A stretch of DNA of 64,000 bases from assembly GCA_963922205.1 (NCBI GenBank), contig CAWUHX010000013.1:1798001-1862000 (forward strand). The letters run 5' to 3'. This DNA is from Romanomermis culicivorax. Lineage: Eukaryota > Nematoda > Enoplea > Mermithida > Mermithidae. The notes below the pieces were generated by a model that saw only the letters and a list, made by a program, of their open reading frames with translations, did not search any database and was not told the DNA's origin. Below, piece after piece: positions 1-64,000 of the stretch (the stretch's first letter is position 1; the number at the start of each line of letters is the position of its first letter). Both the position numbers and the translations under genes were made by a program.

Positions 1-315
1 TAAAAATTATTCATCAACCATTGTGTTGTAATGCATTGAAGGAAATAATCACATTGTCATTACATTCAACGTTTTTCCTGTCATAAATAACTAGAAGTGA
101 CCTAAGATTTACATTTGCCCAGTAAATAATCGCATGCAGGGCTGATTAATGCTAGAATTGCCATAGAAAACAGGATATTATCGACCATAGCTCGCCCAAA
201 AAACCATCGACCGATATTTAAAAAAGTCAATTATCAGCCGATGCCAATACATCGATCATTCCCTACCTTGATTGGAAAACTATTGAGAAAATTTTAGTTT
301 TGAAATTCATGTAAT
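1..315. other. No gene seen
   Basis: I see no coding region, repeat or RNA gene here. The sequence is AT-rich and serves only as the left flank of the TRIM; the bases at 312-315 (taat) form its left target duplication. Confidence 0.5.
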
Positions 316-500
316 TGTCACGTGTCGCACGGCCATACATCACCCCTTCGTAACAATCCCAACACTGGCTCAGTAGTTCAATCGGAAGAAGGCTGCACTA
401 TAGTCACAGAGACCCGAGTTCGAATCCCGGTCGAGCATTATTTTTCGAACAGTATTTGGCGATGGTTATGATGGCAACGCGTTTTACCCATTACGTGTCA
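316..500 (+). repeat. TRIM 5' LTR
   Basis: 185-bp left LTR of the miniature element, starting TGTCACGTGTCGCAC and ending TTACGTGTCA. It contains the tRNA-like stretch 367-437. Confidence 0.85.
367..437 (+). other. tRNA-like sequence in TRIM LTR, copy 1
   Basis: The 71-nt stretch has a box A-like D-arm (TAGTTCAATCGG), an anticodon-arm region and a box B-like T-arm (GTTCGAATCC). The acceptor stem does not pair well and the anticodon stem is imperfect, so this is a tRNA-derived Pol III promoter-like sequence and not a functional tRNA gene. If folded as a tRNA, the loop CTATAGT would present ATA. Confidence 0.7.
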
Positions 501-587
501 TGGCGAGGCTTGGATGGTCCCACATTGGTGGGCCGCAGGAACCTGCATCTTCAACGGACTAGGTCGTCCTTCTTTCAAGGGGGGGAA

Positions 588-772
588 TGTCACGTGTCGC
601 ACGGCCGTACATCACCCCTTCGTAACAATCCCAACACTGGCTCAGTAGTTCAATCGGAAGAACGCTGCACTATAGTCACAGAGACTGGGGTTCGAATCCC
701 GGTCGAGCATTATTTTTCGAACAGTGTTTGGCGATGGTTACTATGGCAACGCGTTTTACCCATTACATGTCA
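588..772 (+). repeat. TRIM 3' LTR
   Basis: 185-bp right LTR, offset 272 bp from the left copy and nearly identical to it. It is preceded by a purine tract and followed by the taat duplication. It contains the tRNA-like stretch 639-709. Confidence 0.85.
639..709 (+). other. tRNA-like sequence in TRIM LTR, copy 2
   Basis: Second copy, 272 bp downstream. Here the D-stem is fully paired (GTTC with GAAC) and the T-arm reads GGGGTTCGAATCCC, so it is the better preserved copy. The anticodon stem has two mismatches and the acceptor stem fails. I treat it as an embedded internal promoter-like element, not as a tRNA gene. Confidence 0.7.
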
Positions 773-2773
773 TAATAATGACTAAATTAATCTCATGTAG
801 GGTAAAATTGTATCTGTTTTGCCTTCCAACAGTGAAAACGATCAACTGAATTTTTTGACCCGTGACTCTCAAGGCACAGAGGTATGCTAAATAATGGCTA
901 AAGTCAAGTATTTCCTTCCGGTCAGAAAACATCGGATAGGATCGGGTAGCATACCTGGTCAATAGGTTCTATACATCCCTTATCGCTAGACTTATTTGTG
1001 GGGCATAATTTTTTTGCTGTAAAATTTTCGCCACATCTATTCGAACAAAATTATCAGATGATGAAAAATTTGAACTCATTGAACTTAATGAAAAAGAATT
1101 CTTGTGGAACGTTTAATCTTCTGATTACATGGACGTTAGGAAAAACGCCGTGTCTTCAAGGAAATTTAGAAGGAACTAAATATTTAAGGTATTGATTTTA
1201 TGGTTCATACGCGGAAAGGAATAAGTATGCATTTTAGGGAAAAAATTTGCTCGCGAAGTTTGAACCAACTCCGAGCACGCTTGGCGAGCATGCTCGGGGT
1301 AAATTGTTCGCCGAGCAGAAGTATCAACAGGGCTTAGGCTTTAGCTACTCGGTATGTTATAACATTGTCGTAAAGGTGGAGCCCTATTGCAGCTCAACTT
1401 TCTTGATATGTTTTGTGTGTATGAGAAGCTGCAGCTGAGTTGCACCTTAACGACAGTGGTACCATATAGAGGGAGTTAAGCTGCAGCCGAGCTGATGCTA
1501 AAGTACCTATGATGAAACCCTGCCCTAAACATTATCCCGCAGAAAACCTGCACAGTTACATGCTAGCCAACAAGGGAAAATAGAAAATGGTATTGAATTT
1601 TTTACTCCCTTGTTTTCTTGATTTTGTTCGTTTACTTCTAACGTCGTGTTACTTCTGACAGGTCAATTGGTTTTTTTTCCATTATTAACATATTTTTTTG
1701 AAAATATGATTCCAATAGAAATTCTTATATAGCATGCTTATTTTTTCCTTTTTCCCTTACAGTTTCTTTCTTTGTCCTCTTGTTCATTTCGTTTTATTTG
1801 TTTCCTTCCATTGTTTCACGGATTTTATTTGTCTTATATTTTATTTTGTATATTTTTTGATTTCTCTTCATTTCTTCATTGCTTTTCTAGCTGTAAACAT
1901 GTTTTAAAGTGGCATGGTTCACCGAAATCACCCATATTAGAATTCTCATAAGCAAAAGCGAACATAGAGTTTGCATTGGTGAATGAGTTTGCATTGGTGA
2001 AGTTTTAGTACTTCTTGTATTACATTAGGAGTGACGAGAAATTTTGTTTATTGTCAAGAGCATGTTAGAAGTGGTGGGACGTTAGAAGTGATGACACACT
2101 ATCGTTTTCTTCTATGACTTCAAGTCCAACTGCTGTGGTCGCAGTAATTGCTAGCTTTAATGGTGTATTGCAGGCCATTTTTGCTTTAACACTGAAATTA
2201 CCGGACACTCAGTTGTCCAGGCATTAATAGGATCCTTATTGGAGGAAAGTCAGTGCAATGACCAAAATTTAGAGTATGTCCCAAAAACAGACATGCACGG
2301 CAAGAATTCTGTAGGTGAGGGTCCCCCGACTTTTTATCGAGGAGGGTTGGGATGGGTGAGCAAAAAACAAGCAGAGAGCTCCACAGGCATGTTTTTAATA
2401 AAAAATATGCATAAAAATCATGTAAAAAATTTCTTCGAAAAAGTTCAAGGGGTTTTTGACGATTTTTTTCGGGCCAGGGGAGGGGGGTGCCAGGGTCTCA
2501 TGTAGAAAGGTTTACCCCCATATCCCCTATGGACATGTATGGCCCCAAATCAAAGAAAGTTTCTTTGCCCTAAAGTTTTGAAAACAGTTTAGTAGTGATT
2601 TGAGGACAGGTATCGTTTTCATACTGTATTTTTCCAATTTTAAGTCAAATTTCTCGACTGCTCCATGGCGAGATTATCATCTTATAATAAATACACTTGT
2701 TTTAGACATGTTACAATCTTTGAAGTCTATTTTATTTTTACAAATTTTCGTCTTAACCACTGTTTACATTCAG
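773..2773. other. Non-coding stretch, possibly intron or upstream region of the enkurin gene
   Basis: No recognisable coding exon. Visible features are a patch of GCTCG-rich partial palindromes (about 1250-1320) and a pyrimidine-rich tract (about 1600-1880). Earlier exons of the gene ending at 2955 could lie here or outside the window, but I cannot pick any out. Confidence 0.4.
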
Positions 2774-2955
2774 CTGAAACGGAAATCATTCAGAAATTGA
2801 ATAAACTACCTATTCGAACGGACACCAACTTTTTAATCAGGCGGAAGGATGAATTAAACCGCCGACTCTTGGAAATCGACAAAAATAGGGAATTGTTTTC
2901 AAAGCCAAAAATTTACGTGCTGGAAGATACCCCGTCGTCCGAACAATTGCTTTAA
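2774..2955 (+). CDS. Terminal exon of an enkurin-domain protein (ENKD1-like)
   Basis: About 60 codons ending at TAA (2953-2955). The reading contains KLPIRTDT, an RRKDEL..RLLEID helix and FSKPKIYV. This matches what I remember of the end of the enkurin domain in ENKD1-type proteins, with a basic amphipathic helix and an 'SRPKVFV'-like terminus. These are ciliary/microtubule proteins that may bind calmodulin. An acceptor (tttacattcag) ends at 2773, so the exon begins inside a codon, and the open frame upstream of it (from 2665) looks intronic. An AATAAA at 3019-3024 follows. There are no stops or frameshifts, unlike the elements around it, which suggests a living host gene. The family call comes from remembered motifs, not a database search. 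Confidence 0.65.
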
Positions 2956-3018
2956 GAATTATTTCTTCCCGATGTTTGTATTCCATTTTTTACCAATAGT
3001 CCCGCGAAATGGGAAGTA

Positions 3019-3024
3019 AATAAA
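3019..3024 (+). promoter_or_regulatory. Poly(A) signal AATAAA
   Basis: Canonical hexamer 64 bp after the stop of the enkurin-like exon and in the same orientation. Confidence 0.5.
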
Positions 3025-3907
3025 AAATTTCCAGTACAATACGTGATGGAAGTTTTGTGAGCAGTGATAATAGCAGAGTAATGCAGTTTACTTCTTTCAA
3101 CGTTGGTCTGACTCAACAAGGTGAATAGTCCAATTTAGAAGCTCACATTTTTACACCCTATGGCACTGAAAATTCGGATAAGAAATTCAGAATAAAAGGT
3201 CTCGATTGATGTTTAAATTTCACCGTCATCGAATACTATAGTCCATTTCTATTGAAATGCTTGTAAATAATATAATTTCCTATTGAGCCATATATCAAAT
3301 AGGCTGAAAATTTGTGAGCCCGTTCAACTAACGATTGGCAATTTTGCAAATAAAAAAGCCCAACTCGAGCCTTTCAGCTGATGTCAAAAAACGTGTTTGC
3401 CTGAAGCGGAAGTTTCAACATGTTAATCAAAAAATGACAGTGGAAATATTTACACAAATTTTTTTAAAGGATTATGGTTCTCCAAGATGGCTGTTTATGC
3501 GACTTTGATTTTTTGCTTTGTAAAGAATTTTGCACCCTAGTCTTTGGAATTCACTGCCCATGAAGTAATGTAGATATGCTAATAAAATTAGGTTCATGCG
3601 AAAGTCGAACCATTTTCATCCAGGGAGTAAGCAAGACTAACATCGTCTCCAAAATACAGCCTGATCAACTTATTTTGTGACACTTAATGCGAATCAGTCA
3701 TGCTTGGCAAGGCTCTGATTTTTCTTATTTTTGCAAAATTTGAAAATTTTCCAAGTGGTCCAAATTTTTGTTTCAAGAATCAGCTTGGAAACATTGCCGA
3801 TCCAATTCTATGCAAAAAATTTCATTTTGGATAGAACTTCTCTACGTTTGAAAGATATAACCAGTCAATGTGTTACCTCGTCTCTTTCCATGCGAAGATG
3901 AATACAC
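3025..3907. other. No gene seen
   Basis: AT-rich sequence between the enkurin-like gene end and the left LTR of E1. I see no ORF, RNA gene or repeat here. Confidence 0.5.
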
Positions 3908-4489
3908 TGTCGGGGATGGACATTGTCTATCTCCAGGTTGCGAAGAAATAGCCAAAGTCGACACAAATCGCGTCGACGCCAATTTGCATAGAAACCATGC
4001 ATAAAAGCGCCGGTTGTCTATGTTTTTGGTCATTCATGATTTTGTTGTTTATTTTTATAATAAAGGAAATCGGCGGCCAGTAGGCCATTTATTATATAAT
4101 ATTATTTTATTGTATTTTGTGGAGTTTACGCCTGAAATACAACGTCCCTCATCTGGACATTTATTGGACGTCTTGCAGCAGAGGGAAAGCAGGTTAGAGT
4201 GCCACCCAGCGTGCAAGTCTAAATTTGCAACTCAATTCTCGGCCTGACTTCTAGATTTGTCCCTGGTTTGAAGTTACATGAGCTCAGAGAGTTATTTGAT
4301 CTTCTGCAGTTCTTTGGAACGAAAGCACGTGATCTCCGTTGTACTTGAGACTGACCGAACTGTTGCAAACTTATTCTACCTAAGGTTTCGGCTTGATTAG
4401 GTGAATTAGTGAGTGACTGATTAGGTCTATTTTTGGTACCAATTCATTTATTATATTTCTCAATTTTAACCCCAAGTCTCATTTCAACA
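3908..4489 (+). repeat. E1 5' LTR
   Basis: 582 bp, begins TGTCGGGGATGG and ends ATTTCAACA, immediately before the primer binding site. It matches 14862-15465 along its whole length. Confidence 0.9.
3998..4064 (+). promoter_or_regulatory. Putative LTR core promoter and poly(A) signal
   Basis: A TATA-like GCATAAAAG at 3998-4006 lies about 90 bp into the LTR, with AATAAA at 4059-4064 some 55 bp further on. This is the spacing expected of a short U3, an R start and a poly(A) signal. Both are also present in the 3' LTR. Motif evidence only. Confidence 0.4.
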
Positions 4490-4491
4490 AG

Positions 4492-4507
4492 TGGTGGCTT
4501 CTGACAC
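4492..4507 (+). other. E1 primer binding site
   Basis: TGGTGGCTTCTGACAC lies two bases after the LTR. The same 16 bases follow the E3 LTR (57416-57431, -) and a close variant follows the E2 LTR, so these families share a primer tRNA. I cannot say which tRNA it is. Confidence 0.7.
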
Positions 4508-4515
4508 TCAAAGTA

Positions 4516-7108
4516 ATGGAAAATCAGAGGCAAACTCGAGGAGTCAAAAAACCTATTGGTTTTTACAGAGAATTGGGAGGCTTTAAAATGAATAAACACA
4601 ACCTAGGTGGCCTCAAGAGTTCGGGTTTGCCCAGAACACCACCAGGAAAAAAGGCCCGTGATGCAGAGAAGTTAATTGTCCTAACTTCAGTCGAAACTTC
4701 CGCTGAAGATGATAATTGCTCAGATCATAGGCCTTTATTGGTGGAAAATGAAGGCAACGGACCTACGACCTCGTCCGCTGTCGAAAGGGAGGACGATGAC
4801 GCCATATTACCATCAAATGGAGATCAAATATTTAAGATCCCATCGTGGACGAACCTCCCGAGGAGAGGCGAATTTTTACAACCGCCTATTACGGGACCCG
4901 CACGTCCATTACGGAAGATGAACATTCCGGTATTGGATCAACAGCAGCGCCAGCCAACAAATAAACCCGCTCAGTTATTCGATACCTACCATCAATTATA
5001 TTGGGACAACAAGCGGGAGGAACATCGTGAAAATCCTCGGTAAAGCTCATTGGAGGACAAGCTGGACCAAATCATGAACAGGTTAGATGTTTATGATAGC
5101 ATATTCACCAACATTGCTAATAATGGTTCACAGAAAGCCAGCAAGGCAAATGAACCGAGGCAAAGCAATGCTGGCTGTTTGGAACAAGGTGGTGCATTGA
5201 AGTTTGAGCAGACCAAGGAAGAGTTGGCATGGCCAAATGATGGTATCACTCTTCAGCAAGACTGTAGACCGAAAGACCAAAAGTCAAGTCTAGGTCCTAA
5301 AGAGCAGTTTATGCCACATTTGCCCACTACCTCAAGAGTGGAGCAGAGAGTGAGCAGTTGTGGTTTTGATGAAGGCGTAAAAAACCTGAGTCTGATAAAT
5401 CCAACTGTGTCACAGCAAAGCAGTTGTATTAGGGGAGAAAACCCAAATGTCAGGCAGCAGGTTATGCCTACAATGATTCCGATTGATCCAGCCTTATGGG
5501 TCAATCCAGCTCAAGTAGGCCCAACTGTCTATGACATTGAAAAGGCTATCAAACCGAAATTACTGCAATCTGATATGCCAAGTAGACAGGTTCTTGCTTT
5601 TCTAGTGGAGCTAGAAGGTGAGTTTTGAAAGAATACTCCCGATGAGGTGAAGCTAGAAGCATTAACCGGTTTGTCAAGGGATTTGCCCAAAGAATTGGCC
5701 GAAGAGTCAACAACATATAGGGAAGCCCGAGACAAGATTTTGAACTATTGTGCTACAGACTGTAACCTGGACATGCTCAAACGAGATTTATTGGATATCA
5801 AACAAGAACCAGACAAAGCAGCAACCAAATTCTTGAAAAGAGTTAGAGCACATGTGAATCTCGTTTACCAGAGGGAAACCAAAGAGTTTTAAATTGAAGT
5901 AATCATTGAAACCTTTTTCTATAGAAGTTCTTTAACTTATCAATTAGAACAGCAGTTAGAATTCAAAAATTGGTATGATCTTTCGCAGGCAGTCTATGAG
6001 ATAGAGTTAAAGTACAGGAATGGGATTAGAACATTTGGGCCAAGAGAGCAGCCCATGATGATAAACACGGCACAAACGGAAATTGCTGAGGAGCAGCAAG
6101 CCGATGTGAATGTAATCTAAAGGCCTTATGAAAGTGCCCAAAAACGCAATAAGGACTTCAGAAGACCAAACACAGAAAGGCAAACTCCAATGCAATCTTC
6201 GCAAAATCAATTGGTATATATAGCAGATGATGAAGTACTTGAAGTACCTCCGCAACAGGCCATAATGCCTCGGCAACAGCCTGTTGAGGAGCCAAAAAAG
6301 GACTCCCTTATGGTGGCTTTATCTAAAGAATTTATCAAAATGGCACAATGTTATGAAGAGATTAGGAACTCAACCAAAGCTCAAGTGGAAGCCATAACTG
6401 CTTTAACTCAGAAAGTTGATAAAGTGAAAACGAAAAGTCAACAAGAGGTTCAGCAGCGAAAATGGTGTACTTACCATGAAAATAACACCCACAACATGGT
6501 TGACTGTAGAATCTTGAATTTTTATAAGGGTCTACAAAATTGTGGAAGGGGTGGAAATAGTGGAAGGGGCTTTCCAAGAGGAAATCCTAGAGGAAGTTTT
6601 GGAAATTTCCGAGGTAGAGGAAATTTCCAAAAGAGGAAATCTCAGAGGAAATTATGGAGGAAACAGAGGAGGTTTTGGTAACGAAGGTGAAAGGGGAGCT
6701 TATCAAGTTTCATTTCCTGAGGATGAGGCGGAAAATTTGCAAGGATATGCCGAGTTCCAGGAATACGTAAAGTTGAAAAAGCTCAGGGAGCAGATGAGAT
6801 TGTTACAGGCTACCACCCAAATGATGTTACCAGGACCAAATCTAATGGACCAACAATCAGTAATCACAAATCAGAGTTCAAATACTCTATTGACTCCGCA
6901 AAAGGTAGTTATTCAGTCACAAGCCTCCGGGCAGACAGACCAACCGCCGCCTAGCAGTATCAATAGTGTACAGCAAGAACCAATGATGGAGATGAAGTTG
7001 TGTGGCCTACATAACTGTGCCATGGAGAAAGAGGAGAATGTGAGGGAAATGGAATGCAGTGCCGAGTATGGTAGAAAGGCAACTGTAGAGGAACTGGATA
7101 TGCTAGCA
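4516..7108 (+). pseudogene. gag: E1 gag (broken)
   Basis: Structural polyprotein of a Ty3/Gypsy element. It begins at ATG 4516 (MENQRQTRGVKKP). Capsid-like helices are read around 5500-6030, and a zinc-knuckle-like motif C-X2-H-X4-H-X4-C (CHHC instead of the usual CCHC) spans 6466-6507. A Gly/Arg-rich RNA-binding stretch follows at about 6540-6680. In-frame stops occur at 5041, 5626, 5890 and 6118, and the frame shifts by one near 6640, inside the G/R-rich part. It then reads open to the protease. The same zinc motif occurs in E2 gag. Upstream residues PIGFYRELGGFKM have counterparts in the E2 and E3 gag starts. Confidence 0.85.
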
Positions 7109-9665
7109 CAATACCCTAGAACGCAGCCATTTCACATCAGAGTAACTGTGTGTTCTACTACTGCAAAGGCACTGATTGACACGTGAGCTCAGTGTTTTGG
7201 TGATGTCCAGTGATCGCTTGAAAAAATCACTTGGACTAGTGTATACAGCGTACCCTAAGATCCTAGAAGTCACTGTTGCCGATGGTAAAGTAGTTAGTGC
7301 ACATGGTTATGTGCAGTTTCAAATGGAATGTGATTATGGCTGTTTTCGGGTTAAAGCTATCATGATACCAGGGTCCCCAGAGGATTTAATATTGGGAACA
7401 GACTTCCTAGCGCATCCGGAAGTCAAAATGGTAATAGACTTTGGAAAAGGTTCAATGACCATGATGAGTGTAGAGAAAAGTATCGATTTGTTAACATCTG
7501 ATAAGAAAGTGATTCCAATAGTTGGGTTGCATAATCCGATGATAGCAGAATCAATACAGGAAAATTCTATTGAAGAAGATCAATGTTTGGCAATCCAGCA
7601 GCTGGAAGATCTAGTTCCGGTAGTGGCTTGTAATAGAATTTACATTCCACACAGAACAGATCAGCTAGTCAAAGGTAAATTGTGGAACAAATCTTCGGCA
7701 AATAGGATAAATGGAATCATTGTAGAAGGAGATGATTCAGAAAGGAGATTCAGAATAGATGATACTATAGTTGAGGGTTCAAAGGAAGATTTTGTATTGA
7801 TGATCTCCAATAATACGGGTTCCGGTTGCCTGATAGAACCTAATCAAGTTCTCTTCTACTGTAACTCCGTATTTCGGGGAGAATCAAGTGTATCAATTTT
7901 GCAGGCTAGAAATTGTGGAGAAAATAGCCTAGAGGGCTTTTTCGATGCCAAAGAATCAAAATTCGATGGAGTTATGTTTCTGGAAGCATTGTACAAAATG
8001 ACCTCTAAAGCTACAGTGTCAGAGGAACAGAAAGAGATGGCAATACAGCAACTCGTGAAATACCAGGATGTATTTAGCCTACCTCATGATCCTCTGACAA
8101 CTACTCCCCATCTTACTTCTAAAATTGATACAGGTGATGCTAGCCCTGTGGCAAAGCATTACTACAGAGCTGCCATTGAATGGTGACTATATATCAGACA
8201 GCATGTGCAGGAAATGCTGGACAAAGGAGTCATAGAGCCAACAAGATCCCCCTGGGGGGCGTCATTATTCCTAGTAGGGAAGAAAGATGGATCGCTCAGG
8301 CCAGTCGTTGATTTTAGAGGCTTGAATGAGGTTATGAAGGATGATCGATATCCAATACCAAGAATGGATGATTATCTGGACTGCCTCGAGAGAGCAAAAT
8401 TTCGTATGACTCTTGACCTTAAGTCTGGTTATTGGCAAGTGCCAATGGAAGAAAGCAGTAAAGAAAAGACTGCTTTCCTGTGTCAAGAAGGGTTGTTTCA
8501 GTTCGAAGTAATGCCCTTTGGACTGAAAAATGCACCAGCAGAGTTCCAGAGGATGATGGAAAGAACCCTTCATCCTCATGTTTGGAAGATATGTCTAGTT
8601 CATATGGAGGATATCATAGTGTTCTCAAATATGTTCGAAGAACACACAGAAAATTTAAAATTGGTCCTGGTTGCTCTGAGAGGAGCTCAGCTTACACTTA
8701 AACTGGAAAAATGCGAATTCCTACCAAAAAAGGTTCATTTTCTTGGTCACATTTTGGATTCTAATGGAATTTCGCCCGATCTGAAAAAAGTGCAAGCTAT
8801 AAAGGAGTTTGAATTCCCGGACTGGGTCAAGCGTATGCAAAGGTTTCTCGGATTGCTCCAGTGGTGTAAAAAATTTATACCACACCTGGCAAAGCACGCA
8901 GAGCCTTTGTATAAGCTGACGGCCAAGAAAAGGAATAAATGGCTCATCACAGAGGATCATTACAAAGCATTTAATGCTTTGAAAGAAGCACTGGTATCGG
9001 TTCCATTTCTTAGGTACCCAGTAATGGATGGCTCAGCCCAATTCATTATGCAAACTGATGCCAGTGGAATAGCACTAGGGGCTGTTCTGTATCAAGAGTC
9101 TGCAGATGACAAGTGGGTCATAGCATATAATAGCCATGTGCTAAAAGAGGACGAGAAAAAGTGGTGCGCAACCGAAAGGGAGTGCCTAGCGATTATCTAC
9201 GGCCTCAAGATCTATCGGCACTATTTATTGCGGCAGAAAGTATTGATTAAGACAGATCACAGACCACTGTTATCAAGGAAAGTCAATACTACAACAAATG
9301 ACAATTTGTAACGGTGGTATGCGATCATAAATCAATACAAACACAAGTTAGAATATGTGCCCGGTAGACAAAATGCTATGGCTGACTTTCTCTCCAGAAA
9401 GGATGAGCCAGAGGATGTGGTGAAATCACCACCAAAGTGGGAAAGCATGTTCAAATCGGATGTTGTTTCCCCTGATGTCAAAGGAATAAAAGAACAAGAA
9501 CAACAACAAATTTTCTTACTGGCCGAGAGGAACAACATCTCCGAGGAGAATAAATCCCACAGAAAAGAAGAGAAGGAAGAGGATGCTCGAATTAGTTCTG
9601 AGGACAAAAGAGAGCATTCTAGAGGAGTAGAAGCAGTAGTAGAGATCAAAGTTGTGATCGATTGA
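7109..9665 (+). pseudogene. pol: E1 pro-pol: protease, RT, RNase H (no integrase)
   Basis: The aspartic protease starts with ALIDT, but the next glycine codon is a TGA (7184-7186) and the frame shifts there. It continues to the second flap region ILGTDFLAHP. RT follows from about 8100, with a TGA at 8184-8186, then VVDFRGLNE, the LDLKSGYWQ motif, FGLKNAPAEF, and HMED at 8601-8612 where the catalytic Y-x-D-D should be, so RT is catalytically dead. RNase H shows TDAS, ERECLAI and DHRPL, with a stop at 9309-9311, and then the YVPGRQNAMADFLSR connection. After that comes only a charged Glu/Lys-rich tail to TGA at 9663. No HHCC finger or DDE core is found. Confidence 0.9.
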
Positions 9666-10001
9666 GCTCATCGAGCAGCAAGAGTGTGTTGGGTTTAGAG
9701 TGAAAAACACCTAATTTCACATACTTTTGCCTATCAATTTTGGTTTCTATAAAGGGACACCCAACGGCCAGAAAGGCTAAATATCAAATTCCCTCTCCAA
9801 AAAATTTCAAAAGTTCAAAAGTTTAATGGTGTTTTGCACAAAGGTGCTAGAGTTTCCCCAAAGGTAAAGAGTATTAGTGGGTAAAATTACCCAAAGAGTT
9901 GAGAAAGGGTCCCGTAAATGCACATAAAGGAGTAGTAGAGTATATCTGAATAAAAAACCTAAATCTCTCCTGGATTTTCAGACCATAACATCCGTTGGGC
10001 G
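9666..10001 (+). other. Spacer between E1 pol and ORF3
   Basis: About 340 bp without recognisable coding content, with stops in all forward frames. An integrase would be expected here in a complete element. In E2 this position holds an integrase remnant and about 1.8 kb of further sequence. Confidence 0.5.
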
Positions 10002-13000
10002 ATGCGGATAGCAGAGTTAGAGATGTGGTTTTTTGCCACTTTTGAGTTCTGGCCCACCAATCCAATCGAGCCAATAACTGTCCCCATGGGAAGTGTGGAA
10101 AGGATGGTAAAACATCTCGAAAGCAGCACTTTCCAAGGCATGAACATTGTTGGCTTCGATGTGGAGAAAGTGAACTGCAAGGATGCGAAAAAACTATTTA
10201 GGTGGGGGATTGATAACGAAAAAGGCAACCAGTTTGCTAGATTAGTTTCGTTCATCCACCTAAATGGTAAAACGTTTGTACTTAACTTAACGTTGCTGCA
10301 AGAGCAAGAGTGGAACATTTTGTTACACTTTTAGGCTCAGCGACGTTGTTAGTCGGTTATGCCATTTTGGAGGACATAGTTTCAATTATTAATGTCCCAG
10401 GATGCGGAAAAAGCACCGATGGTCCCGATTTGTCTGACGCGATTAGATGTAGTATCAAGGATGGACATCTGGGAAGATACTATGATCCAAGCATCACGGC
10501 AAAGCAGATCATGGGAAGCGAGATTACCAAATCCAGGAAAGCAGGAATCTGCCCTGAGACATTAAAATTGAAAGGCCTTTTTGCCGAAATGTATCTGGCT
10601 GATATTGGTCCTCACCAAACTGATTTTAGTCTTTTGTGTAATAGGCAAAATGTGGCCAAAGATAAAGTCCCCGAGGAGATACTGCAGTATGCTGGTATGG
10701 ATGCGTACTTTTCTTTGGCAATTTTTATGGGGGCATTTCACTATGGGTATGTGAATGAGCTATGTGGGGGAGTTGCTAACTTTCCTCATGATATAGTAGA
10801 TCCAGCTCAAATTGAAATTCTCTCGAATAAATTCTATCAGTTTTACTCATATATAGTTAAGGACTATAAACTACGCAACTTTGTGGGTACACCTGATATT
10901 GTGGTTAGGCAGCCTGAGGCCACCTACCACATGATGCGCCAAGAAATGTACGCAAGATGGGCCATGCAAGTGCAAGAAATAGGGCCTAAATTTCTTTGCC
11001 ATCGGGATATTTGCAATCCTAGGAAAGGGAAGGAAACTTTGCTGTGGCTGGGCATCTACCCAGGTGCTTACCGTCAAGGTAAAAAATTAAAACCCAATTC
11101 CTATGATGAAGCAAGTGATCCCGATGATGATGAAATGACTAGGCCTGAACAGCGCTTGTTGGCCAAGGATAAATTACGCTTGGATTTGGTGGAGGAAATG
11201 GCGCAAGGGAAGCAGTATCATGAGCTAACACAACCAGCGTCCTTGGTGTGGTTTATAGACACAGCGAGAAAAGTTATCAAATTACCCCAGGATTGTCAAA
11301 AGCAAGCACTACTGGATGCCTTAAAAAATCATCTGGTTCATGTGCCAATTGACATTGATCCTGGAATGGGGTATTTTGATAAAGATCACTAGAAGCCCCA
11401 GCTAGCAGAGTATGCTAAGGCGTTTGAGGAAAAGCAGTTCTCAGAATTGCAAGCCCCTTGTACCTTAGTCCCGCTGGCGTTCCACGTGATCTGGCCCCAT
11501 CGCAGAAAGGAACTGGATTTTGTAATGGCAGAAATGTTTAGTTACAGGTTCATTACATCATTCAGCCCAGAGCTACAGGGCAAAATAAAGGAAATGGCTT
11601 GGTGGTCAGACGATAGGTTGTCCCAATATCTTTTGTTGGCTAAGACTCTTCCAAACATAGAGTATGAGGTACCCCGAAAAGGTACTGGAATATATGTTTG
11701 GATGAATCAATTTGGATTTATGCCGATTCAGTTGAGGTTGTAAAAAGATGCAGATATGTGCGCGCGGATCCTTGGTAGTCCTGACAGGATAACTACGGAC
11801 AGTAAGAGCTATAGCTCAAATCCGTACTATTATGTTAGGTTCTATCATATCGAGCTAGCACAGAGGACGCCTTCATTAAGATATGGGGTAACCTGGCAAA
11901 CTAAAATTGACAAGGTTGGAGACGTCTATGGGTCATCGGCTGAAAATAGGGAGTATAATATAGCCTTCCCTAAAAAGATCTTTGACTATAGACCCTTGGC
12001 CTCAGATTTACCGGGAATTCAGCATACATTTAGTTATAAAATGGGTGAAGGTACTATCACCAAACTGGCTGGCAAGATTAGTCCCACCAAGACTGATAGT
12101 CTGAAAGGTGAGGACAAAAAGCAAGCTGGAGTAAGTGTAGTTGAATTTCAGATACTTTCAGGTCAAGAAGTCCAAACATCGGAAAGCGAAATCTTCAGCG
12201 ATGCAGTGGGACTGCCAGCTGGGGATGAATCGCAAGACAGGAGGCTAAATGAGGATGTGACTGAACTGTCGGAAGAAGAGCAGCAGGAAGAGCAATCCAT
12301 TCCGGCCACAGAACTGATGGAAGCTCAAACTGCTCAGACGCAGTCCAAACTCATCAACCAACGTCGATTGGAGGAAATTTTAAAGATGGAAGAGGAGGCG
12401 AAGGAAAAGATTCGACTCCAACGGAAGCAAATGGAGGAAGAATTGAGAAAGAATATGGCGATTTACAATGAGAAAGTGTGTCAAATGGGGATCCAATTCG
12501 GACTCCAAAAGGATGATGCCATAGCGCCCAAAGTGGAAAAGAAAGTATTAGAGCAACCATTGCCGATGAAAGTAGACGATGATATGGCCTCCGAAAAGCT
12601 CATTATTGACGAAACGATAGCGGAAACACCCGAATCAGAGATGACGGAGAGCAAGGAGGTAATAGCTTTTTCCGCTGATGGAAGTGTACCAGGGTTGTAT
12701 TCAGCCAAAGTCGTTCAGAGTATGAGAGAAAAAGGGTGGAACAATGAGAGAATATTATTCATGACCAAAAGAAAAAAGAAAATGAGATTGAAGGAGAAGG
12801 AAAAAAGGAAGAAGGGCGGCAAGGGAGCAAAAGTAGAACAGAAGGAGGAAGACAGCAAGATGGTGACTTGGTCCATCATATCGACCTCAAGTTCTACGAT
12901 TACCTCCACTGCTACCCCCACATCCCAAATTACTTCAACTTCAACTGGAACACCATCAGTGGTTACGTCTTCAGTGGCAACTGCAACTCAAGATAGTACA

Positions 13001-14056
13001 TCAAAGACTAGTCAAACTTCAGGTGCAATAGGCCTTGCGATAGGGAAACCGACACCGAAAGGTCAGGCAAAACCCAGCAAGGACCAAAAACCAGGAGTGG
13101 CAGCTAGTCAAGTACAAGGGGCTAGTCCTAGCAAAATTAAGCAGGCACAGGCTGCTCAGACAACTGAAACGCTGGAGGTGACTGCAGAAAAATTCAAGGA
13201 CAGTCTCTTGGACTTTTGGGATGTCTATCAACCAAAAACCAGAGAATCTGGACCGATATCATTTTTTACGCGTGCAGTGGCCAAATATTTTGCTTTCGAG
13301 CAATTTGAGTCGGAAAGAGTGTTTCTAATGGTAAATGATGCCGTTAGGGAAATCTACCCGGATTATTAACAACAGTTCAGAGTCCAGGGAGCGTTTCTCT
13401 ATGATCGGACAAATTTACCAGAAGAACTCTGGGAAAGAGTCATGTATGATTTTCTCCCCAGGTGGCTCAAGGCGGAGAGAGCACCTGACGTGTTTTCCTC
13501 GGTTATGTATCTGGTTATGATGCTATTCCTTGTGTTGGAATGTGCCCGGCTATCCCCGATGCATATTGGCAACATTTATGCCAGGGCAATGGTGGCGGCA
13601 AATAACCGACTGTTGAGGGTGTATAGTAACCAGGATACCCCCTTGGAATTAAAAACGGCCTTTCAATCTGTGGTGCTCAGTAGCAATCACCAGGTCCGAG
13701 TGATGGGAGCCAAAAGGAGTGCCAGTTCAGACTTGCAAAGCTCTGTTAAATTCAGTAAAGCTCAAAACAGAAAAACTGGCAAAACTTTGAAGGTTCCCAG
13801 ACCTCAAGGTCAAGGTCAAAGCCAAGGAAGCCAGCAATTAGCCCCGATTACGAAAGGAAAAAAACTGGTAACCACAGCCGAGGCTAATTTCAGTTCTACA
13901 ACCCCAACCGGGGTGGTCATGGAGCGGTGCGTGGCAGAGGTGCTGTGCCCCAGGTGCAAGGTAGAGGTGGCCAGCAGGGCCAATGGGTATGGAGGCCTTA
14001 CGGAGGTCATGGAGGAGGGCACAGAGGGGCGCAAGGAGGTGGTGGGCTGCAACAGT
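10002..14056 (+). pseudogene. E1 ORF3: DEDDy exonuclease-like domain + coiled coil + RGG tail
   Basis: About 1,350 codons. The first 110 are in one frame (10002-10334); the rest (10310-14083) is in another frame broken only by stops at 11390, 11741 and 13367. Near 13880 the tail moves frame and ends at about 14056. The N-terminal third looks like a DEDDy 3'-5' exonuclease: motif I GFDVEK (about 10151-10168), motif II with LED (about 10366-10384) and motif III YAGMDAY (about 10687-10707), so D, E, D, D and the tyrosine are all present. Next come about 400 unrecognised residues, a Glu/Gln/Lys-rich coiled coil (about 12230-12500), a Ser/Thr-rich linker, a conserved hydrophobic region (about 13180-13640) and an RGG/GGH tail. 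E2 has a collinear homologue. The function is inferred: nucleic-acid 3'-end trimming and RNA binding. It could instead be a structural protein with a decayed fold. Confidence 0.7.
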
Positions 14057-14861
14057 AATTTAGCCGCAAGGTTTTTGGCCTAAAAATATCGTTTTCACAT
14101 TTATTTTTGATAAAAAGCACAAAATACAAAGAAAAATATGAAATACAAAATACTAAAAAAAATTTTTTTAATTGTTGTGTGCTTTAAATTTTTATTTTTT
14201 TTCGTACCTTGGCATAGCCTAAAAACAGGCATAAACAAAATTTATTTTTCCACTTAATCTCAGTTATAATCTCGCCTTATTATTATTCTTTTTGTTTATT
14301 TTTTGCTCAATCAATACGCCCGGGATATTTTGATTTTTTGTGATAATCGTACTAATGTACATATTTTGTAGATTATTTAGATATTGTAGAAAATTTTTTG
14401 GCGAGGGCAATATTGGAAAAAGTGCGGAGACTTCATGGCAAAACACCCAACCGGAAAGAGATAGACAGATAAATGTTCTGTCCCTGGCGTCCAGCATATG
14501 GCACAAAATGAAAGGTCATGGGATGGTCAGTGACGGAAGACCCTCGGCCCTGGTGCAGGTCAAATTGGATATGGGGGTAGGCCAACAAAGTCAAGCCAAC
14601 GCGGAGTCGTCGATCCGTCCGCATCCAGACCAAGAGGTAGCTCACCCGGACGGCCTTGTGGACATTCCAGTATGCCTGGTAAAAAGACTTGATGTAAGAG
14701 GGTGGTCATTCAGAAAGCTTTCTGCAAGGGAGCATGAATGACCAAAAAGGTTCAGAAAACCGCTTTGACTGTATTAGGTCCTGAAAAGGTTCCAAAATTG
14801 TCATTGCAGCTTATTATGAATCTTTTTAACCTCCCATTGGTCAGTTTCGAGGCTCAAGGGA
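14057..14861 (+). other. E1 3' untranslated region
   Basis: AT-rich sequence followed by a more GC-balanced stretch that is open from 14340 to 14741 (133 codons, basic, no match recognised). It ends with a purine-rich GGCTCAAGGGA directly before the 3' LTR, the likely polypurine tract (14851-14861). Confidence 0.5.
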
Positions 14862-15465
14862 TGTCGGGGATGGACATACCCTATCTCCAGGTTGTGAAGA
14901 AATAGCCAAAGTCGATGCAAATTGGGTTGACACTGATTTGCATAGACACCATGCATAAAAGTGCCGGTTGTCTATGTTTTTGGTCATTCATGATTTTGTT
15001 GTTTATTTTTATAATAAAGGAAATCGGCGGCCAGTAGGCAATTTATTATATAATATTATTTTATTATTTTTTGTTGAGTTTAGGCCTGAAATACAACGTC
15101 CCTCGTCTGGACATTTATTGGATGTCTTGCAGTCGAGGGAAAGCAGGTTAGACCCCGGATTTCTGGAGTGCCACCCAGCGTGCAAGTCTACATTTGCAAC
15201 TCATTTCTCAGCCTGACTTCTAGGTTTGTCCCTGGTTCGAAGTTACTTGAGCTCAGAGAGTTATTTGATCTTCTGCAGTTCTTTGGAACGAAAGCAGGTG
15301 ATCTTTGTTGAATTTGAGACTGACCGAACTGCTGCAAACTTATTCTACCTAAGGTTTTGGCCTGATTAGGTGGTTTAGCAAGTGACTGATTAGGTCTATT
15401 TTTGGTACCAATTCATTTATTATATTTCTCAATTTTAACCCCCCCCCCCCCGTCTCATTTCAACA
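14862..15465 (+). repeat. E1 3' LTR
   Basis: 604 bp. It matches the 5' LTR but has a short extra stretch near 15153 and a run of C at about 15439-15451, which account for its greater length. It ends TTTCAACA at 15465. Confidence 0.9.
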
Positions 15466-16059
15466 GCATTACATTGTGAAGTGCCACTTTGAAGGACCAC
15501 TATAGGATTGAGTGGTTCCCCATATGCAATCTTGAAATATAGTGACACTAATATCCAAGCAGCATATTCTTTATTTTATATTAGTCAGATATGGGAAATT
15601 ATTTGCCTATACTGCACTTTTTAAAGTTTTAATGTTACTTTTTTGGACTTCAAGTATGCTTTATTTAGAAAAATTGTTCAACTACAGCATTATTCCTATT
15701 TTTATGATGACTTTCTCTTCTCACTTGCTCATTTTCCTTTGTCATCTTCTGGATCGTTGCTTGGGTGGTCAAACCTGCTGGGGGTCAGCAAGAAGCTGCT
15801 GGGGGTCAATCAAAGTCTGCTGAGGGTCAAAACCCCCCCTAAACCCCCCCACGTGCATGTATGCCCTTTACCTAGAATAGATAACTACAAATTTTCAGCG
15901 CGTTAGGACACGTATTAGCTAAGATAAATATGTGGAACGTTGGTCCTCTTGGATGTCAAATTATGATTTCATGATATACGCTTGCTTATAAGTTCATATG
16001 AGCTGATAAAACAACTGTATTACTAAAAGTTTATTTCGACACTTTTAAAATGTAACAGC
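15466..16059. other. No gene; short tandem repeat
   Basis: No coding sequence recognised. About three imperfect copies of a ~23-bp unit built on CTGCTGGGGGTCA lie at about 15775-15832, followed by C-rich runs. Confidence 0.45.
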
Positions 16060-16545
16060 TTATTTGTGATGGATAGGAAAACACAATTCATGCATGCGTT
16101 TTTCACAAAATGCGCACATTTTTTTCGTATTTTTCTGACACATGACACAGCGCCCTTGAGTTGCGGAAGCTATAAAATGAGAAGTGCTTGTAGCAGCTGC
16201 CAGCAATTTTGATGTTGGACTGTCTCTGCATTTCCGATAGCTCTCCACGCCACTTTTTAGGGCGACCAAAACGATTTTCTGACAAAATTCCAAGTGCGAG
16301 AGAGATTCTTTCCCATGTAAATGACAATGCAATTGCCAGGTGGCAACCACTGCCATGTTCAGACCATTGGCGAACAAATTCCAATACCACTTCTTAGATC
16401 GTAACTTGGGTCCATAATAAGTTCGCTATCAGATGATGCTGCCAGCATGTAAAATTCCCAGGCTACTTCACCTGGTTCGACACTTTCAAGAATGTCTTCC
16501 TCTATATCTTCACCATCCGTCACTTCACCCGCATCATTGGTAGGT
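16060..16545 (-). pseudogene. piggyBac transposase remnant
   Basis: Read on the minus strand, 16404-16060 gives the end of a piggyBac-type transposase: a WYWNLFANGLNMAVV-like segment, then a LEFCQKIV helix, then a C-terminal cysteine-rich finger with two CxxC pairs (CVMC, CAFC) and a final ELCFPIHHK. From memory these are the last catalytic-domain helix and the C-terminal zinc finger of piggyBac. Just upstream (16545-16405, another frame) is an acidic stretch resembling the N-terminal part of such transposases, so the middle of the gene, including the catalytic aspartates, seems deleted. I could not define TTAA-flanked ends. It could be the core of a deletion-derived non-autonomous copy. Confidence 0.65.
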
Positions 16546-16689
16546 CACATTAAAGGAATGGGGAGCCATGTCACATTAAGTAGATCTTGTGATCAGTCAC
16601 TTTGATGGGAAAACCCATACCATATTCCGTAGAAAATACAGCCATGACACTGTGAGTGACATGCTGTGACCCCGTTGGGTGGCACCATT

Positions 16690-17723
16690 TGGTATCTGTT
16701 TGGGGAACCTAACCCAGCTGGTACTGACTACAGGAAAACCTATAGTGTACCTCGGAACTGTCCTCTGGTTCTGCTGTAGAATAATGGACAATGTAATCCC
16801 TAGTCCTCATTCACTGAGAATGAGGGACAATGCCATTTGTGGAATGGCTTACTGTAGGGGACCCGATTGTAAACCAAAATCCCCTATTTGGCCCTGACCC
16901 TAAGGGTTCAAGGGCTGCTCTGAATGAGGGGATTCTCAAGGGAAAGCTGGCTTAGGGAGGATTCCCACAAATATACCCTCAACAACAATAACCCCTGAGA
17001 AGACTCACCTAGTCCTCTTCTCAATTACTTCTCCACCTGGGAGTGACAGGATCAAGGGTTCACAGATCCGGTGGATGACAGGAGTGGGTGGCGGCGATCC
17101 GATTCGGGTTCAGCGTGGGGTATGGACTGATGCCGGTCGGCAAGCGATGCGAAAATGTTCCTTGAGGGAGGGGATGAAGGATTCCTAAGCAAAGGGTGAC
17201 AGGGTAACTCCCAGGTTTGGGATATGGTAAAGTAAAGGCAGTGGAGCCATGGAAGGAATATGCAAATTTATTAATAAGTTGGCGGGGGATGCAGGAATAT
17301 ATGCAAATTTATGAAATATAAAGTTGATGGATGTGGAGACAAAGCTAAAACGCAAAGGGAGACGATTAGGCCCAAAAATGAGTGCAGAACTAAAGAAACA
17401 AGCCCTTTTAAAGGGCCACATAGACCTACAGTATGCCTTGGGTGGACCTAACCACACCCAAGCTAACTTCTGCAGTGGAAATCGCTGCAGAAGATGCCTA
17501 TGGCCACATAGACATTTTCCAGTTCGAATACGTTAAGCATTGGGGCGAGTTTCACTCTCCATGCTAAACATATGAACGTCATCTAGAGAGAATTTTCAAA
17601 CTAGTCGTTTCACATTGGGAAACGTTGCTAGTTTTTACTGATAAGAGGTGCACGTTGTGCTCCAATTACAGGGATGAGCTCAGAGAGCTTATCTTTGGCG
17701 GAAATTCTAACTAGTGGGTTACA
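16690..17723 (-). repeat. E5 3' LTR
   Basis: About 1 kb. The part 17255-17723 matches 26188-26655 closely. The rest (16700-17254) matches the diverged LTR at 26656-27470 only loosely. The TGTAACCC start at 17723 is clear; the far end near 16690 is an estimate. Confidence 0.65.
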
Positions 17724-18457
17724 TACCATAGTCTACGTGCACAATGAAAAAATAACAAATCCTAACGGAAATGAAAGTACAGAAATGGAACAGAAACGAA
17801 ACACGAAAAGTACACACAGGAAATGCATGTAAAATATAAAAACGAAATGCAAAATTAAAGTAAGTGATTGTAAAACAGAAAGTGGAGAAAAACATAATGG
17901 AAAAGCATGATGTGAATCACGTGATGTTGGGCAAAATTCGTTGGCACGTGACAGGGTGGTCCTTCAAAAAAGGGCGTCTCTGTCCTTGTGTTGTCAAGGT
18001 TTATGCAGCATGTCTGTGGGGGTCAATCGTCCAACTGGATGTGACGGTGGGTGGTCAATGGTCCAATGATTTTTCAGTGCGTTCTGGCTCATGGAGTTGT
18101 GTCAATGATGCATGGAGTTGCTGACATCAATTGATCAGTGTGGTCGGTGATGCATGGAGTTGCTGACACCAGTTGATCCATATGGTAATGCGTGAAGTTG
18201 CCATTTGTCGACTGATCTATGAGATCTATAACAAGATTAAAAGGAAAATTTTAGGGGCGAGATGCAGGCTATCGCATGGATGCACCTGTGATATGAAGCA
18301 ATACCCTAGTTTAGATGCATTGATGGCTGCTCATCCTCTTCTTTACACTGCTGTTCCAGCATGGAGCAGGAGTAGGTATTCCGTGAGGGGCATGGCGGTC
18401 CTTCGAAAAAGGATGACCTCGTCCGTAAGTTGACTAAAGAAGAGAAGAGCCTCCTGA
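17724..18457 (-). other. E5 3' region between integrase and LTR
   Basis: Non-coding in the element's sense. It contains an A-rich stretch (about 17750-17900) and about two and a half copies of a ~50-bp repeat at 18090-18200 built on GCATGGAGTTGCTGACA. The sequence just before the LTR is not purine-rich, so no convincing polypurine tract is visible. Confidence 0.5.
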
Positions 18458-19692
18458 TTACGGGTCAGAGACCTCTGCATCAAGATATGGGTCAAGGAGA
18501 TCTTGTGTAAAATCTCCATTTGTTAATGGAATCAACAAAGGTGCTGTCTCAACTACCTGTGAAGTGGAAGGTATATCCTCTGCTTTACTTGGTTGATCAG
18601 GTGACACGTAGCGTCTAAGCTGATTGACATGCACTGTATCTTCTCGATCTGTCTCAAGCTGAATGGTGACATTAAGATATGCCACATTCGTTTCAGAGTA
18701 GGGCCCATCCTAAATGGGCAGCAATTTGGGCATAGGACCATGTGACCCGGTGGTGCACAGTTTGAGCACTTGATTCCCAACTCTGTATGAAACATCTCAT
18801 GCCATGCGATGGTAAGACTGAGTATAAGCTGCCTGTGATATCTCAATCCAACTCTGGATCAAGGTCAAGGCATTTGTAAAATGTCATTTGACCTCCATGT
18901 CATATGTTGAAATATCAATGATATGGGCCGGAGGGTTGATTGAGAGCTCTGCATCAACAGGTAGCATGGGTGTAAGACCATACATGAGTTCAAAGGGGGA
19001 ATATCTTGTGGACTCATTCATGCTAATGTTGATGGCAAACACAGAACACCCAGGTGTTCATCCCAATCAGTATGACCTTGGTGGACATACATACATGTCT
19101 GTGTAGCTAGCATTTGATTAGCTCTCTCCACTTCACTGTTTGTCATGTGGTGATAAGCAGTAGAGTGGATTTTCTTAGTTGAACAGATGGGAGTGATTTC
19201 TGTCGTCAGTTTTGATGTGAAATCAGTTCTACAGTCAGACTGAAGAACCTGTGGTGCCCCATGCCTGCAGACAATTTGTGTAACAAGGAGGCGTGCTATG
19301 GTTTGTGCAGTTATATCCGGAGTAGCGAAAGCTTCAACCCATTTAGTAAAGTAATCAATAAAGACTACAATAAAACAGTTGCCAGCCTCACTAGTGGTCA
19401 TTGGTCCCATACAGTCAACACCTACTTGATGAAACAGCCCCCTAATAGTGATCAGTTTCAGAGCTGCTCGGGTCTTTTGTCTGGCAGGTTTATTCCGTTG
19501 GCAAAGATCACGCAACTGACAAAAAGACTTGACGTCCACACTGAGGGAAAGCCAGTGGTACCTGCGGGCTATAAGCTACCCGGTACATTTAGCACCAAAG
19601 TGTCCAGCTAAAATGTCATTATGGTCAGCCTCAATAATGGTAGTAACCATGGATGGGGGAATGACAATCTTGTTGGATTCGCCTGTCCACTT
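18458..19692 (-). pseudogene. E5 integrase
   Basis: Inserts the cDNA into the host genome. An HHCC-like finger is read near 19640-19500 (HNDILAGHFGA, then FCQLRDLCQ). The DDE core follows: VGVDCMGPM, then QSDCRTDF, then NSEVERANQ, so all three acidic residues are present. The C-terminal GPY/F-like part is at about 18780-18690 and shifted in frame. The gene ends with a VNQLRRY segment and stops at 18458. Frameshifts near 19020 and 18700 and a stop in the finger make it inactive. Confidence 0.85.
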
Positions 19693-20383
19693 TCAAAGGA
19701 CGTTATTCAACAAGTGGTAGCCATTAACATCATTCTGATCACCATAGGGTTTTAGTGACCTAACAATGGAGGCTATTTCCAGATCCTCAAATTGAGCTGC
19801 GAGAAGGTCACAGTGCTGCGCATCCTGTGATATCTCAGCATAAGACTCCGATCTCACCAGGCACTGCGCCCCATCAGTGATCAAATCAGACGACCTCACC
19901 AGGCGCTGAGCACTATCCGTGATCATCATCACTTCTCCCTCAGGCCTGTAAAGGGGAGTATCGTTGATACTCACACAAGTAAGGGAATTAGGATCTAGCA
20001 GGCATGATAATGCATCAGCATTACCATTAGACCGACTTTTTCGTGGCCGAATCATCAGTTTGCATTCAGCGAGCGCGAGGCCCCACCAGGCTATCCTGGC
20101 GGATGGGTTAGGTTTCAGTCTGTACGACCATCTCATGCTGAAAGAGGTAAGGCCAAAAGTGTTTAGTGAAATGGACAACAGCGAGAGTTTCCAACTCCGT
20201 AATAGTGTAGTCTTTCTCAGCTGCTGTTAACCCTCGACTGGTGTACACGACAGGATGATCATATCCATCATCCTCTAACTGGCTCAGAACTGCTCCTATC
20301 CCTGAAATACTTGCATCTGTTTGAAGGATGAAGGATTTAGTAAAGTTCTGATGGTGCAGAATAGGAGGATTCCTCAGCAATCT
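19693..20383 (-). pseudogene. E5 RNase H and connection
   Basis: RNase H degrades the RNA strand during reverse transcription. Visible are TDASISGIGAVL, YTSRGL and TITELETLAV, then a frame change near 20110 into the segment NGNADALS, the typical 'NxxADALSR' connection to integrase. After it comes a linker with a tandem duplication in which 'RLVRS' and 'CLVRS' repeat at about 19920-19840. Confidence 0.8.
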
Positions 20384-21441
20384 TCAGAGTTCATGGAACA
20401 CCGCTTGCTGAGGTTTTGACCACAGGAAGGTAACTTCCTTCCATAAGAGCTTAGTCAGTGGCTGGCTGAGCTGGGCACAACCAGGGATGAAACGCCAATA
20501 GTAAGACACGAGGCCAAGAAATGACTTGATGTATTTGGTGTTCTGTGGAATGGGCAGATCCTGGACAGTGGTCATTTCGACTTTATCCAGTTCTAGACCG
20601 TTCTGTGAGATACGGTAACCTATATATTCCACCTCCGAGTGTGAGAACTTGCACTTGCTCGGTCTGAGCTTCATTCCACCCTGACGGAGATGCGTAAACA
20701 CATCCATCAGTTGCTCAAGCATCTCGGTGTGAGAGTTCCCGAACACCAAGATGTCATTGAGGTAGGTCAATGCTGTGGGCCACTGCAATCCCGTGAGAAG
20801 CAGGTCCATGAGACATTGAAATGTCTGAGGGTCGTTGCAGAGACCAAAAGGCAGATAGTGGAACTCGTAAAGTCCAATAGGCGTATTGAAGGCCGTCTTC
20901 TCTTTGTCTGCTTTGGCAATAGGTATAGACCAGTACGCGTTAGCCTGATCAATGTTGGTGAAGTATTTCATACCCTTGAAGGTGTTGAGGATGTCATCAA
21001 TCCGTGGGAGAGGATAGACATCCTTTTTTGTGACCTCGTTAAGACCACCAAAGTCAAAAACATCGGGTGTGACCAATTTTTCTTGTGCACCAGGATGGTA
21101 TTCGTAGCCCACGGTGATGTACTAGGCCGAATAATACCTTTTTCCTGAAGGACTCTGACTTCCTGTATTATGAGGTCCTTTTGCTTCGGTGAGATGCAGT
21201 AAGGGAAACAGTGGACTGTATGAGCATCACCCATGCTGATTTCATGGTGCATGAGGTCAGTGGAAGCTGTGTCCTTCTCATCAATTGCATAGAGGTCAGT
21301 GTATGCGAGCAGCAGGTCAAGTAATGCTGTCCTGTCCTGTGAGGAGATGTGAGGGGATATCACAGCATTAGCCTCAACCCACTTCTGATCAAGGATGGTA
21401 TTCGACATGACCGTCGACCCCGGTGTGAGTACTGCGACCAT
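20384..21441 (-). pseudogene. E5 reverse transcriptase
   Basis: Copies the element RNA into DNA. It starts upstream with LQEKGIIRPSTSPWA, the usual Ty3/Gypsy entry into RT. A frame change falls near 21060-21110, then come FGGLNEVT, NAYWSIPI, YLPFGLCNDP and YLND at the catalytic site where Y-x-D-D is expected. The last parts are LRPSKCKF, IGYRIS and FLGLVSYYWRFI. The first catalytic aspartate of the box is replaced by N, so this copy is dead. Confidence 0.9.
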
Positions 21442-21577
21442 TGGTCACAGTACTCACAGTACCAGCAAAATATACCCTGCGTTGATGTCCCAGGTGGGGC
21501 TTAGGAAAGAAAGCTTCCTCCGGTACATTCACATATAGTGATGGTACAGGTGCAGTAAATTGCATCAGCGAGTGAGG

Positions 21578-22100
21578 CTAAAGGACAATCAACTCCTGCA
21601 AGGGCAGTGCACCACATGGAGAGGGAGGATTGTGGATGAGGCCCTCACATGGAACCCTAAGTTCCTTGGATTGAAGAAAGGATTTCTCCCAGTTCAAGCT
21701 GACACAATTGAACCATCCGAGGAAGTTCGTCCCCAAGACTAGTTCAGCCAAACAATTCTCTTGTATTTGTTTTTTGAATCCATTCAGAGACATCAGCCAC
21801 TGTCACCCTGACATAGGCAGCACCTAGCAGTAGAATCGTAGACCCATTGGCTGCTATGGGGCGGGCCCTAGTCTCTGTAAGCACCAAGTCAGGTAGCTGG
21901 ACCACCAACTTGTGATCCAGGAGCGAGAAAACTGCTCCTATATCAATCAGAGCCTTGGCTTCCACCGAGTTGTTCAGAAGAACTCTGACATCAGGGGTCC
22001 TCATTTCAGTAGAGTAGAAGGCTGATACTACATGACCTGGATCAGGTGCAGTATCACCAAAACTCGACTCTGGCGTATCAGTTTGCTTTGGAATCTGCAA
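21578..22100 (-). pseudogene. E5 protease 2 (aspartic protease-like)
   Basis: A retropepsin-like domain just upstream of RT. VRVLLNNS leads to ALIDIGA (about 21955-21930), where the catalytic D-T-G has become D-I-G. The second half reads ELVLGTNFLGWF and a 'VSLNW' strand at about 21760-21690, in another frame. It is distinct from protease 1 at about 22900, about 950 bp upstream in the element's sense. Confidence 0.7.
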
Positions 22101-22157
22101 ACCAGTGCGTCGAAGTAGTCCTACCAGAGCATAACCAACGGATGTTTCTGGATTAGT

Positions 22158-23080
22158 TCAAGGAGCAGGATGGACCTGTACACTAAGCACATGATCCGAT
22201 CGCTCTCCTGAACTCTGAACTTCTGTATCAGAAAGTGGTGGTACCACTAACACAGGTGATGCAGGTGCATCAGAATCACTAGGCTGGCGGAACCAGCCCC
22301 TCTCTAGTGTAACTGGAGAATTTCCAGGCGGGGGTCGAGGGCAACTCGACCCTGACCTGGTCATTAAATGACGACTGGCCTGTCTAGAAGAGGTCCTGCT
22401 ACCTCTGGTGGATGCATGGGATGAGGCGACAGAGGAAGCCCACCAGGGTGGCGAGAAATGGAAGAAGTCCTTGATCTTGATTGAGACCCGGACCTGTGAG
22501 AGGCTGTTGATAGTGAACATGTATTCTCCCACCAGGGTTCCATCTGATCAATCTGGGCCGCTGTCAGTAGAAGTAGCAGTTCTACCACATTCAACGGACA
22601 GACATGTTGTTGGTAATCAAATGTGATATTCTTGAAATGTTCTAAAAAGTCCAATCCAAGAATCAGATCTACCAGTGCCCAAAAAGGAGACATAGTCTTA
22701 CACACATGGAGATGTATATCAACCCTTCTGTGTGGCTGATGGGTCCCAGGCAACATGATCTCATATGGTCCCGATCGGAGAGTATGGATCACTTTCCCAT
22801 TGATACTCATCAATGGGTTAAAGTCCTGATGTTGCTGGAAGGCCATAGCCGCCTTCAGACTCTCTTTGATCAAAGCCTTGTGAAGACATTGACTAATGAT
22901 GTTTGGTGGACAACCAGTGTCAAGGAAAGTGGGAGTTTCCTTGGCATCAAACAGTACAACAAAACACGGAGTGATTCTATCCAACTGAGATGGTACATCG
23001 TTCTGCACATAGTAAAAACACACCCAATGTTGGACTTTAGGGAAAATACTCAGTGGAGAGAATTGGCTAGAAAACTGAAC
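22158..23080 (-). pseudogene. E5 protease 1 and Ser/Pro-rich linker
   Basis: Continues in the same frame as the envelope-like membrane anchor. It shows FLDTGCPPNIIS (about 22924-22890), an intact D-T-G retropepsin site, and later DLILGLDFLEHF and ITFDY, the second half of the fold. After about 22480 the reading becomes Ser/Arg/Pro-rich (RSGSQSRSRTSS) and reaches a stop at 22364; a similar Pro/Ser-rich reading continues in another frame to 22158. The domain would process the polyprotein. Its direct fusion to a membrane anchor is unusual. Confidence 0.7.
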
Positions 23081-24830
23081 TTGTCTTTTCCGCAGGCGGT
23101 AGCTGAGATAGTAGGATAACCCAACATAGATGAGATATCCAATACCAGCCAGCACTGCCAGGGTGATAAGGGTGTTAAAGATCAACTGAACCAGCCCACT
23201 CAGAATAGACTGTAAGCCCTGAATGAGATTGTGCTGCTGACTAGCAAGCATGTGGTTTGCTGCCAGACGGACACCTTCCAGGGAGGCCTTGATGTCAGTC
23301 CCTACCCCTGCAAATGCGTGATAGAGAGAATCTGGTTGCAGAGATAGACCAGCCGTTAAGTTTACCAACCAGTTCAAAACCGCTTCAATCTGCTCAGTCT
23401 TGTAAACATACTTTTAAAAGAAAGCAAAACTTGAAGGGGTCATTGCCAACTGATCCTGAAAGAGCGCAGGAGTGTCAAAATGAGTGACGTTAGAGCGCTG
23501 TTTCCAGAAAAGTTCAAGCGGTATATGGCTCACATGGACCATGCCAGACTCAGTAAACCAGCCCGAGCGATTTCCGAAAATCCCCGTAAAGTGATGGTCA
23601 CACAGCACTCTTGGGCTAACTTTAATGAGATCCGAGCCACCAGGGGTGGCAAAATAAATAGTACTGTGAACCTGTACAAGAAGATATTTTTAACAGATGT
23701 CTCCTACCCAGTACATGTGATAGACATACGTGGCGTTGACCTTCTGACAGGGCCATATTGTCAGTGTTTCACCTGTGAATTCTGCCGTCAGGTCATTCCT
23801 TTGCAGAAATGCCCTGGCCCCCAGGGTAGGGTCATAGCCAAGCAACTGCCAAGTCAGATCAAGGTAGCGTTGAGCGTGAGAGCAAAGCTCAAGCCACATG
23901 AATCGAAAATTGTTAATTTCCAACTCTTCGATCTGCTGAGCCAGGTAGTTAAATTTGGCGTTGACGGGGTCAGGACGTGAGTCCTTTGCCAATCTGAACA
24001 ACCTTTGGGTCATATTAAACCTTTCATAGATGCGTACAAGAAGACCCTGATCTGTTCGTACTGTGTTTGACCGGAGGTTGGGACACAACTGAAAGACACG
24101 AGAGTTTTGCAGGATCTTCAGGGCAACTTGCAAATCATCCATGATGATATGGTTCCCTGACACAGATGCAGTGTAATTGCCCTGAGGAGGATAATGACAC
24201 TGTGCTGTAAAGTTTGTTGCAGGCCAAACGATTACCCCATCCAGAGTAGTGCATTGACCTGCAGTGGGACTGCATCTACCAACATCTCCTAAGGTACTTA
24301 GAGCTGTAGTGCCATCCCACGAAGCGACCTGTCCCTCCTCGATGAAGAGGTTAGTCACCGTCTTGCAGACGTCACTGCAGCACCATGAGTACATCACGTC
24401 AAGCGTTTGGTTAGTGCCATAAAAGCCAGGGCGTATTTCCACAAGCTTTTGTAAACCAAACACCTTTGTATGATGTGCTAGTGTACAAGCCACAGGCGCT
24501 AGGTGCTGAGTAGTAATGACATCAGCAGTAATGCCCCTAAATCCAAAGAAACCAAGTGTTGGTGCAGACTTCATGGTTACACAGTGTGCATTTCCACTCT
24601 AATGTAGTGATTGGATCAGAACCAGGAACATACACTGTGACATTCATGGGTCGTGGACACCATGATGATTTTGGTGGTTTGCATTCTACTTTTTGAGGTA
24701 GCTCAAGTGGATGACTGCTTCTTGAAAGACCACAAAATTGCTACTGAGTAGCATGTATTGCAGAGCTCATTCCTAAGAACAGTAATGTCACAAAGGCCCA
24801 ATTTATTATATACAAACTATTTACAAACGG
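23081..24830 (-). pseudogene. E5 envelope-like glycoprotein with signal peptide and membrane anchor
   Basis: Envelope-type surface protein, broken. A hydrophobic leader ([14 protein letters not shown]) lies near 24810-24770 and a stop follows it. Then comes a Cys-rich ectodomain with many N-glycosylation sequons (NVT, NQT, NFT, NYT, NMT, NAT). A frameshift falls near 24575 and stops at about 23690 and 23414; from 24574 on, all of it is in one frame. The C-terminal part has a helical amphipathic stretch and a ~25-residue membrane segment (LVQLIFNTLITLAVLAG...) at about 23200-23110, then a basic cytoplasmic RLRKRQ. The layout matches a viral class I or III fusion glycoprotein. A chuvirus-like origin is my guess from general resemblance and is not proven. 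Confidence 0.6.
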
Positions 24831-26187
24831 TGTCTGTAAATATACACCAATATTCACAGTGTGGGCCCATCAGGTGGCCTCATTCTTCATCATCATCAGA
24901 CCATATCAGCTCTTCACCGGGGAAGTCAATGATCTGGCCCCCACACGGGTGGACTTTGCGAAGAACGCCAATCTTGGGAGACTGTGGGCTGGTAGCCATC
25001 CGGAAAGCAACCCCTCAATGATGCTGAGGTGGTCATTGATGGCGCACAATGTTTCTCCAAAGGCACTGGCCACCTCCCTCGGCCACTTGGTCGTGGCAGC
25101 CACTGGTTGCTACTGGGCAATCACTGTCAGCGTTTGGGCTTCTGTGGTCATCATTAATGGTAATGCTGCAACAACTGCTGGGGGCTACGCATTGTGACTT
25201 GCCTGTTCCACAGCGCAACAGACGACCTCCACTGCCCGCAATGAGGGTTCACCATCCAACAAGACCTTATTGACAGGTGTTTCCCAGATAGTGCTGTTGG
25301 CGATGAACTCAAGGGCTTGTTGAGCGACCTCGGGCCCCTATATCCGCAAAGCTGCTGGTGCCGAAAGCACAATGTCGGCGGCCGTAAGTGCCTCAACCTC
25401 AAATGGCTCATTGAGTAACGCCCAAGAGAGCTGCGGATATTTCTTGGTCAAACTCATTGACCAAACTGCCCTCATCGTGTCAGTGATGGATGAGGAATCT
25501 GTAAATGATAAATCATTAAAGTGAGTGACTTACAAGGACCTCTGATTTTCAGACCTGAAATATCAGAAAAAGATTGTAGTATACCTATCAGATTCATCGA
25601 TTCCAATTGATGGATGACCTCCAGTGCCAAGTCCGTTGGAATTCGGGGCAGCAGCCCTTGGGTGGCAAAACTAGCTAGAGGCGCCAGTGTATCTTCCATT
25701 GGTTGATACCACAGGACCACGCTGACGTGCTCAGTCCTTTTTGGCATTGTTGAGGGGTTTAAAGTGACTGGCCTTGCATATTTCCACGGTGAAGGGGATA
25801 AGGCAGGTGTCAATGCCAAAACCACTGCAGGGGCTAAAAATCCAGCACTGATTACACAATCAGGATAACACAGTTGTGAAGGATCCGCCAGGTGTTCAGC
25901 AAGAACTTCATCATCCAGATCAAACAGATCTGGATGAGGAAGACCATCGTTAGTCCCAATGGCATTATTTTGCCATGGGGGTGGCCGACATTGGTAATGT
26001 TGCCCAAATTGATAATGTCCCCGAAAATTCCCACTTGTCCCCTGAGGAGAGTAACCAGAATTACCATAGTTAGCCTCACCAGGCATCATTGGATTCTGAT
26101 GTGGGCAGGCCGTGGCCCTGTGCACGCGTATTTGACTGCAATGCGGACAGGGTCTGTCACATCGATCAGTCGGGTGCGCCCTCGTTC
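24831..26187 (-). pseudogene. gag: E5 gag (5' part missing)
   Basis: Minus-strand reading with a nucleocapsid-like finger CPHC..H..CPHQ near 26150-26100, then a Gly/Tyr/Gln/Asn-rich part (YGNSGYSPQG) and an acidic DLFDLDDEV segment to a stop at 25472. Further stretches with gag-like composition lie at about 25100-24900 in other frames. The N-terminal capsid region is absent because the LTR fragment joins directly at 26187. The remaining part would lie just before the envelope-like domain. Confidence 0.55.
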
Positions 26188-26655
26188 GAATATGAAAATT
26201 TATTAATAAGTTGGCAGCGGACGCAGGAATATATGCAAATTTATAAAATATAAAGTTGATGGATGCAGAGATGCAGCTAAAACGCAAAGGGAGATGATCA
26301 GGCCCAAAAATGAGTGCAGAACTGAAGAAACAAGCCTTTCTAAAGGGCCCCGTAGACCTACAGTATGCCTTGGGCAGAGCTATCCACACCCAAGCTAACT
26401 TCTGCAGCGGAAATTGCTTCAGAAGATGCCTATGGTCACATAGACATTTTCCAGTTCGAATACATTAAGCATTGGGTTGAGTTTCAGTCTCCATGCTAAA
26501 CATATGAATGTCATCTAGAGAGAATTTCCAAACTAGTCGTTTCACATTGGGAAACGTTGCTAGTTTTTACTGATAAGAGGTGCATGTTGTGCTCTAATTA
26601 CAGGGATGAGCTTGGAGAGCTTATCTTTGGCAGAAATTCTAACTAGCGGGTTACA
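26188..26655 (-). repeat. E5 5' LTR remnant
   Basis: 468 bp matching 17255-17723 of the 3' LTR and beginning TGTAACCC at 26655. The remaining ~550 bp of the LTR is missing at the gag junction. Confidence 0.8.
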
Positions 26656-27470
26656 TAACCTAGCCCTGCTAGTACTAGCTACAGATGAGACTATAGGTAC
26701 TGTGGTGCTGCTCTGGGATTACTACTGCAGAATAAGAATAACACCGCCAGGTTACTGGTGACAATCCTTGGTCCTGCTCAGTGTGAACGGGGGACAGGGT
26801 CATCTGTGAGATGACCTAGAAACTGGGATCCAATTGTGAAACCAAGAGATCCATTTGACCCAAACTCAAGGGGAGAGAGCGCTTATTAACTGGGGAATAG
26901 CTTAGGGAATGAAACCAACTTAGTAAGGATGACCCCTAATTATCCCCCAACAATAATACACTCTGAAACCCACCAAGTCCGACTACTAAACAATCTCGAT
27001 GAGACAAAGGATCCCTTAGGGTGGCAATGGACGATGGAGGGGGCAATCGGATCCGGGTAACTAAAGGTTGGAGGAAAGGCTGAGGGGGGACTTTAGTAAA
27101 ACGTATATGGCGATGGGGGCCGGGCACAATAAACAATGGTGGGGTAAAAATATGCAAATTAAGGCGGTGGTACATAGGGGGTGAGTAATAAACAAAAATA
27201 AGCAGCGACGCGGGGCACTAAAAAAATGGAAGATGCTAAACCCAAAAATTGAGCAAAATTACAGAACAACAAGCACTTTTAAGGACTTTGTCAGCTACAG
27301 TAAGGTCTGTGTGGAGTTCATGATGCCCAGGCTAGCTTCTGCAGAGATAACAGCACAGAAAGTGCCTATGAGCACATAGACATTTTCCCAGTTCCAATGT
27401 GTTTAGCATTAGGGCCGACTTTAGTGCCTATGCTAAACATATGAACGTCTTTAGCAAAAACTTCTCAGCA
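26656..27470 (-). repeat. Diverged LTR related to the E5 LTR
   Basis: Starts directly where E5 begins. Several blocks match the E5 LTR at reduced identity, for example around 26656-26700 against 16708-16750, and 27300-27440 against 17400-17580 (the latter includes ATGCTAAACATATGAACGTC). E5 seems to have landed at or in an older LTR of a related subfamily. Confidence 0.6.
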
Positions 27471-28548
27471 ATTCCATTTGCATGAGCAAAAGTGACGCTC
27501 ATTTTGTTGACACAAGGGGCATGTAATGTGACCCAAAATAGCCCTGAACCTTGGTGTTCTTTGAGATAAGCTTTTTTGCTGAAGGGCATACTGTAGCCGA
27601 CATAAAACAAGAATAAAATAAAACAAATGATACAACAAAAATGAAACAGAAATGTGTATAAAAAATGGCAAACAATTGAATAAATAAAATATCAGTGTGG
27701 GAAGAATCACATGACATTGATAATTTGATCGGCATATGACAAGAGCAGGCTGAAGAAAACTTCTCAAATGATGATATAAATACTGCTCTACTGGAAAACT
27801 ACGATTTTCACAATCTTTTCTGTGGCATTCAAAAGTGAGTGATGTATATATTACAAAGTTCAGAGAAAATTTGGGGCTACAGTTAAAATTTGCAGACATC
27901 AAAATGGAAAATCTAAAATTGCATGGTGTAAGATTTGGTTTAGCCCAAAAGCACAAAAATATGTAATATTACTTGCCTTCCACTTTTATTATTTAGAGGC
28001 GATTTATGGAAAATAGAGAATAGTGGATGTGAAGAGAACAAAAATAGTCGGAAGATTGGAAGTTGCATGATGGAGACCATACAAATTATTGTCAATTCAA
28101 GGTTTGACTTTCTCCATTTCAATCAATTTTTTGACATCGTCTTTTGCTTGACACACATTTACAGAACAGTCGAACTTTATTTGATATGTACTAAACGTTG
28201 CCTTCAGTTTCAATATTCTCGCTGTGGGCAACTAAGGCATAAAATATATGCTACTGTAATCGTTGTCTTGGAAAAATCACACTCAAATTAATCTGGTTTC
28301 GTGAGATAGAAACTGATGACCAGAAAACTGATGCGTTTTGGTTCTCAAAATGTGGTGCTTACTTCATCCAAGTATAATTTTGATATTTTTCAAAGCTCAA
28401 TTTGCTTAACCAGAAGTGGTGCTGAAGAGAAATTCTCAACTTTTTTAGGAAATGATCTTCCGTTAGGGAACTTTACAGAAGATCTGCTTAACAAATATTT
28501 CATCCCAGCACACAATCTGGCAACTACCAAATCAGACAGACGAACACG
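27471..28548. other. Probable old element flank; no gene recognised
   Basis: The part 27600-27760 resembles the A-rich sequence and GAATCAC..GATG motif downstream of the E5 integrase (17750-17960), so it is probably the 3' internal end of the diverged relative whose LTR lies at 26656-27470. The rest shows no coding pattern I recognise; an 80-codon open stretch at 28316-28555 has no family match. Confidence 0.4.
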
Positions 28549-29470
28549 ATTTTAGAAGGTTACCGTAGATCTAAAGATTCTTGTTGAGACAACCTGCATT
28601 AGTGCTGAGCAATAGCCTAAATTTTACTAAGCTGAATGAAAGATCTAATTTTTTTTAGTTGGTTGTTGATGTAATCTTGGAACCGACATGATGTCTGCTA
28701 TTTTGCAGAAATTATTCAAGAATGATTCATTAAAACAATTTTTTTCTTTCTTGGATGATAAATTTCCATGTTAAAAAGTCAGGAAATGGCATTTTAAAAA
28801 TGATACTGAAATTTATGGAATGAAAATTGTGGTTTGTAAGTACGTCTTATTTGAATTTTCATCAAATCACAGATTATCTTGAAGTCTAGAGTAGTAAGGC
28901 TGGCCCATATAGGTCCTATGGTTAAGCATATCCCTATCTTTTGTGTATGGCCTATAATTTGTCATTTTTGGCCGGTTTATAGGTCATATGGTTAGCATAT
29001 ATGGTCGACTTTTTTGTGGATTTATAGGTCATATGGTTAAACATATCCCTATCTTTTGTGTACGACCTGTAATTTGTCATTTTTGGCCAATTTATAGGTC
29101 GTATGGTAAGCGTATATGGTCGATTTTTTGTCAATTTATAGGTCGTATCATTAAGCATGCAGATTCTAGTGTTACCATAATATTAGAATTACTGTAATAT
29201 TCAGATTATGGTATTAGTAGAATTATGGTAATAGTCATGTTACTATTGGTGAAAAACAAAAACTGATGTCGAACAAAAAATGGAAAAAGGAGAAACAATG
29301 TGGAACAAAAAATGGAAAAAGGAAAACTAATGTGGAACAAAGATGGAAAACAAAAATCGATGTGAAAAATAAAATGAATATACAAAAAACAAAAAGAAAA
29401 GTAGACATGTATAGAAAAGGACTTCCTTCACCCATGGAGGAAGTCTCTCAAAGAATGCACCCGGGGCTCC
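28549..29470 (+). repeat. E4 5' LTR
   Basis: Matches 37212-37960 from ATTTTAGAA onward. It may extend past 29470, since the other copy is truncated there. Inside is a 115-bp tandem repeat (28912-29158), then short tandem AT-rich units and repeats of ACAAAAAATGGAAAAAGG. Confidence 0.75.
28912..29158 (+). repeat. 115-bp tandem repeat in E4 LTR
   Basis: Just over two copies of a 115-bp unit containing CATATCCCTATCTTTTGTGTA and TTTATAGGTCRTATGG. The 3' LTR (about 37575-37700) has about one copy fewer, so unit number changed after insertion or between templates. Confidence 0.75.
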
Positions 29471-30483
29471 AAATGAGAGGTTCACCATCTGCAGGTATAC
29501 AGAGTAGCTAATCGGAAGCCCCACATTTCTGAATGATCATTCAAATTGGAACGGTCATATGTCAGTAATAGTCAGTTCTATGAATAAAATCTCCAAAAAG
29601 TCAATATGCAATGAAACATCCTTCCTACTTGTTCATATGTATAAAGTCGATTGCTCATGGAAAAAATGACCGAAATGGGTCTGTTATACAAAAATGACCA
29701 GAGGGAGACTGGTATAGAAAGACATGTAGAAAAATTGAAAACAGTGTAGAGGTCAAAAAAATTGTCCTCCATGTAGAAACTGTAATTGATCCTACAGAAA
29801 AATAGATGAAGGAAAGAGAACACAGCGCACATGTGCAATACATTAAGAAAACTGTACCAGAGGTTAAAGGTCTACTAAAAACATTGAAGCTAATCATACA
29901 GTGTAGTCCCTGTGTATAGAAAGTGATACATCTCATAATACATACTGATTTATACAGGTAAATGTCTGATTTTGTATACTAGTTAAAGTGGTTAATCTGC
30001 TGAAGACCATTTATCTCATAAAATCATCCATAAATTCTAGAAAAGGTCAAAGCTTTTATACAAAAAAGCTAGCAGCAAAAAATGTTGTAGTGTGTTTCTG
30101 CTGATCTTAGGATTTTCATAATAGTTTGTTGATTTTTCGAAGATGCGCACAGGTTCAAAATGGAGCAGGTGAAGCAGTCCATCAAAGAGCATCTTATTGT
30201 AGCCTGGATTCAGTATGCCTGCAGTGAGCTCTCTATTAGTATTATTATTACATATTTTTCAGTATTAGTCATCTCCCCATGCATTCTTGCTGTGTTTTTC
30301 TCAGCATGTGGGACTCTTCCTTATTATTCTGGCCAGGCATTGGTTTGTATACATAAGTTGTGTGTTTCATAGGTAAAGTTACAAGGAGAGAGTTCTCCTC
30401 TTTTGGTCCAAGCTCATTGGGAATTCAAATTAGGAAACTGAAGGTTTTGTAATTTGGATTATATTATTGTGGGGTTCAAGTAC
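29471..30483 (+). other. E4 5' region without recognised genes
   Basis: About 1 kb between the recognisable LTR and gag. I find no clear primer binding site. It may be leader sequence or an extension of the LTR. Confidence 0.4.
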
Positions 30484-33190
30484 TTTAAGAGTTTAAGTTT
30501 TTGGGTAAGTGTCGGTGTTGGAAACATGTGCATTAAGGATGATCCCTGAACCTGCCCGCCTTCCATCCAATGCCCCAACTTATTTTTCAAATACAACATT
30601 AGTGAGCCGCTTGGTTTGCATGCCTCTTATCCACGCAGTTGCTCTGCAACTGACTCCCACTTTCAAGTCTGGACAATCGACCACACTGCTCTTGCACCCA
30701 CGGATATCACCAAGATTTTTACACCTTGCTCACAAATATGCTGCACCTGAAACATATGCCTCCTGACCAACAACGTCACAGTTCTCAATCAAGTTCACCC
30801 AATGCTGTATCAAATACTGCACATCCTATTTTGAATTTTGACCAGCAGCTTCCGCCTGACATTTGGAATATTATACAACCATCTGCACTGCCATTGGTGA
30901 GCCTTTGGCCCCTCAACCAACTCCTTTCTATTTTCAGCAATGCTACATCTAATGGAAGTGCCACCCAACAAGCGCTGCAGAGCACTACAACTGCCCCACC
31001 AACGATTCCAGCCACGCCCCAGTTTCTGGACAGATTTCAAACCTCGCCGCCCCTAATGACACTGGGGGGGACAGCATCACAAACACTGCCACCACCAAAT
31101 GCCACAAATCAAACAATTGATCTGAATATCCACTGTACTGATTCAACTGATTCTTTTGTCAATCTTGACCCACCGCTGGCCCCAGCTGCCACCCTAGCAA
31201 CCGCCCATGATCACCACAGCAGTATCGCCATCGCCAATGCAAGGGAAGTGCAAAATTTTTGATTAGAAGCGCGCGATGCCCTTGAACAATTGAACACCCC
31301 TGCTGCAAGAATTACCAACAATGTCCCAATGGTACAAACTATGGATGAAATCATTAGGGCCGCCTCTGATCAATTTCAAGCCCAGCAATTACGCATGCAA
31401 TCCAAAATCCAAGAACAAGCCCAAGTGACAAACATGCGATTTGCTGCCCTTGCCGAAAAAATGCAACCGTTAATTTGGACTACAACTGCCACTGCCCCGT
31501 GCATAACAATCCACCAATGCCTAGGCCACCACAGGCAAACTCACAGTTTCACTGTGAGGAGCTGCATGATATTTTTATCACCAACAACACTTTCAGGGAA
31601 ACTGAGCAGGCTTTGGCTTTCACCAGTCCCCTGCCAAGAGTCAAACCCAAAGCTCCTTTGACGCATACCCTCTATAATAATGAGTTTTCATGTACCACCC
31701 GTAGCTAAGATGATATTGCCTGTGCACCACCAAATAGACACCAGCGGCACATGGCCCACCTGTTTGGTTTCTCAGATTATCGGCCCAATGTTTATTATGA
31801 CCACCCACAACCTTGATTTGATCCCCGGCACTTGTCCCATCGAGAAGAAGATGGTCGAATCAAAACAATTGTGGATAATATGCATCTGCTTGTAATTGAT
31901 GGTGTCATGACCAATAAATGCATCCTAGGCTTTTTTACTTACCTTGAAAATCAGTTTGGCCACAAAGCATCAAATCACTTAAAAATGAGTGCCCTCTGCC
32001 ACCTCAGCAGCGACACACCAAGTGATATGATTCAAGATATGATGTGTTCCAGTTGGGGCCCGATTACAATCAAATGACCCTCAAACATGAACTAGCCTCA
32101 ATCACTCCCAAAACCCGCTGCTTTCTTTATTAAGATGAGGACCAAACTTTCTGGCACAAACAAGTAATTGAAACCTTTTTAACTAAAATGCCTGTTTTCT
32201 ACCAATTGACTATTGGCAAGCAAGCAAAAACCTTCACGAATGTTCAACAATTGGCCAACACTGTCCCCAAGGCCCGCAGTGTTCTCAATCCCACCAAATC
32301 AGAAATCAGTACCGCTGAGCAGCCTATCTTTGTGAACCAGGCCATTTCGGATGCTGTGCTGCCCCAATTGCCACAACCCTCTTTTCGCCGATTTGATCAC
32401 TGCAGTAGTACGGATCACTCCCAGGATCACCAATGCGACCGCGAGCCCTCTGCTGACTGCCAAATTCAGGAACAGGTACCAGCGCAGACCAAAAATGTTT
32501 CCTTTCAACAATATCAGCCACGAACAGAAATTCTCTTAAAACAGTTAATCAAATGCTGGGACAGCGAATGTGAGGAATGCAAATCCCGATATCGCCCAGA
32601 GGAATATCAATCCCACACTCAGGAACTGCCTCTACCCACCCCTCAACAATTATTGTGACCGATTTGATCACTATGCCAGCTGAGACTGCTCCCACCCCAC
32701 TCAAACTCAGTCCACAGCTCTTTGGTGCAACACCCACAAATCCCACACCCATGATACTGAAGACCGCCTTTGGCTGAAATGACAAAATGCTCAAAGAAAT
32801 CAAAGATCTGACAAAGGTCGCCTGCCTTACAATATGCAACAATCTGCACTCCATTTCCAAACAATTTCAAATGATGTCCGTGGACAACATGATTGGAGAC
32901 CCCAAGGCTGAGCACCATCCCAAGGAGGCAGCAATTATTCGAGTGGCTCCCACATATACTTTAAAGGTAACTGTTTTTCATATCCTAATGATTTGGTTCA
33001 GAACACCTACCTCATTTACCGGAATTATGATTATGCCCCACCTTGGGAGCAACACATCCATTACAATGCGGCAACCCCTCCCTACATCACAATGCCTATG
33101 GATTCTTCCCACACCAGTTCTCAATCATTGGAGGTTCCACTAGCCCTACCAGTCTTGCCTTCAACTTCCGCAGCCACTATGGTTAGCAAT
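30484..33190 (+). pseudogene. gag: E4 gag (broken)
   Basis: Pro/Thr/Asn/Gln-rich readings from 30509 and, in another frame, 30726-31661 with one stop at 31260. A coiled-coil-like Gln-rich helix lies at 31370-31470 (QFQAQQLRMQSKIQEQ). Further gag fragments lie at 31832-32658 in several frames, including a Cys/His cluster near 32395-32440 that may be a decayed zinc knuckle. Assignment rests mainly on position before the protease and on composition. Confidence 0.6.
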
Positions 33191-33254
33191 TTGGAGGCAT
33201 GCACAAGCAATTAACCAACCTCTACCCCCAATATGGTAATGCCTTCCAAGGAAA

Positions 33255-34400
33255 TTGCCTCCCCTGCTCCCATCTTCAGCCCCAGGATTGTCCGGTGGGC
33301 TGCAATGGCTCATGCTGCAGACAACCCCTGCCATATTCTATCATCCATTTACCAAATCAACAACTCAACGCCTTCAACAAAACATTTGTAAAGAAATATG
33401 CCTCTATCCCTGCTTTCCAAATTCCTGTAAAGATTGGCAGCATTACACCCCTATCAACACTGGCCCTCAATGTTCGGTGTTGTCATCTCGTCTCGTTAAA
33501 TGCGCTTTTGACAAACAATCACTTCAACTCCCTATTTGCAAAAAGACCAAAGTCCCCAACGGAGCCATTGTCACTGCCCACAGTCCTGTCATTATTACCA
33601 TGGAATCGGCCTTTGGAGAGCATATCATCAAATGCATCATCCTCGATGACAACAACAATGATCAATGTATAATTAGCACCGACTTCTTTGTGCATCCTGA
33701 TATCCACACCATCCTCAATTTCAAAGACAACTATATCGAGATCCAGGACATAAAACTACTGCTCAAGGTCATTGCTGCAGTCCATTCTTTAATGAAATTG
33801 TTTCTTAGGGCCGCCTGTGGCAACCCCTTGGAAGAAATCCCCGAGGAAGAAAGAGTAAGTTTTTTTAAAGATAAATCCAATACTTTCAGCCAGATAGAAG
33901 AAATCAAAGCTCAACAATTGGTTTGGCATCCCCAGCCTAGTATACACCACCCGCCCGCTCAGCGGATGGAGGTCACTGAGTTAGCTGTATCAATTTTCCT
34001 CATTGCCCAGGCCTCCATTTCCACTTCACCAAATTTCCAGCAATAGATAACAGGTACAGTCTTCCCATCAACTTCTGCCTCTATTCCCGATTTGATCATT
34101 CAACCTTTGCCCAACAACCAAGTCGCCACGGAATTTCGGATTGGAACTGCAATTGTCAACATCACTAATGGTATCTGTCTCTTATTGTTTGTCAACAACA
34201 TGCCCAACAGCACTAAGCTTCGACAGAACCAACTACTTGCCATCGCCAAACATACATTAGAATCCCTCGCCACTTAAGAAAATTTTCATGTCCCCACCAC
34301 TGCTTCAAATTGCGACTTAACTGATCATGAACTGGCAGTGCTTGATAAATCCTTACTGTGCAACACTGACAAGCAAAAACTCGACTTCGCCCTGAACAAG
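33255..34400 (+). pseudogene. E4 protease and linker
   Basis: Contains NTGPQCSVLSSRLV near 33452-33490, the retropepsin site with D-T-G changed to N-T-G, and later ISTDFFVHPDIHTILNF, the second half of the fold. E1 and E2 have the same layout (ALIDTGA .. GTDFLAHP). A linker follows to RT with stops at 34044 and 34275. Confidence 0.8.
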
Positions 34401-35700
34401 ATGATCAAATAGACACATGTTTCTGCCGCCCAAAAGGCCAAGGCCCTCAGTATGCTTCAGCAAGACATTTTCAGCTTTCCCCGGGATAAACCTACATTAT
34501 TTGACCATCAGCATCGACACTGGCACAGTGAAGCCGGTATCCCGCCATTACTACTGTGCCCCAATAGAACAGAGATACATTGTATGCCACCATATTCAAG
34601 AAATGCTGGACAATGATTTCATTGAACAGTCCCTCACGCCCTGGGTGGCACTGCTATTCCTTGTCAAGAAAAAAGTTGTAGATTATCAGGGTATTAATGA
34701 AGTAATGCTGAGCAACAAATTTCCAATCCAGCGCATCGTGGACTATTTGGACGTCATGGGACAAGCAAAATTTTTCACCACACCCAATTTGAAAGCTGGT
34801 ACCCCTGGACAACAACTCCCGGGATAAAACAACCTTCATCTGCCAAGAAGGTTTGTTCTGATTCAAAGTTTTACCATTTGGTTTGAAGTATGTGCCCACC
34901 CAATTTCAACATTCAATGGAAAGAATTCTTGGCTCACACATTTGGGAAATTTGTTTCCTTTATGTTGATGATATCATTGTTTTCTCGAATTCGTTTGAAG
35001 AACATTTGGAACACTTAAAAATTATTTTTTACCCTTTCCGCACTGCCAACTTGATGCTTCAGCTGAACAAGTGCAAATTCCTGCCCCTGTAAGTCAAGTT
35101 TTCAGGACATCTCCTTAACGTGGACGGAATCGCCGCTGATCCCGAGAAAGTCAAAGTCATCACAGAGTACAAATTCTCTCCAACCAGAAAAGGTATGCAA
35201 AGTTTTCTAGGTCTCATGCAATGGTGCAAGTGCTTCACCCTACAACTGGCTACACTATCCAGCCTGATTTATGTGCTACTCAGCCATGATTCCAATTACG
35301 AAGTTACCAATGATCATAAAAAAGCATTTGACAGCATCAAACAAGCCTTAGGGGCATCACCTTTCCTCTTTTACCCCGTCTATGATAGCAAAGCTCAATT
35401 CATCATTCAAACTGACACAAGTACAACTGCCATCAGTGCAATATTATACCAAGAAAGTCGAGATGATAAATGGATAATCGACTATAATAGCCGCATCCTT
35501 ACCAATGCTGAAACCCGATACAGCACAGCAGAGCGCGAATGCCTGCCCATCAGCTATGGATTCCGCATGTATCACCACTACGTTTATGGCTAGAAAGTTA
35601 TCATTCGCACCGATCACAAGCCATTCAAATAGCTAAAAGACAAGAAACACTGCAATTCGGGACTACAGCAATTCGCCATCACAGAGGAAATAGCCGCCGA
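34401..35700 (+). pseudogene. E4 reverse transcriptase and RNase H
   Basis: RT begins with ISIDTG and [24 protein letters not shown] comes next, and the YVDD catalytic box is intact at 34961-34972. RNase H shows QTDTSTTAISAILY, AERECLPI and RTDHKPF. Stops at 34825, 35090, 35591 and 35629 and a frame change near 34820 break it. The RT is closest, within this window, to those of E1 and E2. Confidence 0.9.
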
Positions 35701-37211
35701 GATTTTTTGCCCTCAATTTCAATCTACCAGTGGGATATCGGATGCTGACCCTGTGGTAAATGATATCTCATTCGTTGGAATTCCACTGCAAGCTCTACTC
35801 AATGCAGACATCAATGCCATCACCCATGCTATGTCAAAACAACCCATCAATCAACCCACACTCTCTGGACCGGTGTTACCAGCTGTCAATCATGCACCGC
35901 CTCCAGTCAAAACTATCACCATTGCTATGCAAGAAGAAATCCAGCGTGTGCAAGCTGCTGATCCCGCCCTTACAAAATTCATTCAAAGTTTGCAAACTGC
36001 AAACAACGCAGAACAACCATCTGTTTTCTTCACAGGAGACAGCATCTTATGTGGACAAGTAAAAGATCTAGGCCAACTTGTCCTTCCTGCCTCCTTGGTT
36101 GACCAGACACTTCATCAATTCCATGGCTCAAAAATATTGAATTATCAAGGATCGAACCTTTCACTGGCAGCCATTGTGAATCATTTTTGGTGGCCCCGTA
36201 TGAAAGAAGCCATTCATGATTAAATAAAGACTTGCAAAATCTGTCAATTAACGTCACTGCAAATGCTGCCACAGATGCCTTTATTGCTGATTCAGCCAAC
36301 CCATCCTTTCGAAATTGTCACCACAATATTGTCAATATTTCCCTGGTAAAGGAAAAGAGACCCTATGTTATAGTTTTTCAGGATTATTTAACAAAATAGG
36401 TCTCAGCACACCTCATCCCAGATCAAAAAGTGTCAACAATTTTCGAATGTTTTGTCAATAAGGTCGTCCTAGCCCATGGTAGCCCACTCGTCCTCCTGTC
36501 TGACCAGGGTGGATGCTTTACATCCAAATTGATGCAAGAAGTATGCAAGCTACTCAAGATCCCCAAGGTTAAGACCACAGCACCACCCCCAATGCAACAG
36601 AATGGTTGAGCATTTCAATCAAACACTTATCACACAACTAAAGAAATATACGACCAAAGATAATGACAGTTGGGAACTCTAATTGCCTTATGCTGTTTTT
36701 GCCTACAACTCAACCCCACACACAGCGATGCGCCATTCGCCATTTAGCCTGTTACGTGGCCACAAACCCCAGATCACTTTCTATTACCATTGCGCTCGTC
36801 ACCTCAGCCTTCTGCTCAATTATGATGCATATTAACATATCCTAACACAAGTGCAACTAAAGATGTACAAATCAATCAAGGCCAACCTGGACAAAGCCAC
36901 CAGTGCTAGATAAAAGTATTTCGATCAAAAAGCCTGCAAAGGCAAAACTGATGTTAATGATCTCCTCCTACTGACCAACACCTGAAAAGCCAACAAGATA
37001 CAATCGGACTTCATTGGCCCTTTCATCATTACCTATACCACCCACCTCAACTAGAACATTGTTACAATTGAGGCCCTTGATGCGCCAGGACAACCTCAAA
37101 CCATCTCCATGCTACAATTGAAACCATTCATTCCCTGTCCAGCCAAGGACGCTTTTGTCACCAATTCTGGTGGACCCCATTGGCCGATTCACACATCACC
37201 ATCACAACCCA
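35701..37211 (+). pseudogene. E4 integrase
   Basis: The finger region reads FHGSKILNYQG .. FWWPRMKEAIHD .. CKICQ (about 36110-36240), with one histidine of HHCC decayed. Core pieces lie at about 36300-36700 in several frames, including LLSDQGG and [10 protein letters not shown], which supply the second D and the E. The C-terminal DFIGPFII segment is near 37010. The reading ends right at the 3' LTR. Stops are numerous. Confidence 0.8.
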
Positions 37212-37960
37212 ATTTTAGAAAGTTACCGTAGATCTAAGGATTCTTGTTGAGACAACTTGCATTAGTGCTGAGCAATAGCCGAAGTTTTACTAAGCTGAAT
37301 GAAAGATCTAATTTTTTTAGTTGGTTGTTGATGTGAGCTCTGAATTGACATAATGTCTGCTATTCTGCAGAAATTATTCAAGAATGATTCGTTAAAAAAA
37401 TTTTTTTCTTTCTTGGATATTAAATTTCCATGTTAAAGAGTCAGAATATGGTATTTTAAAAACAATACCAAAGTTTATGGAATGAAAATTGTGGTTTGTA
37501 AGTATGTCTTATTTGAAGTTTCATCACATCCCTGATTATCTTGAAGTCCGGAGTAGTAAGGGTGGCCCATACAGGTTGTATGGTTAAGCATATCCTTATC
37601 TATTGTGTACGACCTATAATTTGTCATTTTTGCCGATTTATTGATCATATGGTAAGCATATACTGTCAATTTTTTTGTCAATTTATAGGTCGTACAGTTT
37701 AGCATGCAGGTTCTGGAGTTACTGTAATAATAGAATTAGGGTGATATTCGGGTTATGGTAATAGTAGAGTTAGGGTAATAGTCGTGTTACTGTAGGTGGA
37801 AAAGGAAAATTCATGATGAACAAAAAATGGAAAAAGGAAAACTACAGAGAACAAAAAATGGAAAAGAAAAAAAGAAAGCATGTATAAAAAATGACTTCCT
37901 CCATGGGCAGAGGAAGTCTTTCAAGACTTTGCACCCCTGGACTCTTTCAAGACTTTGCAC
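37212..37960 (+). repeat. E4 3' LTR (truncated)
   Basis: Matches the 5' LTR to about 37920. Near its end a ~26-bp tandem duplication (CTTTCAAGACTTTGCACC at about 37918 and 37944) precedes the junction with an unrelated LTR piece. Confidence 0.75.
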
Positions 37961-38238
37961 CTCCAGGCGCCGGCTTACACCAGGTAAGCTTTGGGAAACT
38001 TCTGTCGGGTTATACCCAAGTAAGTTTATCCCTGAGGGGATTCCTTGTCTCAGCTAGGAGACTGCGGAGGTCCTTGGTAAGGCCCCCGTATTTAGGACAA
38101 AGTTTATCTTTGTTGTTGTAGGTCTGGGGATAACCGGACTGTTGCACTATCACTGAGGCTTAGCCAAGGGATCAGTTCTAACAGGTCAGTTCAGACCCAA
38201 TCTTTTCTTACACCTCTTAAGGAAAGACCTGCACAACA
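37960..38238 (+). repeat. LTR 3' fragment of the E2 family, plus orientation
   Basis: The reverse complement of E2 LTR sequence (42939-43200 and 56666-56900) matches here, including GGGGATTCCTTGTCTC and the end AAGACCTGCACAACA at 38238. Only the 3' part is present. It is joined to the E4 LTR on one side and to the Polinton-like capsid gene on the other. Confidence 0.8.
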
Positions 38239-39217
38239 CTAGCAGCAGCACCATCAACAAGTGCCACAATAAGATGATGAGGTGAGGGACCTGTGAACAG
38301 CGAGTTTAGAGGGGCTGAGTGATGACTGGCTGTTATGTATAGACTTGTAACATGACAGCGTCCAATAGGGTATTTTGCAGCAGTGCTTTGTAACACAGAT
38401 TCGATAGCTAGATTAATTTTACCCACAACTTCAACTTTTTAAATAAATAAAGACATGCTTTTAACTTGGATCTTATAAGCCTCGTTGTCAGTAGATATAA
38501 ATTTCTGCAAACAAAAATCATCTCTATGTCTGTATAAATCAATTTTCAAGGTACAATGATTCAATAGAAAGCATTCTTGCATAAATAGATCAGCATGTAT
38601 GGGGCCATTAACTCAACGACTGTACTGTTGACCATTCACACTCTTTCCAAAGTACCTTTGTTTTTCTTCATATCAAGAACATCGTCATTTTCAAAAGTAT
38701 AACCAGCAGCTGTAACATTTGTCGATTTAGCATCATGACCGTAGTTTGATTTGGTTTCCAAATAAGCTCTGTAAGCATACCTATCACCACTAAAATATTA
38801 AAATGTTAAAATTTAAAAACATGTGAGCATACATTTGATTATAAAACTCACCTGTCAGATATTAATTTTCCATTTAAATGAATTTGGATCTGCTTAAAAA
38901 ACATTTTGCCTATCAAGTTAATATGTGCTACAACATTACCAGGGGGATTTTTGTTGACATCCAATAGTAAACTGCAAGCACCACCATTAGCTTTTGTAAT
39001 CGAAATAGTAAAATATATAAAAAATTTTTAATAAATCTAGCATATATGAATCAGGCGAAACAAAAAATTCATATGGTCCTTCATTAGTACAATGATTTTT
39101 GAGATGAATTTCTGACCACATACGTCTATGAATAGCGACCTGTGTTGGAGGTATGGTAAATGAATCTAATTCAGTTTTACTACTTGGAGATGATGCAGCA
39201 TCAATAAATTTACTCAT
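38239..39217 (-). pseudogene. Capsid-like protein of the Polinton-like element, with an intron
   Basis: Begins at ATG 39217 and shows SFTIPPTQVAI and GPYEFFVSP, a frameshift near 39000, then KQIQIHLNGKLISD. A 62-bp intron (38851-38790) follows and the reading resumes with YAYRAYLET. Later pieces include VELMAPYML, a YKIQVKSMSLFI strand, AKYPIGRCHV and NSLFTGPSPHHLIVALVD. This is the order of motifs I recall for the F54H12.2-type protein, which I take to be the major-capsid-like (jelly-roll) protein. Several frameshifts and stops are present, and the 3' end is cut off by an LTR at 38238. The structural role is inferred. Confidence 0.65.
38790..38851 (-). other. 62-bp spliceosomal intron in the capsid-like gene
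   Basis: The exon ends CTGACAG and the intron starts GTGAGT and ends TATTTTAG. Removing it keeps the reading frame and restores the conserved LISDS..YAYRAYLE order without writing anything else into the gene. The intron is AT-rich, like those of animals. Confidence 0.7.
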
Positions 39218-39349
39218 TTCAAATAGATATCCTTGAAACTGACTACTCTATGTGGAGTCTTTTTTAAGAATGAGGAATGTCATTTTAGATGTTTATCTTT
39301 ATGTAGTTTTTGATACTGATGATGATGACCATTATTTAACTTTTTATTG

Positions 39350-39756
39350 CGCTTTAAATATACCATAGAATTTATATGTTTACACTTCCCTAGACCTTTT
39401 CCTTCCTGAATGTGGTCGTCCGTCTTGTGTAGTAAGTTGCCTGCTGCATTTCATCCATGCTCAGCCACAGTTTCTTTAAAAGAATCACCTTCTACCAGAT
39501 CACCTGCAATTTCGGAACCTGCAGCAACTGCATGCTTTCCTGCAGACTATAACAAAGGCATAGCTAGATGCCACAAACTCTTGAAAAAATTACCCAATCC
39601 TGATCCCTGGTGTGTATAATAAAATAAGTATGCTGCCCTAAAACCTTCTAAGGTGCCACCCAGCTGGAATCGATTATCTTGAATGCTATGTTGATAAATA
39701 TTAACCCAGTAATCAACGGTTTCGGGAATAAATACTGTATGCATATCTTGCTTCAT
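39350..39756 (-). pseudogene. Small hydrophobic/basic protein of the Polinton-like element
   Basis: From ATG 39756 the reading includes DMHTVFIPE, a YYTHQGSGLGNFFKSLW glycine/aromatic patch, and then after a stop at 39547 a second half with AGSEIAGDLVEG, FKETVAEHG and NLLHKTDDHI. The 'GSGLG..FF..L' patch and basic helices recall the minor capsid or core-type proteins that accompany such elements (similar in style to adenovirus pX/pVI). There is a second stop later in the reading. Exact homology was not testable here. Confidence 0.55.
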
Positions 39757-39929
39757 AAATCAAAATGAACAATTAAATAAATAAATAAATAAATTAAGAG
39801 CATTTGCCAAAATTCAAACTGATGACAACCTGTCCAAATGCAAATGAATGAATAAATGCTAGTGAAAATTTGATACTATTATTATAGAAATAAAGGAATA
39901 CATCGCCAGAAATGTAATTTAACTATAAC

Positions 39930-40807
39930 ATTCCCAAATTGGAAGGATATAAATTCATTCATACTGTTTTTTATATTAATTTCAAGTACCGTAATATCTT
40001 TTACTTGAATGGGTATATACTGAGGTGTTTCATATAATCAACTTACAAAATCATTGTATTTTCCCTGCACATTTACTATACCTAAAAGTGGTGCTAAAGT
40101 ATTTCCAACAATTTGATTTTCAATAATATTACAGTAAACATAAAAACTCTGTAAATCGTTTAAATTTGGTGACTGAATCCCTAATATATATAAATGTTTA
40201 TTTCCTGGATCAGCAAGAAAAATAAATTTGGATGGTGGAATATGAGTGTTAGAATTTTGTGGTGGTTTCTCTCCAACAGTATATAGGTTAATATTGACAC
40301 TTCTATTTAAAAATCTTCAGCAGTCACATCAGAAGCAGTGTTAGTAGCACTAAAACCTAGAATTTTCATCAAACCGTTGCTTAGATCAATTCTACGCAAA
40401 CTTTTACCACTTTTTATTTTCAAATTAATCAATTTTCGACCAAGTTCATTATATAAAAACATGATTTCAATGTCAGTTCCTGCAATCACTGCTCCAATTT
40501 TTGCATTCATTTTGTCAATTAACTCAGATACCTTAAAGTAATGTTTTTCAAAAACTACAATTTTAATTTCTTTAATAGGTTCAACTTTATTTCCAATACC
40601 ATCCGTGATTAACATTATTACATTACCTCCACCATAGTTCGAAATTGTAGCCCAGCTATAGGGGTATATTATTTCACTTAACCCTACCTCCCAACTACCA
40701 TTTAGCTTCAGATGGTAGAGTAGATGGGCTGAAAAATCTGGGGGTATGTTTCCATATTCACTATTACTAGGTAAAGTGATATAAAATTGATTGTCAAAGG
40801 TTGTCAT
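39930..40807 (-). pseudogene. Conserved structural protein of the Polinton-like element
   Basis: Starts at ATG 40807 (MTTFDNQFYITLPSNS) and reads open to 40307, with a segment LNGSWEVGLSEIIYP. After a frameshift near 40310 it continues with SKFIFLADPG, FYVYCNIIENQIVG and TLAPLLGI, then a stop near 40045 and YETPQYIPI. I recall proteins starting this way in many invertebrate Polinton-like islands next to the capsid and integrase genes. The role (penton or spike) is not known to me. Length, about 290 codons, is close to the family's usual size. Confidence 0.65.
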
Positions 40808-41289
40808 TATTTATAATGTTAGCTGTTGTAGGTATTGTCTTCAAAGAGTTAGGTGAGGGTAATAGTCTTGGTACAGGGCTAGGTAATAAATATCCTATAA
40901 AGCGCACAATAAGCCAACCCACAACTGTGTATTATTATTGTAGAGAGATGAATTTATAATGGCTGTAATGACTATATTAGTATGACCTGACTAAAGAACA
41001 CCACTTGGTCTCGAGGTAAGCATTTTCCAAAAAAATCCCCAACACTGATGCGAGATGATTCTGAAGGAGTGCTATCACTACTATTCATTTCAAAATCAAA
41101 AATCTTTATTTAACAATTAGATAATTAATTATAAATTCTATAAAAAGGCAGAGCTAGTAAAGTAACCAATAAAATTATACAAAAATACATAAAGAAGGCA
41201 GAGCTAGTAAAGTAGTAAAATTATACAAAAATACATAAAGAAGGTGGATCTAACTTTTACAAGTGCATACATAATTTATTTTGCAATCG
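40808..41289 (-). other. Spacer in the Polinton-like element
   Basis: AT-rich stretch between protease and structural gene with no ORF recognised. It contains a ~40-bp near-repeat, AAGGCAGAGCTAGTAAAGTA, at about 41144 and 41191. Confidence 0.45.
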
Positions 41290-41750
41290 ACCTTTCACAG
41301 AAAATTTACAATGAAAAAACTCACTAACTAACTTATCATTGTGAGCAAAATTTGTATTATTAAAACTTTTAAACATTTTATACAAAGGAACATGTCACAC
41401 TTTATAATACAAAAAATACAAGGTATATATACCACAAACTCAGCTATTAAAGTTTTGTAGGTGTTTCTTATTTATGTGTCTTACTGCAGCATTCTTGTTA
41501 ATATAGTTTTTAAAAGCAGGAATAATTGGTGGTAAACCATATGAATCAAAATAGAGTTATCATTATCAAAATACATAGCTACCCAATGACTTCCTTTTTG
41601 AAAAGATGTATCAGTGTTTGCAATTAAAGCTACAGGTCTTTTAACTATCTCCGGCAATGTATCACAAGCAAAAACCCCCAGAAAAATTTTTGATGAAATT
41701 GCATCTTATTGAACATATGATGCTAGTTCAAAGTTGTTCATCATAATCAT
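41290..41750 (-). pseudogene. Adenain-like cysteine protease
   Basis: Capsid-maturation protease of Polinton-like and adenovirus-like elements (C5/ULP1 fold). The minus strand shows GVFACDTLP, then SHWVAMYF with the catalytic His (about 41595-41565), FDSYGLPP in the next frame with the Asp (41552-41533), and VCGIY with the Cys (about 41440-41427). So His, Asp and Cys occur in the expected order and spacing. A stop after MNNFELASYVQ, a frameshift at about 41555 and stops near 41445 inactivate it. Confidence 0.7.
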
Positions 41751-41755
41751 CCTCG

Positions 41756-42938
41756 TCATTCTTTTGTATCTCCTTTTCTAAAATCCAAATGTTGAATTTT
41801 TCATAATAACACCACCACTTGAGAAGTACTCTATTCTGATTATCTGGTAAAAGCTTAGTTTTTAAAATCTTTTCAATTTTGTATTCTTTGATATTAGGGT
41901 TAAAATCAATTTTCTGTAGCTCTTTTTCATAAAAACGTCCTTCTATATCCTCCGCTATAAAATTCTTGAATCCTATAAAGTAGGTGGTTTCTAACCTTCA
42001 CAATATGTTTTACCCTAAAAACTTCTTCACATTGAGGTAAATAAATTTTGTCAAACACCCCTCAATGCTCACTAATTCATACCTAATCTGATATATTGAT
42101 CTTAGATTTTCTAGTGTATGAGTTTTTGGGGTAAAGTCTTTGCCATATAATTTTTCCGTTAGAATAATTCACATTAACAGGTTTTTTGCTAATTGATCTA
42201 TGAATAGAATGATTATAGTTTGAAACAACTGCTGGTAAAATATCAATCCATTTATAAGTGGTAAATTCTGTGGAAAATTTAAATAATTTAGTTTTTAAGG
42301 TTCTATCAAACTGTTCCACTATTGAACATTTTATGTCTTCATTCTGGGAAGTAAAAAATGTAAATCATTAGCTTTTAATAATTTTTGGAAATCTTTGTTG
42401 ACAAATTCTTTTCCTTTATCGCTGTGCACTCTCCAATGGATTCGACCTCTCTTTAAAATATTTTGAAAAGCATTGCATACATTCTTTGCAGGTTTTGATT
42501 TTAATGGTTCAACCCATGCCTATTTACTTAACACATCTATGAATGTAAACATAAATTTATATTCATCGTTAAAATCTGCAAAAGAAGACATATTGGCCAA
42601 ATCAATTTCCCATTGTTGATCCACAGCTGTAACATAAATATGGTTACATGAAAACTTTTTGTTGACTTGCTTATGTAGGGTGTAACAATCTCTTTTGGAG
42701 AGCCAATCTTTAACATTTTTACATGTAATTGTTTTATAGTGTTTTCTAACCTCAACATATAGTTTTTCAATACTAGAAAAGGCTGTAGAATTTCTGTGTA
42801 AATTTTTGTACAATTTCCAAAGTAAGGTGTTCATTGTTCTAGTACAAAGGAGTATACCTTCTGAGTGATCTAACTTTTCTTTGTATTTTCTTTTCTGTGG
42901 AGGTTCCTTTACTCAAGAACAAATCATCTTTGATATCT
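41756..42938 (-). pseudogene. Polinton-like DDE integrase with chromodomain-like C-terminus
   Basis: Inserts element DNA into the host. An N-terminal helical region (LYVEVRKHYKTIT, DWLSKRDCYTLHK) leads to the RNase H-like core: EIDLANM (about 42610-42593), HSDKGKEF (about 42429-42404) and VEQFDRTLK (42319-42299), so D, D and E are all present. After YNHSIHRSI the reading shifts frame, and at about 41950-41770 ends with a chromodomain-like segment (YKIEKILKT .. LKWWCYYEKFNIWI). It resembles C. elegans F54H12.3-type integrases. Stops near 42835, 42520 and 42330, and the missing 5' end cut by the E2 LTR, make it a pseudogene. Confidence 0.8.
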
Positions 42939-43537
42939 TGTTGTGCAGGTCTTTCCTTAAGGGTTTAAGAAAAGATTGGTACTGGTCTGAACTAACCTGT
43001 TAGAACTAATTCCTTGGCTAAGCCTTGGGGATTGTGCAACAGTCCAGTTCCCCTAGACCTGGTAACAAAAAAGATAAACTTACTTTAATTGAGGGGCCTC
43101 ACAATGGAGCCCTCATAGTCTCTTAGAAGAGACAAGGAATCCCCTCTGGGATAGACTTACTTGCAGGATCCCCTTCTGGGCCTTCCTGAGCTTGCAGTCA
43201 GCAAGTGGGCGCCTGGGCCTTTGGCCCTTTGCTCTAAATGCTTGGTCGGTTCTAAACAATGAACAACATGTGTAGCAAACTCGGACAAATATTAAAAAGA
43301 ATGTGGCTATATCACTATATAATTAATGTAAATTTGAATACAATGTGCTGAGATAGAGCTTATTGGATGCCAGCATATAATATCAAAAAAGATATAATAA
43401 TGACAATGAATAATCATTATCACTTTTGGTCTTTCTGTGGTGCTCCATTTCGCAAATGTCTGAGCCACTAGTCGTCCAATTCTTTGATTTGTGTGGTGAT
43501 TTCTGGACGCAACTTGCCATCAACAGGGTGCCCAACA
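42939..43537 (-). repeat. E2 3' LTR
   Basis: 599 bp. It starts TGTTGGGCACCCTG at 43537 and ends TGCACAACA at 42939. It is preceded by a purine tract (GGGGGAGGGA, 43538-43549 on the minus strand), the likely polypurine tract. Confidence 0.9.
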
Positions 43538-43568
43538 TCCCTCCCCCGTCCAAATCGACCTATGGGAA

Positions 43569-43639
43569 GTAGAAAATTTTTGGTTATTCTACTAATGGCC
43601 GGGTTACCCGGGCATTAGTAGAATAACCAAAAAGTCTAC
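43569..43639. repeat. Perfect hairpin near the E2 3' LTR
   Basis: Arms of 18 bp pair perfectly (TTGGTTATTCTACTAATG at 43580-43597 and its complement at 43613-43630). The loop contains a further 5-bp CCGGG/CCCGG stem, and partial pairing extends outward to GTAGA/TCTAC. It lies 31 bp from the LTR border. Confidence 0.85.
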
Positions 43640-44266
43640 CATCTGGCTGACTCCCAGTTTCCCAGTCTGTCTAGCTCAGACTCCCGTAATGGTCGTTGGA
43701 CACAACAAATACCAAGGACTTCACCGCAATGGCTGGCAAGTGGCGCCCATTTTGACCTCCGCTTTGATGGAATATCTCCTGCCCTAAGGAGTATGACGTT
43801 GCCGTCGGCGCCAAATTCGGTCGATTTCGGGTTCTATTGTATGGTCTGCATGTTGTGGCAAGTTGTTGGTCAATGGTCTAATCGCATGCAAATCTCTTTC
43901 CCACGTCTCTATATTTTTTTCTAGAATAAACTAAAATACAAGATTATATTTTATGATACAAAAAGACGATGCGGGAATGTACAAGTATCACAAAATTTTA
44001 AGATGTGCTAAAAAATTTGAGCAAGAAATGTGGCCAAAAAATTTGAAAAATATTCTTTGCAGTTGTTTTTTGCATGGGTTTGTCAAAAAGAAGATTTTTG
44101 TTGGCCAGCAGCACAGAAAATTTAAATAATATTTTTGGATTTTGTGATTTTATAATTTTTTGGGTTTTTTTGTAAATTGATCAGTGTTTTTGGGTTTTGT
44201 ATTTTATGAAATTAGTAAAAACTTTGTGCGAAATTGATGAATTTTGAGCCAAAATTGTGCAGCTAT
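43640..44266 (-). other. E2 3' untranslated region
   Basis: No coding content recognised. GC-balanced near the hairpin and strongly AT-rich from about 43920 on, comparable with the AT-rich stretch after E1 ORF3. Confidence 0.5.
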
Positions 44267-47200
44267 TTACTGCTGCTTCCCCCCGCATCTATAGCCTCCT
44301 CGAGGCCTTCCTCGATAGTATCTCCTCTGGCTTCTGGCCTTGGCCTCCAGTTCGACCTCCATCTTGGCCTTGGTTCTGGCCTTGTTGGCGGCCACTGCAT
44401 CTGCCAAGCAGTTCGGAATTCTGATTGTGAAATTGCCCGTCCGGGTCTTGGCCTTGGTGTTGCCAGTTTCCTCCGCCTCTGTAGGGTCACTGAGGGCGCC
44501 CTCGGAAGCCTCCTCTGACTTGACCTCCACCATACCCCAGTCTACCCCCGTATGGGGCAGGGTTCAAGAATACATCCACTCTCCCCTGTTGTCTCTGGGC
44601 TGAACCACTGCTAATGGAACCGCTATATTGTTGCTTTTGTTGTCAAAAAGTTGAACTTGAGGATTTTGATGAAGTTGATAGAGTTTGAGATAATGGACTT
44701 TTGTACGAAGAACTAGCAGCTCCACTATATGACCTCTTCTGGTCGAAGTTGATGGTTGTTGCATCATTGGCCATTGTTTCTTAGCTGGTAGAAGTCTAGG
44801 CACCTTAAACTTACCTGGGCTCTTGGCATCTGTGCCCTGATATTTATCAGGCTTTGGTTTGTCATTGCCCGGTGCCCTCCTTTTCACACCCATTTGGTTT
44901 AACCTCTGCAAACCCATAAAGATATATTGATTAAAGGCTGCAATGTAGAATTCATCTACATGGTTTACCTGGGCTTCAATGACTAGTTGTCTGTTCCCAA
45001 ACGAACACACCTGGGCATACCATCTACCAATTGCCGTGGGCGTGATCGAAGCAAAATCCAACTGTAAGAATATCATCAGGGTCACATACCTGATGGCTAT
45101 AAAGATGTCTGAAGCGTCATAATCCTGGAGCCACCTGGGAATGAGAGCCAAAATGATCCATTCCCAAATTTTTTCAGGTACATGTTCTCTGTCAAACATG
45201 AAACCTCCTTGCATTTAGAATTGCTGGTGGCAGTAATTATCATGATTTTTGGCCATGGCATCATTGACCATTCTGTGAACCATTGGCCGTTCTTGGCGGT
45301 CAAAGGCAAAATAATTGGTGACCTCTGGATTTTCAAATGAGATCGGGCCAATCATTCACTTCTGTTCTCTTTGCCACTCCCAATAATCAATCAGAGTTTC
45401 TGCTCATTGACCAGAAGTGACATATTGCTGTGGTTCCCTTGCGGGTCTATTACCTACCACATTCAATTTTTCCTTTGATTCAAAATTGGGCTTTACCAAC
45501 AGGCTTCCAACCTGTTTCTTACTCTTGGCAGTACAGCTTGTGGGAAGGGACTTAGTTTTGCCAGATGATGTACTAACCTCTCCACCAGTTTTTGATACTG
45601 TTTGTGTCAGAGTGTACGAAGCAGCGGATGTTGCTGACCTACCCGATTTTGTTTGACTTTTTGAGGTCTCCATTTTTGTTTGACCCTTTGAGGTCTCCAT
45701 TTTCGACTTTTGCGTTGTGTCGATATATCTGGGGTCGTCGTTTCTTCGGCCTGTCGTAGGTGCCATTTTTGGAAGTGGTCACGGGCGTTCGTTGCGGCTG
45801 CTGTTCCGCTGCTAGTCTATGTGCCTGTGCCTTACTTAGTCTTTGTCCGCATCTTACCTTTTCTCTGCCTAGATGGTGGATGAATTTTTCCGACATTCCT
45901 CCAGCCAACATCTACTGAACTTTCTCAGGAGGCTATACTCTGGGGATTCTTTCATGATAAATTTTTCTCCTCTTCATCAGCTCTGTGGCCGCTACAGCTG
46001 AATCTGAGCTGTCATCAGTGTATGACTGCTCCTTCAACTTTTTCTGCAATGCCCGCTGGCACAGGAATTCCTGCTGCCCCAGGCATTTCTGTTCCTGAAT
46101 TTTGGCCTGAAGGGCCTCAGGCTTCGCTTGCAGGTCCTGATGCTTAGGATCTTTAGGTTTGACAGGTATTTCCTGGGATGCTTCTTGCATCTTGTCCAGT
46201 CTAACATTGATTCCCGACATTTTAGTTGTGCCCTTGTCTATTTGAGTCTGGATTTTTTCCTCCTCAATTTCCTGTTGCTGCGTTTTAGCCTCCATGGAGT
46301 CTTTCTCCTCCGCTGTCTGGCTCGCAGATTCCAGAATCTCACCTTCTTCTTCCTCCTTCAAACTGGACACAGAGTCTGAATTCCGTATCTAGGGCAACAG
46401 ATGTTTAATTTTAGCTGGTAAAACAGCTGGCGTCGGAGGCACAGTTTGCATTATGGTGACAACTTCCCGTTCTACTTTTACTGGTTGCTGTACTTGAGGT
46501 ACTTGAGTTGGCTGTGCCACCGCTGGTTGTGCTTGCCGCAGCACCACATCTACCACTGCAGCAGCTTGTGTAGCTCTGGTGGACCAATGCTGGTTGTTGT
46601 GTTTTGACCACCAGGGCCAGTGCTTGCAGCTGTGTCTTAACCTGTCCTGACCCTCCAGCTTGCGCTGTTTGGGCTACTGAAGGACGATTTAAAGGTACTT
46701 TAGATACCAACTCACCAGCTGGGGTATACGTTAATGTATACACGGGCATATCCAAAGCCAATGTTCTCTCCTGGAAGCTATTGCTGACAAATTCCGGTCT
46801 GATTTGGAGTGGATTTCGTGGAGTATATGCCGTTGGGTAGTCCATTGGTTCTGTGTCTTCCCTCATGGGATACCGCAATCCGGGTGTCAAAGTCTTGAAG
46901 CTTATATAATAAAAAGTTACGTAATAGTAAGGATTCACCTTATAAGCTTTGTCCTTTAGTAACAATTTATAGTCCCCAGTTTGCAAGGCTTCCTCAGCCT
47001 CTCTAAATTGTAGCGGGACAAATCCGAACCGATTCTGCCACAACTGTACCCCTGTTTTCAATGGATTTCGGGGTTCCAATGGTGGCAACATTGCTGCTAG
47101 CTCTAAATAGTAAGCCAGGCAGTCGCCTGACTTCCAGGATATGTGTTTTATCGCTTCTTGGCCGTCTCTACTATAACTATTTAGAAAACTGTTATTTAGC

Positions 47201-48802
47201 AGCTGTGCTGTTTTGAAATCACACTCTGCTCTAGAAGGAGGCCATGGCAAATGATAGGTCAAAGGCATAAATTTACAGATTTGCTCTAACTCCGTGAAGT
47301 TTCACTCATCCAAAACTTTCAATATCTTGGCCAAATTCGAGGTGTAAAAGTTTGTCCTATAGACTCCTTCATGATCTTCTATGTCCACTGGGTAATGGTT
47401 ATTACCAGAGAACGCTTCTTGTGGGATCTCATCAGGCTTCCCGGCTTGTAGCCAGTATAGCTTAGCATTTTTGTACAGCATCATTGATATCTTACTGTCT
47501 AAATCCCAAAAAAAACCTACCGCTTTTGAGATTTTCCAGGATATCTGGGCTGATATTACTCTAGTCTGGCATTTGAACATCCTGAATATGGTCGGGATCA
47601 CTGTCTTCACTATACCCATTGTCTTTGAGTGGCTTGCTATCCCTTGGGAGTAGGGTGTAAAATCCACTCAGCAATGGGACATCTCGTCCTCTGGCCCCAT
47701 TACACTCTGTTGATGCGGTATAATAACCCGTGTTATTTCCCTGAACTTGAATTGCCAAATGGTTGTACATCTCACACTTCATCATATGGTACACTATATT
47801 AGGCTGTACCTGATCAGTTTCCATGGCCTGGGACCCTAGTCCCATTTGGCAATTCACGTGCCCTGGTATTGCCGAATACTGTTGGTAAAAATGAAGGGCA
47901 ACTGTATTGATCTGTTTGGGTTCCATTCTATCATGATCGAAGACCTGCATCTGCATCAGCAGGTAATCGGCCATGCCATAATGGATGGCAGCAAACATGA
48001 CCAATAAAGAATAATAGGCCTCTAGAGCTGCGTACCTCAGCTCTTCCGGTAAAATGCCTCTTTTGGCAAACTGATCACGGTTCGCCTTAAGTGTGAAGTC
48101 ATATCTATAGGGGCCGACATCTATTAAGTAAAATTCAATAAACAATCCCTTTTACCTGAAGGTTTTGGGACATATACCCATATGAAAACATTGTTTCTCT
48201 AGGTTCGGCCCTACCATTGTCAAGGCGAAGTGGTCTAAATCATAGTAGCGACCTCTGGTCTTTCTAAGATGTTCCTGCAAGGGGACAGCTTTGTCCCTAT
48301 CCTTATTATCTCGCCATGATCTGCATACATTGTATATGCTAACTAAATCCTCTAGTACTAAATACCGGGCAAATAACATGTCTGAGTTTAGGAAATCGTG
48401 AAGACTTACCCATTCTTTCTCCAATAGGCCGGTGGTATTGATTACATAAGTTTGACCATTGGTTAAAGCGAAGCTTACATATTGGGCAAATTGCTTTCCC
48501 ATCGGGTTGTCGACCTCTCTCATTTTAAACAAGGCCGTGACTTTGTCCTGATGTACCTTTTCGACATAGAATCTGCAAACTGGTTGTCCTCTAAAAATTG
48601 AGACTTCTCGGATATACTGGAGTACTTGGCTAGCCTTACCCATGTCTACCAGGACTGGTTCCTTGGGATTAGCTGGTCAGTATCCAAAAGTGGCTTTGAA
48701 CCACTCATCCAGTTTGTGGACTCTGACGACCCTTATGACATTGTAATCTAAATATTTAAAGATACTGTAAGTTTGGTTACTTATTCCCCTTCTTTCCAGC
48801 AT
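44267..48802 (-). pseudogene. E2 ORF3: exonuclease-like domain + coiled coil + RGG tail
   Basis: Starts at ATG 48802 and runs about 1,500 codons to TAA 44267, collinear with E1 ORF3. Exonuclease-like motifs are decayed: motif I FYVEK (D replaced by Y), motif II LEDLVS (intact, about 48340), motif [12 protein letters not shown] (D replaced by E). It continues with a [17 protein letters not shown] segment also seen in E1, an [15 protein letters not shown] region, a Pro/Val/Gln-rich stretch, an acidic coiled coil (about 46370-45930), a Lys/Ser/Thr-rich linker and the conserved hydrophobic domain (about 45230-44900). The Gly/Arg-rich tail ends near RGRPRGGYR. A stop near 48670, a frameshift near 48150 and several later breaks are present. 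Confidence 0.7.
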
Positions 48803-49332
48803 CTATTTAAGGTCTATTACACCAACACCACTACACCAAGTGGTTTAAGTTTCATAGAGAAATAAATTAATGCAGGCTTGTGTTAGGTGAGCCACTGATA
48901 TACAAACATTGAGCTGGTAGGCAACTAACACCTTACCAAATCTTACCCTTGCTACCTCTATATGTTGGGGAGGGTAGACCTGATCTGATTGTCCACCACT
49001 TGATCAGACACCAATCTCTGACCAGCTGCTTGAGTGACCAACTACGCTCTATTTGTGGTGCTCAGTATTTACAATTTTTATAGCACTTGAGATTGATAAA
49101 TTTTTTATGATTTTGATATCAAAAAGTGATATAATTTGATTTGAAAATAATTAATTTTGTTGAAATTTGATAATTTAGAATTCGAACGGGCTGAACCCAA
49201 GGTTCTAGGTTTCCCTCGAAAGGTCTAACTCTCGCTGATAGCAGGTTTATTTCCCACTTCAGAAATTTCTTGATTGGCTGTGAGTTTCCGATTCTCGGTA
49301 CTCCCATTTTTCGTCCTCTCTAAGTCCTAACC
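48803..49332 (-). other. E2 spacer upstream of ORF3
   Basis: No ORF recognised. The sequence may be leader for ORF3. I see no splice signal that clearly joins it to gag. Confidence 0.4.
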
Positions 49333-49548
49333 TCATCTGCCCTCTGGGGCCCCAAGCTGGTCTTCCAGTGACTTCTGGGCATTTTCTGCCATTTCCAAAA
49401 GTTTGATAAAATAAGTTCGAAACTTACCATCGATGAAAAAGAACAGGTTATCTTGCAAGTGTTGGGGATTTCCATATTCTACGTGGTGCTCCGTGTGCCA
49501 CCACTCGCACATCAGAGCTTGTTGGCAGTTCCGCGCGCCTTTTCCCAT
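49333..49548 (-). CDS. Small unrecognised ORF in E2 spacer
   Basis: 71 codons starting at ATG 49548 (MGKGARNCQQALMCEWWHTE) and stopping at 49333. It has balanced, protein-like composition with a helical C-terminus (YFIKLLEMAENAQKSLEDQL) and stands out from the AT-rich surroundings. It lies upstream of ORF3 in the element's sense. No family recognised; E1 has no counterpart I can see. It could be a piece of an accessory gene or chance. Confidence 0.35.
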   Translation of the reverse strand: MGKGARNCQQALMCEWWHTEHHVEYGNPQHLQDNLFFFIDGKFRTYFIKLLEMAENAQKSLEDQLGAPEGR

Positions 49549-50092
49549 TTTCGATTTTTTTTGAAAATTTGCTCTTTCGAATAATAAAAATTAAAAATTT
49601 TATAAATTTTCCGAATGCCGAAAAAGTATAATTTAGCAATTTTGCTAATTTCTATTTTATGCAATTTGAGGAATGTTTTACTTCTTCCTTCCGATGGAAG
49701 TATAGAATTCAGATAAGTGGGGCAGCAATAATTTGTTTTTTAGAAAAAATGAAAAATTTGAAAGTTATAATTTTTTGAAAAATATCTGAAAAATGTTTTG
49801 GGTTGTCACTTTGGTCTAAAATCCTGAAGAATTTTTCCCAAAGTCTGAGAAATATGAAAAATTTACAAAATTATTACGAATAATATGCAAATGCAATAAA
49901 TATTACAAAATATTGCAAAACATTTTTAAAATAAGTACTTAAATGTGCGATAATACACAAAAATAAAAAATCTGCACAAGATTGCGCATAGATTCGCCTC
50001 AAGCAAATTTCAAAATGAAAACAATTGTTTTGGCTCCAGTCGTAACTGTTTGTGCCATATTGGAAAATGAGGTATTTTACTGACGTGGCGCA
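49549..50092 (-). other. E2 AT-rich spacer
   Basis: AT-rich, no coding content recognised. Its end (50084-50092) forms the left target duplication of the MITE. Confidence 0.45.
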
Positions 50093-50575
50093 GGTATTAT
50101 TGTAGTACGTGCACCAGAGCAAATTTTTTCATCTCCGGTTGGTTTTGAACTGCAGACTGTTGCGTACGAAGCAAGCGCCTAACCGATTGAGCTAAACCAT
50201 ACAACCTAACTGGGCTACGATTTAATTCTTATACCATAAATTGTTTTTGTTTTTGACAAAAACTTGTTTTTGAATTGTTTTTTTTGAAATTGTTTTTGAC
50301 AAAAAATGAAATTTGTTTTTGATAAAAAATGCAAAATTTGTAATGTGTAAAGTGTTATTTTTACTTTTTAAAGCTGATAATTGCGTAGTTTTCATATTAC
50401 ATTTTGAGTTTTATGTGAAAAGTGTACTGTAGAACGACATTGGCTTACTGTAGGAAAAAATTGACATGATTTTTGAACTCCACGGCATCGATTTACCTAG
50501 GTTACTATGTTACATATGCAAATTTCACAATGGTTCACAAAATATGAAGTCTGGTGCATGTACTACACTAATACC
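50093..50575. mobile_element. 483-bp MITE with 27-bp TIRs and 9-bp target duplication (MULE-like)
   Basis: Inverted termini starting GGTATTA..GTAGTAC.TGCACCAGA at 50093-50119 and 50549-50575 (4 mismatches in 27 bp). The 9-bp direct repeat CGTGGCGCA flanks it exactly at 50084-50092 and 50576-50584. There is no coding capacity. A 9-bp duplication is typical of Mutator-like (MULE) elements, so that superfamily is the best guess. It sits inside E2, between integrase and ORF3. Confidence 0.85.
50134..50203 (-). other. tRNA-like sequence inside the MITE
   Basis: The minus strand reads TAGCTCAATCGGTTAGGCGC (box A and D-arm), an anticodon stem TTGC/GCAA with loop TTCGTAC, and a degraded T-arm (GTTCAAAACC). 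If it were a tRNA the anticodon would be CGT (threonine). The acceptor and T stems do not pair, so it is tRNA-derived, not a working gene. Confidence 0.6.
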
Positions 50576-50639
50576 CGTGGCGCATCCTGATTTGCTCACG
50601 CTATTCACTGCAAGACCCTAGTGGTCTCCTAATAAAAAT

Positions 50640-51195
50640 GTTTCAACCTGCTGATTGAAACAATTTGGCTATTTAGCAGATTGTCCCAATGAACAATGGT
50701 GACAACATTTTCCGCTGCTCGCGAAATGTCCGTAATTATGAATGGACCAGACCATGGTAGTCCTAATTTCTTCTGCTTGTCTACTTTGAGCAGAACCCAG
50801 TCCTTTTCCTTGAACCTGTATTCTTTGGACTATTTATCGAAGTATTTCTTCAATTTTTCAGCAGCATTCTGGATATGTTTAGCAATATCCTCCTAAAGAT
50901 TGACTAAATGGTTTGTCAACACAAATTTGTAAGCCTCTGCATTAATGTCCAACATTACAATATCATATGCTTCCGACAAGTTTAACCTGAAGGTTGCCTT
51001 GTGTCCTTTAAGCAATGAATTAGGGGATTGTCCTGTTGCTGCATGTAGCATAGCATTGTAGGCAAAGATCACAGATCTTAAATATCCTGGCCAGTTATCT
51101 TTTTCTTCAATCACCACTTTTCTGAGCTGCTTAATGAGTGTCTGCTTGAATCTTTCAACCATACCATTTCCCTGAAGATGGTAAAGTGGGGTATA
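50640..51195 (-). pseudogene. E2 integrase C-terminal remnant
   Basis: The core end reads LQGNGMVERFKQTL (with the catalytic E), DNWPGYLRSV and ATGQSPNSLL. It continues through a coiled coil and the C-terminal WVLLKV..GPFIITDI module to about 50650. A stop lies near 50830. The finger and the two core aspartates are missing because the foreign piece replaces them. Confidence 0.85.
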
Positions 51196-51790
51196 TACTT
51201 ACCCGTACGCACGTGCGCCGCCGATTTTTGAGCGGGCCCCGCAATTTGCGGCCCAGAAATTGAACGCACAATCGTGCGCCGCATTGCAGGTGCTGGGCGA
51301 AAAATTTGTGGGACCCAATAATTTTGCGCGTGCGGGCAAGTAGAAACCATTTCTACTTTTACGCACATTTGTAACTCATGTGGATCAGGAACCACCGCCG
51401 CAGTACAGTAAAGTATTGTTTTTTGCCCATGGCGCACGATTGAACTTCATTTTCGAGCCCCCCCCCCCCCCGTTGGCGCGATGCGATCACATGCAAATAT
51501 TTTTAGCTTGTTTCTGAAATGGGGGGAAAACTTTGGACTGTTTCCCAAGTTGGAAAAAAACATTTTGGGATGCACAGTAGAAAATTCAAAAAATATTACA
51601 CATGGAAAATACATGGCTACTGTGCCTGGCGCATTTTAAAACGCAATGTCATACGTTCAGGGGAGGGGCACCGTTTTTTCCTCAGATGGGGTGTTTTGAG
51701 GAAAAAATTTCGAAATGAGGAAAAAAATTTTGGGTATGGTTCTCATTGAGGAAAAAATTTGAGGGAATTCAAAACCGAAAAGATGTCAAG
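51196..51790. other. Foreign 595-bp piece in E2 pol
   Basis: Replaces the end of RT, RNase H and the integrase start. It has GCGC/GTGCGC-rich motifs at about 51210-51340, a run of 14 C near 51462-51475 and a stretch with repeated GAGGAAAAAATTT. No ORF or known element is recognised, and no target duplication shows at its edges. Confidence 0.5.
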
Positions 51791-53570
51791 ATATGTCCTA
51801 AAAAATGGACTCTCTCTAGGAGAAATTCACACTTCTCCGGCTTCAAGGTCAAGTGGGCCTTTTTTAGAGCTTGCAGGACTAGCTCTAGATTAACAAGATG
51901 TTCCTCAAATGTGTTTGAGAATATTATAATATCGTCTATATACACTAGACAGACCTTCCATACATATGGGAGCAGGACTCTTTCCATCATGTGCTGGAAC
52001 TCTGCTGGCGCATTCTTTAAACTGAAAGGCATAACCTTAAATTGATACAGCCCTTCCTGGCAGATGAAAGCAGTTTTCTCCTTGCTTTCTTCATCCATTG
52101 GCACTTGCCAATACCCTGATTTGAGATCTAAGGTGGTATAAAATTTGGCTCTACCTAAACAGTCTAGATAGTCATCCATTCAAAGTCCACTACTGGTTGC
52201 TTGGTACCATCCTTTTTACCTACTAAGAATAAGGGAGCTGCCCAAGGCGACTTTGATGGCTCTATAACACCCTTTTTGAGCATATCTTGGACATGCTCAC
52301 AAACATGTGGCCTTAAATTTATAGCAGTCCTGTGGTACCTTTTGGCCACAGGTATCGCCTGTATTTATTTTACAGGTCAAATAGGGTGTAGAAGTTGGAG
52401 GATCATTTGGCAAGCTGAACACATCTCTATATTTTGCGAGACATCGTAGAGCTTGTTCCAATTGCTCAGATGGTATGTTAGATTTAGCCAGCATACTGTA
52501 CAAAGCTTCCCTGAACTCTCTCTCATTGTTTTGAGTCGAATCAGGTTTAGCTTGAACTGCACAGGTTTGCAGCTTCTCCTCCTCCTCAACTATCTTCCCC
52601 TTTAGCTGATCCTCGTTATCAGCATCACATAACACGGAATTATTATAGGCAATTATTTGATTGCATTTCAAATGGCATCCTGATCCCATGGTATTAGATA
52701 CCATAACTACAAAATCACTCTTAGTACCATGTACTATAGTACTATCATTATGGAACCTTCCCTCACTTTCTTCAGATTCTACTATGATTCCATTCAGGCG
52801 ATTTTCACCTACCTTGTCCCAAAGCTTTGCTTTCAGAAGTATATCAGTACCACTAGGTAAGTAGATTTGATTCACACTTACTGCTGGCACCGAAACCTTT
52901 AACAGGCAAATCTTTGGCTGACACTGGTCAGCGGCACTCATTGTGGATTCTGCGGCACTCATGGTCATGACCTCTCCACAATTTGTTTGGGGCTGGTCAG
53001 GTGTCACATATATCTTTTGTTGGCGATTGTTGAGCATCATCATCCTGTTTCTGAAATCTATTATGACTCCTACCTGAGGATGAGCCAAAAAGTCTGTTCC
53101 CACTATAACATTTTCAACTGCTTCAGGAATTACAATTGCTTTTACTGGGAACTGTCCACACAGGGTATCCATCCTAAATTGAATATACTCATGGGCTTGG
53201 ACTGTTTTACTGTTAGCTACAGTGACATTTAATATCCTCGGATGTTCAGTGTAGTCTGGACCCAAAGTTTCTTTCAGAAACTTGGCTGACATTACAGTAC
53301 ACTAAGCTCCTGTGTCAATTAGAGCCAATGTCTTACGACCTCCTACAATGACCTCAATATGGAATGGGGCTGTTTTGGGGTATGTATCCAGCAAATGTTG
53401 CTCCTGAGGGCTAGCTGGTGTGCCTCTCTTTATCACCTGTACTGCTGGTATTACAGTTTCAGCTGCTATAGCATTCATTTGGACAATACTACCCAATACT
53501 ACATTAGGGCAATTCACTCTCTGCTCTACCTGGCCCAAGGGATTTATTTGTGATTGCCTAGCAACCATTA
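51791..53570 (-). pseudogene. pol: E2 protease and partial RT
   Basis: Protease starts with TLALIDTGA (about 53315-53302), stops there once, and continues with VIVGTDFLAHP. The linker to RT is preserved to about 52340. RT has KKGVIEPSKSPWA and KKDGTKQPVVDF; a deletion then removes the segment between VVDF and MDDYLDCLG. The catalytic YIDD (51942-51931) is intact. Reading stops at the foreign piece after VHFLGHIL. Confidence 0.9.
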
Positions 53571-53572
53571 CA

Positions 53573-56569
53573 CTAGAATAATCCTTCTGGGGCTGCTGAT
53601 TGTGAACTGACCCTATTGCAGAGTCTAAGTTGGTCCCGTAATAGCCTGAGTTGGCTGAGGTGACTGTAAGGCAGCTTGCTGTTGGTATTGCTGCATTTGT
53701 TGATATTGCTTTTGCAGTTCTTTCTGCCTTTTAAATTCCAGAAATTTGTTCTAATCCAAATTCTGTTGAAAATTTTCATGGTTATCCTGATAACTGGAGT
53801 AACCAACATTATAGGCACCTCTGCCTCTGCTATTGAAATTAGCATTCCGGTAACCTCCTCTACCTCTGTAGTTACCTCTAGCAAAATTTTTGAAGCCTCC
53901 CCTATTGAAGTTAGGGAAGCTAGCTCTGCCTCTGCTCCTGTGCTCGGACAAAACTCACAGTGTCCTGCAGTCTGCAGTATTATGTGTTATGTTCTTGTGG
54001 AACTCACACCATGGTTTTGTCGGATCTCGGGAGACTTGACCTCCCTGGCTGGTGCCGGGTATGGCCACATCAGACCAATTTTCCATTTGCCTACCATCAA
54101 CCTTTTGCTGGAGCTGATTGAATCTTTCGATGAGTTGTACCGTTTCTCTAGAAATTTTTAACAGAAGAGACTCCTTCTTACCTTTTTCGGTCTGAGCCCT
54201 AGGGGCTTCCCGAACTGGAATCTCCTCCATTTCAGGTGAATCACTTTTAGACCTTTGGGTCTGGGCTGGTACCTGATTACCTAAACTTTGATATGGTTGC
54301 TGAAACCTTTGTCTCTGGCTCTGTTGAAAACCCTCTGACTGATTCCTAGCAACTACGGCAATTTCAGGATCATGCCCACTAGGCATACCTACTTCATTAA
54401 TTACAATAGGATCCTGTTGAGTACCCTTGGGTCCATACCTCTGAAAGGCATTCCTATATCTATGTTCAATGTCATGAACTTCAACTGCTAGATCATACCA
54501 AGTTCTAAAGGTATGTTTTGAATTCTTAAGTTCAGACTGGAACGTAGGGTCACTCTTATATATGAAGGTGTCAATGATCAGTCTCTGTTTAGACTGATAG
54601 TCCAAATCACCTTTGACTAGTTCCACTAATATACTGACCCTTTTCAAAAATTCTACGGCCTGTTCATTGGGTCTTTGTTGGATCTCAAACAACTCCCTGG
54701 TTAACATTTCCAGGTTGCACTCAGGGGCAAAGACATTTATAATGGCTCTCCTGGCCTCCCTATAGGTCATGTTGTCTCCTGCAACAGTCTTCGGTCTACC
54801 TTTAGAAAGCCTCAGCAGTGCTTCATACTTAGCTGATTCGGGTGTATCCCTACGGAATTCCCCTTCAAGTGCTGTCAAGAAGCTAAGCAACTACTGCAAT
54901 TTCAAGATCATGCCCACTGTGCTTGGCTACCTCATTGATAACAATTGGATCCTGCTGAGTACCCTTTGGTCCATACCTTTGAAAGGCATTTTTAGATCTT
55001 CGTTCAATATCATGAACTTCTAGTACTAAATCATACCAAGTTCTAAAGGTATGCTTGGAATTTTTCAGTTCAGACTGAAATGTGGATCACTTTTATACAC
55101 AAAGGTGTCAATAATCAGTCTTTGCTTTGACTGATAGTGTAAATCACCCTTTACAAGTTCCACTAAAATAGTGACTCTCTTTAAAAAGTCAAGTGTCTGT
55201 TTGTTGGTCTTTGTTGGATCTCAAACAATTCCCTTGTTAACATTTCCAGGTTACATTCTGGTGCAAAGATATTGATTATGGCTCTCCTGGCATCCCTATA
55301 GGTCATGTTGTCACTTGCAACAGCCTTCGGTCTGCCTTTAGAAAGCCTCAGCAGTGCTTCATACTTAGCTGATTCAGGTGTATCCCTACGGAATTCCCCT
55401 TCTAGTGCTGTCAGGAAGCTAAGCAACTGCTGATTTACCATACCTTCTTCTAAAAGTTTGGGTAACACACCTTTAACGATATTCCTAATAACAATCTCTT
55501 GTGCCAAATTATTTGTCGGCATCTCCCTCTTATCATATGCTGCTGTTAAAACTGGATCCATATCAGAGTTTAGAGATTGCAGCATGATTCAATTTGGATC
55601 TCGTTGCGGTGGTACACCTCCTTGATTTGATGGCAAATTGTCTCTGTCAAATTGATAATCCCTACGTGGGAAACATGCCAGTTGATCTGGTCTAGGGGTA
55701 TTTGGATCACCTATATTTCCTCTACCATCATAGACCACTCTTGTCAAACTTGGATGCTGCGAAGCTATCTGATTTTGATTCCTAAGGTCTGCTGATTGCT
55801 CAGCTCCCTCGAATTGAACATCTTCAGCTGATCCTCTCCAACTTTTGGGCTGAAAATCGAGTCTTTGCCCTTCATCAACTTCTGGCCTGTTACTAGGCCC
55901 TGCACCTGCATATGTTTCAGCTAAGAGATGGTTGTCTTTTTCTGCACCAGTATTACATGGTCTAACCTGTCTATCCAGCTCCAGTCGGTGACTGTGGGCT
56001 TCCCTTTTGTTGTCCTCTGTAGCAGCATTCGCAATGATGTTGAACCAAGCTTCGATGGTTCCTTTCAATTCCCATAGCTGCATCACCAATTCTTGATTGG
56101 ACATCTCGGGAGCTCTTTCCTGTTGGTGAAATCCCTCTTGATGTTGTAGAATGCTCTCTAATCGTTGTCATTTGATTTTGGGGTCCACTCCATTCAAATT
56201 TGGTCGAATTTTGGGGGTAATGATGTCCCTTTTCAGTCCTGCTAATTCGACCCGTGGTGGTGATCGTTTAACATTTTGTGGCAGCAGTCCATCGGCGTCT
56301 TGATTTGGATTCGCCAGGCCTGCCTCCTGTCCATCCATGGCAATCGTGGGCAGGTGGTCTAATGGTACCCCAGCATCCTGGGGGGTAAAATGCATTGCCT
56401 GTTGTTGCAATGGCTGAACCCTCGCAGGAGTCTGATCTGGAATCACTGGGTCTGGAGCAGCATGCCGTTGCTGATTTCTGTCTCCCAAATTGAGTAGATT
56501 TCCAGCACTCGCTACTCTGGCTGGTGATCTATGCAAAGTATTACCTCTCGCTATCCTTTCATTAGGCAT
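53573..56569 (-). pseudogene. gag: E2 gag with internal duplication
   Basis: Begins at ATG 56569 (MPNERIARGNTLHRSP). The N-terminal half is Gln/Pro/Asp-rich with a stop at 56168. Capsid-like helices (LSFLTALEGEFRRDTPESAK) occur twice because of a 536-bp duplication. The zinc motif WCEFHKNITHNTADC (CHHC type) is at about 54010-53965. An Arg/Gly-rich stretch (SRGRASFPNFNRGG..RGRGGYR) follows, then a Gln-rich linker to protease. E1 gag has the same order. Confidence 0.85.
54350..55421 (-). repeat. 536-bp tandem duplication in E2 gag
   Basis: Segments around 54350-54885 and 54886-55421 are direct repeats with period 536 bp and roughly 90 per cent identity. For example, the GCAACAG..CTTCGGTCT block occurs at 54781 and 55317. 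The copy nearer the gag start has more breaks. Confidence 0.85.
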
Positions 56570-56650
56570 TTTAAATCCTGCTAACTTTCTGTAGAAACCT
56601 GGAGGATATTCCTTTCTCCTAGTTTGACTACAATGTTCTGTTATGAGGAG

Positions 56651-56663
56651 TTAAAAGCCACCA
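56651..56663 (-). other. E2 primer binding site
   Basis: Minus-strand TGGTGGCTTTTAA, two bases after the 5' LTR. Its first nine bases equal those of the E1 and E3 sites; it then diverges. Confidence 0.6.
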
Positions 56664-56665
56664 CT

Positions 56666-57230
56666 TGCTGTGCAGGTCTTTCCTTAAGGGTTTAAGAAAA
56701 GCTTAGTTCTGGTCTGAACTGACCTGTTAGAGCTAATTCCTTGGCTATGCCTCCGAGATTGTGCAACAGTTCAGTTCCCCAGACCTGGCAACAACAATGA
56801 TAAACTTACTTTAAATGAGGGGCCTCACACAGAGCCCTCGTAGTCTTCCAGAAAAGACAAGGAATCTCTTCCTGAGCTTGCAGTCAGCAGGCAGGCCCCT
56901 GGGCCTTTGGCCCTTCGCTCCAGTTGGTCGATTGGATCTAAAGAATAAACAATAAGTATAGCAATTATTTCCGACGAATGTTAAAAAGAATGTGGCTATA
57001 CCACTATACAATTTATGTAAATTTGGATATGATGTGCTCAGATAATATTTATTGGAAGCCAGCATATAATATCGAAAAATATAATAATGACAATGAATGA
57101 ATCACTATCACTTTTTTGGTCTTTCTGTGGTGCTCCATTTCTATGCAAATGTCTGCACTGCTGGTCGTCCAATTTGTCGATTTGCATGGCGATTTCCCAA
57201 TGCAACTTGACATCAACAGGGTGCCCAACA
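56666..57230 (-). repeat. E2 5' LTR
   Basis: 565 bp starting TGTTGGGCACCCTG at 57230 and ending TGCACAGCA at 56666. It aligns with 42939-43537 throughout, with scattered substitutions and short deletions, so the insertion is not recent. Confidence 0.9.
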
Positions 57231-57432
57231 TAGATACTACAGGCAGTGCGAATGATTTATCCGACTCATCATGCCTTATACCAGGCAGAGTCCTCGGTAA
57301 AGTTTTACCAGAGGCTAAGTCCTCAGTATTTCTGGACATCTTGAGTCCTAGATCTTTGTAGAAACCTTTTGGTTTTGTAGCACCAGGGGTGACTCTGTGC
57401 TTTTCTGTATTGCAAGTGTCAGAAGCCACCAC
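57231..57432 (-). pseudogene. gag: E3 gag 5' fragment (third E1-like element)
   Basis: Minus-strand reading [17 protein letters not shown] and [13 protein letters not shown] parallels the E1 gag start (KKPIGFYRELGGFKM, LPRTPPGKK). The PBS (57431-57416) is identical to that of E1. The fragment ends abruptly at the E2 LTR. Confidence 0.75.
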
Positions 57433-57433
57433 T

Positions 57434-57895
57434 TGTTATGTTTACTTCTCTGCTTGAGTCAAAAGACGTCAGCAATATAACTCAAGATACTATCCGCTTG
57501 TATCCAACTGACTACTGTAGGTCACTCAAAGGAGCTTCCTATTAGCAATCAACTAAACACAGAGCAACAGTTCTTCAGCAGAAATAAACGCAACTTTCAG
57601 TCACTAATTAGTAACTGGAAACTCCAACTCTTGCAATTGAAAAGCAATCAAAGTCTCCCCAGATGCTTCCTAAAGGTTCACACAATTATAAAGAACTCAC
57701 TACACTGATGTCCAGGCAAGCTGGGTACTCTCCTTGGTAATGGGTCATGCGCAAGTACGTAATAATAAAATAATAACAATAATAATATAAAATTATTATG
57801 TAAATATGTGTAGTGGGCTGTCAGTGCTCCGATTTACTGGGCAAAACAGTACAAATATAAACACTAGCAAAAGCGACTCGCCCCAAACATAAACA
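57434..57895 (-). repeat. E3 5' LTR (putative)
   Basis: Lies directly upstream of the PBS and ends AAACATAACA at 57434. The start is taken as TGTTTATGTTTGG at 57895, giving about 462 bp, but no second copy exists in the window to confirm it. It contains AAT/ATA-rich microsatellite-like sequence at about 57760-57800. Confidence 0.5.
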
Positions 57896-57949
57896 AGGTG
57901 TAAGAATGATAAACATCCTGTTTCTTGGTCGAATCATGAGTTTGTCAAT

Positions 57950-58975
57950 TCACCAATTTTGCATCGATGTGGGATTACTGCTACTGTAAGTACATCCCCA
58001 ACAGGAGGAAGAATCTATGATCAGGTATCTGCATTCTTTGGACTTGTTGTTCCATCGGGGTCTTTGACTGTAACTTGTTATAATAGTGTCTGGTGATTTA
58101 CCACATCTTAAGTACTGTGGTGAAGTTGATGGCTCCAACGGGGCGTCGCTGGTCCCGAGTATTATGTCTGATATATTCAGTCGATCAGTACGAATTGAAT
58201 ATTCTTCCATGAAATTCGAGACTATTCCGTGCAATATATCCATATAATATTGGGTCCGTATACTCTTATCGTACAACATGTCACTAATCAGGAGAATTTT
58301 TTCGTTCAGATTCTTAATCAAAATATTTTGACTCACTTCCTCCATATTTGTGAAAATGCTGTTGAAGTCTTCTTGTTTCAGATCAATGATCAACGGATCA
58401 AATTTTTGTATTGCATAATTTGTCAGCATAGAATTACTTTCTGCCATTAACGAGTAGACTTTTATTGATTCAAGGGCATGCTCAACAGTTATTATATTTT
58501 CATTGTTATGAAATCTTATTATGACTGAAGTTTCCAGGGCTTTTTCCACAAACTTCCATGCTTCATCAACATTCCAGTGCATCATTCTTGCGTTGAGTTG
58601 AGCTAAAGTTGCGAATTCTAGTTCGTGCACCAAGTTCTCCAATTTCGTCCTCTCACTGGTGAAGAAAAAGTGAGTTTTCATCTCCCATTGAGTTTTCGTT
58701 GTGTCGAACATTATGTGAAAAAATTTCAAAGTCATCCAATGGTTGGAAAAGTACAATTTCACCAATGAATCGACAACTACATTGCTGGATTGGGGCGTCC
58801 AAGACAAAATGCTAGCCATAATTACGCAACTCAACGCCGTTTAGGATCTACGACCTGAATTGGTCGACAGTGCCATGTCTTCGAACAACGTTTTGAATGA
58901 ATGATCGTATTCGTGGGACGACCATTGCTGAGAAACTATGGGTGAAACAGCGAGCAGTGAATCAACGATCTCCAT
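57950..58975 (-). CDS. Unrecognised protein-coding stretch
   Basis: From ATG 58975 the frame codes 44 residues (MEIVDSLLAVSPIVSQQWSS), hits TAA at 58843-58841, then stays open in the same frame to 57950, with an ATG at 58819. The long part is rich in Ile, Leu, Asn and Glu with many amphipathic helices and no transmembrane segment. It looks like a real soluble protein. Either a stop mutation or a small intron near 58850 separates the two parts. The C-terminal 35 residues (after about SYSQ) look different and may be intron read-through. No family recognised. Confidence 0.4.
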
Positions 58976-59959
58976 AAACTAAATTTTTATCTACTGTTTT
59001 GGGTCGCTAACTTGTATAATGAAGTCCACTGACTATTAACACTCATACAGCATGCTTTTGACGGTATAAACTTTGTTTGATTAGGAATTTCAGCAATGGA
59101 CAATGAATAATGCATAGGGTGTTAATATGGGTTATAAACTAATATAGTATTGCTATGAAAATCTCTCGACTGCCGATTAAGCATAATATCTTTTCATGTA
59201 ACATAGACGAACCTGTAATGATGATCTGTATCGGAGAAACGCCGATTCGGAGTAATTAACATGTTAAACTTATGATTAAAATTTTTTTCTAATATTTTAA
59301 AATACGCAGCATATCGTGTCGATATGGGCTCTCAATACAGTATTGCTATAAAAAATTTTCGACCACCGATTTGGCATGCTTTTTCATGTAAACTTGTTTT
59401 AACTTGTTTTAAAAACATATTAATAAAAAAACTTGTTCAACTTGTGAAATAAATAAACATGAAACTAGTTATGATAGCAAGAATCAATGAATCAATTTTT
59501 CTCATTGCCATTTCAATCCCGATAATGAGTTATTAATTAAATAGCCTGTATTTTCTGCAGCTTCTTGTGCTAAAAATTCGCACTGTAGCAGAAGTAATCG
59601 TTGAGTTGGTGATCTGCCCAGGCGCCGTTCATGCTCAACTCGTTTACTAGCTCATGTCCTATCAGGTGCTGACAAAAAATTACGGAAATGCAGATAGACT
59701 TCCAGGTGGTAGCAGCAGTTCTTCACAATGTTACAAGAGATGTGTGTTGAATTTCTTTTTTTAGCAGCCGTCGTTAATTCTTATATCATCAGAAGCAAAA
59801 TAAATGTTCGATAGAATTTACAGCCTTTTTAGAAATCTATCATTAGGCGCTGCAAACGATCCCATCAAAATCCTAATCGGAAATTTAAGCCTGCTGAGTT
59901 TAAAATTTAGAATTTTCGACCATATTTGTTCGGAAAATAGTCGACTCTTTTAGAATCAG
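58976..59959. other. No gene seen
   Basis: AT-rich intergenic or intronic sequence. Two ~60-bp stretches resemble each other (near 59150 and 59340, sharing AGTATTGCTAT and TCGAC..CCGATT), possibly a small diverged duplication. Confidence 0.4.
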
Positions 59960-60154
59960 TCAAAAAGTAATGCATGAGAAACCGCAAAAATTTATAGTTC
60001 TTTTCCAGACTTCTTGATCAGTATTGTTATTTTTAAATGCGAAGGAAAATTCTTCTGTATGATATTCATTGATACTGAATGTCAAAATCGGGGTCGCTAG
60101 TGTCAAAGTTACTTTGACTTCATAAGTAACAGTGTCAAAGGTGCCCTGGTGCAT
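59960..60154 (-). CDS. Possible exon, unrecognised
   Basis: 65 codons (MHQGTFDTVTYEVKVTLTLA..) alternating beta-strand-like residues, ending in a stop at 59960. An acceptor-like TTTTTATAG lies just upstream (about 60168). It could be an exon of the same minus-strand gene as 58975-57950, but I see no proof. Confidence 0.25.
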   Translation of the reverse strand: MHQGTFDTVTYEVKVTLTLATPILTFSINEYHTEEFSFAFKNNNTDQEVWKRTINFCGFSCITF

Positions 60155-61035
60155 CCGCAGACTGTTGTCTATAAAAACTTAGTGTTAAAAAATGACCAAA
60201 AGACGCACTGCCGTCAAAACCGTTTTCAAAAAGCTTTGCTCAAAAAATAATTGAACGTTAATTGAATGGGCTCACGTGTTTTCGCTCCCATATGGCAGTA
60301 GAGTACGAAATAGCAAAAATTATAGAATGGAACCTGCTTCCCAGTTTTCTTATTTACATAGCGTTCTAAGAAAGATGACAGTGAAATCGGATGTTCGTTA
60401 ATCAGATTTACTGCTCTTTTTTTATTTTTTCGTACGTGACTTTTGCTTTTTCCGAAGTTTTGTAAAAAAATTGAAAACCTAGTTAAAGCATAAAAAATTA
60501 AAATTAAAGAAGAATCTGAAAATCTTTTGTCAATGACAGTTTTGTGTAAAAGATTTTGATGTCAGTACTTATTTCTGTCATTTTTCCATCGCAAGAATAT
60601 TTATTGTAAACAGAAATTTTTACTGAATCGAAAAGCTGTACGATTAGCACCAAGAAAGGACAAGTTCAGCTCATGCTTTGGTCTTATACGGCAGACCTCT
60701 GAAGTTCCAGTTCTTCACATTCTTTAGCAAAAGTGCACTACTATCGTACGGAAGGAGTTTGTTTTCAGCTTGAAGTGAGACTGTTGAATTTTGCTGTTTT
60801 TCTCGGATAAGTTTTTATAGATTCTATGAAACAAAAGTATTAGTAGGAAATCCCGGTTAAGGACTCAAAACAAAAGTTCAGTGGAGTACATCTCACGAAG
60901 ATGTAGTTCTAATTGAAGTTAAGTTTTCCAGAAAATCCAAGTTATGTGGAATATTACTTGTTTTCCACTCTTATTACTTAGAAGCATTTTAAGAGAAGTA
61001 GACTACCTTAGCTTCATACGTGTAATTGGTGGAGA
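60155..61035. other. No gene seen
   Basis: No coding or repeat feature recognised. Confidence 0.4.
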
Positions 61036-62560
61036 AGTACTATAGGAACCCCTCCCCAGAAATCGTCGGCCATATGACTAGCTGGGATACGGACAATTCG
61101 CGCCCAGAAATTCGCCCCCCCCCCACAATTCGCTCCCAGTAATTTACACCCACTGCAGCTGGCCCCAGGACAAGTCGCCCCCAACACAATTGACCCCCAG
61201 TAATTGGCATCCAATTCATTGTTTTTTAATAAAAAATTCAGATGGAAAAATAATTCCACTAGGTTTTTAGCAGTTATGTAATACGCATTTCTACACATCC
61301 ATACCCAAAACCTATTTGAGATTTTTCCCAGCCGAAATAGCATGTTTCTTCGTAAATTCTGCGTGCAAAGTGCAAGTATTGTGAACAAAAAGATCTACAG
61401 TAATGTTCCAAATAAAGGTCCACAATTTATTTTTAATTTTCTTTGAATATAAGATTTATTTACTCCTGCAGTTAGTACTAAGTCAGTATAAGTCTTTTTT
61501 ACTCGTACAGTTAGCAATACAGGCGTTTGAGCAGTAGTTCCCTGGAATTGAAGTGGCCTGTTTTTTCTACTTGAAACAAATTGTGTGGCTTTGAGTTCAA
61601 GACGAACGCTTGCAGCTAAAGTTAAACTGACTGAAAATGATCAATGTCAACAAAAATATGTGAAAAATTTCAACACTGGCCGTTTACAAATTGACATTTT
61701 TTAACTTTGTAATGATGGTGTCCCAATGCCCAGTAACCTTGCCAAATTTTAGGCTGATGACGTGAATACTTATACATATAATTTAAATGTGTAACACGGA
61801 TGTCATGAGCAGAATTGCAAATCATTTATGTTCTTCTTCTGCATTTGTTTTTTCTGTGTTTTGTTCCTTTTTTCGTTTAATTTCTCTTTTTTCTTTTTCT
61901 TCTTTCTTGTTTAGTTTCTTATTCTATATTGTTTTTGATTATTTTTTTACTCATTTTCGTTTTCTTCTTTTTTCCTTTACACTGCAAGGTTGTCACTAAA
62001 AAGATAGTATGAACCCAACAGAGTCACACGTAGAAGAATTGTGAAGCTTTGTAATACTCTTTATTGTTATCCATAGATCCCAATAAAAAGTTACAAGAAA
62101 TGAAGCCGGGAAAGGAAAATATGTATGAAACCAGAAAAGGAAAAAGACAATGTAAAAAAAGAATAAAAAGGGAAACAGAGGAGACAGGGCGAAGTTAAAA
62201 GTTATCTTTTCATCTCCATTATGCTTCACATAAAATATGGTTACCTAATGGGGGAAATGTCTGGAAATATATAACATAAAATGGCATGGACTTGCTTTTA
62301 AATCCAAAACGTAGGTAACATATGAGTACCAGGGGCGAATAATCAGGGACGAATTGCTCAGGGGCAAATTGTGTTGGGGGCGACTTGTCCGAGGGCGAAC
62401 TGCGGTGGGGGCGAATTGTGGGGGACGAATTGGGGGGTGGGGCGAATTACTGGGAGTCAATTGTCCTAGAACGTGACTAGTGATTGGGCGACCCCCCCCC
62501 CCCAAGATTTTCCTATCCTTTGGCTAGCCATATGGTAATCATAGGGACCATCATACTTTT
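61036..62560. mobile_element. Putative TIR / foldback element with subrepeated ends
   Basis: The left arm (about 61036-61210) and right arm (about 62325-62560) are inverted copies. Both contain CCATATG.CTAGC, GGACAATT and repeated ACAATTCGCCCCC-type units (GGGGCGAATTGT on the other strand), including the shared GGACAAGTCGCCCCCAACA. About 1.1 kb of AT-rich sequence without a transposase lies between. Exact ends and target duplication are not clear. The internally repeated long arms fit foldback-type DNA elements. Confidence 0.6.
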
Positions 62561-63116
62561 GGTTGGAAAAATACTAAAGAATATCAATATTTTTTGATGA
62601 AAAATGTCAATTTAAAAAAAAAAATTGGTCAAAAATGTCAATTTTCTCGGCGCTCCGCCCCATGAATACATTTTTTACAGTTTTTTAAACAAAAATTACT
62701 ATTTTTTGAACCGTTTTTCGGACTTTTTTGACGAAAAAATCAAATTCTTCTTCCTGCAGAGACCCCACCCCCTAAAATTTTTGAGAATCAGTGACCCCCG
62801 GCCCCAAAAAAGTCGCTCGACCCCCCAGACCTCAGGATCCTATTACATGTATGCGTAGACCACATCTGATAAACTGAAATCATATCAACTCACACCATTA
62901 AATTTGTTTTCATGTGATGAGAAACATTCCATCAGTTATAAGATGTGTTTTAAATCAGCCATGTCAGTTTTAGCACGTCATCCTGAACTTGATTTTTGAA
63001 TGGTTGGCTCTAAGAGATCGAATTTCCCACTATACTCACTAGGATTGTGTTATGTAGCGCCATACTACAGTACGCTTTTCGAAACACTGTCCTGATTTGG
63101 AAGGTGGAATTGTCAG
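62561..63116. other. No gene seen
   Basis: T- and C-rich stretches (62580-62830), otherwise nothing recognised. The last bases are the left target duplication of the LINE (starts 63117). Confidence 0.4.
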
Positions 63117-63132
63117 AAATTTTGTTATCATT

Positions 63133-63615
63133 CTTCTTCCTAACGTTAGTCCCACGAAAAGGCAGGGTCCGCTTGTCGGCATGCCCGTCTCCACTTGGCC
63201 TGGTCTTGGGCGTCTTCCGGGGCTGTGCCCACTTTTCGCATGTCTTCGACGATGGTCCATCCAGCGCTTCTTTGGTCTTCCTCATGGCCCTCGGCCCTGC
63301 AGGTTCAGTCGCATCGCCATCCGTGCCACCAAGTTCTCATCGCTTCTCATTACATGTCCATACCACAGTAACTTTCCTTCTCGCATCTTTTCCATAATGA
63401 GTGCCATTCCCATGCGCCTTCGAACGTCATCATTAAGAACATGGTCGAATCCCATTAAGCCAAGGGCCCATCGTAGCATTCTCATTTCCATAACGTGGAG
63501 CGCCTGTTCATGCTTGGAGCTCGCTGACCAACATTCTGACCCATAGAGTGTGACTGGGCGGACCACAGTCTTGTAGACTTTGGCCTTAAGTCAGATTGGC
63601 ATCACGTGGTCGAAA
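63133..63615 (-). mobile_element. 5'-truncated RTE-like LINE insertion
   Basis: 483 bp of the 3' end of a non-LTR retrotransposon. The 16-bp direct repeat AAATTTTGTTATCATT flanks it exactly at 63117-63132 and 63616-63631. The short tail GGACTAACGTTAGGAAGAAG at the left end fits the RTE habit of ending in a simple repeat instead of poly(A). Truncation at the 5' side (63615) is typical of target-primed reverse transcription. Confidence 0.85.
63150..63600 (-). pseudogene. LINE ORF2 C-terminal end
   Basis: Minus-strand reading VRPVTLYGSECW, MRMLRWALG, DDVRRRMGM and LLWYGHVMRS, then after a frame change near 63285 the region that is usually Arg/Lys-rich, ending near 63150. These segments are the C-terminal part of RTE-type reverse transcriptase polyproteins, downstream of the catalytic RT motifs. 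A TGA near 63590 and the frameshift make it dead. Confidence 0.85.
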
Positions 63616-63631
63616 AAATTTTGTTATCATT

Positions 63632-64000
63632 GTCCTAATGAAATGTTGATAAGTTACTTGGAAATTATTTCCACATTTTTTCCCTTTTGAGTAATAAAAT
63701 TCCCCAAACAAAATAGCGTATTGCATGTGCAGTAATTGTAGTAAGTACAGTTTTTTTTCGCTTTTTGAATACCTTATGGTATCGACTATTTGTCATTTTT
63801 TGCCACAATTGTCCGTGTACCATGGGATAACTTTCGAATGCACATAAAATTTTAGTGATTTAGTGTATTTTTCATATGCTCATCACATCGGAAACAATAT
63901 AATTTCGAGAAAGTTGGTACAAAAAGAGTGATTAAAATAGTGTTTTGCGGTGATGATGCCCTACCATGGACGAGAGCAGGAAAATCAAGAAAAAAATTTT
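63632..64000. other. No gene seen
   Basis: AT-rich flank after the LINE with no feature recognised. Confidence 0.4.

What the first reader, a model, noticed from the sequence alone, without database searches (positions are those of the whole stretch)
10002..14056. Ty3/Gypsy element with a giant ORF3: DEDDy exonuclease domain, coiled coil and RGG tail
Seen: inside the E1 LTRs, after pol, one ~1,350-codon reading carries FDVE, LED and YAGMD in the order and spacing of DEDDy 3'-5' exonucleases, then a coiled coil and an RGG-type tail. Known: DEDDy exonucleases include the RNase D and WRN types; from memory, DEDDy ORF3s were reported in bdelloid rotifer LTR and Penelope-like elements. Inference: a composite accessory protein that may trim 3' ends of RNA or cDNA and bind RNA. 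The size and the added modules look unlike the reported ORF3s.
Basis: partly seen in the sequence, partly recalled or inferred. Interest (0 to 1): 0.9.

Follow-up and report, generated by a model that had tools for sequence, protein, structure and literature searches.

The report
Jumping gene with built-in exonuclease
A retrovirus-like jumping gene with many open copies in this genome carries an extra protein of about 1,400-1,500 residues that begins with a WRN/EXD2-like exonuclease domain and ends in an RGG tail, and the protein is under selection to stay intact, although its job is not known.

Summary
E1 (LTRs 3908-4489, 14862-15465) holds ORF3 in three frames with three in-frame stops and has lost integrase by a private deletion. 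A second, diverged element in the window (E2, minus strand, 42939-57230) carries a homologous ORF3. The window's genome (359 Mb) holds over 100 scored copies of each family, many open: ORF3 about 1,398 codons (family A, E1's) and about 1,519 (family B, E2's), inside LTRs, behind a single-frame Gag-PR-RT-RNaseH-IN. Open copies of both families keep D-x-E, D and YxxxD, and their profile matches WRN/EXD2/RNase D/NrnC over all motifs (hhalign 90.6%, E 1.3e-6). Structure prediction failed twice, so the fold is not shown. ORF3 is under strong purifying selection within family A (pN/pS 0.04-0.19 by segment). Its homology starts at a conserved splice-acceptor-like AG, so it is probably made from a spliced mRNA. 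The RGG tail is confirmed in both families; the coiled coil is not. The same genome has another Gypsy-type frame followed by a 608-aa DEDDy ORF. DEDDy ORF3s are known in bdelloid rotifers; this is a larger, abundant variant.

The parts
3908..4489 (+). E1 5' LTR (TG...CA)
14862..15465 (+). E1 3' LTR (604 nt; 43 mismatches in 582 aligned)
4490..7183 (+). E1 gag region, broken into several open pieces
   Evidence: open in L142
7176..8183 (+). E1 protease region and linker
   Evidence: Pfam gag-asp_proteas E 0.0086, under its cut-off; 4e-10 in open copy L142
8187..9308 (+). E1 reverse transcriptase and RNase H
   Evidence: RVT_1 9.5e-33, RT_RNaseH_2 1.2e-26
9641..9642 (+). Junction of a ~2.3 kb deletion relative to L142 (removes integrase); 0 of 29 other loci share it
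9980..9981 (+). AG of candidate 3' splice site (ggattttcag|ACC); ORF3 homology starts within two residues of it
9982..10331 (+). ORF3, exonuclease N part with motif I (FDVE; D 10158-10160, E 10164-10166)
10334..10770 (+). ORF3, exonuclease C part (other frame) with motif II (LED, D 10373-10375) and motif III (YAGMD, 10688-10702)
   Evidence: PF01612 E 0.018, 15.3 bits, below cut-off; Smith-Waterman to WRN/EXD2
10771..11389 (+). ORF3, stretch behind the exonuclease, conserved at least to about 11125, no known family
   Evidence: (E2 homology)
11393..12070 (+). ORF3, second conserved domain (o3b and o3c1), no known family
12344..12490 (+).
   Evidence: not supported by heptad test on an open copy
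13190..13720 (+). ORF3, C-terminal hydrophobic domain conserved between families (40% identical in open copies), no known family
13900..14058 (+). ORF3, RG-rich tail (third frame in E1) and stop TAA 14056
56666..57230 (-). E2 5' LTR
42939..43537 (-). E2 3' LTR (76 mismatches in 556 aligned)
50632..51198 (-). E2 integrase remnant (between RT and ORF3)
   Evidence: homologous to E3 integrase region
44260..48754 (-). E2 ORF3 (broken), homologous to E1 ORF3, with RG-rich stretch in another frame; motif I D is Y and motif III D is E in E2 (18 of 30 family B loci read keep all acids)

Best explanation
ORF3 is a real, selected gene of two related Ty3/Gypsy families. It encodes an accessory protein whose N-terminal part is a DEDDy 3'-5' exonuclease of the WRN/EXD2/RNase D superfamily with its catalytic acids intact, followed by further conserved domains of unknown family and an RG-rich tail. 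It is made from a spliced subgenomic mRNA, as env would be. In the most likely mechanism the protein joins the element's RNP through the RG tail and digests 3' ends of RNA or single-stranded cDNA there. Shown: gene, position, conservation of catalytic residues, selection, RG tail. Inferred: fold, catalysis, splicing, RNA binding, substrate. Odds within this reading: processing of the element's own RNA/cDNA 3' ends about 0.4; destruction or trimming of host small RNAs or dsRNA about 0.35; RT proofreading about 0.1; other 0.15.
For: Catalytic acids and tyrosine all present in the longest frame of 26 of 30 family A loci and 18 of 30 family B loci; 4 and 10 further loci have frames that do not cover all motifs, and two family B loci (L113, L139) have an acid changed. 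hhalign of 8 unmodified exonuclease domains against WRN, EXD2, RNase D, NrnC and a diDNase ancestor: 90.6%, E 1.3e-6, 145 columns over motifs I-III; window-only profiles of PR and of the ORF3 C-terminus gave P 0.15 and 0.55. PF01612 six-frame scan of the genome: at least 8 of 119 rows lie in family A ORF3, one over the cut-off with its neighbours (24.0 v 23.6 bits). BLASTP of the family A domain with the 608-aa DEDDy ORF, itself PF01612 1.4e-10: E 0.002 for this single comparison, 195 columns. pN/pS 0.06 exonuclease, then 0.06, 0.04, 0.19 for later segments (190 of 210 pairs of 21 copies); codon position identity between E1 and E2. Acceptor-like TTTAG before the conserved start in 24 of 24 family A and 15 of 15 family B copies looked at. 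RG tail in 5 of 5 C-termini read.
Against: Family B gives no PF01612 hit at E<=1 and family A 17.3 bits, below the 23.6 cut-off. PDB profile search with the ORF3 domains found no exonuclease (best rows Dpo4, E 0.12 and up). AlphaFold2 failed twice. The motif I half alone is not above shuffles (226 of 500); of the E2 pieces one is not (346 of 500) and one weakly so (17 of 500); A4 v A11 P 0.3. An RNase D HMM scored the E1 pieces like shuffles. No transcript data; splicing is unproven. Noncoding spacer diverges less (0.015) than ORF3 synonymous sites (0.071), so pS is not a clean neutral yardstick.
Confidence: 0.72

Rival explanations
1. Pseudo-exonuclease: a DEDDy fold kept for RNA binding and RNP scaffolding, as in Maelstrom or EXD1, without catalysis.
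For: Such inactive DEDD derivatives exist (PMC5408684, text). RG tail and further domains fit an RNA-binding scaffold. E2, L113 and L139 lack one or two of the acids.
Against: Most loci read, of two families about 46% identical, keep all acids and the tyrosine (26 of 30 and 18 of 30); E2 is a decayed copy with 76 mismatches in 556 LTR bases.
Confidence: 0.15
2. Env-like protein: ORF3 in the env position serves cell exit or entry and the exonuclease likeness is incidental.
For: Position after pol and spliced-type start; the C-terminal domain is rich in hydrophobic residues.
Against: No envelope or fusion family by Pfam in the C-terminal halves or the N-terminal part; the protein ends in an RG-rich basic tail; catalytic residues conserved.
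Confidence: 0.06
3. Chance or weak resemblance: the motifs are coincidental and ORF3 is an unrelated conserved protein.
For: Sub-threshold Pfam score, no PDB hit, failed folding, motif I half not above shuffles.
Against: hhalign over all three motifs, PF01612 genome scan, link through the 608-aa DEDDy ORF, 0 of 500 shuffles for the motif II-III half of E1 against five DEDDy proteins.
Confidence: 0.07

Closest known systems
DEDDy ORF3 of bdelloid rotifer LTR retrotransposons (Juno1/2, Vesta2/5) and Athena/Terminon elements (PMC5408684)
   Same: DEDDy-type exonuclease ORF downstream of pol in LTR retrotransposons; more than one LTR lineage of one genome carries it.
   Different: Here no dUTPase found between PR and RT, a 1,396-1,529-codon ORF with further conserved domains and RG tail, gag and pol in one frame, many open copies, and strong purifying selection. 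The paper reports few full-length copies per family, near-neutral intragenomic variation of the cloned env- and GDSL-like ORF3s (DEDDy not tested there), a DEED motif, and no coiled coil in the DEDDy ORFs.
608-aa DEDDy ORF behind a Gypsy-type frame in the same genome (L146)
   Same: Separate DEDDy ORF right after RNase H and integrase; aligned to the family A domain, E 0.002.
   Different: Less than half the size, PF01612 41.7 bits, no RG tail in its C-terminus as read; no LTR found in the 9 kb held.
WRN / EXD2 / RNase D exonucleases
   Same: Order D-x-E, D, YxxxD; alignment over 145 columns.
   Different: 20% identity in that alignment; a longer stretch between motifs II and III; extra C-terminal domains.
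Burro giant Gypsy elements of planarians (PMC6431247, passages)
   Same: Gypsy elements with very large multi-domain proteins.
   Different: Extra domains inside the polyprotein; no exonuclease ORF3 named in the passages seen.

Membership tests
Ty3/Gypsy LTR retrotransposon | LTRs TG...CA | tested here: met
   E1, E2, L142/L143
Ty3/Gypsy LTR retrotransposon | pol order PR-RT-RNaseH-IN | tested here: met
   L142 and L144 by Pfam; E1 itself lacks IN
Ty3/Gypsy LTR retrotransposon | 4-5 bp target site duplication | tested here: inconclusive
   CACG on both sides of L142/L143; none at E1 or E2
Ty3/Gypsy LTR retrotransposon | RT phylogeny | not tested
   no tree was made
DEDDy 3'-5' exonuclease | four acids D-x-E, D, D and the tyrosine of YxxxD | tested here: met
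   26 of 30 family A and 18 of 30 family B loci
DEDDy 3'-5' exonuclease | profile match over the curated cut-off | tested here: inconclusive
   PF01612: L086 17.3 bits, L121 none; one family A copy 24.0 bits with neighbours; hhalign 90.6%
DEDDy 3'-5' exonuclease | RNase H-like DEDD fold | tested here: inconclusive
   AlphaFold2 pLDDT 39 and 33, no fold search made
DEDDy 3'-5' exonuclease | metal-dependent 3'-5' activity | not testable with these tools
   needs an assay
Bdelloid Juno/Vesta type with DEDDy ORF3 | dUTPase between PR and RT | tested here: not met
   no dUTPase family at E<=0.01 in L142 or L144 gag-pol; feature from PMC5408684 text
Bdelloid Juno/Vesta type with DEDDy ORF3 | DEDDy ORF3 inside LTRs after pol | tested here: met
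   4 of 4 ORF3-bearing elements with LTRs looked at

The most novel reading that the evidence does not exclude
ORF3 is a retroelement-encoded counter-silencing nuclease: a spliced, RNA-binding DEDDy exonuclease that trims or destroys the host's small RNAs (or dsRNA precursors) at their 3' ends, turning the host's own trimming chemistry (Nibbler, Mut-7 kind) against it, and this explains why its families reached many near-intact copies and why another Gypsy-type element in the same genome also carries a DEDDy gene.
Probability: 0.22. Interest if true: 0.88.

Novelty: new variant of a known kind. Interest (0 to 1): 0.62.

Why it matters
In the papers I found, DEDDy ORF3s are a feature of bdelloid retroelements with few full-length copies per family, and selection on the DEDDy ORF itself was not reported (PMC5408684). 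Here a much larger version sits in abundant open elements and is under strong purifying selection, in a genome where another Gypsy-type element carries its own DEDDy gene. That makes the open question (why do retroelements take up RNase D-like exonucleases?) testable by biochemistry and small-RNA sequencing.

Tried and rejected
Profile and structure routes: phmmer/hmmsearch against PDB with E1, A4, A5, A12 and the C-terminal domain gave no DEDD or other credible hit. An HMM mostly of gammaproteobacterial RNase D was too narrow: E1 pieces scored like shuffles (1135 and 701 of 2000), one E2 piece did better (46 of 2000) and one gave no score. hhalign against the narrow set A6 showed only motif III, P 0.033, and nothing for A4; controls 0.27, 0.63, 0.54. 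An alignment of four pieces (A2) was misaligned and not used. Two AlphaFold2 jobs failed, so no fold search was run. No relatives in IMG/VR, phages or GTDB contigs by the patterns and sensitivity used. Considered and dropped: that E1 is a family without integrase (E2 has a remnant; L142 and L144 have it; 0 of 29 loci share the deletion); that the C-terminal domain is a second Gag capsid (hhalign P 0.069, 0.8%); the coiled coil (family A best 42-mer 192 of 2000 shuffles, family B best 42-mer 36 of 2000, uncorrected for scanning). The host was not identified: Rfam SL1 searches did not complete, and the window has no Rfam hit or tRNA.
Full report
What is in the window. E1 is an LTR retrotransposon on the plus strand with LTRs 3908-4489 and 14862-15465 (TG...CA, 43 mismatches in 582 aligned bases). 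The three exonuclease motifs are really there (D 10158, E 10164; D 10373; Y 10688 and D 10700), but E1 does not encode one protein: motif I is in another frame than motifs II and III, three stops follow in the second frame (11390, 11741, 13367), and the RG-rich tail needs a third frame.

A second copy of the idea. E2, on the minus strand (LTRs 57230-56666 and 43537-42939, 76 mismatches in 556), carries a homologous ORF3 over most of its length: 41% (exonuclease N), 38% (exonuclease C), 42%, 27-30% and 32% identity in the blocks. Between E1 and E2 the identity by codon position in the exonuclease blocks is 0.49-0.53, 0.59-0.63 and 0.32-0.34 for positions 1, 2 and 3, which is the pattern of a coding sequence under constraint and like that of gag and protease. 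E2 keeps an integrase remnant between RT and ORF3. E2 itself has Y and E in place of two catalytic acids.

The genome. The window lies in a 359 Mb, 595-contig genome. The E1 piece 10286-11389 gave 111 scored matches of 2890 first-look candidates and the E2 piece 47561-48151 gave 150 of 2487; both counts are lower bounds. Many copies have one open frame of 1,396-1,398 codons (family A, E1's) or about 1,519-1,529 codons (family B, E2's). One family A copy (L142, L086, L143) has LTRs with 1 mismatch in 600 bases, CACG on both sides of its ends and a single 2,237-codon open frame for Gag-PR-RT-RNaseH-IN; a family B copy (L144) has 2,305 codons and LTRs 94.2% alike over about 500 bases. ORF3 lies between pol and the 3' LTR. 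E1's lack of integrase is a deletion of about 2.3 kb relative to L142 that none of 29 other loci shares.

Is it a DEDDy exonuclease? For: with a strict pattern all three motifs stand in the longest open frame of 25 of 30 family A loci (L082-L111) and 16 of 30 family B loci (L112-L141). A closer look adds three loci in which only a neighbouring residue differs (L084, L114, L115), so the acids and the tyrosine are all kept in 26 and 18 of 30. In 4 and 10 loci the longest frame does not cover all motifs. L113 has K for the E of motif I and L139 E for the last D. The two families are about 46% identical over the domain. A profile of 8 unmodified domains aligns to WRN, EXD2, RNase D, NrnC and a diDNase ancestor over 145 columns from motif I to motif III, probability 90.6%, E 1.3e-6; the shallower window-only profile A5 gave P 6.3e-4, A4 (motifs I-II) P 0.3, and control parts 0.15 and 0.55. 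Smith-Waterman of the motif II-III half of E1 against five DEDDy proteins beat all 500 shuffles; the motif I half did not (226 of 500), the two E2 pieces gave 346 and 17 of 500, and the four control pieces 193 to 500 of 500. In a six-frame PF01612 scan of the whole genome at least 8 of 119 rows lie in ORF3 of family A (seven at places listed, one known by its 1,398-codon frame), one of them just over the cut-off with its neighbours. A DEDDy ORF from another element of the same genome, PF01612 1.4e-10, aligns with the family A domain at E 0.002 in a single comparison. Against: family B alone gives no PF01612 hit and family A 17.3 bits, under the 23.6 cut-off; the PDB profile search found no exonuclease; both AlphaFold2 runs failed on these shallow alignments (pLDDT 39 and 33), so the fold is not shown. 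I hold the family assignment at about 0.9.

Selection. Among open family A copies pN/pS is 0.06 for the exonuclease, 0.06 for the stretch behind it, 0.04 for the second domain and 0.19 for the linker (21 copies, 190 of 210 pairs; 20 pairs were dropped because codon identity was under 0.8). Earlier, with other bounds, it was 0.09 in A (23 copies, 210 of 253 pairs) and 0.09 in B (10 copies, only 16 of 45 pairs; pairs of unequal length or under 75% codon identity were dropped). The pairs are not independent, the copies were picked by similarity to E1 or E2 and for open frames, the C-terminal domain was not covered, and the noncoding spacer before ORF3 is less diverged (0.015) than synonymous sites (0.071), which I cannot explain.

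Expression. Protein homology between E1 and E2 starts within two residues of an AG. That AG is ATTTTTTAG|ACCAC in 24 of 24 family A copies and TATGTTTAG|ATTAT or AATGTTTAG|ATTAC in 15 of 15 family B copies in which the start of the conserved part lies in the longest frame. The G is also the first base of a conserved Asp codon, so part of this is protein constraint. None of these 15 family B frames has an ATG before the conserved block. The distance from the pol stop to this point is over 1 kb in L142/L086. The simplest reading is a spliced subgenomic mRNA with its start codon in an upstream exon. No RNA data were available.

Other modules. The RG-rich tail is real: 7-10 RG pairs in the last 110 residues read in 5 of 5 C-termini, one of which (L143) ends early. 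The Gag C-terminal region is RG-rich too. The coiled coil is not supported in family A (4411 of 5000 shuffles as good for the segment in question) and is weak in B (36 of 2000, uncorrected). The C-terminal domain (40% identical between families) matches nothing in Pfam at E<=0.1, nothing credible in PDB, and not Gag.

A second DEDDy lineage. The PF01612 scan gave 95 of 119 rows over the cut-off; only one of these 95 has an open frame over 1,000 codons, and 14 of the 119 have frames of 608-614 codons. The one that I fetched (L146) sits right behind a frame with zinc knuckle, RNase H and integrase zinc finger, with no RT family found in it. No LTR was found in the 9 kb held. I did not look at the others, and some will be host genes.

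Known and new. Bdelloid Juno and Vesta elements and Athena/Terminon elements carry DEDDy ORF3s (PMC5408684, parts 1-3 of 5 of the text read; PMC6431247 and PMC5718144, passages). PMC6338049 names a DnaQ-like 3'-5' exonuclease as a known accessory domain of LTR-transposon polyproteins, citing the bdelloid paper among others (passages). Searches of the open-access library with DEDDy, DEDD or exonuclease together with retrotransposon, ORF3, Gypsy or nematode (with Terminon and Penelope-like) listed no paper that by title, start of abstract or the passages seen describes such an ORF3 outside rotifers; most listed papers were not opened, and the library lacks most subscription journals. I do not know the host; if it were a bdelloid, the high number of open copies would itself be unlike the paper's report. 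The host and the RT phylogeny are open.

How it most likely works. The constant features are an intact catalytic centre, an RNA-binding-like tail, a separate (probably spliced) message and selection. This fits a nuclease that acts in the element's RNP or on host RNA. Own 3'-end processing, counter-silencing and RT proofreading cannot be told apart by sequence.

Noticed in passing
19018-26464, minus strand: Another Gypsy element with RVT_1 (3.9e-25) and rve (5.5e-8), whose stretch between gag-like and protease/RT parts holds a piece like the mononegaviral Monjiviricetes fusion glycoprotein (PF24664 E 2.8e-6, 26.0 bits, just under its cut-off 27.0). Gag and protease assigned by eye. An env-like part between gag and pol was reported for planarian Burro (PMC6431247, passage).
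   Followed up: partly
28543-37873, plus strand: Third related Gypsy element (E3), main LTR blocks 79-94% alike, RT homology and integrase H2C2 (6.7e-6), no ORF3 match found.
   Followed up: partly
L146 3687-5510: 608-aa DEDDy ORF directly behind a Gypsy-type RNase H/integrase frame that seems to lack RT; 14 rows have frames of 608-614 codons.
   Followed up: partly
L084-L111, 700 nt before ORF3: Noncoding spacer is less diverged among copies (0.015) than ORF3 synonymous sites (0.071); pS is highest behind the exonuclease (0.153). Unexplained; recombination or a constrained spacer would do.
   Followed up: no
4417-4520, L142 from 1129, L144 from 516: Gag N-terminus is alike between families (QTR..K.P.GFYR.L.G.KM, by eye) even before the first in-frame ATG of the family B copy L144, which suggests an unusual or spliced start of Gag.
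   Followed up: no
54348-55432: E2 has an internal tandem duplication of part of gag, copies 85-92% alike.
   Followed up: no
40307-40810, minus strand: 167-codon open frame in a 30% GC stretch, no Pfam match; by eye like a small protein seen in Polinton-like elements (recalled, not tested).
   Followed up: no
316-773: Two 186-nt direct repeats, 95% alike, starts 272 nt apart.
   Followed up: no
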